A stretch of 44,574 nucleotides of DNA from Bacilli bacterium. Its GTDB lineage: Bacteria > Bacillota_I > Bacilli_A > RF39 > UBA660. Positions within the stretch are counted from its first letter, which is position 1; the number at the start of each line of letters is the position of its first letter. The stretch is taken from contig JAFUBW010000003.1 of the NCBI GenBank assembly GCA_017459965.1, positions 1-44,574 of the forward strand, written 5' to 3'. Below are positions 1 through 44,574 of the stretch, one piece after another. The notes under the pieces are model-generated. The model searched no databases and was not told the DNA's origin. It saw only the letters and a program-made list of their open reading frames with translations. Made by a program: the position numbers and the translations under genes.

Positions 1-506
1 ATGATAGTAATGATACTAAAAGAGGATTGTTATATTTTCAACCAGGTGATGAGACAGTACGTTTAGATGCTAGAAATTCAGCTGGTACTGCTGGGCAAGG
101 AAAACTTAACTTGCTGGGTAATCCGGTGATGGTGAATGGGAAAGAGATTGGAGAATTTGCCGGAGTAAATCCTGATGCAGTTAATCTTGCAAACGCGACA
201 GATAAAAGTGTGGGAAGTATAACTTTATCTGCTGGGACTTGGTTTGTATATTTTAATGTTCGTTTTGCAACTAATGCTACTGGTAGAAGATATGCTGCTT
301 TGTTTACTGATTCTTCTTGTTCATCTGGTACTGGTATTTTAGGTTCTAATGCTGTAAATGCAGTTAATGGTGGACAAACTTTTGTTAATGCACAACAAAT
401 ACTTAATCATAGTGCTTCAAGAACTTATTATGTTTGTGCTTATCAAAATAGTGGTTCTACTTTATCTACTACTGCTAGAATTCAAGCTATTAGAATTGAT
501 TACTGA
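1..506 (+). CDS. Fibre-like surface protein, C-terminal part (5' end outside window)
   Basis: The frame is open to the left edge, so the 167 visible residues are only the C-terminus and no start can be given. The first part reads like a phage tail-fibre shaft module, with a GNPVMVNGKEIGE segment close to the 'gNpl.vNGk' motif of fibre proteins. The last ~120 residues are rich in Ser, Thr, Asn, Ala and aromatic residues (SAGTWFVYFNVRFATNATG, then a Cys-containing loop and RTYYVCAYQNSGS). This looks like a C1q/TNF-like or fibre-head beta-sandwich. A related architecture, with its membrane anchor visible, is encoded at 10720-11619. Codons are T-ending (GCT, GTT, TCT, ACT), unlike the A-ending codons of neighbouring housekeeping genes, which suggests transfer or a different selection regime. 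Function as a surface adhesin is inference. Confidence 0.7.
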   Translation, partial: DSNDTKRGLLYFQPGDETVRLDARNSAGTAGQGKLNLLGNPVMVNGKEIGEFAGVNPDAVNLANATDKSVGSITLSAGTWFVYFNVRFATNATGRRYAALFTDSSCSSGTGILGSNAVNAVNGGQTFVNAQQILNHSASRTYYVCAYQNSGSTLSTTARIQAIRIDY

Positions 507-510
507 ATAA

Positions 511-541
511 AAAATAACAAGTTTTTAACTTGTTATTTTTA
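511..541. terminator. Bidirectional intrinsic terminator
   Basis: An 11-bp stem AAAATAACAAG / CTTGTTATTTT (511-521 and 529-539) with a 7-nt loop lies between two convergent genes. It has T-rich sequence on the + side and A-rich sequence on the other, so it can work in both directions. Confidence 0.8.
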
Positions 542-552
542 TTTATTATTAA

Positions 553-945
553 TTATATTAATGGATTTTCTACATCTGATACTGTTAATGATTGATCTTG
601 TTTATTTAAATAAGAAACATATAGAATAATTAAGGCGCTTATAACAGTTAATATATTTGTAGTTAGTAAAAGTGAGCTTTTATATTTTGCTCTTGTATTA
701 TTTTTTTCACTTTTATAATTACTAAATCCAACATATAATGATATTAAAACTGCTATTAAAATTAGTATTCTATTATAAAAAGATATATTTAAAGCTTCTT
801 CGTTTGAATATATCTTTTTTTGATTATTTATATTTCTTTTTTCATCAAGAGTTATTGATAGGCTTATAAATGAACCTATAATAAATAAAATAGAAGATAA
901 AACATTTAAATTTATTAAATTATTATCATTATTAGTATTATTCAT
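553..945 (-). CDS. Small three-helix membrane protein of unknown function
   Basis: The product is a 130-residue protein beginning MNNTNNDNN, with three hydrophobic helices at roughly residues 12-32, 57-78 and 92-114 and short charged loops between them. The reading frame extends upstream to 1065, but that would overlap the start of murJ on the other strand. I therefore prefer the ATG whose first base is 945, although no clear ribosome-binding site precedes either choice. It is one of only two minus-strand genes in the window and lies divergent to murJ, sharing the ~95-bp gap with it. I recognise no family. It shares a bidirectional terminator with the fibre-like gene on its 3' side. Confidence 0.65.
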   Translation of the reverse strand: MNNTNNDNNLINLNVLSSILFIIGSFISLSITLDEKRNINNQKKIYSNEEALNISFYNRILILIAVLISLYVGFSNYKSEKNNTRAKYKSSLLLTTNILTVISALIILYVSYLNKQDQSLTVSDVENPLI

Positions 946-987
946 ATTAAATTTTATGAATAGTGTAAATATAATATGTAAAGTACT

Positions 988-1015
988 TTGTTTTTGCTCA
1001 TTTTTATTATATAAT
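988..1015 (+). promoter_or_regulatory. Possible promoter of murJ operon
   Basis: TTGTTT, a 16-bp spacer and TATAAT (1010-1015) lie 25 bp before the murJ start. The -35 matches the consensus weakly. It lies in the gap shared with the divergent minus-strand gene. Confidence 0.45.
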
Positions 1016-1040
1016 ATAAGTATTAAGAAAGAGTGAAAAT

Positions 1041-2672
1041 ATGGAAAATAAAAAGAAAACTTCATTTGCTAGCAATGTATTTATGTTGATGGCTTCGAAT
1101 ATATTAATTAAAGTATTAGGTCTTGTATATAGACTTGCTATTACAAATGTAAAAGGATTTGGGGATCTTGGGAATGGTTATTATTCAGCGGGATATCAAG
1201 TATATGCTGTACTTTTAATAATATCATCTCAAGGTATACCAGGTGCAGTATCTAAACTTGTATCTGCTAAAGTAGCTAAAGGAGAATATAATAAGGCACA
1301 TAGAATATTTAAAATATCTATGTATGTATTTGGTCTTATTGGATTAATATGTTCATTGCTATTATTATTTGGAGGTAAATTTGTAGCAACTAATATACTA
1401 AATGTTCCAGATGTAAAATATGTATTATGGGTTCTTTCTCCAGCTATTTTCTTTGTATGTGTATCTGCTGTTATAAGAGGATATTTTGCTGGACTTGGTA
1501 CAATGAAAGCATCTTCAACATCACAATCTTTAGAACAATTATTTAACTGTATACTTACAATAACATTTGTATATTCCTTGGTAGGTAAAGATGCATATAT
1601 AATGGCTGCAGGAGGTAATGTATCTACAACTCTTGCTGTATTAATATCATTTTCTTATCTATTATTATTTTATAAAAAGAATATTAAAAAGTATAAAGAA
1701 AAATCAAATGATGAAGTTATCATAAATAAAGAAGAAAATAAAAAAATTGCAAAACTAATTATAATGACTGCAATACCACTTACTATAGGATCAGTTATTA
1801 GTGTTGTTACATCCTTTATAGATACAGTGACAGTTAGTAATTGTATTCAAATTGCATATAGTAATATACTTCCAACTAAAACATTACTTGAAAAAGAAGC
1901 AATGAAAGCAGCTGGTATTTTATCTAAAGTAGATACACTTGTTAATTTACCACTTGCTGTTAATTTATCATTCTATTTTGCACTTATTCCAGAGATAACA
2001 TCATTAATTTCTAAAAAGAATTTTAAAGAAGCAGCAAGAAAAATATCATCATCAATTGCGACATCATTATTTATAATAATTCCTTGTGCAGTAGGATTTA
2101 TTACACTTTCTGATTCAATACTTAAAATGCTTTATCCAAATGCATCAGATGGTGCACTTGTACTTCAAATTGCATCTGTAACAATGATAATAGTAGCAAT
2201 TAATCATACACTTCAAGGTTCATTATTTGGACTTGGTAAAATGTATACACCTGCAATTGCATTATTATGTGGAAGTGCAGTAAAAATAGTATTAAATATG
2301 ATATTAATAAGTAATCCAAATATAGGAATGTATGGAGCACCAATTAGTTCATTTATTTGTCAGTTAATAACATTCTTAATAATATATATTACATTAAAGA
2401 AATCTATTGATTTTAAAGTAGATATAAATAAATCAATAATAAAACCAGTTATATCTGCAATTATTATGGCAACAGTTATATTAATCATGCAATATACACT
2501 TGGTAATGTAATAGGAAATACTATTCTTACATTAACATGTATATTAGTAGGTGCTTTTATATACCTTATGTTCATTGTTATATTAAAAGTATTTACTAAA
2601 GAAGAGATATTAAACTTTCCATTTGGAAGTAAAATATATAAAGTCTTAAATAAATTAAGATTATATAATTAA
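1041..2672 (+). CDS. murJ: Lipid II flippase, MurJ/YtgP-type (MOP superfamily)
   Basis: This is a polytopic membrane protein of 543 residues, the usual size for Bacillus YtgP/SpoVB-type transporters (about 14 helices). The N-terminus (FASNVFMLMASNILIKVLG...YRLAITN) and the SQGIPGAVSKLVSAKVAKGEY stretch are typical of the SpoVB/YtgP branch of the MOP superfamily. YtgP moves undecaprenyl-linked peptidoglycan precursor across the membrane. Start: the ATG follows an AGAAAGAGTG ribosome-binding site. It is followed after 11 nt by alr, then murT and gatD, so a peptidoglycan role is more likely than export of another polysaccharide. A Wzx-type exporter of the rhamnan made from genes further right cannot be excluded from sequence alone. 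Confidence 0.85.
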   Translation: MENKKKTSFASNVFMLMASNILIKVLGLVYRLAITNVKGFGDLGNGYYSAGYQVYAVLLIISSQGIPGAVSKLVSAKVAKGEYNKAHRIFKISMYVFGLIGLICSLLLLFGGKFVATNILNVPDVKYVLWVLSPAIFFVCVSAVIRGYFAGLGTMKASSTSQSLEQLFNCILTITFVYSLVGKDAYIMAAGGNVSTTLAVLISFSYLLLFYKKNIKKYKEKSNDEVIINKEENKKIAKLIIMTAIPLTIGSVISVVTSFIDTVTVSNCIQIAYSNILPTKTLLEKEAMKAAGILSKVDTLVNLPLAVNLSFYFALIPEITSLISKKNFKEAARKISSSIATSLFIIIPCAVGFITLSDSILKMLYPNASDGALVLQIASVTMIIVAINHTLQGSLFGLGKMYTPAIALLCGSAVKIVLNMILISNPNIGMYGAPISSFICQLITFLIIYITLKKSIDFKVDINKSIIKPVISAIIMATVILIMQYTLGNVIGNTILTLTCILVGAFIYLMFIVILKVFTKEEILNFPFGSKIYKVLNKLRLYN

Positions 2673-2683
2673 AGGAGTTTTTT

Positions 2684-3787
2684 ATGAACGAATTAATAAT
2701 TAATATTGAAGATTTAGTACATAATATAAATGTAATTAAATCAAAAGAAGAAGAAAATTATACAATAATAGCGGTAGTTAAAGGAAATGCTTATGGCTGT
2801 GATTTAAAACAGTATGTAGAAATATTAAAAGATATGGATATTGAATATTTTGCTGTGGCATCATATGCTGAAGTTATTGAATTTAGAAAATACTTTACTG
2901 ATAAGTTACTTTTATTAACACCTTATTCTGATGAAAAAATAGTTAATGATTTAATTGATAAAGATATAATATTTACAATAGATTCAATTAGACAAGCTAA
3001 AATAATAGATAAAATTGCTAAAGAGAAAGACAAAAAAATTTATGCACATATTAAAATAGATACTGGATTAAATAGATATGGATATAAATTTAATGATATA
3101 GAATCAATTATTAATACTATTAATAATACTGAAAAAATTAAATATTATGGAATATATTCACATTTATCAAATTCACTTGCTAAAAACAGTAAATTTAGTG
3201 AACTTCAATATAAAAGATTTATAAATGTTATTGACAAATTAAGTGAAAACAATATTGATTTTAAATTAAAACATATATGCAATTCATCCGGTTATTTTAA
3301 ATATCCTAATATGCATCTAAATGCTGCAAGAATAGGTTCTGCTTTTATAGGACAAGCAACAGGTATTAAAACAGATTTAAAGAAAATAGGTACATTTCAT
3401 ACTCATATAACTAAAATAATAGATGTAAAAAAAGGTGATTATATAGGATATGCTAAAAGTTATAAAGTTAAACGAAATATGACACTTGCAGTTCTTCCAA
3501 CAGGATACTTTGATGGTATAGGTAAAACATTAATAGAACAGAGATTTATGTTTAAAAGCAAGGTTAAAAGATTATTAATAGATACAAAAAAATTATTTAA
3601 AAAAGATTATTATACTATTAATAATATGAATGTAATTGGTCAAATAGGAATGCATGATGTAATGCTTGATATAACAGGCAAGGAATATAATGTAAATGAT
3701 GACTTATATTTTTATATAAAACCAACTTTAATAGATTCTAGTATAAAAAGGGTGTATAAAGAAAATAATAAAAAGATAGTAGAATAA
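2684..3787 (+). CDS. alr: Alanine racemase
   Basis: This PLP enzyme interconverts L- and D-alanine and supplies D-Ala for the peptidoglycan stem peptide. The PLP-binding lysine is K33 in VVKGNAYG (family VVKxNAYGHG). The C-terminal beta-domain carries the IGYAKSY segment whose Y256 corresponds to the second catalytic base, followed by AVLPTGYFDGI, matching the family 'AVlPiGYaDG'. At 367 residues it has normal length. The C-terminus is divergent (IGMHDVMLDIT replaces the usual CMDQ.MVD.T), but key residues are present. Start: ATG preceded by AAAGGAG. It lies 11 nt after murJ and 11 nt before murT in one operon. A serine-racemase activity, as in VanT, cannot be excluded, but the membrane domain of VanT is missing. 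Confidence 0.93.
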   Translation: MNELIINIEDLVHNINVIKSKEEENYTIIAVVKGNAYGCDLKQYVEILKDMDIEYFAVASYAEVIEFRKYFTDKLLLLTPYSDEKIVNDLIDKDIIFTIDSIRQAKIIDKIAKEKDKKIYAHIKIDTGLNRYGYKFNDIESIINTINNTEKIKYYGIYSHLSNSLAKNSKFSELQYKRFINVIDKLSENNIDFKLKHICNSSGYFKYPNMHLNAARIGSAFIGQATGIKTDLKKIGTFHTHITKIIDVKKGDYIGYAKSYKVKRNMTLAVLPTGYFDGIGKTLIEQRFMFKSKVKRLLIDTKKLFKKDYYTINNMNVIGQIGMHDVMLDITGKEYNVNDDLYFYIKPTLIDSSIKRVYKENNKKIVE

Positions 3788-3798
3788 GGAGTAATTAT

Positions 3799-5169
3799 AT
3801 GAGAAAAATATGGTTTTTTATAGTTCTTTTAGGAACAAAATTTGGTTTATTATTATGTAAGTTATTTCATAAGCAAGGATCAATGATTGCAGGTAAAACA
3901 GCAATTTTCTTTCAAAAAGATTTTGTAAAATATTTTACTAATATAGATTATAATAAAGTTTTTTTTGTAACAGGTACAAATGGTAAAAGTACAACTACTA
4001 ATTTACTTTATCATACATTAAAAACATCAGGAAAAAATATTGCTTCTAATGTGGAAGGCGCTAATATGATGAGTGGAGTTGCTACTACACTTATTAAAAA
4101 TTCCAATATATTTGGTAAATTTAATAAAGAATTTTTAGTGCTTGAAATAGATGAAAGAAGTCTAAGAAATATATTTAAAGTATTACCAGCGAAAAACTTA
4201 TGTATATCTAATCTTCAAAAAGATCAAGTACAAAGAAATGGTGACCCAGATTTTATTTATCAAATGTTTAAAAATTCATTAAATAAAGATGTAACTTTAT
4301 ATGTAAATAATGAAGAAGTTAGAAGTAGAAGTTTAGAAGATTATGTAAATAAAAGTATTTATTTTTCTTTAGAAAGAAACTCAAAAACATTTGAAAAACA
4401 TGATTTCTATGATGTTACTTGTCCATGTCCTAAATGTTCTCATAAAATAGAATATGAATATTATAATATAGAAAATATTGGTAAATTTAAATGCAGTCAT
4501 TGTGGTTATAAATCAAATACAAAAGTAGATACTTTAATTACTGATGTTGACTTTGATAACAAATCGTTTAAAGAAGGAAAAGATACATATAAAGTAAAAT
4601 ATGCAAATCCATTTATGATGTATAATTATGCACTTGTAATATCAGTGTGTAAAAGATTTAATATAGATGCTAATACTATAGAAGAAGGATTTTTATCATT
4701 TATAAATCCAGCCGATAGAAGAGAAACTTATTTTTATCATGGTAAGACTATTAGATATTTAAGAATGAAACAAGAAAATCCAGAAACACTTCAAAATGCA
4801 CTTGATACAATCGCAAGAGATAAAAATAAAAAAGCCGTTTATATGGGACTTTATGAAATAAAAGACTTTAAACCAGCATATAATAATACATTTTATTTCT
4901 TTGATTGTGACTTTAAGAAAATTGTAGAAACAGATGTAGAACAATATGTATGTTTTTCAAAAACTGCATCATATGAAACTGCTAATAGAATGTTATACGC
5001 AGGAGTTGATAACAAAAAATTGAAAGTATATGATGTAGAAGATGATTTTGATCTTATTTTTGAAGATATAGATAAATTAAAATCAGAAACAATATATATT
5101 ATTACTGGTATGAAACCATATCATAAAATAAAAGCATTCTTTAATAAAGAAGGTGAAAACAATGATTAA
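3799..5169 (+). CDS. murT: MurT-type Mur ligase (lipid II isoglutaminyl synthase subunit), divergent C-terminal domain
   Basis: Known MurT proteins bind ATP and lipid II and, with GatD, amidate the alpha-carboxylate of D-Glu in the stem peptide. Seen here: a P-loop GTNGKST at residues 59-65; the Cys ribbon typical of MurT, with C208/C210/C213 and C232/C235; and a DUF1727 C-terminal domain from about residue 300. That last domain is unusual. The family KNPaG motif reads K324-QENPET, and the family segment with conserved Asn-Asp and Ala-Asp-Gly-x-Asp, which I believe supplies the third member of the glutaminase triad, reads YEIKDFKP at 352-359. These changes parallel the loss of catalytic residues in GatD. 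Start: ATG after AAGGAG. The length of 456 is normal. Ligase activity is likely; the source of ammonia is unclear. Confidence 0.85.
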   Translation: MRKIWFFIVLLGTKFGLLLCKLFHKQGSMIAGKTAIFFQKDFVKYFTNIDYNKVFFVTGTNGKSTTTNLLYHTLKTSGKNIASNVEGANMMSGVATTLIKNSNIFGKFNKEFLVLEIDERSLRNIFKVLPAKNLCISNLQKDQVQRNGDPDFIYQMFKNSLNKDVTLYVNNEEVRSRSLEDYVNKSIYFSLERNSKTFEKHDFYDVTCPCPKCSHKIEYEYYNIENIGKFKCSHCGYKSNTKVDTLITDVDFDNKSFKEGKDTYKVKYANPFMMYNYALVISVCKRFNIDANTIEEGFLSFINPADRRETYFYHGKTIRYLRMKQENPETLQNALDTIARDKNKKAVYMGLYEIKDFKPAYNNTFYFFDCDFKKIVETDVEQYVCFSKTASYETANRMLYAGVDNKKLKVYDVEDDFDLIFEDIDKLKSETIYIITGMKPYHKIKAFFNKEGENND

Positions 5170-5887
5170 TGTACTATGGATGTATCCTGATATACTTAAT
5201 CTTCATGGTGAAAGAGCTAATGCTAAGGCTTTTGAAGTAATAGGTAAAAAATTAGGTTTAAAAGTAAAAATAGATAGACTTGATGATTTAGATGAAAAAG
5301 TAGAATTTGATAAATATGATATACTTTTATTTAACGCTGGACAATTAAAGGAAATTGAAGTACTTTCAAATGTATTAAAAAATCAAATAAATGATTTAAA
5401 AAAATATATAAAAGATAAAAAAATAATATTTGTAACAGGTACAACAGGGGCATTATTCTCAAATAATATACAAAGACTTGATGGTACATCTTTTAAAGGA
5501 TTAAATATATTTGATGCAGATATTAAAGAAAGAGAATATGTACTAGGTGATGATTTATATTTTGGATTTAAAAAAATGAAAATAGTAGGTCCGCAAATAC
5601 AAATGATAGATATAGATATAAAAGATGAAAAACCATTTGGTAAAGTTATTTATGGTTATGGAAATAATGGTAAAGGCGATGAAGGTATTATTAAAAATAA
5701 TGTGATATTTACAAACACACTAGGACCTGTACTTGTTAAAAATCCATGGTTATTAGAATATTTATTTGACTTAGTAATTAAAAATAAAAAATTAAAAGTC
5801 AAAAAGAAAAAAATTAAATATGATTTAGAAAAAAAATCACTTGAATCATGTGAAGCGTTTATTAATAAAAAATTAGAAAATAAATAG
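5162..5887 (+). CDS. gatD: GatD-like class I amidotransferase lacking the catalytic Cys and His
   Basis: This 241-residue protein has the length and order of GatD: MYPDILNLHGERAN at the N-terminus (family YPdlLNlYGDrGN), YGYGNN near 164-169 and LGPVLVKNP at 187-195 (family HGPlLpKNP). The nucleophile motif ICGGYQ reads VTGTTG (91-96), so Thr92 replaces the catalytic Cys, and TYLHGP reads TNTLGP, so Leu187 replaces the catalytic His. GGGQD near residue 60 is also lost. It should therefore not hydrolyse glutamine by the known mechanism. I chose the ATG eight bases inside the murT stop because AAGGTG sits just upstream; a GTG three codons earlier is the alternative. The overlap implies coupled translation with murT. 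A scaffold role, or an ammonia-dependent complex, is inference. Confidence 0.82.
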   Translation: MINVLWMYPDILNLHGERANAKAFEVIGKKLGLKVKIDRLDDLDEKVEFDKYDILLFNAGQLKEIEVLSNVLKNQINDLKKYIKDKKIIFVTGTTGALFSNNIQRLDGTSFKGLNIFDADIKEREYVLGDDLYFGFKKMKIVGPQIQMIDIDIKDEKPFGKVIYGYGNNGKGDEGIIKNNVIFTNTLGPVLVKNPWLLEYLFDLVIKNKKLKVKKKKIKYDLEKKSLESCEAFINKKLENK

Positions 5888-5916
5888 TTGTAAAAATTAA
5901 CCTTGTATAGTAAAAT
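5888..5916 (+). promoter_or_regulatory. Sigma-A-type promoter of yebC
   Basis: TTGTAA (5888-5893), a 17-bp spacer and TAAAAT (5911-5916) lie 27 bp before the yebC start, immediately after the gatD stop. Confidence 0.7.
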
Positions 5917-5942
5917 ATACTAAGTTAAAAAGGAGTGAAATT

Positions 5943-6662
5943 ATGGGAAGAGCATATGAAGTAAGAAAAGCATCTATTCAAAAAAATGGTGCCATAAAAG
6001 CAAAATTATATTCTAATTTTGCTAAAGAAATATATTTGGCTGCTAAAAATGGTGGTACTGATCCAGATTCTAATGCAAATTTAAAAAGACTAATGGATCA
6101 AGCTAAAAAAAGCCAAGTGCCATCAGATATAATTAAAAGAGCAATTGATAAAGTAAATTCAGGTGTAGATGAAAATTATACATCTTGTAGATATGAAGGT
6201 TTCGGACCAGGGAGTAGTACATTAATTGTAGATTGTCTTACTGATAATGTTAATAGAACAGTTGGTTTTGTAAGAGCAGCTTTTACAAAATGTAAAGGTA
6301 AATTAGGTGTAGAAAACTCAGTATCACATTTTTATGAAAACTTAGCAATATTCGCAGTTAAAGGATACACTGAAGAAGAACTATTTGAAAGTTTAATGAT
6401 GAATGATGTTAATGTTAAAGATATAGAAACAGATGATGATGTAGTAATTATTACAGGTGAAGCTAAAGAATATAATAATATTAGAAAAGCATTAATTAGT
6501 ATTAATTCAGAAATTGATTTAGAAGTTGATGAAATAGCTATGGTACCACTTGATAAAGTTACATTAGAAAATGATGAAGATAAAGAAATGTTTGATAAAT
6601 TACTTAATATGCTTGATGATATAGAAGATGTACAAAATGTATATCATAATGTAGAACTATAA
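5943..6662 (+). CDS. yebC: YebC/TACO1 family protein
   Basis: This is a cytoplasmic protein of 239 residues, full length for the family. The N-terminus has the conserved block GRAYEVRKASIQKNGAIKAK (family GRs.kw..ik..Kg..DakR.k.f.k), followed by a helical domain containing NLKRLMDQAKKSQVPSDIIKRAI. The second domain has YEGFGPGSSTLIVDCLTDNVNRT, characteristic of YebC. Members have been described as transcription factors (PmpR) and as factors acting on the ribosome; which applies here cannot be read from sequence. Start: ATG after AAAGGAGTG. It has its own promoter and terminator, so it is monocistronic. Confidence 0.93.
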   Translation: MGRAYEVRKASIQKNGAIKAKLYSNFAKEIYLAAKNGGTDPDSNANLKRLMDQAKKSQVPSDIIKRAIDKVNSGVDENYTSCRYEGFGPGSSTLIVDCLTDNVNRTVGFVRAAFTKCKGKLGVENSVSHFYENLAIFAVKGYTEEELFESLMMNDVNVKDIETDDDVVIITGEAKEYNNIRKALISINSEIDLEVDEIAMVPLDKVTLENDEDKEMFDKLLNMLDDIEDVQNVYHNVEL

Positions 6663-6689
6663 GAAAGAATAATTCTTTCTTTTTTTTTT
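6662..6689 (+). terminator. Intrinsic terminator of yebC
   Basis: The stem AGAAAGAA / TTCTTTCT (6662-6669 and 6673-6680) has a 3-nt loop and is followed by nine T residues. Confidence 0.85.
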
Positions 6690-6695
6690 ATAAAG

Positions 6696-6704
6696 TGTTA
6701 TAAT
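6696..6704 (+). promoter_or_regulatory. Extended -10 promoter of the VanY-type gene
   Basis: TGTTATAAT (TG at 6696-6697, TATAAT at 6699-6704) lies 27 bp before the start. The position of a -35 box coincides with the T tract of the preceding terminator and is a poor match, so the TG motif probably compensates. Confidence 0.65.
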
Positions 6705-6730
6705 ATAATTGAAAATAGGGAAGTGTTTTT

Positions 6731-8083
6731 ATGGGTAGAAGAAGGCGAAAAGGAAGAATAAGATGGAATAGAGTCTTTATAGTATTATTTATTATATTGT
6801 TTATTGTATTTGTTATAAAATTAACAAATTATATTTTATATAATAATAAAGTTTATAATACTGTTGTAGAATCATCCGCAAAAGATGCGTTAATAAATAA
6901 AAAATATAAAAAACTTAGAATTTATAATAAAACAATTGATTTAATAAAATCAGACAATGTTTCTATTGTAATAAAAAATAAAAACACTAAAGTATATCTA
7001 GAATCCAAAAATGTAGAAAAAAATATGGATATTACAGTTAAAACTTATAACAAAAGATTACATTTTGATAACTTTCCTAAAGTAAAATCTTTATTTATTG
7101 AAAATAAAGGTATAGTTAAAAAATCTTCTAAAGTAGAAATAACACTTCCAAAATATTTAACTAAAAATCATATTGTAGATGTATATGGTGTTAGAAATGA
7201 TAATAGAGTTAATCAAATAGATTTAGCAGAAAAAGTAGAAAATACAATTACTATAAAACCACAAAAACAATATGAAAGATATTTTATAACATATATAAAA
7301 TTAGATGATATAAAAATAAAAAATTCAACAGTTAATTCTGGTTCTATAGTTAATTTAAATATAAAATATGTTCCAGAAGTTGCTACTATAAAAGATTATG
7401 AATATACTGATATAGGTGATATATTTATGATAAATAAAGATAAAAAAATAGTTGCAAAAAAAGCAGGTAAAAGTACAATAACAATAAAACATACTTATCA
7501 AAATATAACAAAAACTGCAACTATAACTGTTAAAGAAGAAAAAAATAATATAGAAGTTAAAAATGGTATTACATATGTGAATGGTATATTAATTGCAAAT
7601 AAAACATATTCACTTCCAAAAGATTATGATCCAGGTAAAATAAACGACGATGCTTTAAAAGCTTTTGAAGAAATGAGACAAGCAGCTTCAAAAGATAAAA
7701 TTACATTATGGATACAATCTGGATATAGATCATATAAAACTCAAGAAGAACTATATAATAATTATGTAAAACAAAATGGTAAAGAAAAGGCTGATACTTT
7801 TTCAGCAAGACCAGGTCATTCTGAACATCAATCAGGATATGCAATGGACTTAAATATAATAGATTCATCTTTTGAAGGTACAAAAGAAGCAATATGGATA
7901 GAAAAGAATTGTTATAAATATGGTTTTATATTAAGATATCCAAAAGGTAAAGAAAAGATAACAGGTTATAAATATGAACCTTGGCATTTAAGATATTTAG
8001 GAAAAGATCTAGCTAAAAAAGTTTTTTCTAGTGGATTAACACTTGAAGAATATCTAGGAATAGATTCGAAATATAAAGACTAA
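6731..8083 (+). CDS. Membrane-anchored D-Ala-D-Ala carboxypeptidase (VanY/M15B) with Ig-like domain
   Basis: Layout: a very basic N-terminus (MGRRRRKGR) and one transmembrane helix at about 14-36; an uncharacterised extracellular region; a bacterial Ig-like (BIG2) domain at roughly 195-275; and a VanY domain from about 290. The zinc-peptidase signature SEHQSGYAMD (364-373, family SxHxxGxAxD) gives H366 and D373, and EPWHLRYLG gives H419. SGYRS is also present. Such enzymes remove the terminal D-Ala from peptidoglycan stem peptides and so limit cross-linking. The start ATG is preceded by AGGGAAG. The gene has its own extended -10 promoter. Nothing suggests vancomycin resistance, since no vanHAX-type genes are near; this is a housekeeping trimming enzyme by inference. 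Confidence 0.9.
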   Translation: MGRRRRKGRIRWNRVFIVLFIILFIVFVIKLTNYILYNNKVYNTVVESSAKDALINKKYKKLRIYNKTIDLIKSDNVSIVIKNKNTKVYLESKNVEKNMDITVKTYNKRLHFDNFPKVKSLFIENKGIVKKSSKVEITLPKYLTKNHIVDVYGVRNDNRVNQIDLAEKVENTITIKPQKQYERYFITYIKLDDIKIKNSTVNSGSIVNLNIKYVPEVATIKDYEYTDIGDIFMINKDKKIVAKKAGKSTITIKHTYQNITKTATITVKEEKNNIEVKNGITYVNGILIANKTYSLPKDYDPGKINDDALKAFEEMRQAASKDKITLWIQSGYRSYKTQEELYNNYVKQNGKEKADTFSARPGHSEHQSGYAMDLNIIDSSFEGTKEAIWIEKNCYKYGFILRYPKGKEKITGYKYEPWHLRYLGKDLAKKVFSSGLTLEEYLGIDSKYKD

Positions 8084-8095
8084 TTAATAAAAACA

Positions 8096-8127
8096 TGTTA
8101 TAATAACCCTCATAAAGGAGGGTTTTT
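8096..8127 (+). promoter_or_regulatory. Overlapping promoter, hairpin and Shine-Dalgarno element
   Basis: An extended -10 TGTTATAAT (8096-8104) predicts initiation near 8111. That start lies at the end of the 5' arm of the hairpin AACCCTC / GAGGGTT (8105-8111 and 8118-8124, loop ATAAAG, followed by five T). The 3' arm contains the AAGGAGGG Shine-Dalgarno of the next gene. Transcripts reading through from the upstream gene would form the hairpin (termination and/or a masked ribosome site). Transcripts from the local promoter lack the 5' arm and leave it free. Confidence 0.6.
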
Positions 8128-8129
8128 AT

Positions 8130-8963
8130 ATGACCGTTGATATTGATATTCAAAATGTAATTAAAATTCTATATGGCGATGAAAGTAATCCTGAATATAA
8201 AAAAGTAAAAATATTTCCAAACCATTCATTAAAACACTTTAAAAAATATAAATTAAATAATAAAGAAGTACTTTCTAGAATAAACTCTTTAGATGAGATA
8301 TTAGATTTACTTTCATATAATTCTATCGTAACATGTTTTTCTACAAATAAACTTGATAGATATTTTTTAAAATTACTAGTACAAATGCATAATATTGAAA
8401 GAAAAAAATATATGGATTATATATTTGAAGATTATGGAAAAAAAGGTAAAATCTTATCAAAAAAATATTATGACATGATTAAAGATAATTTAGATGACCA
8501 AACAAGATATTTCTTTGATGAATTATATAATCATTGTTTAAAATCTAATATATCAATATCTAAATTAATAGAAAAACAAAAATATGAAAAGAAAATATAT
8601 GATATGTATGTTAAAAATTATTTATTAGGTAAATATGATGATGTGCTAAAGAATAATAAGTTAACTGTTTTAAGAATTAATGATACTAATATAACTAATG
8701 TAATATTCGAAAATCGATTTGATTTAATTAATTTATCATATGAATTTAATGAACATTCAGATATAAAAAAACTATTAGAAAAAGAACAATTATATAAAAA
8801 ACTATTAAATGAAAATGGTAAGATACAAGGATTTGTATCATTTGAAAATTTAGATTTAAAAGATCATAAAATAATAAGTACTAGAAGTTTTTTAGATCCA
8901 TATACTGATAGAAATAATTGTAAAAAAGAATATGCATATATGTATAAAAATAGTCAAAAATAA
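8130..8963 (+). CDS. Uncharacterised 277-residue protein
   Basis: I do not recognise this protein. It has no signal peptide and no transmembrane helix. It is very rich in Lys, Asn, Asp, Tyr and Ile and looks mainly alpha-helical in the first 170 residues (for example KLIEKQKYEKKIYDMYVKNY), with a more beta-like section near 180-205 (KLTVLRINDTNITNVIF). There is no recognisable nucleotide-binding or catalytic motif. The start ATG is preceded at 8 nt by a perfect AAGGAGGG that is part of a hairpin. It lies between the VanY-type gene and the pyrophosphatase, each with its own promoter, so context gives little hint. Confidence 0.75.
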   Translation: MTVDIDIQNVIKILYGDESNPEYKKVKIFPNHSLKHFKKYKLNNKEVLSRINSLDEILDLLSYNSIVTCFSTNKLDRYFLKLLVQMHNIERKKYMDYIFEDYGKKGKILSKKYYDMIKDNLDDQTRYFFDELYNHCLKSNISISKLIEKQKYEKKIYDMYVKNYLLGKYDDVLKNNKLTVLRINDTNITNVIFENRFDLINLSYEFNEHSDIKKLLEKEQLYKKLLNENGKIQGFVSFENLDLKDHKIISTRSFLDPYTDRNNCKKEYAYMYKNSQK

Positions 8964-8972
8964 GTATAGTTA

Positions 8973-9002
8973 TTGACAAAAAATAATAATAAATAATAAA
9001 AT
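8973..9002 (+). promoter_or_regulatory. Sigma-A promoter of the pyrophosphatase gene
   Basis: A perfect -35 TTGACA (8973-8978), an 18-bp spacer and TAAAAT (8997-9002) lie 27 bp before the start. Confidence 0.75.
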
Positions 9003-9028
9003 GAATTTAGTATAAGGAGAATGAAAAA

Positions 9029-10645
9029 ATGGATAAAATATATATATTTGGTCATCAAAATCCAGATACAGATGCTGTATGTGCTGCAATTAGTTTATCA
9101 TATTTAAAAAATAAACAAGGATTAAATACTGAAGCCCGTGTACTTGGACATATATCCAAAGAAACTAAATTTGTTTTAAATTATTTTAACCAAAAAGAAC
9201 CACAATATTTAAACGATGTTAAATTACAATTAAAAGATTTAGAATATCATAAAGGTTTATTTATAGATGAAAATGAATCAATAATTAATACTTATAATTA
9301 TTTAATAAAAGAATCAGTTACAGGGACACCAATTATATATAACAACAATAAATATAAAGGTATAGTAACTATTCAAAATATTGCAAAAGAATTAATAAAA
9401 GGTGATTTTAATAAATTAGATGCATCTTATAATAATATTGTTAGTGCAATAAATGGTAAAGAAGTATTAAAATTTGATGATTTAATAATAGGTAAAATAT
9501 TAACCGCATCATATAGAAGTACTACATTTATAAATAGTGTAGATTTACAAGAAAATAATATATTAATTGTAGGAGATAGGTATAGTATTATAGAAGAAGC
9601 AATTGATAAAAAAATTAAATTATTAATAATCACAGGTAATGGACAAATATGTGATGAACATATACAAAAAGCAAAAGAGAATAAAGTTAATATTATAACT
9701 ACTTCGTATGATACATTTTACACATCAAAATTAATTGGATTATCAAATAGTGTTAGAACAATCATGAATCAAGATGAATCAAAAATTTTCCATGAAAATG
9801 ATTATTATGATTATTTTAAAGAAGCAACAAAAAAACTTAAGCACAATAACTATCCAATATTAAATAGTAAGAATGAATGCTTAGGTTTATTAAGAGTAAC
9901 AGATATATTAAAGAAAAATAAGAAACAAGTAATGCTTGTTGACCATCAAGAAATTGATCAAAGTGTAGATGGACTTGAAGAAGCAGAAATTCTTGAGATT
10001 GTGGATCATCATAAAATAGGTAATATTAATACAAGTATGCCAATTAATTTTAGAAATATGATAGTAGGATCTTCCAACACAATTATATATACAATGTATA
10101 AAGAAGGTAATATAAAAATTCCAAAAGAAATCGCAGGTATAATGCTTTCAGGTATACTTTCAGATACATTATGTCTTCAAAGTCCAACAACCACACCTTT
10201 AGATAAAAATGTAGTAGAAGAATTATCAAAAATCGCAGGTGTAGATTATAAAGATTATGCATATAAAATGTTTACCGCAGGTACATCTCTTGAAGGATTA
10301 ACAATTAATAAAGTAATAAAAAGTGATTTTAAAACATTTCCACATGATAATAAAAAATTTGCAGTAGGGCAAGTATTTACATTAGATAAAGACAGAATAT
10401 TTAATGAATTAGATAATTATTTAAATGAATTAAACGAAATAAAACAAAAAGAAGGATATATGTTTATTATATTATTAGTAACAGATATTATAAAAAATGG
10501 TTCATACTTATTATTTACGCAAGATGCTAAAAATATATTAGAATCAGCATATAATATAGACAATATTAAACAAACTCATTATATAGATGGTTTAGTATCA
10601 AGAAAAAAACAAATATTACCACTAATATTAGAAGAATTAAATTAA
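9029..10645 (+). CDS. Mn-dependent inorganic pyrophosphatase with CBS and DRTGG regulatory domains
   Basis: This family II (DHH) pyrophosphatase hydrolyses PPi to drive biosynthetic reactions. The N-terminal metal site FGHQNPDTDAV contains H9, D13 and D15. The insert that follows contains a first CBS motif (TGTPIIYNNNKYKGIVTIQN), a DRTGG-like domain (about 150-245) and a second CBS stretch (NYPILN...CLGLLRVTDILKK). The DHH motif D326-H-H-K is then followed by the C-terminal DHHA2 domain with the SPTTTPLDK segment. The length of 538 fits CBS-PPases of Firmicutes, which are controlled by adenine nucleotides through the CBS pair. Start: ATG after AAGGAGAATG. It has its own promoter and a terminator overlapping its last codons. 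Confidence 0.93.
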   Translation: MDKIYIFGHQNPDTDAVCAAISLSYLKNKQGLNTEARVLGHISKETKFVLNYFNQKEPQYLNDVKLQLKDLEYHKGLFIDENESIINTYNYLIKESVTGTPIIYNNNKYKGIVTIQNIAKELIKGDFNKLDASYNNIVSAINGKEVLKFDDLIIGKILTASYRSTTFINSVDLQENNILIVGDRYSIIEEAIDKKIKLLIITGNGQICDEHIQKAKENKVNIITTSYDTFYTSKLIGLSNSVRTIMNQDESKIFHENDYYDYFKEATKKLKHNNYPILNSKNECLGLLRVTDILKKNKKQVMLVDHQEIDQSVDGLEEAEILEIVDHHKIGNINTSMPINFRNMIVGSSNTIIYTMYKEGNIKIPKEIAGIMLSGILSDTLCLQSPTTTPLDKNVVEELSKIAGVDYKDYAYKMFTAGTSLEGLTINKVIKSDFKTFPHDNKKFAVGQVFTLDKDRIFNELDNYLNELNEIKQKEGYMFIILLVTDIIKNGSYLLFTQDAKNILESAYNIDNIKQTHYIDGLVSRKKQILPLILEELN

Positions 10646-10664
10646 TTTAATTCTTCTTTTATTT
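10631..10664 (+). terminator. Intrinsic terminator overlapping the end of the pyrophosphatase gene
   Basis: The stem GAAGAATTAA / TTAATTCTTC (10631-10640 and 10647-10656) has a loop containing the stop codon and is followed by a T-rich tail. Confidence 0.8.
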
Positions 10665-10677
10665 TAAAAAAAAGTAT

Positions 10678-10690
10678 CCCCGGGGGGGGG
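10678..10690 (+). repeat. C4G9 homopolymer tract upstream of the fibre-like surface gene
   Basis: Four C and then nine G stand in otherwise A/T-only surroundings, 30 nt before the start codon. It is the only such tract I see in the window. Long G runs mutate by slippage, and this one falls where the -35/spacer region would lie if the weak -10-like TATTAT at 10703-10708 is used. Confidence 0.75.
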
Positions 10691-10719
10691 AGTAATATTA
10701 GATATTATAGGTATTTTAT

Positions 10720-11619
10720 ATGAGTCTTAAACGTTTTATTAAAACCCAGGTTCTTTCTTCATATAATAAAGAAAGAATTGTTTTTCTTATTGGTGTTGTT
10801 TCTATCTTCTTTAGTAGTATTATTTCTGTTTTTGCTGCTAATTATTTATATTCTTCTTCTGAAGTCTCTTTTGATAATTCTTCTTCTGGTATTTCTTCTG
10901 ATAATGTTCAAGGGGCTATTGACGAATTATATCAAGATGCTAATGATTATAGTAGTATCAATACTAGAGTTACTGATTTAGAAAGCACTGTAACTTCATT
11001 AGAAAATAATAAACAAGATGAAATAACAGGAGGAGCAACAACTATTACTGAAAGTAATTTAACAGCAAATAGAGCATTAATCAGTAATGCAAATGGTAAA
11101 GTAGCAGTATCTGGAACAACTAGTACACAATTAGAATATCTTAATACAGTAACAAGTAATGTTCAAACCCAATTAAATAATAAAATGTCATCAAATCCAA
11201 CAAATATTGAGTTAATGCCTGGATCATCAGCTGGGAATGGTGGTTATATTGATTTTCATTACAATAATTCATCAGCTGATTATACAGCAAGAATTATCGA
11301 AGATAGCAACAAAACTTTAAATTTAGTAGCAACTAACGGAGTTAAGATAAATGGAGATAGTATTAAACATGTTAAATATGTTGATAGATCATATTCTAAT
11401 GTAGCAATAACTACAAAGTCAGGATCAGGTGCATATTATAAATTACAAGAATCATATACTCAAAGTGGTTATACTGTTATTTCAGTAACATTAATAGGTT
11501 GGTCAGGTGCAACAGCAAGTTTTACACCTTATTACCAAGCTAATAATATTGCTTTTATGTCTGATGTTTCACAAACAGTTGGTTCTGTTATTGTTAGGGT
11601 TGTATTAATAAAAAATTAA
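10720..11619 (+). CDS. Membrane-anchored protein with phage-tail-fibre modules
   Basis: In order: a short cytoplasmic N-terminus; one transmembrane or signal-anchor helix at about 24-45; and the motif SSSEVSFDNSSSGISSDNVQ followed by GAIDELY, which recurs in surface and phage-like proteins of gut Firmicutes. A coiled-coil stretch (INTRVTDLESTVTSLENNKQ) follows. Then come modules typical of tail-fibre shafts: ANRALISNANGKVAVSGTTS, STQLEYLNTVTSNVQTQLNN and GGYIDFHYNNSSADYTARII. A short beta-rich head ends the protein. No phage structural genes surround it. The first ~270 nt use T/C-rich codons (TCT, CTT, GTT), while the rest matches host codon use, which suggests a mosaic. The ribosome-binding site is weak (TAGGT). 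A role as a surface adhesin is inference. Confidence 0.8.
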   Translation: MSLKRFIKTQVLSSYNKERIVFLIGVVSIFFSSIISVFAANYLYSSSEVSFDNSSSGISSDNVQGAIDELYQDANDYSSINTRVTDLESTVTSLENNKQDEITGGATTITESNLTANRALISNANGKVAVSGTTSTQLEYLNTVTSNVQTQLNNKMSSNPTNIELMPGSSAGNGGYIDFHYNNSSADYTARIIEDSNKTLNLVATNGVKINGDSIKHVKYVDRSYSNVAITTKSGSGAYYKLQESYTQSGYTVISVTLIGWSGATASFTPYYQANNIAFMSDVSQTVGSVIVRVVLIKN

Positions 11620-11630
11620 TAATTTATCAA

Positions 11631-11663
11631 AAGAAGAAAAATTAATTTTTCTTCTTTTTCTTT
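11631..11663 (+). terminator. Intrinsic terminator of the fibre-like gene
   Basis: The stem AAGAAGAAAA / TTTTCTTCTT (11631-11640 and 11647-11656) is followed by TTTCTTT. Confidence 0.8.
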
Positions 11664-11688
11664 ACAAATTTAAAACAATAATTATAAT
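11661..11688 (+). promoter_or_regulatory. Promoter of the 104-residue orphan gene
   Basis: TTTACA (11661-11666), a 16-bp spacer and TATAAT (11683-11688) lie 27 bp before the start and abut the preceding terminator. Confidence 0.65.
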
Positions 11689-11715
11689 ATAATTATTACT
11701 ACTTAAGGAGAAAAT

Positions 11716-12030
11716 ATGAAAAATAGAAATTATTACTTGCAACGAATAAAGAGCTTCAGTATTCTATCTGGGGTATATTATAGAAGATTACAAAGAGGCA
11801 TGACAATTAGCCAATTAATAAGTCAACTTGATAATGAAATATTCTTATATGAATGTTCTAAAACAGCAAATGATTTAGATTTACTTCATTATACTGGATT
11901 TATAGAAAAGGATGAAGATATAGAAGAAAACTATTATGCACTTGCAAAAGCATATTTTGACTTTACACAAAAATTAGAAAGTGGAAAAGAAATAATAGAT
12001 GAGTATATTTTAAAAATGACAACTAGATAA
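11716..12030 (+). CDS. Uncharacterised 104-residue helical protein
   Basis: This is a soluble, predominantly alpha-helical small protein with no transmembrane segment. The N-terminus is basic and aromatic (MKNRNYYLQRIKSFSILSG) and is followed by RRLQRGMTISQLISQLDN, which loosely suggests a helix-turn-helix. The second half is acidic (FIEKDEDIEENYYALAKAY). I recognise no family. The start ATG follows AAGGAG at good spacing and the gene has its own promoter, so it is likely expressed. It precedes the YgjP-like/TrmH/RimM operon but is separated from it by a further promoter-like sequence. Confidence 0.7.
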   Translation: MKNRNYYLQRIKSFSILSGVYYRRLQRGMTISQLISQLDNEIFLYECSKTANDLDLLHYTGFIEKDEDIEENYYALAKAYFDFTQKLESGKEIIDEYILKMTTR

Positions 12031-12036
12031 TTAATA

Positions 12037-12045
12037 TGATAAAAT
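12037..12045 (+). promoter_or_regulatory. Extended -10 promoter of the ygjP-trmH-rimM-trmD-trpS operon
   Basis: TGATAAAAT (-10 TAAAAT at 12040-12045) lies 16 bp before the preferred start. This predicts an unusually short leader of about 10 nt. No convincing -35 box is seen. Confidence 0.45.
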
Positions 12046-12061
12046 ATAAATGGTGATAAAT

Positions 12062-12697
12062 ATGGATTTTAAATATAATGGAAAAACTTATGAAATAATT
12101 GTCGAAAAGAAAAATAATAAGAATACATATATAAGAGTAAAAGATGATTTAAAAATATATGTATCTACTTCATTTTTAACACCAAAAATTGTTATTAAAA
12201 ATTTAATTGAAAATAATAGAGAATCAATTATTAAAATGATTAATTTACAAGAAAAAAAGCAATCTAAAAAAGATGGATATTATTTTTTAGGACAAAGAAT
12301 AGATATAGTAAAATCTAATATAAAAAGACCATATTTAGAAGATGATATATTATATATAAATTCTAAAGATGATATTACTAAATGGTATAATAAACAAGCA
12401 AAAAAAGTATTTAAAGAAAGATTAGATACAATATATAATACATTTACAGAAGATATACCATATCCAAAACTAATTATTAGAAGTATGAAAACAAGATGGG
12501 GAGTATGTAATAAAAACTTAGAAAAAGTAACACTTAATTATAATTTAATATATATGGATAGAAAATATTTAGATTATGTAATTGTTCATGAACTTTCTCA
12601 TTTTATTCATTTTGATCATAGTAAAGAATTTTGGAAATTAGTTTCACAAAATGAACCCAATTATAAACAAATAAGAAAAGAGATGAGAGAATGTTAA
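12062..12697 (+). CDS. YgjP-like (DUF45) zinc metallopeptidase-fold protein
   Basis: The C-terminal half has the zincin signature HELSHFIHFDHSKEFW (HExxH followed by a third ligand His), preceded by SMKTRWGVCNKN, a classic DUF45/YgjP block. Length 211 from the preferred start is normal (about 230). Family members are annotated as SprT/WLM-like metallopeptidases, and E. coli YgjP has been reported to act on UTP; which activity applies here is unknown. I chose the ATG at 12062 because a GGTG lies just upstream. An in-frame ATG 12 nt earlier has no ribosome-binding site. The 3' end overlaps the next gene by 7 nt, so the two are translationally coupled. Confidence 0.85.
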   Translation: MDFKYNGKTYEIIVEKKNNKNTYIRVKDDLKIYVSTSFLTPKIVIKNLIENNRESIIKMINLQEKKQSKKDGYYFLGQRIDIVKSNIKRPYLEDDILYINSKDDITKWYNKQAKKVFKERLDTIYNTFTEDIPYPKLIIRSMKTRWGVCNKNLEKVTLNYNLIYMDRKYLDYVIVHELSHFIHFDHSKEFWKLVSQNEPNYKQIRKEMREC

Positions 12698-13413
12698 TAG
12701 AGTCAATAGATAATAAAAAAATAAAATTAATTAAAAAATTACATCAAAAAAAATATAGAGATGAAACTAAAACATTTATAGTTGAAGGAATTCATTTAGT
12801 TAATGAAGCATATCATTCTGGGAATTTACTTGAAGTAATTGCCTTATATAATGAAGAAGTAGATATTAATGTACCTACTATATATGTTACAAAACAAGTT
12901 ATGAAATATTTATCAGAACTTGAAACCCCTTATAATATAATTGGTATATGTAAATATAATGAAGAAAAAGAAATAGGAAATAAAGTATTAATGCTGGATA
13001 ATATTCAAGATCCAGGTAACCTTGGAACTATTATTAGAAGTTCTCTTGCTTTTGATGTGGATACTATTATCTTAAGTAAAACAAGTGTTGATTTATATAA
13101 TTCTAAAGTCTTAAGAGGATGTCAAGGGATGAATTTTTATATCAATATAATAAGAGATGATTTAAAAGATAATATAATTAAATTAAAAGATAAAGGATAT
13201 AAGATATTTACTACAGATGTAAATGATGGAAAAGAATTAAAAAATATAAAAACTTCTAATAAATATGTTATAATAATGGGTAATGAAGGAAATGGTGTTT
13301 CAAAAGAAATATCAGATTTATCAGATGAAAGAATATATATAGATATGAATGAAAACTGTGAAAGTTTAAATGTCGCAGTTGCTACTTCAATTATTTTATA
13401 TCAGTTAAAGTAG
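12691..13413 (+). CDS. TrmH/SpoU-family RNA 2'-O-methyltransferase
   Basis: This 240-residue protein has an N-terminal RNA-binding substrate domain (KYRDETKTFIVEGIHLVNEA) and a SPOUT knot domain. All three family motifs are clear: LDNIQDPGNLGTIIRS (motif 1, with Asn and Arg), VIIMGNEGNGVS (motif 2) and NCESLNVAVATSIILYQ (motif 3). It should methylate a ribose in rRNA or tRNA with SAM; the target cannot be assigned (the layout resembles RlmB- or YsgA-type enzymes). It starts within the end of the YgjP-like gene and is followed 9 nt later by rimM, inside a translation-related operon. Confidence 0.9.
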   Translation: MLIESIDNKKIKLIKKLHQKKYRDETKTFIVEGIHLVNEAYHSGNLLEVIALYNEEVDINVPTIYVTKQVMKYLSELETPYNIIGICKYNEEKEIGNKVLMLDNIQDPGNLGTIIRSSLAFDVDTIILSKTSVDLYNSKVLRGCQGMNFYINIIRDDLKDNIIKLKDKGYKIFTTDVNDGKELKNIKTSNKYVIIMGNEGNGVSKEISDLSDERIYIDMNENCESLNVAVATSIILYQLK

Positions 13414-13422
13414 GTGAATTTA

Positions 13423-13899
13423 ATGAAATATATAAATGTTGGTAAATATGTAAATACACATGGACTAAAAGGAGAAATTAGAATTTTATCAAACTTTAGA
13501 CATAAAAAAAATGTATTTACTAAAGGTATGAAACTTTACATAGGTAAAGATAAAAAGGAATTTACTATAAACACTTATAGATTTCATAAAATATATGATA
13601 TGGTTACATTTAATGATATAAATAATATAAATGATATAGAATATTTAAAAGGTTCACAAGTGTTTATAAATGAAGATGATTTAATACTAGATAATGGTAT
13701 ATATTCAGGAAAATTAATAGATTTTAAAGTAATATCAGATAATAAAGAAATAGGTATTATTACAGAAATCATTGATACACCTGCTAATGAAGTACTTAGA
13801 GTGGGTGATAAAATATTAATTCCATATGTAGATGAATTTATAGAAAATATAGATATAGATAATAAAACGATATATGTAAAGTCTGGTGGTATAGTATGA
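13423..13899 (+). CDS. rimM: Ribosome maturation factor RimM
   Basis: This is a 158-residue protein with the RimM N-terminal beta-barrel (VGKYVNTHGLKGEIRI) and a PRC-like C-terminal barrel ending in the EVLRVGDKILIPYVDEFI segment. RimM helps fold the 3' major domain of 16S rRNA in the 30S subunit. The ATG follows AGGTG at good spacing. A GTG 9 nt earlier is the other in-frame option but would make the Shine-Dalgarno part of the gene. The stop overlaps the trmD start (ATGA), as usual for this pair. rpsP and rplS, normally adjacent to rimM/trmD, are absent here. Confidence 0.93.
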   Translation: MKYINVGKYVNTHGLKGEIRILSNFRHKKNVFTKGMKLYIGKDKKEFTINTYRFHKIYDMVTFNDINNINDIEYLKGSQVFINEDDLILDNGIYSGKLIDFKVISDNKEIGIITEIIDTPANEVLRVGDKILIPYVDEFIENIDIDNKTIYVKSGGIV

Positions 13900-15017
13900 A
13901 GTTTAAAATTTTAACATTATTTCCTAATATGTTTGATGGATTTTTATCCGAATCAATAATAAAAAGAGCAATCGATTCTAAAAAAATAGATATAAGCATT
14001 CATAATATAAGAGACTATGCTAATAATAAACATAATCAAGTAGATGATACACCTTATGGTGGTGGATCAGGAATGCTTTTAATGTGTGAACCAATATTTA
14101 AAGCAGTTGAAGATGTAAAAAGTAAAAATTCAAAAGTAATAATGTTATCTCCAGAGGGTAAAACATTAACCCAAGAAAAAGCATATGAACTTTCAAAAGA
14201 AGAAGATTTAATTCTTTTATGTGGACATTATGAAGGATTTGATGAAAGAATTAATACAATAGTAGATGAAAAAATATCAATAGGCGATTATGTTTTAACA
14301 GGTGGAGAACTTCCAGCAATGGTTCTAATTGATAGTGTGTCTAGACTAGTAGATGGGGTAATAAAAGAAGAATCTCATATAAAGGATTCATTTAATGATG
14401 GCCTTTTAGATTATCCACAATATACTAAACCTAGAGAATTTAGAGGTATGCAAGTACCAGATGTACTTCTATCAGGAGATCATGAAAAAATAGAAAACTA
14501 TAGAAAAGAAGAGGCATTAAAGAAAACTAAAAAAGAAAGACCTGATTTAATAGAAAAATATGAAAAGAAAAGAAAAAAAATAGGAAATTTTACTTTAATA
14601 GAAGATTATTCTAAAAAGAAAATAGAAGAAATAAATATAAATGATACATTTAATTTTAAACCTAAAAACAATGTAAAAAAAGAAGATTTATCATCCATTA
14701 GTAAAATAGTTTTAGTGGAACCTTCTTTTATAGAAACAATTGCTAAAAAGAATATAAATAAAAAATTAAATATATTATTAAAACAAATAACCATTGTACT
14801 TAATGATGAAACCGATGACACTGCAGGTGAATATGTACTAGGTGAAATAGATAGATTAGAAAATATGATACTTTCTAATTATAAAAAATATTTATCTTCT
14901 GATTATATAAAACTAGTAAGAAATAAATTAAAAGTATTAAAAGAAGAAATAAAATATAAACAAATGATGCAAACACAAATGATAAATTATAATGAAGAAA
15001 AAGGGAGAAGTTTATGA
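13896..15017 (+). CDS. trmD: tRNA (guanine37-N1)-methyltransferase TrmD with ~140-residue C-terminal extension
   Basis: TrmD makes m1G37 in tRNAs reading CNN and thereby prevents frameshifting. The first ~230 residues are a standard TrmD: LTLFPNMFDGFLSESII, DDTPYGGGSGML, LCGHYEGFDERI and the SAM-binding knot IGDYVLTGGELPAMVLID, then LLDYPQYTKPREFRGMQVPD and LSGDHEKIENYR. The family normally ends at about 240 residues (here ERPDLIEKYEK), but this protein runs to 373. The extension is Lys-, Asn- and Glu-rich and helical, with a distinctive NDETDDTAGEYVLGEIDRLE section and a final helix LKVLKEEIKYKQ. I do not recognise it. The frame is continuous without an internal stop or start signal, so it is a real fusion or extension. 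It overlaps rimM and trpS by 4 nt each. Confidence 0.93.
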   Translation: MKFKILTLFPNMFDGFLSESIIKRAIDSKKIDISIHNIRDYANNKHNQVDDTPYGGGSGMLLMCEPIFKAVEDVKSKNSKVIMLSPEGKTLTQEKAYELSKEEDLILLCGHYEGFDERINTIVDEKISIGDYVLTGGELPAMVLIDSVSRLVDGVIKEESHIKDSFNDGLLDYPQYTKPREFRGMQVPDVLLSGDHEKIENYRKEEALKKTKKERPDLIEKYEKKRKKIGNFTLIEDYSKKKIEEININDTFNFKPKNNVKKEDLSSISKIVLVEPSFIETIAKKNINKKLNILLKQITIVLNDETDDTAGEYVLGEIDRLENMILSNYKKYLSSDYIKLVRNKLKVLKEEIKYKQMMQTQMINYNEEKGRSL

Positions 15018-16054
15018 GTAATATAATTTTAACAGGCGATAGACCAACAGGTAATTTACATTTAGGACACTTTATAGGATCAATTAAAAATAGAGTAAAA
15101 CTTCAAAATGAAGGAAACTATGATGAAATGTATGTAATGATTGCAGATGCACAAGGATTAACAGATAACTTTGATAATCCTAAAAAAATAAGAGAATATG
15201 TAAAAGAAGTAGCTATAGATTATTTATCTGCTGGAATAGATCCGAAAAAAGTAAATATATTTATTCAATCAGAAGTATCAGAACTTACTGAACTTACTTT
15301 TTATTACATGAATTTAGTAACAGTATCTAGATTACAACGTAATCCAACTGTTAAATCAGAAATAAAACAAAAAGATTTTAATACATCCTTACCAGTAGGA
15401 TTTATGTGCTATCCAATAAGTCAAGCAGCTGATATAACAGCATTTAAAGCAAATATAATACCAGTTGGTGATGATCAACTTCCAATGATAGAACAAACTA
15501 ATGAAATAGTAAGAAGCTTTAATAGAATATATGGAGATACTTTAGTTGAAGCAAAGGCTATTCTTCCTGAAAAGGAAATACAAAGAAGATTACCAGGTTT
15601 AGATGGTAATAATAAAATGAGTAAATCACTAGGTAATTGTATTTATTTATGTGATGATAGTGAAACTGTTAAGAAAAAAGTAATGAGTATGTATACAGAT
15701 CCAAACCATATAAAAATAGAAGATCCAGGTAATATAGAAGGTAATATGGTATTTACTTATCTTGATGCATTTTCAACAGATGAACTTATAAGTAAATATT
15801 CTGACTTTAATACTTTAAATGAAATGAAAGAAAAATATTCATCTGGTGGACTTGGAGATGTAACAATTAAAAAAGTTCTTTATAATATAATTGAAGAAAT
15901 ACTTACTCCAATTAGAGAAAAGAGAAAATATTATGAAGATAATATTGATGAAGTATATGAAATATTAAAACAAGGAACTAATAAAGCAAAACAAAAAGCA
16001 AGTCAAACTTTAAAAGAAGTAAAACATGCGATAATGATAGATTATTTTAATTAA
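15014..16054 (+). CDS. trpS: Tryptophanyl-tRNA synthetase
   Basis: This class I aminoacyl-tRNA synthetase charges tRNA-Trp. At the N-terminus, GDRPTGNLHLGHFIGSI contains the HIGH-type signature (HLGH), and KMSKSLGN carries the KMSKS loop. The specificity region DQLPMIEQTNEI is also present. The length of 346 is normal for bacterial TrpRS. The ATG overlaps the trmD stop (ATGA), so translation is coupled. Its place directly after rimM-trmD is not the usual arrangement and suggests a rearranged translation operon. No T-box or tryptophan leader is visible, consistent with expression from an operon promoter upstream. Confidence 0.96.
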   Translation: MSNIILTGDRPTGNLHLGHFIGSIKNRVKLQNEGNYDEMYVMIADAQGLTDNFDNPKKIREYVKEVAIDYLSAGIDPKKVNIFIQSEVSELTELTFYYMNLVTVSRLQRNPTVKSEIKQKDFNTSLPVGFMCYPISQAADITAFKANIIPVGDDQLPMIEQTNEIVRSFNRIYGDTLVEAKAILPEKEIQRRLPGLDGNNKMSKSLGNCIYLCDDSETVKKKVMSMYTDPNHIKIEDPGNIEGNMVFTYLDAFSTDELISKYSDFNTLNEMKEKYSSGGLGDVTIKKVLYNIIEEILTPIREKRKYYEDNIDEVYEILKQGTNKAKQKASQTLKEVKHAIMIDYFN

Positions 16055-16068
16055 TGGGAAGTAATTTT

Positions 16069-16272
16069 ATGAGTGAAAAAGAAAATATAATTGTTAAATA
16101 TGGTAAAATGTATGAGGATAAATTAAAGTCAATGGATTATAAGAATTCTGATGTTGAAAAATTATTAAATGTATGGATTAAAAGGGCACTTACTTTTTTA
16201 AAAGAAAATCCTCAAATAACTAATGAGGAATTAGAAAATTATTTACTTGGGAAAAGTAATATTTTAAAATAA
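16069..16272 (+). CDS. Small uncharacterised helical protein
   Basis: The product is 67 residues, charged and helical (KYGKMYEDKLKSMDYKNSDV...KLLNVWIKRALTFLKENPQI), with no transmembrane segment and no family that I recognise. The preferred ATG is preceded by GGGAAG at 7 nt. An in-frame ATG at 16054 overlaps the trpS stop but lacks a ribosome-binding site of its own. It is probably the last gene of the ygjP-to-trpS operon, since the next promoter lies after it. Confidence 0.6.
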   Translation: MSEKENIIVKYGKMYEDKLKSMDYKNSDVEKLLNVWIKRALTFLKENPQITNEELENYLLGKSNILK

Positions 16273-16291
16273 TAAAACTTTTCCTTTTTTA

Positions 16292-16320
16292 TTGTCTTTT
16301 TATACTTAAAATGTTATAAT
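16292..16320 (+). promoter_or_regulatory. Promoter of the DUF1292 gene
   Basis: TTGTCT (16292-16297), a 17-bp spacer and TATAAT (16315-16320) with an upstream TG (TGTTATAAT) lie 29 bp before the start. Confidence 0.75.
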
Positions 16321-16349
16321 AATTCATAGAATACGAAAGGGAATTAAAT

Positions 16350-16598
16350 ATGGATAAGAAAGTATTAATTACTAATTCACAGGGTGCACAAGTTCAAGCT
16401 GATGTTGTTATGGCATTTGAACTCAATAATAATCAAAAATATATTGTTTATACATTTAATGAAAGAGATAATGATAATATAAAGACTTATGTTTCAAAGA
16501 TAAGAGAAGAAAATGGTGAAATATATTTTGATTCAATAATAGACGAAGAAGAATGGAAGAATGTAAGAAATGCCATTATGGATGAAACCATAAATTAG
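16350..16598 (+). CDS. DUF1292 family protein (YrzB-like)
   Basis: This is a small soluble protein of 82 residues with the DUF1292 pattern: an N-terminal beta-strand pair with FELNNNQKYIVYTFNERDND, then the conserved YVSKIREENGEIYFDSIIDEE-type segment and a C-terminal WKNVRNAI helix. Family members are widespread in Firmicutes and have no established biochemical function. Start: ATG after GAAAGGGAA. It is followed 10 nt later by another small gene with a strong Shine-Dalgarno sequence, so the two probably form one transcript. Confidence 0.85.
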   Translation: MDKKVLITNSQGAQVQADVVMAFELNNNQKYIVYTFNERDNDNIKTYVSKIREENGEIYFDSIIDEEEWKNVRNAIMDETIN

Positions 16599-16608
16599 GA
16601 GGTTAATT

Positions 16609-16872
16609 ATGAGATTTGTAAATCCAAATTTTAGAGGTAAAGAAAAAAAATTAAATAATGAGATTAAAAAAGAAAAAGAAGAATTATTATCGCTAGATGA
16701 AATATTAAAAAATGGTAATAGAATCAATAATCAAATAGAATTGATTGATTATCCACATAATGCAAAAATTACAAATGTACCAAGAACAATTACAGTTAAT
16801 ATTAATCAATTAGGAACATTAAATGTAAAGTATAGTAACATGATTGATAACAATATTAAAAATGTTATGTGA
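16609..16872 (+). CDS. Uncharacterised 87-residue protein
   Basis: The first third is a very basic and acidic helix (GKEKKLNNEIKKEKEELLSL). The second half is beta-like (HNAKITNVPRTITVNINQLG). No hydrophobic segment is present and I recognise no family. An excellent TAGGAGG precedes the ATG. It is probably co-transcribed with the DUF1292 gene. The promoter of the next gene begins immediately after its stop codon. Confidence 0.65.
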   Translation: MRFVNPNFRGKEKKLNNEIKKEKEELLSLDEILKNGNRINNQIELIDYPHNAKITNVPRTITVNINQLGTLNVKYSNMIDNNIKNVM

Positions 16873-16901
16873 TTGATAAGAATTATTATATATGATATAA
16901 T
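16873..16901 (+). promoter_or_regulatory. Strong sigma-A promoter with extended -10
   Basis: TTGATA (16873-16878), a 17-bp spacer and TGATATAAT (-10 at 16896-16901) lie 26 bp before the next gene. Confidence 0.8.
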
Positions 16902-16927
16902 TTAAAGGATGCAATGAGGTGAAAATA

Positions 16928-17431
16928 ATGAAATCAAAAATAAAAAAATTAATGAAAAATAAAAAATTTGTTATGTTTTTAATACTATTTATAATATTAT
17001 TAGTATGTTTAATAATAATAGGAGGTATCTTTTTCCCTGGTAGAGGATCAAATTATGGAAATAGATTAGATGGTATTAAAAATATAAGTTTTACAGATAA
17101 AGATAAAGAAAAAATTATAAATTCTATCAAAAATAATGATAAAGTAACAGAAGCAAAAATGAATGTGCATGGTAAAATAATTAATATTATTTTTAATGTA
17201 AATAAAGATGTTTCTGTAGATGATGCAAGGGCTATCGCAGCTTCTTCATTAGAAAAAATTTCAGATAAAGTTAAAGGATTTTATGATATTCAATTTATGA
17301 TTTCTAAAACAGAAGAAGAAGGCGCAGAAGTACAAATAACAAATGATGATGGTTCAACAACTACAGAAATAAGAAAACAATTTCCAATAATGGGATATAA
17401 GAATTCTAATAAGGATAATATAGTTTGGTAG
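16928..17431 (+). CDS. Single-pass membrane protein with extracytoplasmic domain, unknown function
   Basis: This 167-residue protein has a basic N-terminus (MKSKIKKLMKNKK), one strong transmembrane helix at about 15-37 and then a soluble domain of ~125 residues. A section resembling SVDDARAIAASSLEKISDKV followed by YDIQFMIS gives an alpha-beta pattern, loosely like small beta-alpha-beta surface domains. The C-terminus carries DDGSTTTEIRKQFPIMGYKN. I recognise no family. I chose the ATG after GAGGTG; a GTG 9 nt earlier lies inside that Shine-Dalgarno. It is the first gene of the envelope cluster that continues with the GGDEF receptor 8 nt downstream. Confidence 0.75.
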   Translation: MKSKIKKLMKNKKFVMFLILFIILLVCLIIIGGIFFPGRGSNYGNRLDGIKNISFTDKDKEKIINSIKNNDKVTEAKMNVHGKIINIIFNVNKDVSVDDARAIAASSLEKISDKVKGFYDIQFMISKTEEEGAEVQITNDDGSTTTEIRKQFPIMGYKNSNKDNIVW

Positions 17432-17439
17432 GTTAAAAT

Positions 17440-19506
17440 ATGAAAAAGAAAAGAAAGAAAACTAGATTAAAGAAATTATTATTTATATTAATACCAATCG
17501 TTGTAATTATAGCTATAATTTTTATTGGTGTATATACAAAAAATGAAAATGATAAAAAAGGTGTCTTTTCAATATTAGAAAAAAGATGGATAGAAAAAAA
17601 TAAATCTACAGTTGTAGATGTATCTGTTATTAATGATTTACCTTTATTTGGAGATGAAGGAGATGGAGTATTTTTTGATTTCTTAAATGACTTCGAAAAA
17701 GAAACTAATTTAAAATTTAATATGATTCCATATTCTATGAGTAAATCTTCTTCAGATAGTGGTTATTCATTTCAGATTAATAATAAAACTAAATTAAGTG
17801 ACAATGAATTATTATTATATAAAGACAATTATGTAATGATTAGTAAAGAAAGTGAAAAAATAAAAGATCTTTCTTCTTTGAAAAATTCAGTTATTGGGGT
17901 ATTAGATACAGATTTAAGTACAATTAAAGAATTTTTGAGTACAAATGATAGCATAGTTTTTAATACATATAATGATATAGATTCGATAGTTTCAGCACTT
18001 AATTCAAATGATGTTAAATATGCTATTATACCTAATAATATATATATAGATAAAACACTTAAAAATAACTATTATATAGTATATAATGCATCAGATATTT
18101 ATACTAATTATGTTTTAAGTGTAAATGGTAATGAAAAAGTATTAAATAGTATTATTAAAAAATATTATATAAGATGGATGAATGAAAAGTTTGATTCTTC
18201 ATATAATTCTAGATTGTTTGAACTTTATATAGAACAAAAAGGTTTAGATGAAGTTGCAAAAGCAGATTTTTCGTCAAAGGATTATGTTTATGGTTATATA
18301 AAGAATATTCCATATGAAACTGAAATAAATAATGATTTTATAGGATTTAACAGTGAAATATTAGATGAATTTGCTAAAGCAATGGGAGTTACTTTTAAAG
18401 TTAAAGAATTTAATTCATTAGATGATTTAACAAGTGCATTAAATGATGGAAAAGTTGATGTTGCATTTAATTATTATAAATACAATAATTTAACTAATAA
18501 ATTTGATTATACTTTTTCACCATATAATGAAAAATTAGCAGTATTAACAAGTATTAATAATACTACAACTACAATGAATTCCCTTGTTTCATTAAAAGGT
18601 CAAAAAGTATATATGCTTGATAATAAATTAGCAAATTATATTGAAGATAATACTGATATAGATGTAAAATTGTTTAAAAAGTCATCTACATTATTTAATT
18701 CACTAAATGATGAAAGTATTGTTATAATTGATTATAATACATACAATTATTATAAAAATAATGAGTTGAGTAGTTTTAAAGTTATATATGAAGATACAAT
18801 AGATACAGATTTTAATTTTATATTAGTTAATTCTAATAAAAATAAAACATTTATAAGTTTATTTAAATATTATATATCTACAATAGATACAAATTTATAC
18901 AAATCTCGTGCTTTATTAAAATTTAGTAATGATAGTAAAAAAATTGATTTAACTTATATATATTTCATAATTGGTATTGTTGTATTAACTGTATTTAGTA
19001 TTGTATATTTTAAAAATAGAACAATATCAAGTAAGATAAGAAAAGAAGATAAAATGAAATTTGTTGACCATTTAACATCTTTAAAAAATCGTCATTATTT
19101 AAATCAAAATTATTTAAAATGGCAAGCAAACAAAATTTATCCACAAGCAATAATAGTTGTTAATGTAAATAAAATTGGACATATAAATGATGTATATGGT
19201 CATGAAGAAGGGGATATGGTATTAAAACAAGCAGCAAATATATTAATTAATAATCAATTAGAACAAAGTGATATAGTAAGAACAAATGGGGATGAATTCT
19301 TAATATATTTAGTTGGTTATGAAGAATCAAAGGTTATAACATATATGAGAAGATTATATAAAGAATTTAAAAATTTACCATATAAATTTGGTGCATCTTT
19401 AGGTTATAGTATGATTCTTGATGATGTAAAAACAATTGATGATGCAATTAATGAAGCTGTACTTGAAATAAAGACTAATAAGGAGTCTACAGACGAAAAT
19501 AAATAA
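17440..19506 (+). CDS. Membrane receptor with two SBP-like sensor domains and a degenerate GGDEF domain
   Basis: The 688 residues run as follows: a basic N-terminus and helix at about 11-30; two tandem substrate-binding-protein-like (family 3) extracytoplasmic domains at roughly 55-270 and 280-500; a second transmembrane helix near 508-528; and a cytoplasmic GGDEF domain. Active GGDEF domains make cyclic di-GMP and need an Asp in a DxD-like motif and the Glu of GGDEF for metal. Here the first motif reads N575-V-N577 (VVNVNKIGHIND), so the metal-binding Asp is Asn. The signature is NGDEF (616-620), with the first Gly replaced. The guanine-contact Asn in IND and the YGHEEGD segment are kept. 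It is probably not a cyclase; binding of a nucleotide is possible. It lies in an envelope cluster just before the YihY and LtaS genes. Confidence 0.85.
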   Translation: MKKKRKKTRLKKLLFILIPIVVIIAIIFIGVYTKNENDKKGVFSILEKRWIEKNKSTVVDVSVINDLPLFGDEGDGVFFDFLNDFEKETNLKFNMIPYSMSKSSSDSGYSFQINNKTKLSDNELLLYKDNYVMISKESEKIKDLSSLKNSVIGVLDTDLSTIKEFLSTNDSIVFNTYNDIDSIVSALNSNDVKYAIIPNNIYIDKTLKNNYYIVYNASDIYTNYVLSVNGNEKVLNSIIKKYYIRWMNEKFDSSYNSRLFELYIEQKGLDEVAKADFSSKDYVYGYIKNIPYETEINNDFIGFNSEILDEFAKAMGVTFKVKEFNSLDDLTSALNDGKVDVAFNYYKYNNLTNKFDYTFSPYNEKLAVLTSINNTTTTMNSLVSLKGQKVYMLDNKLANYIEDNTDIDVKLFKKSSTLFNSLNDESIVIIDYNTYNYYKNNELSSFKVIYEDTIDTDFNFILVNSNKNKTFISLFKYYISTIDTNLYKSRALLKFSNDSKKIDLTYIYFIIGIVVLTVFSIVYFKNRTISSKIRKEDKMKFVDHLTSLKNRHYLNQNYLKWQANKIYPQAIIVVNVNKIGHINDVYGHEEGDMVLKQAANILINNQLEQSDIVRTNGDEFLIYLVGYEESKVITYMRRLYKEFKNLPYKFGASLGYSMILDDVKTIDDAINEAVLEIKTNKESTDENK

Positions 19507-19523
19507 TCATAAGGTGTGATATT

Positions 19524-20357
19524 ATGGAACAAATCAATAACAAATTGGGTAAATTTTTATCCGATATAATAAAATTAATAAGAAAGCCAGTTATGTCTAT
19601 TTTACCAGGACAATTGTCTTTCTTTTTATTACTATCATTAATTCCAATGATATTAATCTTGGGTTTAATATTTTCTACAGTATCTATTTCAATAAATGAT
19701 ATATCTCAAATAGTAAAGAGTAGTTTACCTGCTAATACAAGTAGTTTGATTATGCCGCTTCTTTCAGGAAGAGGTATAGATTATAATATTTGGATTTTAA
19801 TTATTTCTGCGTTATTACTTGTATCAAAAGGTACAAAATCAATAATAAGAGTTGCGGATACAATATATGGAATAAGAGAAAAAAATTCTATAAAGATAAC
19901 TATAAAATCTATATTATTATCAATACAATTAATACTATTATTAACATTTATAATAATATTTCCTATATTAGGAACTAGAATATTGCATGTATTAGATAAT
20001 TTTAAAATAGTATCTAATATGACTGATAATTTTATTTATATATTTAATATATTAAAATGGCCAATTACTATGTTTGTAATATATATTAATTTAAAAGTAA
20101 TGTATAAAATTTCACCAAATAAACCTATACCAAAAGATTCAGTAATAACTGGAGCAGCATTTACTTCTGTTTTATGGGTTATAATAACAGCTCTTTATTC
20201 ATTTTATATAACTCATTTAACAAAATATAATATATTTTATGGTGGTGCTTCAAATATAATTATTTTAATGTTATGGATTTATTTGATTAGTTATATATTT
20301 GTTTTAGGAATGAGTATAAATGCGAGTTATTTAAAAAATCAAAATGATTTACAGTAA
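19524..20357 (+). CDS. YihY/BrkB family integral membrane protein
   Basis: This is a 277-residue protein with about six transmembrane helices. The conserved family start is present (LPGQLSFFLLLSLIPMILILG, close to the family 'aaalAyytllSl.P'), as is SKGTKSIIRVADTIYGI and the terminal GGASNIIILMLWIYLISYIFVLG block, which is diagnostic of YihY/BrkB. These proteins were once annotated as ribonuclease BN; a transport or lipid-related envelope function is now considered more likely but is not established. Start: ATG after AAGGTG. It follows the GGDEF receptor after 17 nt and is probably in the same operon. Confidence 0.92.
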   Translation: MEQINNKLGKFLSDIIKLIRKPVMSILPGQLSFFLLLSLIPMILILGLIFSTVSISINDISQIVKSSLPANTSSLIMPLLSGRGIDYNIWILIISALLLVSKGTKSIIRVADTIYGIREKNSIKITIKSILLSIQLILLLTFIIIFPILGTRILHVLDNFKIVSNMTDNFIYIFNILKWPITMFVIYINLKVMYKISPNKPIPKDSVITGAAFTSVLWVIITALYSFYITHLTKYNIFYGGASNIIILMLWIYLISYIFVLGMSINASYLKNQNDLQ

Positions 20358-20400
20358 TTAATAAATTTTATATAAAACTATATAAAATTATAATAAAAAA

Positions 20401-20409
20401 TGGTATAAT
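20401..20409 (+). promoter_or_regulatory. Extended -10 promoter of ltaS
   Basis: TGGTATAAT (-10 at 20404-20409) lies 24 bp before the preferred TTG start. No good -35 box is visible, only A/T-rich sequence. Confidence 0.6.
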
Positions 20410-20433
20410 TTTAATGTTATGGAGGTAATCACT

Positions 20434-22464
20434 TTGAAACAAAAAGTAAAGAATATTATAAGAAAAATAAAAAAATTTAATTATAAATATTATTTTAATA
20501 CAAGTATATTATTTTTTACATTCGTAATAACAAATTTAATAAATGGTATGTTATTAAGATTTTTTACTGTACATAATTATTTTGCTATTAAACCAATACT
20601 TGCTGATTTAGCACTTATATTATTACTTGGATCATTTGTATATTTATTTAAACCAAAAAATAGATTTAAGTATTTACTAATAGTATCATTAATATTTAAT
20701 GTTATATGTATAGTTAATTCACTTTATTATACATATTATATGTCATTTGCGTCTTTTTCATTAATTGCAGTTTCCCTAACTGTTGTAGATGTTGGAGATG
20801 CAGTTACAAAAAATGTAATGCAACCAAAAGACTTTATATTTTTATGGCAAATAATAACACTTTTTATAGTACATGCTAAATTAAAGAAAAAAGGCCATTA
20901 TGTAAGAGTTGCGTCAAAAGAAAATAAGAAAAAAAGGTTTACAGGTACAATAATATCTGCTATATGCGTATATGCATTATTCTTTGCGACAGTAACATCT
21001 GTTGAATATTCAAGGCTTGCTAAACAATGGAATAGAGAATTCTTAGTTTCTAAATTTGGAGTATATACATATCAGTTAAATGATTTATTTAAAAGTTTAG
21101 ATGCTAAATTTAATACATTATTTGGATATGATAATGCAGCAAAAGAATTTAGAGATTACTATAGTATTAAAGAAGCACATAAATCTAATGAATATACTAA
21201 TATGTTTAAAGATTATAATTTAATATTAATACATGCTGAAAGTATTCAAAATGTAGCATTAAGACAAACATTTAATGGACAACAAGTTGCTCCTAACTTA
21301 AATAGATTAAAAGATGAAGGTATATACTTTAGTAATTATTATGCTCAAGCATCTTCTGGAACATCTTCAGATTCTGAATTTACTATTTCAACATCATTAT
21401 TACCTGTAACTAATGGGGCGGTTGCTATTAGTTATTGGAATAGGGAATATGAAACAATTCAAAAATTATTAAAAAATCAAGGATATAGAACTATAAGTAT
21501 GCACGGTAATACAGGAAGTTTTTGGAATAGAATTAATTTTCATAATTCACTTGGTTATGACAAGTTTTATAGTAAATCAGATTATAATATAGATGAAGTT
21601 ATAGGATTGGGAATATCTGATAAATCATTCTTTTCTCAATCTGTTGATATATTAAAAAAAGAACATGAAGAATATGGTAAATTTATGGCAACACTTATAA
21701 TGCTTTCAAACCATACTCCGTTTGATGAAATAGATAAATATGGAGAATTTCCTGTTGATATAAAAGAAGAAGTAACAACAACAAACGAACTTGGTGAACA
21801 AATAACAGAAACTAAGTCATATCCATATATGGAAGAAACAAAATTAGGTAACTATTTTAAATCAGTTCATTATGCCGATAGCGCTATTGGTGAATTAATG
21901 ACTAAATTAGATGAAAATGGATTGCTTGATAAATCAATTGTTGTTATATATGGTGATCATGATGCAAAACTTCCAAAATCAGATTTTGTTAGATTATATA
22001 ATTATGATAAAGAAATAGATGATATTAAATCAAAAGAAGATGAAACATATATAGATGTGGATTATTTCAAATATGAACTAGATAGATCCGTACCATTCAT
22101 TATATGGTCTAAAGATAAAAAATTATCTAAAACTATTGATACAGCTATGGGAATGTATGATGCTGCACCTACTGTAGAGAATATGCTTGGAGTAATTCCA
22201 ACATATAATATAGGTAATGATATAATGAATTTAAATGATAATATCGTAGTATTTCCTAATGGCAATTGGGTAACAAATAATATTTATTATAATAGTCAAA
22301 AAGATCAATATAAGATATTAAATATGAATTATGTAATTAATAATGATGAAATATCAAAGAATAATGAAATTGCATCTAAAAAATTAAATATATCAAATGA
22401 TATAATACTATATGATTTAATTAAAAATGAAAAAGATAAATTACAAAGGGTAGAAGGTGAGTAA
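20434..22464 (+). CDS. ltaS: LTA synthase family phosphoglycerol transferase
   Basis: LtaS-type enzymes transfer glycerol-phosphate from phosphatidylglycerol to growing lipoteichoic acid on the outer face of the membrane. Seen: five N-terminal transmembrane helices, a linker, and an extracellular sulfatase-fold domain with the nucleophile T310 in SSGTSSDSEF, LSNHTPFD and the metal-binding VVIYGDHDAKLP. Length 676 is normal. I prefer the TTG at 20434 because GGAGGT lies 7 nt upstream. The in-frame ATG at 20419 would overlap that Shine-Dalgarno and has none of its own. The C-terminal 70 residues (after NLNDNIVVF) form a small tail beyond the catalytic domain. It overlaps the SD of the next gene and is part of an envelope operon. 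Confidence 0.92.
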   Translation: MKQKVKNIIRKIKKFNYKYYFNTSILFFTFVITNLINGMLLRFFTVHNYFAIKPILADLALILLLGSFVYLFKPKNRFKYLLIVSLIFNVICIVNSLYYTYYMSFASFSLIAVSLTVVDVGDAVTKNVMQPKDFIFLWQIITLFIVHAKLKKKGHYVRVASKENKKKRFTGTIISAICVYALFFATVTSVEYSRLAKQWNREFLVSKFGVYTYQLNDLFKSLDAKFNTLFGYDNAAKEFRDYYSIKEAHKSNEYTNMFKDYNLILIHAESIQNVALRQTFNGQQVAPNLNRLKDEGIYFSNYYAQASSGTSSDSEFTISTSLLPVTNGAVAISYWNREYETIQKLLKNQGYRTISMHGNTGSFWNRINFHNSLGYDKFYSKSDYNIDEVIGLGISDKSFFSQSVDILKKEHEEYGKFMATLIMLSNHTPFDEIDKYGEFPVDIKEEVTTTNELGEQITETKSYPYMEETKLGNYFKSVHYADSAIGELMTKLDENGLLDKSIVVIYGDHDAKLPKSDFVRLYNYDKEIDDIKSKEDETYIDVDYFKYELDRSVPFIIWSKDKKLSKTIDTAMGMYDAAPTVENMLGVIPTYNIGNDIMNLNDNIVVFPNGNWVTNNIYYNSQKDQYKILNMNYVINNDEISKNNEIASKKLNISNDIILYDLIKNEKDKLQRVEGE

Positions 22465-22465
22465 T

Positions 22466-23122
22466 ATGAGTAAAAATAAAAGAAAAGGCAAGAAAAAAAT
22501 TAGAAGAATAGTTTTATTTGTTATAGTTCTTATTATTGCAGGTGTTTTAGTTTTTATGGCATTAAATAATTCAAATAATAAACAAACTGATGTAAAAAAG
22601 AAAAAAGTAGTAGATAAAATTGATGATTTTGATTATTCTGTTTCAGAAACTGATACTAAATTATTTAAAGATGAGTTTAAAAAATTAAAAACAGAATTAT
22701 CAAAAGACGAAGTAGATAATAAAAAATATTCTGAGTTAGTTGCTAAATTATTCATAATAGATTTCTTTACTTTAGATAATAAGATGACTAAGAATGATGT
22801 AGGTGGGGTTCAATTTGTATATAGTAAATACAAAACTTCATTTATAGATAAAGCTCGTGATGAATTTTATAAATATTTAAAAAATAATTTAGATGGTAAA
22901 AGAAATCAAGATTTACCTAAAGTAAGTAAAATAACTGTAGAATCATCTGAAGAAGTAAATGCTTCATCAGAATTATCTGGAAGTGACTTTTCTTCAATAG
23001 ATCAAGCTTATAAAGTTAATTTATCATGGGAATATGAAGAGGATTTAGGATATCAGAAAAATGCAACTGTTATAGTAGTAAAAGATGATGATAAATTTTC
23101 AGTTGCTAAGTTATCTAATTAA
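22466..23122 (+). CDS. Bitopic membrane protein of unknown function between ltaS and the LCP gene
   Basis: The 218 residues comprise a highly basic cytoplasmic N-terminus (MSKNKRKGKKKIRR), one transmembrane helix at about 14-34, a Lys/Asp-rich linker and an extracytoplasmic domain. Its end (QAYKVNLSWEYEEDLGYQKN, then ATVIVVKDDDKFSVAKL) looks like the beta-rich fold seen in small wall-associated domains. I recognise no family. The ATG lies just after the ltaS stop and is preceded by AAGGTG inside ltaS. Its position between ltaS and the LCP gene, with overlaps on both sides, suggests a partner in teichoic acid or polysaccharide assembly; that is inference. Confidence 0.75.
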   Translation: MSKNKRKGKKKIRRIVLFVIVLIIAGVLVFMALNNSNNKQTDVKKKKVVDKIDDFDYSVSETDTKLFKDEFKKLKTELSKDEVDNKKYSELVAKLFIIDFFTLDNKMTKNDVGGVQFVYSKYKTSFIDKARDEFYKYLKNNLDGKRNQDLPKVSKITVESSEEVNASSELSGSDFSSIDQAYKVNLSWEYEEDLGYQKNATVIVVKDDDKFSVAKLSN

Positions 23123-23133
23123 TGGAGGTAAAT

Positions 23134-25194
23134 ATGACAAGAAAAGAATTAAAAAGAGAAAAACTAAAAGCTAAAGAAAAAAAACATAAAGGATTTAATG
23201 TTTTCGTAGGTTTCTTACTTGGGATGTATTTAACAATATCTGGTTATTTAATATATAATTTATATAATCTAACTGGTATTGAAGATTTAATTAGATATAT
23301 TATAATGGGTATTCTAATTATTTCAGATTTATTCTTAATAGTAAAATACTTTAAAATGAAAAGAAAAACATTACTTAGAAAATATATTATATTTACATTA
23401 GTATTATTAATATTTGGTGGTTTACAATTCTTTATAGGTTACACAATAAATAAAGGATTAAATGTAATAGATAAAATATCGAATAAAGAATATAAAATAT
23501 ATAAAACAAGTTTAGTAGCACTTAAAGATGGAAATATACAAAAAGTATCTGATATAACTGATTCTACTAAAATAGGTAGGGTAAGTGATGAAGATGATAT
23601 TGAAAATAATGTACTATCTAAACACATAATGGAAAAAGATGATATTAGTGAGGATCAAATAGTAGATTATGATGATCCAATAACATTACTTTATGATTTA
23701 TATGAGAAAAAAGATATAGAAGCAGCTTTCATTTCAGGTAGTTATGTAGATATTTATAAAACTATGCAAAAATTTGAGAATATAAGTGAAGATTTAATAG
23801 AACTTGATAAATATTCAAAGAAAATGAAAGTTAAAAAAGAAAAAGAAACAATGGCTTCTACAAAGAGTATATCAGAACCATTTACTATGCTTTTAATGGG
23901 TGTGGATACTCAAGGTGATATAACAGAAACAAGTGGTTTAGGGGATTCATTAACACTTGTAACTTTTAATCCACAAACTTTAAATGTTACAATACTTTCT
24001 ATACCTAGAGATACATTTGTACCAATAACATGTTATAGAAATGTTAGAAGTAAAATAACACATGCAGCATCTGGTGGAGATAAATGTATGATTTCTACAA
24101 TTGAAAATTTCTTTGATGTAGATATAGATTATTATGTAAAAATTAATTTCTCTGGTTTAATTAAAATAGTTGATGCACTTGGAGGAATAGATGTAGAAGT
24201 ACCATATTCATTCTGTGAAAGTGATGAAAATAGAACATTTAAAAATCCAATATTCCTAGAAAAAGGATATCAACATTTAGATGGAAGACAAGCACTTGGT
24301 TTATCTAGAAATAGAAAAACATATCCAACATGTGGTGCTAAATGGAATCAAGGAACAAGAAATGACTTTGTAAGGGGTCAAAATCAACAACTTGTAATAA
24401 ATGCAATTATAAATAAGGCAAAAACAATACGAAGTGTTGATCAATTCTATGCACTTTTAGATGCAGTAGGTGGTAGTATTGTTACTAATATGGATAGAAA
24501 ACAAATATTAGCGTTCTATAACATATTTAAAAATATATTAGTATATAGTTCAGATTTGACAGATGATAATAATATTATTGATATGCAAAAAATATATCTA
24601 AATGGTAGTGGTGCAATGATACAAGATGGTATTATGACAAGTATGAATTTATATGAATATATACCTTCTACTCAAAGTTTAAATGCAATTAAAAAAGCTA
24701 TGAAAGTAAATTTAGGTTTAGCAGAGGATACACCTAAAAAAGAATTTAGTTTCTCAGCTGATAAACCATATGAACAAGAAGTAATAGGTAAAAATTTATC
24801 TGGTGGCATAGCATCTTATCCAACAGTTCCAACAACTACTGAAAGTGATAATAAATGTACTGGTGATAATGAAGAGTTAGGTGCAGATAAGAAAACTTGT
24901 GTATGTAAAAATGGATATACTAGAACAGATGGAGTATGTACTAAGAAAGAAGAAAAAACATGTACAGCACCATATGAATTATCTGGTGATAAACAATCTT
25001 GTTTATGTCCAACATGGAATGGATATGTTGAATCAAATGGCACTTGTACTTCTAGTTCAGGAGACTCAGGTTCAGGAAGTACTGATTCAGGATCAACAGA
25101 TTCAGGTTCAGGAAGTACTGATTCAGGATCAACAGATTCAGGTTCATCAAGTGGATCTACTGATTCAACTTCTACAGATACTACAACACCATAA
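23134..25194 (+). CDS. LCP (LytR-CpsA-Psr) family protein with Cys-rich and Ser/Gly/Asp/Thr repeat tail
   Basis: LCP enzymes attach teichoic acids or capsular polysaccharide to peptidoglycan. Seen: three N-terminal transmembrane helices (about 15-105); an accessory region; and the LCP domain with LLMGVDTQGD, SIPRDTFVPI, KITHAASGGD, DALGGIDVEVPYSF, YQHLDGRQAL and RNDFVRGQNQQ. The arginines that bind the pyrophosphate lipid are therefore present. Past the LCP domain come two EGF-like Cys-rich modules (CTGDNEELGADKKTCVCKNG and CTAPYELSGDKQSCLCPTWN), then a low-complexity tail of Ser, Gly, Thr and Asp. These modules are not usual in LCP proteins. The ATG at 23134 follows GGAGGT; the ATG at 23122 lies within that signal. 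It ends with a strong terminator. Confidence 0.92.
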   Translation: MTRKELKREKLKAKEKKHKGFNVFVGFLLGMYLTISGYLIYNLYNLTGIEDLIRYIIMGILIISDLFLIVKYFKMKRKTLLRKYIIFTLVLLIFGGLQFFIGYTINKGLNVIDKISNKEYKIYKTSLVALKDGNIQKVSDITDSTKIGRVSDEDDIENNVLSKHIMEKDDISEDQIVDYDDPITLLYDLYEKKDIEAAFISGSYVDIYKTMQKFENISEDLIELDKYSKKMKVKKEKETMASTKSISEPFTMLLMGVDTQGDITETSGLGDSLTLVTFNPQTLNVTILSIPRDTFVPITCYRNVRSKITHAASGGDKCMISTIENFFDVDIDYYVKINFSGLIKIVDALGGIDVEVPYSFCESDENRTFKNPIFLEKGYQHLDGRQALGLSRNRKTYPTCGAKWNQGTRNDFVRGQNQQLVINAIINKAKTIRSVDQFYALLDAVGGSIVTNMDRKQILAFYNIFKNILVYSSDLTDDNNIIDMQKIYLNGSGAMIQDGIMTSMNLYEYIPSTQSLNAIKKAMKVNLGLAEDTPKKEFSFSADKPYEQEVIGKNLSGGIASYPTVPTTTESDNKCTGDNEELGADKKTCVCKNGYTRTDGVCTKKEEKTCTAPYELSGDKQSCLCPTWNGYVESNGTCTSSSGDSGSGSTDSGSTDSGSGSTDSGSTDSGSSSGSTDSTSTDTTTP
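25069..25140 (+). repeat. Two perfect 36-nt tandem repeats in the LCP tail
   Basis: Two identical 36-nt copies (25069-25104 and 25105-25140) encode GSGSTDSGSTDS twice, followed by a partial third copy. The repeats are in frame, so slippage would change tail length without disrupting the protein. Confidence 0.9.
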
Positions 25195-25201
25195 TAAAAT
25201 A

Positions 25202-25231
25202 AAAATATCTAAGAAATTAGATATTTTTTTA
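25202..25231 (+). terminator. Intrinsic terminator of the envelope operon
   Basis: An 11-bp stem (AAAATATCTAA / TTAGATATTTT; 25202-25212 and 25217-25227) has a GAAA loop and a T tract. Confidence 0.88.
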
Positions 25232-25240
25232 TTTTGTTCG

Positions 25241-25269
25241 TTGACAATAATAACTTACTATGATATTGT
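25241..25269 (+). promoter_or_regulatory. Promoter of the candidate structured RNA
   Basis: A perfect TTGACA (25241-25246), a 17-bp spacer and TATTGT (25264-25269) with upstream TG begin right after the preceding terminator. The predicted transcription start is near 25276, 188 nt before the next start codon. Confidence 0.7.
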
Positions 25270-25275
25270 TAAGTT

Positions 25276-25412
25276 GTATTAATTATCTAGCCAAGTGTTA
25301 ATATGACAATTTGGGACGCTAAGGTTTATTTATTTTAAGGCTAGGAAATAAATTTGCATGCTGCGGAGTATACCTCTTTTAAAAAAGAGAAGGGGTATAT
25401 TCCGTTTTTTTT
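25276..25412 (+). ncRNA. Candidate structured RNA / leader upstream of the ORF6N gene
   Basis: This ~137-nt untranslated segment has its own promoter and ends in a strong intrinsic terminator. A 6-bp helix CTAGCC / GGCTAG (25287-25292 and 25339-25344) encloses a loop containing GGGACGCTAAGG. TTTATTT in that loop (25325-25331) can pair with AAATAAA just 3' of the helix (25346-25352), which makes a pseudoknot. The G+C content is higher than in ordinary spacers here. It contains no sensible reading frame. It could be a riboswitch-type leader with terminator control of the ORF6N gene, or a free small RNA. I could not match it to a family I know; the resemblance to GACGC-containing riboswitch motifs is too short to count. 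Confidence 0.55.
25364..25412 (+). terminator. Strong terminator between the RNA and the ORF6N gene
   Basis: An 11-bp stem CGGAGTATACC / GGTATATTCCG (25364-25374 and 25394-25404, one G-T pair) is extended by a TCTTTT/AAAAGA inner stem and followed by eight T. It is the most GC-rich terminator in the window. Confidence 0.85.
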
Positions 25413-25463
25413 ATTTCAATAATTAATACAAAAATATTTCATTTGATAGGAGGTAATATTGAA

Positions 25464-26378
25464 ATGATAGAAGAAAATAAGATGAAAAATGAAATAATGG
25501 AAAAAGAAATAATCAATATCAAAGATATGATTTATGAACTTGATGGAAAGGAAATAATGCTTGATTCTGATTTAGCAAAACTTTATAATGTAGAAACAAA
25601 AAGAATAAATGAGGCAGTTAGAAATAATCCAGAAAAATTCCCAAAAAGATTTTATTATAGAATCAGCGAAGATGAATATAATGACTTGAAGTCGAAATTT
25701 TCGACTTCAAGATTGGAAAATCAATATGGTGGTTCAAGAAAAGGACATACCGCTTTTACAGAACAAGGTATTTATATGCTTGCGACCATATTAAAATCAA
25801 AAGAAGCAATTCAAACTTCAATTGCAATTATGGACACATTTGTAAAAATGAGACATTATATAAATTATACAAAGTCATTTTTACCATATAAATTTTTAAT
25901 TTTAGAGGATAAAGTTGATAATAATACTAAAAGAATAGATGAACTATTTGATAAATTCAATCCTAAAGATATAGTTAAAGATTATATATATTTTGAAGGA
26001 GATTTTTATGATTCGTATTCAACACTTTTAGATATATTTAATAGATCTAAGAAAGAAATAATTATTATAGATAATTATGCAGGCAAGGAACTATTAGATA
26101 TATTAAAAAAAGTAAATAGAAAAATAATAATAGTTTCTAAAAATATAGATGAAATATTAAAGAAAAAATACGAAAAGCAATATAAGAATGTTACTTTTAT
26201 AAATAATAATACATTTCATGATAGATTTATAATACTTGATAGATATATACTTTATTCATGTGGTACTTCACTAAAGGATATAGGTAAAAAATGTTTTACT
26301 ATAAATGAAATGTATGAAAGAAGATATGTAGATATTATACTTGATGAAATATTTGAAAGTAAAAAACGAGATAATTAA
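25464..26378 (+). CDS. ORF6N domain protein with C-terminal PLD-like domain
   Basis: The N-terminal ORF6N DNA-binding domain ([20 protein letters not shown], then [20 protein letters not shown] and [19 protein letters not shown]) is found in phage and bacterial proteins, often mobile. After a short coiled section ([16 protein letters not shown]), the C-terminal half resembles a phospholipase-D/HKD-type fold with [18 protein letters not shown] and [19 protein letters not shown]. At 304 residues it matches the common ORF6N-PLD architecture of gut bacteria, whose function is unknown (regulation or defence have been proposed). I chose ATG 25464 after TAGGAGGT at 9 nt. It is preceded by the candidate RNA and its terminator, and is convergent with the acyltransferase gene. 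This looks like an accessory cassette. Confidence 0.87.
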
Positions 26379-26396
26379 TTATCTCGTTTTCTTTTT
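26363..26396. terminator. Bidirectional terminator encoding both C-termini
   Basis: The palindrome AAAACGAGATAA / TTATCTCGTTTT (26363-26374 and 26379-26390) has loop TTAA. Both convergent genes stop inside it, and each therefore ends in Arg-Asp-Asn. Confidence 0.88.
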
Positions 26397-26848
26397 TCTA
26401 AATATTCATCAAATGTTTCAATTACTCTTGCAGGATTACCAGCTACTACAGTATTTTCTTTTACATCTTTAGTTACTACAGAACCAGCAGCTATAACAGC
26501 ATTAGGTCCTATTTTAACTCCAGGTAATATTGTTGAATTACACCCAATAAATACATTATCAAACACTTCTATTTCTCTACTATAATAGCTAAATGTTCCT
26601 TTTCCTAATCTGTTTAATCCTTCATGAAAAACATCATGATTAACAAATGTTACATTACTTGTTACAGTTACATTATTATGAAACTTAATTAATTTAGGAT
26701 CAGATGGTATAATTCTTGGCTGAAAGAAAAAATTTTCTCCAACTTGTCCAAATATATTATGTTTTATTATATAATTAGTTCTTTTTTTACTATCTAATAT
26801 AAGTGCTATTCTAATTTTTTTTAATTGATCTTTTCTATATGGTTTCAT
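26375..26848 (-). CDS. Hexapeptide-repeat (left-handed beta-helix) acyltransferase
   Basis: This 157-residue protein is of the maltose/galactoside O-acetyltransferase type. The left-handed beta-helix is seen in [20 protein letters not shown] and [20 protein letters not shown], followed by PARVI, the classic end of this family. The NHDVFHEG segment carries the His normally used as catalytic base. Such enzymes transfer acetyl or similar groups from CoA to sugars; the substrate is unknown, though it neighbours a polysaccharide locus. The start ATG (first base 26848) follows GGAGG; an ATG four codons upstream overlaps that signal. Its promoter lies in the divergent gap, with the -35 inside a perfect palindrome. 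Confidence 0.88.
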
Positions 26849-26873
26849 ATTTGCCTCCATAATCTTTATAAAT

Positions 26874-26902
26874 ATTATATCATTATATGTATATATTTAC
26901 AA
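26874..26902 (-). promoter_or_regulatory. Promoter of the acyltransferase gene
   Basis: On the minus strand TTGTAA (26902-26897), a 17-bp spacer and TGATATAAT (-10 at 26879-26874) stand 25 bp before the start codon. Confidence 0.75.
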
Positions 26903-26918
26903 TTTACAAAATTGTAAA
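26896..26918. promoter_or_regulatory. Perfect 23-bp palindrome overlapping the acyltransferase -35 box (operator candidate)
   Basis: TTTACAATTT-ACA-AAATTGTAAA is a perfect 10-bp inverted repeat covering the -35 box of the minus-strand promoter, in the 183-bp gap shared with the divergent glucosaminidase gene. Its symmetry and place suit a dimeric repressor; the regulator is unknown. Confidence 0.55.
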
Positions 26919-26942
26919 AAGCAACATATTTTTAACACTTAT

Positions 26943-27004
26943 TTGACAAAATTAGTCAAAATTTTTTTAATTATCTTTATAACAAATTTCTATAATGGTA
27001 TAAT
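26943..27004 (+). promoter_or_regulatory. Two tandem promoters of the glucosaminidase gene
   Basis: The distal promoter is TTGACA (26943-26948), a 17-bp spacer and TTTAAT (26966-26971). The proximal one is an extended -10 TGGTATAAT (-10 at 26999-27004) 26 bp before the start. The distal -35 is part of a TTTGAC/GTCAAA inverted repeat (26942-26960). Confidence 0.6.
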
Positions 27005-27030
27005 TATTTTAAGAATAAGGAGGAATATTT

Positions 27031-28998
27031 ATGAAAAAAGTATTATTTGTTATATTATCTTTTTGCATTATTTTTCTTCCGATGAATTCTGTAAAAGCTG
27101 ATAATAATACTTTTATAAAAGGTGTTGTTACAGGTAGTGGGGTATCTGTTAGAACAGGACCTTCTAAAAATTATTCTTTAGTAAAAAATGATATAAATGA
27201 ATCAATTTATTTATCAAAACCAGAATCTGTAGAAGTATTAGGTTCTACAAATGGCTGGTATCAAATAAAGTTTTTATATAGTGGTTTTATATATACTGGT
27301 TATATTAGTGCAGATTATTTAAGAGTTACCACAGTAACTATAGATAATAGTTATAAAAATAGTCTTATGGCAAAAGGTTTTCCAGAAAGTTATGCAGAGA
27401 AATTAACTAAATTACATGCACTGCATCCAAATTGGAATTTTATAGTATCTAATACAAATTTAAATTGGAATGATGCAGTTAATGGAGAAGCAACACCAGT
27501 TAGTAAAAATCAAATTCAATCAACAAATGCAACTCTTAGATCTACCGAAGATGGAGCATATTCAAATGGAACATATACACAATACGGTACAGGGTGGTAT
27601 GCTGCTAGTAAGCAAACAATAGGTTATTTTATGGATCCAAGAAACTTCTTAGATGAAGGACATATATTCATGTTTGAAGCATTAGATTATTCATCAAGTA
27701 ATCAAGATGTATCTACAATTCAAAATATGTTAAATGGAAGTTTTATGAGTGGATCATTTAATTATAATAATCAATCTTGGACATATGCCAATACATTCTT
27801 AACAGCAGGTAGTCAAAATAATATTAATCCAATTCATTTAGTAAGTAGAATATTACTTGAACAAGGTTCAACTTGTACAGCTCTTACTTGTGGAACTGGT
27901 TATAATGGGAATTATGTAGGTTACTATAATTTCTTTAATGTAGGTGCAAGTGGGAATTCTGATTATGATATTATCATAAGTGGTTTAAGACATGCATATA
28001 ATAAAGGATGGAATAATCAATATTTATCGATTGTAAATGGATCTGCAACAATAAGTAATGATTATATAGCAAGAGGACAATCAACTCTTTATTATCAAAA
28101 ATTTAATACAATTACACCATCTTATTATATAAATCAATATATGCAAAATGTAAAAGCACCTTATACAGAAGCTTATTCAACATATACTAGTTATTATAAT
28201 TCTAATTTACTTGATAGCGCATTTACTTTTAAAATACCTGTTTATAATAATATGCCAGATGCAACTACATTATCAACTAGTGAAAATGCCACAAATACAT
28301 TAAGTAGTTTAAGTATATCTAATTGTGAACTTAGTCCTTCATTTACATCTTCAGCTACTAGTTATACATGTAATGTGGATGAAAGTATTAATTTTGTAGA
28401 GGTTAAAGCAACTAAAACTAGTGCTTACTCAACAGTAAAAGGAACTGGAAATATTAGCTTAACTTCAGATAATAATAGAGTGGTTGTATCAGTAACAGCT
28501 GCTAATGGAAATGTACGAGATTATGTAGTTACAATAAAAAAAATACAAAAAGATATTAGTAAAGTAACACCAGCTGATATAATAAGTTATATAGGTTATA
28601 ATAATAATAGTAATGTATTAAGTAAAATAACTGAAGGAACTGATATATCTAATATAATTAGTAATATTAAAGATAAATATTCACAAGCAAACGTAATAAT
28701 TAAAGATAAAAATAATAATCAAAAAACAAAAGGAAAAATTTCTACTAATGATAAAATTATTATAACAATTAATAATCAAACTATAGAGTATTCCACAGTA
28801 ATATATGGTGATGTATCAGGAGATGGAATTATAGATATAACTGATTTACTAAAAGTACAAAAACATATTAAAAATGTAAGTGTTTTATCGGGAAATTATT
28901 TAACAGGTGCTGATACAGATAAAAATGGAAATGTTGATATAATAGATTTACTAAAGGTACAAAAACATATTAAAGGAATAGCTACTATATCTCAATAG
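27031..28998 (+). CDS. Secreted glucosaminidase (autolysin) with SH3b, cadherin-like and dockerin domains
   Basis: The 655 residues comprise a signal peptide (about 1-24, ending SVKA); an SH3b domain (VSVRTGPSKNYSLV, about 35-105); and an endo-beta-N-acetylglucosaminidase domain of the LytG/GH73 type (about 108-400) with probable catalytic E277 in SRILLEQG, plus NPIHL and NFFNVGASGN. A cadherin-like beta-sandwich follows (about 428-508), then a linker and a type I dockerin at about 592-655. The dockerin has two calcium-binding loops, GDVSGDGIIDITDLLKVQKH and DTDKNGNVDIIDLLKVQKH. Dockerins bind cohesins and are best known from cellulosomes. Here the next gene encodes a membrane-anchored cohesin-like protein, so the enzyme is probably held at the cell surface by that partner. 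It cuts peptidoglycan glycan strands. Start: ATG after AAGGAGG. Confidence 0.92.
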   Translation: MKKVLFVILSFCIIFLPMNSVKADNNTFIKGVVTGSGVSVRTGPSKNYSLVKNDINESIYLSKPESVEVLGSTNGWYQIKFLYSGFIYTGYISADYLRVTTVTIDNSYKNSLMAKGFPESYAEKLTKLHALHPNWNFIVSNTNLNWNDAVNGEATPVSKNQIQSTNATLRSTEDGAYSNGTYTQYGTGWYAASKQTIGYFMDPRNFLDEGHIFMFEALDYSSSNQDVSTIQNMLNGSFMSGSFNYNNQSWTYANTFLTAGSQNNINPIHLVSRILLEQGSTCTALTCGTGYNGNYVGYYNFFNVGASGNSDYDIIISGLRHAYNKGWNNQYLSIVNGSATISNDYIARGQSTLYYQKFNTITPSYYINQYMQNVKAPYTEAYSTYTSYYNSNLLDSAFTFKIPVYNNMPDATTLSTSENATNTLSSLSISNCELSPSFTSSATSYTCNVDESINFVEVKATKTSAYSTVKGTGNISLTSDNNRVVVSVTAANGNVRDYVVTIKKIQKDISKVTPADIISYIGYNNNSNVLSKITEGTDISNIISNIKDKYSQANVIIKDKNNNQKTKGKISTNDKIIITINNQTIEYSTVIYGDVSGDGIIDITDLLKVQKHIKNVSVLSGNYLTGADTDKNGNVDIIDLLKVQKHIKGIATISQ

Positions 28999-29006
28999 TA
29001 GCTATT
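28977..29006 (+). promoter_or_regulatory. Perfect intercistronic hairpin between dockerin and cohesin-like genes
   Basis: The 12-bp stem AATAGCTACTAT / ATAGTAGCTATT (28977-28988 and 28995-29006) with a 6-nt loop contains the stop codon of the upstream gene. No T tract follows. It is more likely an mRNA-stability or partial-termination element than a full terminator. Confidence 0.6.
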
Positions 29007-29025
29007 TAATATAAGGAGTGAAAAT

Positions 29026-30492
29026 ATGAATAATTATTTAAAAAGAATATTAATAATATTAATTTTAATAATACCATTTTTTTGCATAAAAAATGTATAT
29101 GCAGCATCTTCAACTATAAAATTAACAACTTCTAATTCTAACGTAAGTTTAAATTCTATCTTTACTGTAAATGTTACAGTTTCAGAAGAAGGTGGAAAAT
29201 TAGGTAGTTTTGAATATTCGATAACTCATGATAGTAAATATTTATTACTTATAAGTGGTGAAGAATATCAAAAAGATGTTGGAGAAGGAGATGGAAAATC
29301 CAAAACTTATACACTTAAATATAAAGCAATAAGTAATGGTCAAACAATAATAAAAGTAAATGATTCAAGAGTTGTAGATTGGGATACAGAAAAAGATATA
29401 AGTGTAAATAATGGTAGTTTAACTATTAATATTGGTAGTACAACTAATACAAATACAACTGAATCAAAATCATCTGATAATTCTTTAAAATCTTTATTTG
29501 TAGAAGGTTTTAATATTAGTCCAAAATTTAATAAAGATACATTAGAATATAATGTAAATCTATCATCAGATACTTTAAAAATAAAAATAATCGCAGAGAA
29601 AAATGATGATACTGCTAGTATAACAGGTGATGGAGAAGTAGATGTTAAAGAAGGAAATAATACAATAAATGTGGTAGTAACTGCAGAAAATGGTGCAACA
29701 AGAACATATAAAATAAATGCTTATGTACAAGAACAAGCACCTATAACAGTTAAGATAAAAGGTAAAAAATATACAGTATTAAAAAAACTTATAGGTATAA
29801 ATTTACCAAGTGGATTTAAAGAAAAAACAATCAAAATAAATGATACCGAAGTAGATGCATTTTATAATGACAAATTGAATTTTACTATAGTTGGGTTAAA
29901 AGATTCAATAGGTAATATTAGTTTATATTTATATGATGAAACTCTAAATAAATATACAAAATATTCGCCAATAGTATCAGATGGTTTAAGTATTATAATA
30001 TTAAATGCACCTGAAAATAAAATTCCACATCGATATTATAAAACTAAATTTTCATATAATGGAGATTTAGTAACAGGTTATACACTTTCTGAAAAATCTG
30101 ACTTTAGAGTAGTGTATGGGATTAATACAGAAACTGGATCAAAAGGATTATATTTATATGATATTAAAGAAAATACTATTCAAAGATTCTATAATGATCA
30201 AGTAAATATATATGTAGAATTAATTCAAAAAATAAAATATGCATTTATAATTTTAGGTAGTTTTATATTACTATTAACATTAATAATAATTTCACTACTA
30301 TCTAAAAATATTAAATTTAAAAAGAAATATATTGAAAAAAGATTAAGCAAAATAGATAATCCAATATATACAGATGATATAAAATATCAAGACTTAGAAG
30401 GTACAACAACTTTAAAAAAAGTAGAAAAATATAAAAATAAAGATAAACCAACTAAAAAGCGTAAAAGAGAAAAGACATTTTTAGATGAATAA
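29026..30492 (+). CDS. Membrane-anchored protein with cohesin-like and cadherin-like domains
   Basis: The 488 residues comprise a signal peptide (ending VYAA), a cohesin-like beta-sandwich at about 26-142, a cadherin-like domain at about 154-235, another beta-rich segment, a C-terminal transmembrane helix at about 407-428 and a basic cytoplasmic tail (TKKRKREKTFLDE). The cohesin-like part has the expected order: a Ser/Asn-rich first strand, FTVNVTVSEEGGKLGSFEYS, then GDGKSKTYTLKYKAISNGQT and VVDWDTE. The last two blocks recur nearly verbatim in the protein starting at 42832. Direct neighbourhood to the dockerin-bearing glucosaminidase suggests that this is its receptor. The cohesin call rests on pattern, not on a search. 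Start: ATG after AAGGAGTG. Confidence 0.8.
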   Translation: MNNYLKRILIILILIIPFFCIKNVYAASSTIKLTTSNSNVSLNSIFTVNVTVSEEGGKLGSFEYSITHDSKYLLLISGEEYQKDVGEGDGKSKTYTLKYKAISNGQTIIKVNDSRVVDWDTEKDISVNNGSLTINIGSTTNTNTTESKSSDNSLKSLFVEGFNISPKFNKDTLEYNVNLSSDTLKIKIIAEKNDDTASITGDGEVDVKEGNNTINVVVTAENGATRTYKINAYVQEQAPITVKIKGKKYTVLKKLIGINLPSGFKEKTIKINDTEVDAFYNDKLNFTIVGLKDSIGNISLYLYDETLNKYTKYSPIVSDGLSIIILNAPENKIPHRYYKTKFSYNGDLVTGYTLSEKSDFRVVYGINTETGSKGLYLYDIKENTIQRFYNDQVNIYVELIQKIKYAFIILGSFILLLTLIIISLLSKNIKFKKKYIEKRLSKIDNPIYTDDIKYQDLEGTTTLKKVEKYKNKDKPTKKRKREKTFLDE

Positions 30493-30503
30493 AATGTCTT
30501 TTT
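30471..30503 (+). terminator. Intrinsic terminator of the glucosaminidase-cohesin operon
   Basis: The stem AAAGACATTTT / AAAATGTCTTT (30471-30481 and 30491-30501) spans the stop codon and is followed by T residues. Confidence 0.8.
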
Positions 30504-30544
30504 TATACCATAATAATAATGACATGATAGTTAATATGTTAAAA

Positions 30545-30579
30545 AAAGAAAGTATGCGGGATGCTACTTTCTTTTTTTT
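30545..30579 (+). terminator. Second intrinsic terminator before the polysaccharide locus
   Basis: The stem AAAGAAAGTA / TACTTTCTTT (30545-30554 and 30565-30574), with an inner GC/GC pair, is followed by T5. It stands 44 nt after the first terminator with no gene between them. Confidence 0.8.
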
Positions 30580-30587
30580 AATATATT

Positions 30588-30596
30588 TGATATACT
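30588..30596 (+). promoter_or_regulatory. Extended -10 promoter of the polysaccharide locus
   Basis: TGATATACT (-10 TATACT at 30591-30596) lies 19 bp before the first start codon. The -35 region falls in the T tract of the terminator. Confidence 0.55.
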
Positions 30597-30615
30597 AATA
30601 ATAGGTGATATTTAT

Positions 30616-32913
30616 ATGAATAAATATGATAAATTTTTAAATAAATTAATGCCAATAATACTGATATTATTTCCATTTATAGATGTATTAACATCACTTC
30701 AAATAAGAAATAATATTGGTTTTATTTCTGTAGGGACATTAATTAGAGGTATATTTTTAATATTAATAATTATTTATTTAAAAAAGAAAAATGTTAATAA
30801 TAAAATATTATTTGTATTTGGTCTATATTTTATTTTAGAATTAGGATATATTTTCTTATTTACTAAAAGTAATATATATTCAGAAATATCAAATATATTT
30901 GAAATATTTTATTTACCATTTTTAATATATTTCTTTAAAAAATATGATAATAAAAAAATAGATGATAAATATATATTTATAATATATTTAATATATTTAA
31001 ATTTAATATTAATACCAAGATTATTTGGTATAGGTTTTAATATAAGTGAAATATATAAAAATAAACATGGGTATTGTGGTTTATTTTATTCTGGTAATGA
31101 AATAAGTGCTATATTACTTGGACTTTTACCAATAGTATTAAACTATGTCTTTAAATTAAAAAATTATATTATTAAAATATTCTTTTATATAGAATTACTT
31201 GCAGTAATTATTTTACTTGGAACTAAAACATTATTCTTTGGAAGTATAATTGTTGTAGGTTATTATTTTATAAAATATTTAAAAAATAATTTTAAAAAAA
31301 TGAAAAAAATATACAAATTATTATGGATATTTATACCAATTTTATTTATAACTAGTATAATTATATATCTTCCAAAAACATCAGTATATAAAAATATAAA
31401 AGAACAATTAAAATATTACGAAATAGATGAAATGGATGAATATATTAGTGAAAATATGCTAGATAGAGTAGTATTTTCATCAAGACTATCGTTCTTAAAA
31501 AAAGTTAATAATGAATATATAAATAAAAATAATAAATATGGATTTATATATGGTTTATCTAGAGAAAGAATACTTCAAATTAAAGATATAGAAATAGATA
31601 TATTTGATATATTTTATTCAGTAGGTATATTTGGAAGTTTTATATATATATTAATGATGATTTATGCATTAAAAGGTGTTCATTTAAGAAAATATTATAA
31701 ATTTAGTTTTATATTGTTTATATTAATGAGTTTATTTTCAGGACATATATTAATTAAACCAATGGTCTCAATTTATATTGCTATTTTATTTATATTAAAT
31801 AAAAATGATGTAAAGATAGAAAAGAAAAAAATATTATTAGTATCTAATATGTATCCATCAAAAAAATATAAACATTATGGCTCATTTGTAAAAAATGTAA
31901 AATGTGTTTTAGAAGATAATGGTTATATAGTAGATAAATCTGTAATGTATAAAAAGGATAATATAATAGGTAAAATTATTTCTTACTTATCACTTTATTT
32001 TGGAACAATACTTAAAGGAATGTTTAACAATTATGATTATATATATGTACATTTTATATCACATTCTGCTTGGCCAGCAGTTTTCTTAAAGAAAACAAGT
32101 AAGAATATTTGTTTAGTATTTAATGCACATGGTAATGATGTTGTAATGGATTTACCAAGTGAAGAAAAGAATATTAAAAGAAGTAAAAAATATATACCAT
32201 ATGCTGATAAGGTAGTTGTACCTTCTAATTACTATAAAAATGTTATGATAAAAAAATATAATGTAGATGAAAATAAAATATTTGTATATCCATCAGGTGG
32301 AGTTAATACAGATATGTTTGTTAATATTGATATGTCTATATCTAAAAAAGAATGTAATCTAAAAGAAGAATATAATTACATTGGATATGCTTCTAGAATA
32401 GAAAAAAATAAAGGATGGGATACATTCCTAAAAGCTATTAAATTATTAAAAGATGAAAATAAAATTGGTAATAAAAGATTCTTAATTGTAGGTTCTGGTT
32501 CTGAAGAAAAAGATATGAATAAAATGATGAAAGAACTAGATATTGTTGATTATATAGAAACAAGAAGTTTAGTTTCACCTGAAGAATTAGTTAATATATA
32601 TAATAGTCTTCAAATATTTGTATTTCCTACATATAGAGAAAGTGAAAGTTTAGGACTTGTAGGTTTAGAAGCAATGTCTTGTGAAACATTTGTAATCGCA
32701 TCTGAAAACTTTGGACCAACTGATTATGTAAGAAATATGAAAAATGGTCTGTTCTTTAAAGGACAAGATTTTGTAGATTTAAAAAATAAAATATTAGAAT
32801 ATGATAAATTAAATAATGAACAAAGAAAGAAAATACTTAAAAAAGCAAGAGAAACTGCGTTAAAATATGATGTTAGAAATACAAAAGATGAAATATTAAA
32901 AGTTTTTAAATAA
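30616..32913 (+). CDS. Fusion of O-antigen polymerase/ligase-like membrane protein and family 4 glycosyltransferase
   Basis: Residues 1 to about 395 form a polytopic domain of about ten helices, with a long extracytoplasmic loop near 255-330 (YLPKTSVYKNIKEQLKYYEI onward). This is typical of Wzy polymerases or WaaL-type ligases. From about 406 (KKILLVSNMYPSKKYKHYGS) follows a GT-B glycosyltransferase of the GT4 type, with FNAHGNDVV, YIGYASRIEKNKGWDTFLKA, FLIVGSGSEE and the donor-binding TYRESESLGLVGLEAMSCE. The reading frame is continuous with no internal Shine-Dalgarno at the junction. The two activities are normally separate proteins. It probably adds a sugar to the lipid-linked repeat unit and polymerises or transfers it; that is inference. 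Start: ATG after ATAGGTG. Confidence 0.85.
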   Translation: MNKYDKFLNKLMPIILILFPFIDVLTSLQIRNNIGFISVGTLIRGIFLILIIIYLKKKNVNNKILFVFGLYFILELGYIFLFTKSNIYSEISNIFEIFYLPFLIYFFKKYDNKKIDDKYIFIIYLIYLNLILIPRLFGIGFNISEIYKNKHGYCGLFYSGNEISAILLGLLPIVLNYVFKLKNYIIKIFFYIELLAVIILLGTKTLFFGSIIVVGYYFIKYLKNNFKKMKKIYKLLWIFIPILFITSIIIYLPKTSVYKNIKEQLKYYEIDEMDEYISENMLDRVVFSSRLSFLKKVNNEYINKNNKYGFIYGLSRERILQIKDIEIDIFDIFYSVGIFGSFIYILMMIYALKGVHLRKYYKFSFILFILMSLFSGHILIKPMVSIYIAILFILNKNDVKIEKKKILLVSNMYPSKKYKHYGSFVKNVKCVLEDNGYIVDKSVMYKKDNIIGKIISYLSLYFGTILKGMFNNYDYIYVHFISHSAWPAVFLKKTSKNICLVFNAHGNDVVMDLPSEEKNIKRSKKYIPYADKVVVPSNYYKNVMIKKYNVDENKIFVYPSGGVNTDMFVNIDMSISKKECNLKEEYNYIGYASRIEKNKGWDTFLKAIKLLKDENKIGNKRFLIVGSGSEEKDMNKMMKELDIVDYIETRSLVSPEELVNIYNSLQIFVFPTYRESESLGLVGLEAMSCETFVIASENFGPTDYVRNMKNGLFFKGQDFVDLKNKILEYDKLNNEQRKKILKKARETALKYDVRNTKDEILKVFK

Positions 32914-32922
32914 GGAGTATTT

Positions 32923-33786
32923 ATGAAAACAGGAATAGTTATTTTAAACTATAATGATTATGATACTACTAAAGATATGATTGAAAGAATTAAGAGTTAT
33001 AAATGTTTAAATCACATATTAATTGTGGATAATAAAAGTACTGACAGATCTTATAGTAAACTAAAAAAATTAGAAAATAAAAATATTGAAGTTATTAAAA
33101 CAGATGATAATAAAGGATATGCATATGGAAATAACTTTGGTGTAAGATATTTAGATAGTAAATATAAAATAGATAATATTATAATATCTAATCCAGATGT
33201 TATAGTATCTGAAGATGTTATAGATACTTTAATAAATGATTTAAAAAATAAAGAAGATATATCAATAATCGCACCAATAGTTGAAGAAAAAGGAATAATC
33301 TCTAGAGGATGGAAGTTACCAGGTTTTAAAGAAGATTTATTATCAAATATAAATTATTTTCATAAATATTCAAAGAAATTAATGAGTTATGATGAAGAAT
33401 ATTATAATAATAAATTATCTAGAGTAGAGGCAGTTCATGGATGTTTCTTTATGATAAGATTAAAAGATTTTAAAGAAGTAGGTTTGTTTGATGAAAATAC
33501 ATTCTTATATTATGAAGAAAATATATTAGGTAGAAAATTAAAAGAAAAAGGAATGTTTGTTTACATAGATAATACAGTAAAAGTAATTCATGATCTATCA
33601 GTAAGTGTTGATAAAACATATAATTCTATAAAGAAATATAAAATACTTAAAAATAGTCAAAAATATTATGAAAAGAACTACAATAATCTTAATATTTTTG
33701 GTATTATATTATTAAGAATATTTTACTACATAAGTTTAATAATATCTTATATAGTAATATTTATTACAAACATAAAAAGGAAGTAA
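32923..33786 (+). CDS. Family 2 glycosyltransferase, rhamnosyltransferase-like
   Basis: This is a 287-residue GT-A enzyme: ILNYNDYDTTKDMIERI at the N-terminus, HILIVDNKSTDRSY, then KGYAYGNNFGVRY and NPDVIV as the metal/nucleotide-sugar motif. VEAVHGCFFMIRLKDFKEVG and FLYYEENILGRKLKEKG form the acceptor side. The pattern is that of WbbL/RgpB-like rhamnosyltransferases, which suits the dTDP-rhamnose genes downstream. A C-terminal hydrophobic helix (about 258-283) would attach it to the membrane. Start: ATG after TAAGGAG. It lies 9 nt behind the fusion gene and 3 nt before the next glycosyltransferase, so all three are one operon. Confidence 0.85.
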   Translation: MKTGIVILNYNDYDTTKDMIERIKSYKCLNHILIVDNKSTDRSYSKLKKLENKNIEVIKTDDNKGYAYGNNFGVRYLDSKYKIDNIIISNPDVIVSEDVIDTLINDLKNKEDISIIAPIVEEKGIISRGWKLPGFKEDLLSNINYFHKYSKKLMSYDEEYYNNKLSRVEAVHGCFFMIRLKDFKEVGLFDENTFLYYEENILGRKLKEKGMFVYIDNTVKVIHDLSVSVDKTYNSIKKYKILKNSQKYYEKNYNNLNIFGIILLRIFYYISLIISYIVIFITNIKRK

Positions 33787-33789
33787 AAC

Positions 33790-34956
33790 ATGAAGAATAT
33801 AATAATAATTGGATCAAGAGGTTATGAAAGTGAATATGGCGGATGGGAGACTTTTGTAACTAATTTAATTAATAATTATAATGATAAGGATACTAGATTC
33901 TATGTACCAGAGCTTACTCATAAGAGAGAAAGTCAAATAGAAATAAGAAATGGTGTCATATGTAAAAAAATATATGTTCCAAAACAAGGCTTTGTAACTA
34001 TGTTTACATTTGTTATAAAAGCAGTTCTTTATTATAAAAGATATATTAAAAAGGAAAAATTAGATAATGTAATTATGTATATTTTAGGTTGTAGAGTAGG
34101 CCCTTTATTTTCTTTAATACATAAAAAATTAAATAAAATGGGAGTAAAAATAATAATTAATCCAGACGGACTTGAATGGACTAGAGAAAAATGGTCTTGG
34201 TGGATAAAGAAATGCTTTAAAATATCTGAAAAAACAATGATTAAATCATCAAACTATGTAGTTTGTGATTCAAAAGCAATTGAAAATTATGTAAAAGAAA
34301 AATATAAAAAATATGATAAAGATACTACTTTTATTGCTTATGGGGCATATCTAAATGACATAAAAGATATTGATAAAAAAACAAAAGAATTTATGGATAA
34401 AAATGATATTAAACCAAGAGATTATTATTTAATAGTAGGAAGATTTGTACCTGAAAATAACTATGAACTTATAATAAATGAATTTATGAAAGCAAACACA
34501 TCAAGAGATTTAGTAATAATATCTAATGTAGAAAAAAATAAATTTTATAAAAAATTAAAAGAAAAAACAAATTTTGATAAAGATAAAAGAATTAAATTTG
34601 TTGGACCAGTTTATGATGATGAAATACTTAGAAGACTTAGAAAAAATGCTAAAGGATATATACATGGTCATTCTGCAGGTGGAACAAATCCATCACTTCT
34701 TGAGGCACTTAGTATAACAGATGTTAATATATTATATGATGCTATATATAATGTAGAAGTAGGTGGAGAAGGTGCATTATATTTCTCAAATGAAGAAGAT
34801 TCATTAAAAAAAGTTATTGAGAAAGTAGAAAAGTTTAAATCAAAAGAAAACAATATGTATAGTGAACTTGCTAAAAAAAGAATTACTGATGAATATACAT
34901 GGGAAATAGTAGTCAAAAAATATAAAAAATTATTTAGTAAATTATTAGAAAAATAA
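33790..34956 (+). CDS. DUF1972 family rhamnosyltransferase (WchF/RgpA-like)
   Basis: This is a 388-residue GT-B enzyme, the size of streptococcal WchF (Cps2T) and RgpA. The family-specific start IIIIGSRGYESEYGGWETFV (usual form 'GsrGiPA.YGGFETfv') marks DUF1972. NPDGLEWTREKWSWWIKKC and VVCDSKAIENYV follow, then GHSAGGTNPSLLEAL as the donor-binding loop. Characterised relatives add the first rhamnose, from dTDP-L-rhamnose, to the lipid-linked primer sugar of capsule or rhamnan. The dTDP-rhamnose operon starts directly after it, which supports this reading. Start: ATG after AGGAAG. It is closed by a terminator. Confidence 0.87.
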   Translation: MKNIIIIGSRGYESEYGGWETFVTNLINNYNDKDTRFYVPELTHKRESQIEIRNGVICKKIYVPKQGFVTMFTFVIKAVLYYKRYIKKEKLDNVIMYILGCRVGPLFSLIHKKLNKMGVKIIINPDGLEWTREKWSWWIKKCFKISEKTMIKSSNYVVCDSKAIENYVKEKYKKYDKDTTFIAYGAYLNDIKDIDKKTKEFMDKNDIKPRDYYLIVGRFVPENNYELIINEFMKANTSRDLVIISNVEKNKFYKKLKEKTNFDKDKRIKFVGPVYDDEILRRLRKNAKGYIHGHSAGGTNPSLLEALSITDVNILYDAIYNVEVGGEGALYFSNEEDSLKKVIEKVEKFKSKENNMYSELAKKRITDEYTWEIVVKKYKKLFSKLLEK

Positions 34957-34986
34957 ATAAAGGCTTTACCTACCTTTATTTTTTTT
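34955..34986 (+). terminator. Intrinsic terminator of the glycosyltransferase operon
   Basis: The stem AAATAAAGG / CCTTTATTT (34955-34963 and 34973-34981) is followed by a T tract that runs into the next promoter. Confidence 0.8.
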
Positions 34987-34994
34987 GTTATAAT
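34986..34994 (+). promoter_or_regulatory. Extended -10 promoter of rmlACDB
   Basis: TGTTATAAT (-10 at 34989-34994) lies 22 bp before the rmlA start. There is no clear -35 box; the T tract of the terminator occupies that position. Confidence 0.65.
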
Positions 34995-35016
34995 ACAAAT
35001 AGGGAGGTTTTTTATT

Positions 35017-35913
35017 ATGAAAGGAATTATACTTGCAGGAGGGTCTGGAACAAGACTTTATCCTATCACACAGGCAATTAGTAAACAAGTAATGCCTATA
35101 TATGATAAACCAATGATTTATTATCCACTTTCAGTACTTATGATGGCAGGAATAAAAGATATAATGGTTATAACAACTAAAGAAGATCAACCAAATTTTA
35201 TTAAATTATTAAAAGATGGTTCACAATTTGGGATTAATATTGAATATAAAATTCAACCATCACCAGATGGACTTGCTCAAGCATTTATTTTAGGAGAAGA
35301 ATTTATTGGTAATGATCCATGTGCAATGGTGCTAGGAGATAATATTTATTTTGGTAATAATTTTAAAAATATGCTTGTTAATGCAAAAGAATATGCAGAA
35401 AACGGGAAAGCATCTATATTTGGATATCAAGTAAGAGATCCACAAAGGTTTGGAATAATGGAAATAGATGAAAATCAAAATGTATTAAGTGTTGAAGAAA
35501 AACCACAAAATCCAAAATCTGATTATGCAATCACAGGTTTATATTTTTATCCTAAAGGTGTTTCAGAAATGGCAAAACAGGTTAAACCTTCAAAAAGAGG
35601 TGAACTTGAAATAACAACTCTTAATGATATGTATTTGAAAAATGGTAACTTAAGAGCAGAACTTCTAGGTGGAGGTTTTACATGGTTTGATACAGGTACA
35701 ATTGATAGTATGATGGAAGCAAATAGTATGATAAGACTTGTTCAAACAAATAATGGTAAAATAATATCATGTCCAGAAGCAATTGCTTATAATCAAGGAT
35801 GGATCGATAAAGATACATTGCTTGAAGCAGCTACTTTAATGCAAAAAAATGATTATGGTAAATATTTATTTAAAGTAGCAGAAAAAAACAAATCATTGAA
35901 ATTGGAGAAGTAA
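35017..35913 (+). CDS. rmlA: Glucose-1-phosphate thymidylyltransferase
   Basis: This enzyme catalyses the first step of dTDP-L-rhamnose synthesis: Glc-1-P plus dTTP gives dTDP-glucose. The nucleotide-binding signature GGSGTRLYPITQAISKQVMP is followed by YDKPMIYYPLS, then QPSPDGLAQAFILGE, the metal-site VLGDNIYFG, and GGGFTWFDTGT near the C-terminus. The length of 298 is normal. Start: ATG after AGGGAGG. It is the first of four contiguous genes in the order A-C-D-B, each within 10 nt of the next. The codon use is slightly less extreme than in the glycosyltransferases before it, as often seen for these well-expressed and conserved genes. Confidence 0.97.
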   Translation: MKGIILAGGSGTRLYPITQAISKQVMPIYDKPMIYYPLSVLMMAGIKDIMVITTKEDQPNFIKLLKDGSQFGINIEYKIQPSPDGLAQAFILGEEFIGNDPCAMVLGDNIYFGNNFKNMLVNAKEYAENGKASIFGYQVRDPQRFGIMEIDENQNVLSVEEKPQNPKSDYAITGLYFYPKGVSEMAKQVKPSKRGELEITTLNDMYLKNGNLRAELLGGGFTWFDTGTIDSMMEANSMIRLVQTNNGKIISCPEAIAYNQGWIDKDTLLEAATLMQKNDYGKYLFKVAEKNKSLKLEK

Positions 35914-35915
35914 TT

Positions 35916-36545
35916 ATGGAAATTAAAGAGGAATATATTAAAAGAGCAGAAGAAATTCAAAAATTAGATAGTTTTAAAACAATCAAAATAGAAGCAACAA
36001 ATTTAAAAGATTGTTATATTCTAACACCTATAAGATTTGGTGATGAAAGAGGCTTTTTTGAACAAACTGATATGTCAGCACTCAAAGATTTAGGTTTTAA
36101 AAATTTTGAAAAGTTAAATGAGTCAATGAGTTGTAAAGGTACAATTAGAGGAATGCATTTTCAAAAAAATCCTTATGCACAAACAAAAGTAGTAAGTTGT
36201 AAAATAGGGTCAGTACTTGATGTGGTTGTTGATATGAGAAAAGATTCTGAAACTTATGGAATGTGGACAAGTGTAGAATTAAATTTAGAAAATGGTAGAA
36301 TGCTATATGTACCAAGAGGATTTGCTCATGGTTTTGTAGCACTTAAGGATAATACTTTTTTTCAGTATTTAGTTGATAATGTATATAATAAAGAATCAGA
36401 AGCAGGTATTATTTGGAATGATCCTGATATAAATATAGATTGGCAATTTGATAAATATGGTATAGATAAACCAGTATTTTCTGAAAAAGATCAAAAGCAT
36501 TTAACATTAAAAGAATCACCAGATTATTTTAAGGAGGTATTATAA
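35916..36545 (+). CDS. rmlC: dTDP-4-dehydrorhamnose 3,5-epimerase with short N-terminal extension
   Basis: This is a cupin-fold epimerase, the third step of dTDP-L-rhamnose synthesis. Seen: FGDERGFFEQTD (usual FGDeRGfF.E), KGTIRGMHFQKNPYAQTKVV containing the catalytic His, SVLDVVVDMRKDSETYG and the YVPRGFAHGF motif. The protein has 209 residues against about 185 for most relatives. The first ~22 residues (MEIKEEYIKRAEEIQKLDSF) form a charged helix before the normal start of the fold. GGAGAAG in front of the ATG supports this longer start. It follows rmlA after 2 nt and its stop overlaps the rmlD start by one base. Confidence 0.95.
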   Translation: MEIKEEYIKRAEEIQKLDSFKTIKIEATNLKDCYILTPIRFGDERGFFEQTDMSALKDLGFKNFEKLNESMSCKGTIRGMHFQKNPYAQTKVVSCKIGSVLDVVVDMRKDSETYGMWTSVELNLENGRMLYVPRGFAHGFVALKDNTFFQYLVDNVYNKESEAGIIWNDPDINIDWQFDKYGIDKPVFSEKDQKHLTLKESPDYFKEVL

Positions 36546-37429
36546 TGAGATTTTTAGTTACAGGTGTAAAAGGACAATTAGGTTATGATGTAGTAAGAGA
36601 ATTAAAATCAAGAGGTTATAATGATGTTTTAGAATATGATATAGAGCAAATGGATATAACAGATGCAAGACAAGTAGAACAATGTATTGTAGGCAATGAA
36701 CCAGATGTAGTAATACATTGTGCAGCTTATACTGCAGTAGATAAAGCAGAAGATGAACCTGAACTTGCTGAAAAGATAAATGTTGCAGGTACAAAAAATA
36801 TTGCTGAAATGACAGAACTTATAGGTTGTAAGTTAATATACATATCAACAGATTATGTATTTGACGGAAGACAACCATTAAGTTATATATATGATGTAGA
36901 TGATAAAGTTAATCCGCAAAGTGTATATGGAAAAACTAAATATAAAGGTGAATTAGCTGCTAAAATTAATCCAAGATGCTTTATAGTAAGAACTTCTTGG
37001 GTATTTGGAATTAATGGTAATAATTTTGTTAAAACAATGTTAAAATTAGCCGAAACAAAAGATGAAATTAATGTAGTATCAGATCAATATGGATCACCTA
37101 CTTATACAGTTGACTTAGCAAAATTACTTGTAGATATGTCTTTAACATATAAATTTGGTACATATCATGCAAGTAATGAAGGTTATATTAGCTGGGCACA
37201 ATTTGCAGAGGAAATATTCAAAGTAAATAATATTGATGTGAAAGTAAATCATATTTCAACAAAAGAATATCCAACAAAAGCAAGAAGACCACATAATTCA
37301 TGCCTAAGTAAAATAAGTTTAACTAATAATGGATTTGAAAGACTACCAGATTATAAAGATGCTTTAATTAGATATTCTAAAGAATTAAAAGAGCAAAAAG
37401 AAAATGAAAAAAAATTAATATTAAAATAA
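36545..37429 (+). CDS. rmlD: dTDP-4-dehydrorhamnose reductase
   Basis: This short-chain reductase, the last step to dTDP-L-rhamnose, uses NAD(P)H. Seen: VTGVKGQLGYDVVREL (glycine-rich nucleotide site), HCAAYTAVDKAEDEPELAEK, ISTDYVFDG, and YGKTKYKGE with the catalytic Tyr-x-x-x-Lys, then VRTSWVFG. The length of 294 is normal, with a Lys/Glu-rich tail (ELKEQKENEKKLILK). Start: ATG after AAGGAGG, whose last codons lie in rmlC. It is coupled to rmlC by a TAATG overlap and followed by rmlB after 9 nt. Confidence 0.96.
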   Translation: MRFLVTGVKGQLGYDVVRELKSRGYNDVLEYDIEQMDITDARQVEQCIVGNEPDVVIHCAAYTAVDKAEDEPELAEKINVAGTKNIAEMTELIGCKLIYISTDYVFDGRQPLSYIYDVDDKVNPQSVYGKTKYKGELAAKINPRCFIVRTSWVFGINGNNFVKTMLKLAETKDEINVVSDQYGSPTYTVDLAKLLVDMSLTYKFGTYHASNEGYISWAQFAEEIFKVNNIDVKVNHISTKEYPTKARRPHNSCLSKISLTNNGFERLPDYKDALIRYSKELKEQKENEKKLILK

Positions 37430-37438
37430 GGAGTTTAT

Positions 37439-38443
37439 ATGAAATATTTAGTAACAGGTGGCGCAGGTTTTATAGGAAGTAATTATTTACATTATGTTGT
37501 AAATGAGTATCCAGATGATCAATTTGTATGTCTTGATGCATTAACATATGCAGGTAATTTTAATAATTTACTTCCAATTATAAATAAAAATAATTTTAAA
37601 TTTGTTAAAGGTGATATAGCTGATGAAAAATTTATCAATGATTTGTTTGATAAAGAAAAATTTGATATAGTTATAAATTTTGCTGCAGAGTCCCATGTAG
37701 ATAATTCAATTAAAAATCCAGGTATATTTGTTCAAACAAATGTAGTAGGTACAAGGGTACTTTTAGATGCATCAAAAAATCATAATATAAAAAGATATCA
37801 TCAAGTATCTACAGATGAAGTATATGGAGATTTACCACTTGATAGAAAAGACTTATTATTTAAAGAAACAACACCTATTAATCCATCAAGTCCATATTCA
37901 GCATCAAAAGCAAGTGCTGATCATTTAGTAATGGCATATAATAGAACATTTGATTTGCCAACAACAATAAGTAGATGTTCAAATAATTATGGACCATATC
38001 AATTTCCAGAAAAATTAATACCGGTTGTAATAAGTAAAGCTTTAAAAAATGAAAAAATACCTGTATATGGTAAAGGTGAAAATATAAGAGATTGGATTCA
38101 TGTACATGATCATAATGTAGGTGTAGATATAATAGTAAGAAATGGAAGAGATGGTCATGTATATAATTTAGGTGGTCATTCAGAAAGAACTAATTTAGAA
38201 GTTGTAAAAACTATATTAAAACAAATGCAAAAAAGTGAAAACTTAATAGAATTTGTAACTGACAGACCTGGGCATGATTTAAGATATGCGATAGATTCCA
38301 CAAAAGTAGAAAAACAACTCGATTGGGATAGAACATACAATTTTGAAGATGGAATAAAAGAGACAGTAGATTGGTATTTAGACAACCAAGAATGGATAGA
38401 TAACATAAAATCAGGTGAATATAAAAAAGCATATAAATTATAA
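37439..38443 (+). CDS. rmlB: dTDP-glucose 4,6-dehydratase
   Basis: This is the second step of dTDP-L-rhamnose synthesis: dTDP-glucose to the 4-keto-6-deoxy sugar with bound NAD. Seen: VTGGAGFIGSNYLHYV, LDALTYAGN, NFAAESHVDNSI, the catalytic region VSTDEVYGDL, YSASKASADHLV (Tyr-x-x-x-Lys) and RCSNNYGPYQFPEKLIP, which is diagnostic for RmlB. RDWIHVHDHN follows. The length of 334 is normal. Start: ATG after AAGGAG. Completes a full rhamnose set; the operon ends at the terminator just after it. Confidence 0.97.
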   Translation: MKYLVTGGAGFIGSNYLHYVVNEYPDDQFVCLDALTYAGNFNNLLPIINKNNFKFVKGDIADEKFINDLFDKEKFDIVINFAAESHVDNSIKNPGIFVQTNVVGTRVLLDASKNHNIKRYHQVSTDEVYGDLPLDRKDLLFKETTPINPSSPYSASKASADHLVMAYNRTFDLPTTISRCSNNYGPYQFPEKLIPVVISKALKNEKIPVYGKGENIRDWIHVHDHNVGVDIIVRNGRDGHVYNLGGHSERTNLEVVKTILKQMQKSENLIEFVTDRPGHDLRYAIDSTKVEKQLDWDRTYNFEDGIKETVDWYLDNQEWIDNIKSGEYKKAYKL

Positions 38444-38458
38444 TTATATGCTTTTTTT
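38423..38458 (+). terminator. Intrinsic terminator of rmlACDB
   Basis: The stem GCATATAA / TTATATGC (38429-38436 and 38444-38451), flanked by A6 and T7, overlaps the end of rmlB. Confidence 0.85.
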
Positions 38459-38459
38459 A

Positions 38460-38488
38460 TAGACTTTTTTATTATTGTTTGATAAAAT
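38460..38488 (+). promoter_or_regulatory. Promoter of the SGNH hydrolase gene
   Basis: TAGACT (38460-38465), a 17-bp spacer and TGATAAAAT (-10 at 38483-38488) lie 26 bp before the preferred start. Confidence 0.6.
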
Positions 38489-38514
38489 AATTAATCGTAG
38501 AAAGAAGTATGTGT

Positions 38515-39225
38515 ATGAAGAATGTTAAAAATGATAATGCTTTTGTAATTAATAAATATGTTTATTTTATAGTAGCGTTGATAATAATTTTTATTATAAC
38601 CTTTATGGGATTTGTAAATTATATAAATAAAAATGATGATTATAATAAATGTTTTGACATTAATTATAATAAAAATGATAATTTTGTATTTTTAGGTGAT
38701 TCAATTACTGAACAATATTCCTTAGATGAATACTATTTAGATTTACCTGCTGTAAATAGTGGTGTAGGTGGCAACACTACTGATGATATATTATCAGATA
38801 TGAAAAATAGAGTGTATCAGTATAATCCTACAAAAGTATTTATATTAGTAGGTATTAATGATTTAAAACATGAAAAAAAACCTGAATATATATTTAAAAA
38901 TATTAATAAAATTGTTGATAATATTAAAGAAAACAGACCAAATACCAAAATATATGTAGAATCTATTTATCCTATAAATGATAGTGATGATGAAAAAGTA
39001 AAAGAAGATTCAATACGAAATAGAAATAATAATGATATTGATAAGATAAACTCTATGCTAAAAGAAAAATATAATAATACAGATGTAACTTATATAGATA
39101 TTAATTCAAATTTAAAGGAAAATAATAAATTAAAATTATCATATACAGTAGATGGTGTACATTTAACACCTTTAGGATATATAAAAGTTACAAGATTATT
39201 AATGCCATATTTAATAAATAATTAA
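38515..39225 (+). CDS. Membrane-anchored SGNH/GDSL hydrolase
   Basis: This 236-residue protein has an N-terminal transmembrane anchor (about 12-34) and an extracytoplasmic SGNH-fold domain. Block I is FLGDSITE with nucleophile S63. The block II Gly is in NSGVGGNTTDD, block III is VGINDL with N115, and block V is DGVHLTPLGY with D213 and H216. The full catalytic set is present. Such enzymes add or remove acetyl groups on peptidoglycan or exopolysaccharide. The acyltransferase gene follows directly, so joint modification of the rhamnose polymer is plausible but unproven. I prefer the ATG at 38515, since the GAAAGAAG site would sit too close to the ATG at 38509. Confidence 0.88.
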   Translation: MKNVKNDNAFVINKYVYFIVALIIIFIITFMGFVNYINKNDDYNKCFDINYNKNDNFVFLGDSITEQYSLDEYYLDLPAVNSGVGGNTTDDILSDMKNRVYQYNPTKVFILVGINDLKHEKKPEYIFKNINKIVDNIKENRPNTKIYVESIYPINDSDDEKVKEDSIRNRNNNDIDKINSMLKEKYNNTDVTYIDINSNLKENNKLKLSYTVDGVHLTPLGYIKVTRLLMPYLINN

Positions 39226-39229
39226 ATTA

Positions 39230-39258
39230 TTTACTTTTAAATAAATTTTATTTATAAT
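39230..39258 (+). promoter_or_regulatory. Promoter of the acyltransferase 3 gene
   Basis: TTTACT (39230-39235), a 17-bp spacer and TATAAT (39253-39258) lie 40 bp before the start codon. Confidence 0.65.
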
Positions 39259-39298
39259 ATATTTGTAGATAACACAGTAATTAATAAGGAAAATAATT

Positions 39299-40315
39299 AT
39301 GAAAAAAAAGTATTTTAGCTATATTGATTTATTTAAATTTATTTTTAGTATATGTATTGTAGCATTGCACACTGAAATTTTTTATAACCATATCAATAAT
39401 TTCTCTTGGTATATAATACATGGTATTTTTAGACTTGCAGTTCCTTTTTTCTTTGTTATATCAGGTTTTTTTTATTGTAATAAATGCTTAAAAGATGAAA
39501 TACATGTTAAAAACATAACAAAAAAATATATAAGAAGATTATTATCTCCTTTTATATTTTGGCTATTATTAGGATTAGTAATAAGTGAATTTCGAATAAC
39601 TTATCAAAAAAACATAATATATACAATTATGTTATTAATAAAAAAAGTATTATTCTATCCATGGGGTGCACTTTGGTATATTTCAGCACTAATAGTATCA
39701 ATTGCTATTCTTTCATTTTTTTATAAAAGAAAAAAATATATTGAACCATTAATAATTGGTTCAATGCTATATGTATTTGCACTTTTATCAAATTCATATT
39801 ACTTTGTAATAATTAATAATCATTTTTTAAAGTTTATTATTGATAAATATATGGCATTTTTTATTTCTTCAAGGAATGGAATTTTTGTTGGTCTTTTATT
39901 TGTATCATTAGGAGGTTTAATTTCTTTATTATATAATAGATATAAATTATTTAGTAAAAAAACAAATATTATATTTTTGATTTTATCATATATAATATTA
40001 CTTATTGAAATAAAAATTGTTAAAAATAATATTTATGCAGATGATCATTCTTTATTTTTATTTTTACCTATAGTAATGTTTTTCTTTTGTAGTTTATTAC
40101 TTCAAATTAAAGGTAAAAAAGATTATATAAAATTAAGAAATATGAGTATAATAATATACTTTATACATAGACCAATTTTAAGTGTTATAAACTTATATTT
40201 TAATGTGAAACTTGGACTATTATGTTTTATTATCGTATGTATATTAAGTATAATAATTAGCTTTATCTTAATAAAAATAAATAATAAATATGTAAAAAAA
40301 TTTACTCTGACATAA
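39299..40315 (+). CDS. Acyltransferase 3 (OafA/WecH-like) integral membrane O-acyltransferase
   Basis: This 338-residue protein has about ten transmembrane helices. The N-terminal block SYIDLFKFIFSICIVALHTE carries the conserved catalytic H24, and AVPFFFVISGFFYCNK is the second family signature. Arg residues in the first cytoplasmic loop (YIRRLLSPFIFW) fit the family pattern. Members O-acetylate or O-succinylate sugars of surface polysaccharides from acyl-CoA. It follows the SGNH hydrolase gene but has its own promoter. Start: ATG after AAGGAAA. Confidence 0.9.
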   Translation: MKKKYFSYIDLFKFIFSICIVALHTEIFYNHINNFSWYIIHGIFRLAVPFFFVISGFFYCNKCLKDEIHVKNITKKYIRRLLSPFIFWLLLGLVISEFRITYQKNIIYTIMLLIKKVLFYPWGALWYISALIVSIAILSFFYKRKKYIEPLIIGSMLYVFALLSNSYYFVIINNHFLKFIIDKYMAFFISSRNGIFVGLLFVSLGGLISLLYNRYKLFSKKTNIIFLILSYIILLIEIKIVKNNIYADDHSLFLFLPIVMFFFCSLLLQIKGKKDYIKLRNMSIIIYFIHRPILSVINLYFNVKLGLLCFIIVCILSIIISFILIKINNKYVKKFTLT

Positions 40316-40353
40316 TAATGTCAATATATACACTGATATTTAAAAATAATAAG

Positions 40354-40388
40354 TATTAAATTATTAAATAATTTAATATTTTTTTTTA
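40354..40388 (+). terminator. Intrinsic terminator after the acyltransferase gene
   Basis: The A/T-only stem TATTAAATTA / TAATTTAATA region (40354-40378) is followed by about nine T. A short TGACAT/ATGTCA inverted repeat at the stop codon (40308-40323) has no T tract. Confidence 0.65.
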
Positions 40389-40398
40389 TCATTTTTTA

Positions 40399-40407
40399 TG
40401 ATATACT
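40399..40407 (+). promoter_or_regulatory. Extended -10 promoter of the epimerase gene
   Basis: TGATATACT (-10 at 40402-40407) lies 40 bp before the start codon; only a T-rich stretch stands at the -35 position. Confidence 0.5.
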
Positions 40408-40447
40408 TATTTTATACAAATCAGTTATATAACAAGGAGATAGTATA

Positions 40448-41476
40448 ATGAAAACAGTTTTAATTACAGGTTCTTCAGGTTTTATTGGTAGTAATTTATG
40501 TAAAAGATTATTGAAAGAAGAAAATAATATAGAAATAATCGGAATAGACAATATGAACGATTATTATGATACTAACTTAAAAGATTATAGATTAGAAGAA
40601 TTAAATAGATATGATAATTTTACATTCATAAAAGGTTCTATATCAGACAAAGAATTAATAAATGATATATTTAATAAATATAAACCAAATATTGTAGTAA
40701 ACCTTGCTGCTCAAGCAGGTGTTAGATATTCTATTGATCATCCTGATACTTATATAGAATCTAATATAATAGGTTTTTATAATATACTTGAAGCATGTAG
40801 AAATTATCCAGTAGAACATTTAGTATATGCATCATCATCATCAGTATATGGTGGAAATAAAAAGGTTCCTTTTTCAACAGAAGATAAAGTAGATAATCCA
40901 GTTAGTTTATATGCTGCTACTAAAAAGAGTAATGAATTACTGGCTCATGCTTATTCTAAACTTTATAATATACCATCAACAGGATTAAGATTTTTTACAG
41001 TTTATGGTCCAGCTGGAAGACCTGATATGGCATATTTTAGTTTTACTAATAAACTAATTAATGGTGAAAAAATAAAAATATTTAACTATGGTAACTGTAA
41101 GAGAGATTTTACTTATGTAGATGATATAGTTGAAGGAATAATAAGAGTAATGAAAAAAGCACCAGAGAAGAAAAATGGTAAAGATGGTTTGCCAATTCCT
41201 CCTTATAAAGTTTATAACATAGGTAATGGTAAGCCAGAAAACTTATTAGATTTTGTAACTATTTTACAAGAAGAATTAGTAAATGCAGGAGTATTACCAG
41301 AAGATTATGATTTTGAAAGTCATAAAGAACTAGTAGCAATGCAACCAGGGGATGTACCAATTACATACGCAGATACAAGAGAACTTGAAAAAGATTTTGG
41401 ATATAAACCAAACACTACTTTAAGAGAAGGTTTAAGAAATTTCGCACAGTGGTATAAAAATTATTATATAAAATAG
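40448..41476 (+). CDS. UDP-glucuronate 4-epimerase
   Basis: This NAD-dependent short-chain epimerase converts UDP-glucuronate to UDP-galacturonate. The evidence: VLITGSSGFIGSNLCKRLL; IGIDNMNDYYDTNLK, typical of the Cap1J/GAE group; NLAAQAGVRYSI; SSSSVYGGN; YAATKKSNELLAHAYSKLY (Tyr-x-x-x-Lys); the diagnostic FTVYGPAGRPDMAYFSFT; and a C-terminal PPYKVYNIGNGKPENLLDFV. The length of 342 is normal. It would supply an acidic sugar for the polysaccharide. No UDP-glucose dehydrogenase to make the substrate is in the window. Start: ATG after AAGGAG. Co-transcribed with the next glycosyltransferase, 8 nt downstream. Confidence 0.93.
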   Translation: MKTVLITGSSGFIGSNLCKRLLKEENNIEIIGIDNMNDYYDTNLKDYRLEELNRYDNFTFIKGSISDKELINDIFNKYKPNIVVNLAAQAGVRYSIDHPDTYIESNIIGFYNILEACRNYPVEHLVYASSSSVYGGNKKVPFSTEDKVDNPVSLYAATKKSNELLAHAYSKLYNIPSTGLRFFTVYGPAGRPDMAYFSFTNKLINGEKIKIFNYGNCKRDFTYVDDIVEGIIRVMKKAPEKKNGKDGLPIPPYKVYNIGNGKPENLLDFVTILQEELVNAGVLPEDYDFESHKELVAMQPGDVPITYADTRELEKDFGYKPNTTLREGLRNFAQWYKNYYIK

Positions 41477-41484
41477 GTGATTAT

Positions 41485-42702
41485 ATGAAAAAAAATAATA
41501 AAATATGTGTATATACATGTATAACAGGTAATTATGATGACTTACATGAATTAGAAATAAAAGAAAAAAATGTTGATTACATTTGTTTTACAAACAATAA
41601 AAATATAAAATCTGATACTTGGAAAATCATATATATTGAAAATGATAAATTAGATAATCATAGATTATCTAGAAAAATAAAAATGTTAGGACATCCTTAT
41701 ATATCAGAAAATTATAATATAAGTGTATGGATGGACGCAGGTGTTGTATTTAAAAAGAAAGTTACAGATTTTGTTAAAATGTATTTAAAAGATAATTCAT
41801 TCGCATCTTTTAAACATTCATCTAGAAATTGTATATACGAGGAAGCAAATGAATGTATAAAACTAAGAAAAGATTCAAAAGAAAATGTATTAAAAATACT
41901 TGAATTTTTAAAAAAGGAAAAATATCCAAAAAATAATGGATTATATGAAATGACTGTTTTTATAAAAAAACATAATGATCCAATAGTTATTAAAACAATG
42001 AATTTATGGTTTGATATCGTATGTAAGTATAGTAAAAGAGATCAATTAAGTTTTATGTATTGTGTATGGAAAACAGGAATGAAAATTGATGATATAAATT
42101 TAAATGTATGGGATAACGAGTGGTTTACTAATATTAAACATAATTTTAAAACTGAAATAAAAAACACAAGAGTATATTTTGGTGATGAAGAAATAAATTT
42201 TGATATAAATTTAAATGAAGAAATTGATTATAAAAATAATAAAAATGTATATTCTTTTAATACTAAAGTTTTATGTGATACTAATGTAATTAAAATAGAA
42301 GTAACAAATGTACCACTTATACGATATAGTAATTTAAATATTAAAGGTATTACTTTTGATAAAATGACAATATTAAATACAATAAAATATAATAATGACG
42401 ATATATTTTATAATGCATTTGGAATTATCTATTTATATGGTAATTTTAAAAAAGGTCAAAAATTAAATTTTTCTATTGAATTAAATAAATTAAGTGAAAT
42501 AGAAAAAATAGATTTTATAGAATACTTAAATGTTAACTTAATTAATACAGAAGTTAGATTAAAACATTTTGAAGAATTATATAATAGTTTAGATAAAGAT
42601 AATAAAATATTACGAGAAAGAATTCAAAATATTTATAATAGTAAATTTTGGAAATTATCAAAACCACTTAGATATATTAGAAGAAAATTAAAAAGACAGT
42701 AG
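41485..42702 (+). CDS. DUF616 (TOD1/MUCI70-like) glycosyltransferase
   Basis: The N-terminal ~205 residues match DUF616: VYTCITGNYDDLHELEIKEK, VDYICFTNNKNIKSDTWKII, HRLSRKIKMLGHPYIS, VWMDAGV (the DxD-like metal site), then FASFKHSSRNCIYEEANECI and RDQLSFMYCVWKTG. Plant relatives are galacturonosyl- or xylan-related glycosyltransferases. The pairing with UDP-galacturonate synthesis from the gene just before it makes a uronic-acid acceptor or donor conceivable. The middle (about 215-350) is a beta-rich region I cannot assign. The end has a coiled stretch and KFWKLSKPLRYIRRKLKRQ, a motif common at the membrane-binding C-terminus of bacterial glycosyltransferases. Start: ATG after ATAGGTG. Confidence 0.83.
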   Translation: MKKNNKICVYTCITGNYDDLHELEIKEKNVDYICFTNNKNIKSDTWKIIYIENDKLDNHRLSRKIKMLGHPYISENYNISVWMDAGVVFKKKVTDFVKMYLKDNSFASFKHSSRNCIYEEANECIKLRKDSKENVLKILEFLKKEKYPKNNGLYEMTVFIKKHNDPIVIKTMNLWFDIVCKYSKRDQLSFMYCVWKTGMKIDDINLNVWDNEWFTNIKHNFKTEIKNTRVYFGDEEINFDINLNEEIDYKNNKNVYSFNTKVLCDTNVIKIEVTNVPLIRYSNLNIKGITFDKMTILNTIKYNNDDIFYNAFGIIYLYGNFKKGQKLNFSIELNKLSEIEKIDFIEYLNVNLINTEVRLKHFEELYNSLDKDNKILRERIQNIYNSKFWKLSKPLRYIRRKLKRQ

Positions 42703-42715
42703 AATATTTGTAAAT

Positions 42716-42746
42716 AAAAGTATATTTTATCAATATACTTTTTTAT
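42716..42746 (+). terminator. Intrinsic terminator of the epimerase-glycosyltransferase unit
   Basis: The stem AAAAGTATATT / AATATACTTTT (42716-42726 and 42732-42742) with loop TTATC is followed by a T-rich tail. Confidence 0.85.
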
Positions 42747-42759
42747 TTTAATAAAATTA

Positions 42760-42768
42760 TGTTATAAT
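42760..42768 (+). promoter_or_regulatory. Extended -10 promoter of the right-edge surface protein
   Basis: TGTTATAAT (-10 at 42763-42768) predicts a leader of about 57 nt ending with AAAGGAGG. The -35 region is T-rich without consensus. Confidence 0.6.
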
Positions 42769-42831
42769 TAATAAAACAAAAATATGATTTTTTATGATAA
42801 ATAGATATACAATATCCGAAAGGAGGATTTT

Positions 42832-44574
42832 ATGAAAAAAACAATAAAAAATATATTATTATTTATTATTTTAGTAATTGCTTTCATAATAAATAAAAAT
42901 AATGTATTTGCTTTATCAGCTAATATACAAATAACATCTGATAAAACTACATTTGATATAAATGATATAGTAAATGTGAATATAACAGTATCATCTGATG
43001 ATTCAAAATTAGGATCATATCAATTTGATGTTATAAATGATGATAGATTATCACTAGTAGAAGGTGAAAAGAAAGTTGTAGAAGTTGGAGATGGGTTAAT
43101 AACAACAAAAACATATCTATTTAAATATAAAGCATTATCATCAGGCACTTCAACTATAAAAGTTGAAAATATTAGAGTACTTGATTGGGATACAGAAAAT
43201 GAAATGTCATTAATTAATTCAAATCCTAATTTAAAAATTAATATAAATGAACCACCTAAATCACTAATAAATATAGATAGTCCTACAGCAAACTCTACAG
43301 TAACAGGTAACTTAACTGTTTTAGGCTGGGTAATGAGTACGTTAAAAGATAAAAACATTGAATTATATTTAGATAATAAAAAAATAGATGATGTAACATT
43401 TTCTGAAAGAGAAGACGTAATAAATGCAATAAATGGATATGGAGGAAAAGAAGAAAACCCAACTCCAGGTTTTAAATATGTAGTTGATAGTAAAACTCTA
43501 AAAAGCGGGAATCACACTTTAATAATTAAAATTATTAATTCTAATAATAATTCAACTATATGTGAAAAAAGTATAAATTTTAAAACAAAAACATATAATA
43601 CACATATTCAATTAGATGGACCTAAAAATGAAATTTTTTCAAAAAAGAAAATAAATATAGTAGGCTGGGTAATGAGTGAATATGCTAATAAAAAAGTAGA
43701 AGTATATATTGATAATAAAATGGTAGAAGACATAACATTTAATGCAAGAGAAGACGTAATAAAAGCAATAAGTGGATATGGAGGAAAAGAAGAAAATCCA
43801 ACTCCAGGTTTTTCAAAAACACTTTCAGCAAAAGATTATTCAGTAGGTAATCATATTATATTAATTAAAGTAATTAATAAAGATAATAATGAAGTATTAT
43901 CTTCAACACAAGATAGTTTTGTTATTAAAGAATTAAAAACAATAATAAATATAGATAGCCCATCACAATTAGTATCTACTAATTCAAATGTAAAAGTGGT
44001 AGGCTGGGCAATGAGTAATTATTCAAATAAAAAAGTAGAAATCTATATAGATGATAAAAATATAGATAATGTAACATTTAGTGCAAGAGAAGATGTAATA
44101 AAAGCAGTAAATGGATATGGAGGAAAAGAAGAAAATCCAACTCCAGGTTTCTCAGCAACATATGATTCAAATTTATTATCAGGTACATCACATAAAGTTA
44201 TAGTAAGAATTATTGATAAAGAAGATAATGAAGTATTAGATGAATCAATAAAATATTTTTCGACAGAAAAACCAAAAACAATAATAAATATAGACAGTCC
44301 ATCAAATACAATAGCAAGAAATTCAACAATAAAAATTCAAGGTTGGACAATGAGTACATTAAAAGAAAAAAATGTTGAAATTTATATAGATGATAAAAAG
44401 ATAGAAAATGTAACATTTAGTGAAAGAGAAGACGTAATAAAAGCAGTAAATGGATATGGAAATAGTGAACAAAATCCAACGCCAGGTTTCTCAGCAACAT
44501 ATGATTCTAATTTATTAACAAGTGGAACACATAAGGTAATAGTAAAAGTTATTGATAGTGTAAGCAATGAGGTA
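42832..44574 (+). CDS. Secreted surface protein with cohesin-like domain and 113-residue Ig-like repeats (3' end outside window)
   Basis: The frame is open from the ATG (after AAAGGAGGA) to the right edge: 581 residues with no stop, so the C-terminus and any anchor are missing. A signal peptide (KNILLFIILVIAFI...NNVFA) is followed by a cohesin-like domain at about 28-138 that shares KLGSY, GDG..TKTY.FKYKALSSGT and VLDWDTE with the protein at 29026. From about residue 142 come repeats of exactly 113 residues: three complete and a fourth cut at the edge. Each has GW(V/A/T)MS, (V/L)E(I/V/L)YID-type strands, the segment REDVI(K/N)A followed by GYG, and NPTPGF. The repeat resembles the beta-sandwich units of clostridial wall hydrolases and adhesins with 'sRpDV...GY...GF'. 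A surface scaffold or adhesin is likely by inference. Confidence 0.85.
   Translation, partial: MKKTIKNILLFIILVIAFIINKNNVFALSANIQITSDKTTFDINDIVNVNITVSSDDSKLGSYQFDVINDDRLSLVEGEKKVVEVGDGLITTKTYLFKYKALSSGTSTIKVENIRVLDWDTENEMSLINSNPNLKININEPPKSLINIDSPTANSTVTGNLTVLGWVMSTLKDKNIELYLDNKKIDDVTFSEREDVINAINGYGGKEENPTPGFKYVVDSKTLKSGNHTLIIKIINSNNNSTICEKSINFKTKTYNTHIQLDGPKNEIFSKKKINIVGWVMSEYANKKVEVYIDNKMVEDITFNAREDVIKAISGYGGKEENPTPGFSKTLSAKDYSVGNHIILIKVINKDNNEVLSSTQDSFVIKELKTIINIDSPSQLVSTNSNVKVVGWAMSNYSNKKVEIYIDDKNIDNVTFSAREDVIKAVNGYGGKEENPTPGFSATYDSNLLSGTSHKVIVRIIDKEDNEVLDESIKYFSTEKPKTIINIDSPSNTIARNSTIKIQGWTMSTLKEKNVEIYIDDKKIENVTFSEREDVIKAVNGYGNSEQNPTPGFSATYDSNLLTSGTHKVIVKVIDSVSNEV
43257..44574 (+). repeat. 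Tandem 339-nt coding repeats
   Basis: The GGATATGGA landmark recurs at 43435, 43774, 44113 and 44452, exactly 339 nt apart each time. The units are about 43257-43595, 43596-43934, 43935-44273 and 44274 to the edge. The NGYGGKEENPTPGF core is nearly identical at DNA level, while the linkers have diverged. Confidence 0.9.

Follow-up and report, generated by a model that had tools for sequence, protein, structure and literature searches.

MurT and GatD are usually regarded as a single enzyme that makes a single product, D-isoglutamine. What does such a pair do when its GatD has lost the glutaminase site? The question is raised by a locus on a 44,574-nt contig of a Bacilli bacterium (JAFUBW010000003.1), the whole of which we refer to as the window, and which belongs to a genome of 1.06 Mb. 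The locus has the order flippase, alanine racemase (Alr), murT, gatD, yebC and VanY-type peptidase, followed by a hairpin (Table 1), and can be regarded as a putative operon. The start of gatD lies 8 nt before the murT stop, an overlap of 8 nt; the overlap of a gene start with the preceding stop is a usual sign of coupling. The Alr encoded directly upstream is the sole Ala_racemase_N protein found in this genome, and it may simply serve D-Ala.

Table 1. Features of the murT-gatD locus, in window coordinates.
Feature	Position	Strand	Basis
SpoVB/MurJ-type flippase, start of putative operon	1041..2672	+	profile matches
Alanine racemase (Alr), directly upstream of murT	2684..3787	+	profile matches
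murT, MurT-type Mur ligase, 456 aa	3799..5169	+	P-loop, Mg/acid residues, Cys4 zinc ribbon intact
MurT Asn363 codon (S. aureus MurT Asp349, third split-triad residue)	4885..4887	+	alignment
MurT Phe367 codon, donor-side position	4897..4899	+	alignment
gatD, pseudo-glutaminase GatD (type A), 241 aa	5162..5887	+	open frame, profile matches, AF2 model
Thr92 codon	5435-5437	+	
ggt codon, Gly93, nucleophile position (S. aureus C94)	5438..5440	+	alignment, model
cta codon, Leu187, catalytic His position (S. aureus H189)	5720..5722	+	alignment
YebC-family protein, downstream neighbour of gatD	5943..6662	+	profile matches
VanY/LdcB-type peptidase, last gene of putative operon	6731..8083	+	profile matches
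Terminator-like hairpin after putative operon	8105..8124	+	consensus match only

Farther along the window, we observed a single protein that combines a solute-binding SBP_bac_3 domain with a GGDEF domain (17440-19506), in a genome of only 1.06 Mb, and a protein of 655 aa with an SH3_3 and a dockerin type I domain (27031-28998). A cell-surface polysaccharide cluster occupies 30616-42702, with an O-antigen-ligase-like protein and glycosyltransferases, and also a nucleotidyltransferase, a dTDP-sugar epimerase, RmlD, a dehydratase and an acyltransferase.

The first step is to establish whether the gene downstream of murT encodes a GatD and whether its catalytic site is gone. Its product scores 75 bits against NF045636 (E 4.5e-21; curated cut-off 400) and also matches the GatD model NF052463; its top PDB matches are the GatDs of S. 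pyogenes and S. aureus, and Pfam GATase_3 gives no match. The original prediction, made from the letters of the DNA, held that this is a GatD relative with an open frame and without the catalytic Cys and His, and our analysis confirms it, with a correction to one of the residues named. Leu187 does occupy the position of S. aureus His189, an unambiguous assignment anchored by the adjoining GP (LGP in place of HGP). Thr92 had been placed at the nucleophile, and this part did not stand: gap-free pairing with S. pyogenes GatD sets Gly93 against the nucleophile and Thr92 against the preceding Ile, an alignment with 64 active GatDs gives the same register, and the structural model agrees. We rejected the pairing of Thr92 with C94 obtained by phmmer against S. 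aureus alone, which requires two gaps where the gap-free alignments give Gly93. We also rejected Thr92 as a stand-in nucleophile: many proteins of the clade that includes the window (type A, described below) carry Ile or Val there, and it is Gly93 that sits at the elbow. The protein contains one Cys, C230 in its C-terminal tail, leaving the GATase domain without any, and one His, H15; a catalytic Cys or His displaced within the site, for which the alignment was to be checked, is thus excluded.

The AF2 model of the window GatD (pLDDT 95, pTM 0.92) superimposes on 6h5e_A with Z 30.6 and rmsd 1.8 over 239 residues. It places Gly93 in the elbow between strand 88-92 and helix 93-99, the place of the nucleophile elbow in this fold. 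As modelled, the GatD fold is retained despite the lost catalytic site. The protein is altered at 38 of the 51 positions conserved among active GatDs, including the Cys, the His, the Gly and Gln that follow, and the Gly-rich loop, and most residues of its glutamine site differ from those of active GatDs.

The loss extends to the partner protein. The catalytic triad is split between the two subunits, and its third residue in S. aureus is MurT Asp349, whose replacement in D349N severely reduces activity (PMC6113224). At this position the window MurT has Asn363, a further triad loss absent from the original prediction, and its DNAAD...GRD region carries the motif KDFKPAYNNTFYFFD. With Cys94 changed to Gly93, His189 to Leu187 and MurT Asp349 to Asn363, the split triad is wholly gone in the window pair. 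The window MurT exceeds the cut-off of PF08353 and scores 150 bits against NF045635, whose cut-off is 800; its model (pLDDT 84.7, pTM 0.79) matches 9sqj with Z 32.0 and rmsd 4.1 over 385 residues.

How far does the pair still resemble the MurT/GatD synthases of S. aureus, S. pneumoniae and S. pyogenes (PDB 6gs2/6h5e, 6fqb, 9sq9)? It shares with them the murT-gatD order, both folds (Z 32.0 and 30.6), the P-loop, the acid residues, the GAN loop and the Cys4 zinc ribbon. Unlike them, it is without Cys94, His189, MurT Asp349 and the DNAAD motif, its donor side is rewritten, and its scores fall far below the curated cut-offs. Because the three defining residues are replaced, the window pair, judged by its sequence, does not belong to the isoglutaminyl synthases that hydrolyse glutamine; its mode of action is probably that of a Mur-type ligase whose GatD is structural. 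Mur-type ligases mostly add amino acids. The earlier description of this GatD as a structural pseudo-glutaminase is supported by the threefold loss in the split triad, the mostly changed glutamine site, the kept fold and the low dN/dS reported below. No second GatD was found in the assembly (~90% complete), although an active one had been suggested as something to look for elsewhere in the genome. The sole PF00117 protein found there (L229; G000:C15:6479-6940, minus strand) is Peptidase_C26-like, and is itself apparently without the catalytic Cys (AIGLGMQE) and His (VQWNPE).

We then placed the window pair among its relatives. Whole-genome and GTDB contig searches yielded 233 pairs in which the two proteins were both of sufficient length; thinning at 72% identity left 118, from which an unrooted tree was built. 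Pairs with Cys, His and Asp form an active clade of 32 rows (SH-aLRT 99). Type A, the clade that includes the window, comprises 41 rows (SH-aLRT 100), with mostly Leu at the His position and mostly Asn at the Asp position; the nucleophile position holds Gly in all 41 tree rows, and this Gly is therefore not a matter of chance. Type B is a second deep clade without Cys and His (39 rows, support 99; most of L010-L036 and L044-L068, plus L107, L114, L124, L125 and L142), with Gly and then Ile, Leu, Thr or Val at the His position and the GatD signature TGN...GTYLIGP; its MurT keeps the Asp in nearly all members and has an SRRY/SRKY motif in place of DNAAD. A type C/D clade, likewise without Cys and His, has six rows (support 99), and type D was seen at seven loci (L200-L203, L206, L207, L209) in Actinobacteria genomes of 1.6-2.6 Mb, with a locus GC of 53-66%. 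Pairs without Cys and His outnumber active ones in this sampled set, the sampling of which is biased.

The members of type A include Anaerofustis stercorihominis DSM 28733 (L077), many uncultured Clostridia, and one Actinobacteria bin named Propionibacteriaceae (L087). Type A MurT (E below 1e-120) is present in 44 of 67 genomes in the Anaerofustis order, some of them 4.0-4.4 Mb in size, and the type A GatDs read in this order are all without Cys and His. Three particular cases were observed in the same survey. Genome G453 has the single active-clade GatD with Gly at the nucleophile position and with the His and the MurT Asp kept (L149 / L260), and also carries a type A pair. Genome G002, of the window's genus, has three pairs (L006, L007 and L008, of types A, B and C), all without catalytic Cys and His. 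Finally, the P-loop of one type B MurT (L057, genome G093), whose neighbour is an open GatD frame, is degenerate and reads GTSNKNEI.

A comparison of type A MurTs indicates conservation on the activating and acceptor side, whereas the nitrogen-donor side carries a different conserved set of residues. Invariant or nearly so are the P-loop GTNGK, the Mg/acid residues, and N84, G87 and N89 of the GAN acceptor loop; E116, D118 and E119 are kept, as are the catalytic-loop residues N138, D142 and R146, and K324, and the zinc ribbon (C210, C213, C232, C235) is invariant. By alignment in the present analysis, the kept residues were paired with those of S. pneumoniae, where Asn85, Glu110, the acid pair 112/113, Asp136 and Arg140 are given roles in acceptor or ATP binding or in activity (PMC6085368). 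The donor and GatD side shows the changes R141K, D145Q, L322R, G330T and the ND of DNAAD, and further G361Y, D363N, S365F, W366Y and R390V. Loss of the glutaminase does not by itself call for such changes on the MurT donor side and in DNAAD.

Gene neighbourhoods connect type A with an amino acid racemase. A racemase gene lies directly downstream of gatD at L009, L072, L075, L076, L087, L088, L090, L093, L099 and L102, all type A, and is present in convergent orientation at L100. Against NF040742, the model of ornithine racemase Orr, with a curated cut-off of 480 bits, six of these racemases reach 308-458 bits, and the majority of Orr matches likewise score below that value. L101-L148 include 43 active-type loci, and an Orr-type racemase is absent from all of them within the stretches examined. 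In the Anaerofustis order, 41 genomes have both type A MurT and Orr, three have type A only, four Orr only and 19 neither (Fisher p 4e-10, uncorrected for relatedness). Outside it, Orr occurs in half of the type A genomes (11 of 22) and is absent from the 24 that have another type (21 active-type and three type B), a count likewise uncorrected for relatedness. At the eight Orr loci read in the Anaerofustis order, Orr stands apart from murT, and Orr-type racemases can also serve ornithine fermentation. A residue on the donor side of MurT follows the same division: position 367, after NTFY, is Ala, Ser, Gly or Thr in 50 of 51 Orr-bearing rows and Phe, Leu or Met in 18 of 19 Orr-less rows, Phe367 of the window among the latter. 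This correlation holds in 68 of 70 rows; since it comes down to four changes across the tree (p 0.25 by a sign test), it is suggestive only. No Orr was found in the genomes scanned from the window's genus, so that the donor in the window has no backing from a dedicated racemase.

What might these pairs make? Residue conservation and gene context make it, by our estimate, just about probable that they form a glutaminase-free branch of the family, which attaches an amino acid at the D-Glu2 alpha-carboxyl with GatD as a structural component and, where Orr is linked, with D-Orn or D-Lys as the donor. MurT would phosphorylate the alpha-carboxyl of D-Glu2 on the lipid-linked precursor; an amino acid, replacing ammonia, would be the nucleophile that attacks the activated D-Glu2; and GatD would be the obligatory structural partner of MurT. 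In the Orr-bearing relatives the donor would probably be D-Orn or D-Lys, and the product would be the branch D-Glu(alpha)-D-diamino acid, as it occurs in group B2 peptidoglycan. In the subclade of the window, with Phe367, no Orr and Alr beside murT, a smaller amino acid would be the probable donor. A more specific proposal, which we put forward tentatively and hold to be somewhat short of probable, is that type A is the group B ligase that adds a D-diamino acid or other amino acid to D-Glu2, again with a structural GatD, and that the other clades without Cys and His would represent further donor specificities.

The chemistry known for group B peptidoglycan fits such a role. Microbacteriaceae are the other large group B family. 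In group B, the cross-bridge begins at stem position 2 via a diamino acid, in a 2-4 linkage (PMC11382707, PMC6085368). For Eubacterium, B2-alpha peptidoglycan is listed among other types (PMC11382707); the wall of E. limosum contains Ala, Glu, Lys, Orn and Ser (PMC4791908), and the B2 walls of Paramicrobacterium contain D-Orn (PMC10757982). The Orr of NF040742 has its counterpart downstream of type A gatD, and D-Orn is a group B2 bridge residue; the comparison differs for the window, whose genus is without Orr, and most of the matches stay below 480 bits. Among the papers searched, none names a ligase for the alpha-carboxyl in group B or a GatD without its Cys, and the distribution section of PMC6085368 does not mention Cys-less GatD. 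The original prediction had offered either free ammonia or a different ligation. The new evidence leans to the latter because the MurT donor side is rewritten, because of the Orr-type linkage, and because type A occurs in a family for which group B and ornithine-containing peptidoglycan have been reported.

The main rival to an amino acid donor is that MurT still makes D-isoglutamine, fed by free ammonia, and that GatD only holds it in an active shape; we consider this unlikely. The gut and the rumen, environments rich in ammonia, are the source of many type A records, and Phe367 of the window is bulky, as are the Ile and Leu of active MurT. In S. aureus, MurT alone is inactive and requires GatD (Munch et al. 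2012, PMC3266927), and the GatD C94G mutant loses the glutamine-dependent activity and keeps the NH3-dependent activity at pH 8.5 (PMC3266927). An ammonia-fed MurT is thus possible, above all in the Orr-less subclade of the window. However, the S. aureus pair used no ammonia at pH 7.5 (PMC3266927), and free ammonia would account neither for the rewriting of the MurT donor side and DNAAD alongside fixed acceptor residues nor for the linkage to an Orr-type racemase. The C94G mutant of S. aureus (PMC3266927) also offers a direct comparison with the window GatD: both have Gly at the nucleophile and act, or would act, as a structural partner without glutaminase, but the Gly of the window is natural and clade-wide, accompanied by loss of the His and of MurT Asp349 and by new conserved residues.

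That the pair acts away from D-Glu2, for example on another lipid-linked or a recycled peptide, or serves as a non-catalytic regulator, appears quite improbable. Its strong divergence (150 of 800 bits for MurT, 75 of 400 for GatD) and the replacement of DNAAD, a motif implicated in stem-peptide contact (PMC6113224), would fit such a role. Nevertheless, the P-loop, the acid residues, the GAN loop and D142/R146 of the catalytic loop are conserved, so that MurT most likely catalyses ligation to a similar acceptor, and the surroundings in the window, from the SpoVB/MurJ-type flippase and Alr to the VanY-type peptidase, are those of the cell wall.

Type A genes are under purifying selection. Close type A pairs have dN/dS of 0.04-0.12 for gatD and 0.02-0.07 for murT, apart from one near-identical gatD pair with an uninformative value of 0.54; comparisons inside the window's genus give 0.23-0.32 for gatD and 0.14-0.27 for murT. 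Five other genomes of this genus each have an open frame as their best GatD match, with lengths of 249-257 aa, although in L003 a single TAA lies within the matched stretch, near its end. Given the gatD values in close pairs of relatives, the window GatD is not a decaying pseudogene. Decay in a reduced genome, which the size of 1.06 Mb and the loss of Cys and His from its only PF00117 protein might suggest, is hardly credible and is refuted at the level of the clade by the open frames and purifying selection of relatives, 4 Mb genomes included, the Gly in 41 of 41 type A rows and the confident fold of the GatD model.

The amino acid ligase that we favour has parallels on both of its sides. Mammalian carbamoyl phosphate synthetase I has a glutaminase domain without the catalytic Cys, and its donor is ammonia. 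It resembles the window GatD in keeping a Cys-less glutaminase domain within an enzyme that does not use glutamine, and differs in that its ligase is unrelated. On the ligase side, the closest fold to the window MurT after MurT itself is that of pMurC, a Mur-type pseudomurein peptide ligase (PDB 6vr7; Z 24.2), which differs in being archaeal, in its longer chain of 485 residues and in a structure without a GatD chain.

The GatD family thus holds three or more clades, supported in the tree, in which the glutaminase site is missing, and calling their Cys/His-less pairs isoglutaminyl synthases in annotation would be wrong. The chemistry of group B 2-4 cross-linking has been known for decades. If type A does put an amino acid on D-Glu2, the gene would become a candidate for the step that initiates this cross-linking, and that step would become testable in cultured Eubacterium. 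The family would then also offer a clear example of an amidotransferase that became an amino acid ligase.

Follow-up and report, generated by a model that had tools for sequence, protein, structure and literature searches.

Background

Cohesin and dockerin domains form a molecular clip known from cellulose-digesting bacteria. In the cellulosomal type I pairs (C. thermocellum 1ohz and 2ccl; C. cellulolyticum 2vn5 and 2vn6), dockerins with two Ca loops attach enzymes to multi-cohesin scaffoldins. In the open-licence PMC literature, cohesin-dockerin systems have been reported for cellulose, starch, and mucin, the last including an envelope-attached complex of gut bacteria, the Limousia mucinolysome (PMC12997984), which has multi-cohesin scaffoldins, many mucin-degrading enzymes, an LPxTG anchor, and no wall hydrolases. 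C. perfringens also has non-cellulosomal cohesins and dockerins (2vo8, 2jh2, 2w1n, and 2ozn), of which the cohesins ride on secreted glycosidases.

The placing and restraining of autolysins in bacteria is a long-standing question. In S. aureus, the glucosaminidase SagB is complexed with the membrane protein SpdC, a CAAX-protease-family integral membrane protein that holds and tunes the enzyme, releasing nascent peptidoglycan (6u0o; PMC12272431). Within the same open-licence PMC literature, we found no report of a membrane cohesin that holds a peptidoglycan hydrolase.

Here, we analyze a 44,574-nt stretch of DNA (hereafter the window), which makes up all of contig C10 in a draft genome (1.06 Mb, ~90% complete) and in which a secreted glucosaminidase with a dockerin (gene A) precedes a membrane-anchored cohesin protein (gene B). 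Relative to cellulosomal type I pairs, this pair joins a single enzyme to a membrane protein that has a single cohesin and is encoded next door; its predicted cargo is a peptidoglycan hydrolase, and its anchor is a transmembrane (TM) helix rather than a multi-cohesin scaffoldin.

A SagB-like glucosaminidase ending in a type I dockerin

Gene A encodes, in order, a signal peptide, an SH3_3 domain, a GH73-like catalytic domain, a Cadherin-like domain (matched in 41 of 72 orthologues), a small linker domain, and Dockerin_1 (Table 1). The catalytic domain matched the folds of SagB, AtlE, Atl, and the C. perfringens autolysin at Z 19–21 in structure comparison, as well as the PDB sequences of SagB, Atl, and AtlE at E 3e-12 to 3e-9, and its putative catalytic glutamate is kept in at least 90% of orthologues; fold and glutamate together place A among the SagB/Atl-type GH73 glucosaminidases. 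A SagB-like NCBIfam match was also obtained (E 5e-17), with 62 bits versus the curated cut-off of 425 (NF052642), so that A is a relative of SagB and not an equivalog.

At the C-terminus, PF00404 scored 37.9 bits, above its gathering cut-off of 22.9, and both Ca loops are intact (D-x-[S/D]-x-[D/N]-x3-D-x2-D at residues 594–605 and 628–639), which identifies a type I dockerin. Its fold matched 2ccl_B at Z 13.1 and rmsd 0.8 Å (C. thermocellum dockerins, 0.7–0.8 Å), and its two near-identical repeats are like those of the dual-mode dockerins of cellulosomal type I pairs. The original prediction, made from the sequence, of a secreted glucosaminidase ending in two dockerin calcium loops was borne out, as was its placing of the cohesin gene 27 nt downstream (28999–29025). 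This gap fits a single operon. Each gene has a good Shine-Dalgarno sequence, and promoter-like sites of the kind seen ahead of gene A were equally frequent in shuffled sequence. Around the pair (20419–25191 and 30616–39222) lie surface polysaccharide genes, including sulfatase-family, LytR-CpsA-Psr, O-antigen-ligase-like, glycosyltransferase, and nucleotidyltransferase genes.

Table 1 Features of genes A, B, and C and their flanks in the window
Feature	Position	Strand	Description or evidence
Promoter-like TTTATA-17-TATAAT, TG ahead of second hexamer	26976–27004	+	Consensus scan; weak
Shine-Dalgarno AAGGAGGA ahead of gene A	within 26976..27030	+	Sequence
Gene A	27031..28998	+	655 aa; secreted glucosaminidase ending in dockerin
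SH3_3 domain, A residues 36–97	27136..27321	+	Pfam at cut-off; fold match
SagB/AtlE-type GH73 catalytic domain, A residues ~106–410	27346..28260	+	Structure comparison
Putative catalytic Glu, E277 of A	27859–27861	+	Aligns with LLETGA of SagB
Cadherin-like beta-sandwich, A residues 424–503	28300..28539	+	Pfam E 2e-4, below cut-off
Type I dockerin, A residues 592–647, class LL..QK	28804..28971	+	PF00404 E 2e-9
Perfect 12-bp inverted repeat across A stop codon	28977..29006	.	Coding strand without T-run
Gene B	29026..30492	+	488 aa; membrane-anchored cohesin protein; own Shine-Dalgarno AAGGAG
Cohesin domain, B residues 26–142	29101..29451	+	AlphaFold2 fold, profile, orthologue PF00963 matches
Cadherin-like beta-sandwich, B residues 165–233	29518..29724	+	Pfam E 1.5e-9
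Third extracellular beta domain, B residues 239–390	29740..30195	+	AlphaFold2, confident
TM helix (~406–430), then Lys-rich cytoplasmic tail of B	30241..30489	+	AlphaFold2 model
Gene C	42832..44574	+	Cohesin-like domain (~28–138) and Big_7-type repeats (Pfam); cut by contig end

A divergent cohesin on a membrane-anchored stalk

Gene B encodes a signal peptide, a cohesin-like domain, a Cadherin-like domain (matched in 73 of 73 orthologues), a third beta domain for which a Pfam search found no family match, a single TM helix, and a tail rich in basic residues, with a hydrophobic segment at ~375–412 in nearly all orthologues. The AlphaFold2 model of residues 26–142, built from 73 orthologues, had pLDDT mostly >92, and its three best structural matches among all chains were C. 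perfringens cohesins (2vo8, Z 13.2, rmsd 2.3, 112 residues aligned; then 2w1n, 12.9, and 2jh2, 12.8), with cellulosomal cohesins making up most of the next-ranked matches; TRAP subunits, whose beta-sandwich is related, reached Z 11.9. Like those C. perfringens proteins, B belongs to a setting without a cellulosome, whereas its cohesin sits on a dedicated membrane protein that has an autolysin as its neighbor.

By sequence, PF00963 gave no Pfam match in B itself but matched directly in 16 of 73 orthologues (E<0.01), and a PDB profile search with 57 orthologous domains yielded 21 matches, mostly cohesins, of which the best 13 were all cohesins (best E 8e-5). By phmmer against PDB, B matched only DSCAM, weakly, a result overruled by profile and fold. 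Modelled fold and sequence kinship thus establish residues 26–142 as a cohesin, of which B is a divergent member. The predicted cohesin-like domain on a C-terminal membrane helix was accordingly recovered both as a structural match (Z ~13) with one TM helix and by profile, the latter through the orthologues and not through B alone.

The gene pair is conserved in the family

In a family sample of 145 genomes from 144 genera, in which the dockerin, the cohesin, the catalytic domain of A, and B were each searched independently, full B was present in 95 genomes, the catalytic domain in 88, and both in 87, leaving about one third of the sampled genomes without B. A dockerin lay directly upstream of 89 of 97 B places, 18–85 nt before the matched region; conserved adjacency in related genomes had been suggested as a check. 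Starting from the other side, the next gene was a full B homologue, usually 4–26 nt away, at 74 of 80 loci chosen by their dockerin, a choice in which the presence of B was not selected for; among the 80 are two loci without the full pair (L141 and L138) and four without a neighbor in the fetched stretch (L075, L076, L100, and L112). Where a genome had a single dockerin hit, that hit preceded B in 52 of 63 cases, which points to a dedicated pair and not to a cellulosome. Separately, genome G066 (L143) keeps B after an A homologue that has several SH3-like repeats and no dockerin, and this A is perhaps bound to the wall instead.

The enzyme is exchanged while dockerin and cohesin stay

Full B is not confined to this family: it is also present elsewhere in the class, where 18 of 20 loci fetched from other families had a dockerin open reading frame directly beside it. 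The enzyme at most scanned loci of these families is a PF01832 glucosaminidase, with GH25 in L169, Amidase_2 in L180, and a ComEC-like metallo-beta-lactamase in L173, and L182 retains the SagB-like catalytic type. Replacement is also seen within the family, in which G014, G096, G110, and G113 carry PF01832 in place of the SagB-like domain. Dockerin and cohesin are retained while the catalytic domain varies. In one lineage, at three of the loci (L172, L175, and L179), the dockerin-glucosaminidase/B pair is followed directly by ftsA-like and ftsZ genes downstream, an adjacency that hints at a role in growth or division.

Paralogues of B have other partners. In G015 and G142, one pairs with an M6-type peptidase in reversed gene order, and at L151, L152, L153, and L154, the paralogue adjoins a dockerin-bearing M6-type peptidase in the opposite order, with the peptidase type confirmed by Pfam in L151 and L152.

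Such partners, together with the metallo-beta-lactamase, would suit a clip that serves as a general surface-enzyme anchor for nutrient- or host-directed degradation and not for the cell's own wall. We consider this rather unlikely, given that most sampled partners are of peptidoglycan-hydrolase types (SagB-like in 88 genomes; PF01832, GH25, and Amidase_2 elsewhere) and that three loci adjoin ftsA-ftsZ.

Co-evolution of dockerin and cohesin between neighboring genes

Distance matrices of dockerin and cohesin were correlated over 70 pairs (r 0.58; partial r 0.56 with all other domains removed), against a maximum of 0.26 in 1000 permutations, and control couplings were 0.08 for the dockerin with its own catalytic domain, 0.10 for the dockerin with the preceding domain, and 0.08 for the cohesin with the next domain. 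With new alignments, the partial r was 0.49 in the family and 0.35 over all 88 pairs, while the 18 pairs outside the family, taken alone, gave no significant coupling (partial r 0.17).

Covariation was concentrated, on the dockerin side, at loop positions 13, 17, and 18 of each repeat and, on the cohesin side, in strands 3, 5, and 6, with enrichment on these strands over the others at p 0.001. The signal stands at the level of strands and not of residue contacts, as 88 pairs are too few, the two repeats are non-independent, and gap states feed mutual information. B's other two domains gave a much weaker signal in this test, near the shuffled level. Strands 3, 5, and 6 are three of the four strands in the dockerin-binding face of type I cohesins. 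Counting against a reading as contacts, residues 64 and 66 alternate with the dockerin-contacting positions of C. thermocellum. In both cohesin fold and covariation on these strands, the pair resembles the cellulosomal type I pairs.

Two sequence classes were apparent, one combining an LL..QK dockerin with a KS-type cohesin and the other a YV..KN dockerin with a shortened W-x-E/D-type cohesin, and dockerin and cohesin classes agreed in 84 of 88 pairs; one of the four discordant pairs, L063, is from the same genus as the window genome. When mapped on the best tree built from the remaining domains of B, the dockerin class switches 16 times, at least 5 of them on well-supported branches, and the cohesin class follows in 4.6 of 5 supported switches and never goes the opposite way (sign test p 0.06, the lowest value attainable with only five events). 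The clearest case is the pair L167/L171, of the same genus code, in which identity in A is 86% without the dockerin but 44% for the dockerin itself, and identity in B is 81% without the cohesin but 24% for the cohesin itself, as expected of a natural double swap in which dockerin and cohesin were both exchanged; L170 and L178 show a milder form of the same pattern.

On the DNA, the 3′ end of A, which encodes the dockerin, adjoins the 5′ end of B, which encodes the cohesin, so recombination of one block could add to this co-switching, and L167/L171 do resemble a segment exchange. Taken to its end, such block exchange at the gene junction would make A and B merely co-inherited operon neighbors that evolved in parallel. 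This seems highly improbable to us, as equally close domains within one gene are uncoupled, the covariation falls at the recognition positions of the dockerin and in strands 3, 5, and 6 of the cohesin, and dockerin and cohesin stay when the enzyme changes.

A proposed tether for a wall hydrolase

We infer that A and B very probably form a module in which the dockerin of A docks on the cohesin of B and thereby tethers the hydrolase to the membrane. The basis for this comprises the domains and their folds, the adjacency, the co-evolution with class co-switching, and the enzyme swapping reported above, which largely support the original prediction that the pair pins a peptidoglycan hydrolase to the membrane face. 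Counting against the module are the discordant L063, the B of G066 beside a dockerin-less A, and two further cohesin proteins that could take A.

As proposed, A would be exported and its C-terminal dockerin caught by the N-terminal cohesin of B, itself anchored in the membrane by one helix, in a putatively calcium-dependent manner. The two further beta domains of B would then serve as a stalk for non-covalent display of the glucosaminidase, which would act on the membrane-facing side of the wall, adjoining newly made peptidoglycan and its new glycan strands, possibly in wall growth or division. Such a tether might also limit autolysis. By analogy, the pair would parallel SagB-SpdC, which shares A's catalytic family and cuts nascent glycan strands, with an exchangeable clip replacing the dedicated membrane partner; B differs from SpdC in being a single-pass beta-domain stalk with a proposed dockerin-cohesin link.

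Overall, this looks like a widespread and apparently undescribed way for cells to clip wall-remodelling enzymes to their membrane. If true, cohesin-dockerin pairing reaches beyond nutrient-degrading complexes to the wall of the cell itself, and the question of autolysin restraint gains a defined, testable tether, for which L167/L171 provide a natural swap experiment. Further, finding cohesin and dockerin genes in gut metagenomes need not imply cellulosomes, although PMC7060530, e.g., draws this inference. The co-switching pairs also offer a ready supply of orthogonal cohesin-dockerin clips.

Other cohesins and dockerins in the genome

The dockerin of A is the only full one in the ~90% complete genome, and cohesins are single per protein, with no multi-cohesin scaffoldin; a cellulosome was rejected on this basis, which extends genome-wide the earlier remark that no cellulose or other plant-polymer gene is visible. 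The second cohesin-like protein foreseen at the end of the window, gene C, does carry such a domain, which shares 43% identity with that of B and is closer to it than any B orthologue compared, and is therefore probably of the same class. C is a possible second docking site for A, and its sequence makes it plausible that it competes with B for A or shares A with it. Contig C20 (L003:619–1863) encodes another membrane-anchored cohesin protein, one that Pfam does recognize and that has two Cadherin-like domains; its cohesin gave no match to that of B at E 1e-3.

With three cohesin-type proteins in the genome and the closeness of C's cohesin to B's, the dockerin of A might instead dock mainly on C or L003, B being only one of several interchangeable sites in a small surface scaffold. 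We hold this to be quite unlikely: the conserved neighbor of A is B and neither of the others, the co-evolution is with the cohesin of B, and the L003 cohesin is unlike it. Docking on B remains our preferred reading.

On contig C1 of genome G000 (L002:1411–1659), an 82-aa membrane protein carries a single dockerin loop, DVNGDGQVNALDLLKVQKYI, of the LL..QK class as in A. Its surroundings are phage-like, with an integrase and an HNH endonuclease, and relatives 87–92% identical occur in four IMG/VR phage contigs. A broader joint reading, unlikely as a whole, would have cohesin-dockerin pairing serve mainly as a housekeeping clip for interchangeable wall hydrolases, with a recognition code that changes repeatedly and in both partners together and a phage single-loop protein that exploits the cohesin of B; in this same speculative reading, the loop of L002 would occupy that cohesin and free or block the autolysin, and the B-type membrane protein would be linked to growth or division across several families of the class.

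Finally, frames of ~2,400–3,000 aa in which a cohesin and a dockerin lie within ~1 kb were observed in G010:C8, G029:C27, G083:C6, G126:C10, G131:C4, and others, and these very large proteins are possibly self-assembling surface proteins.
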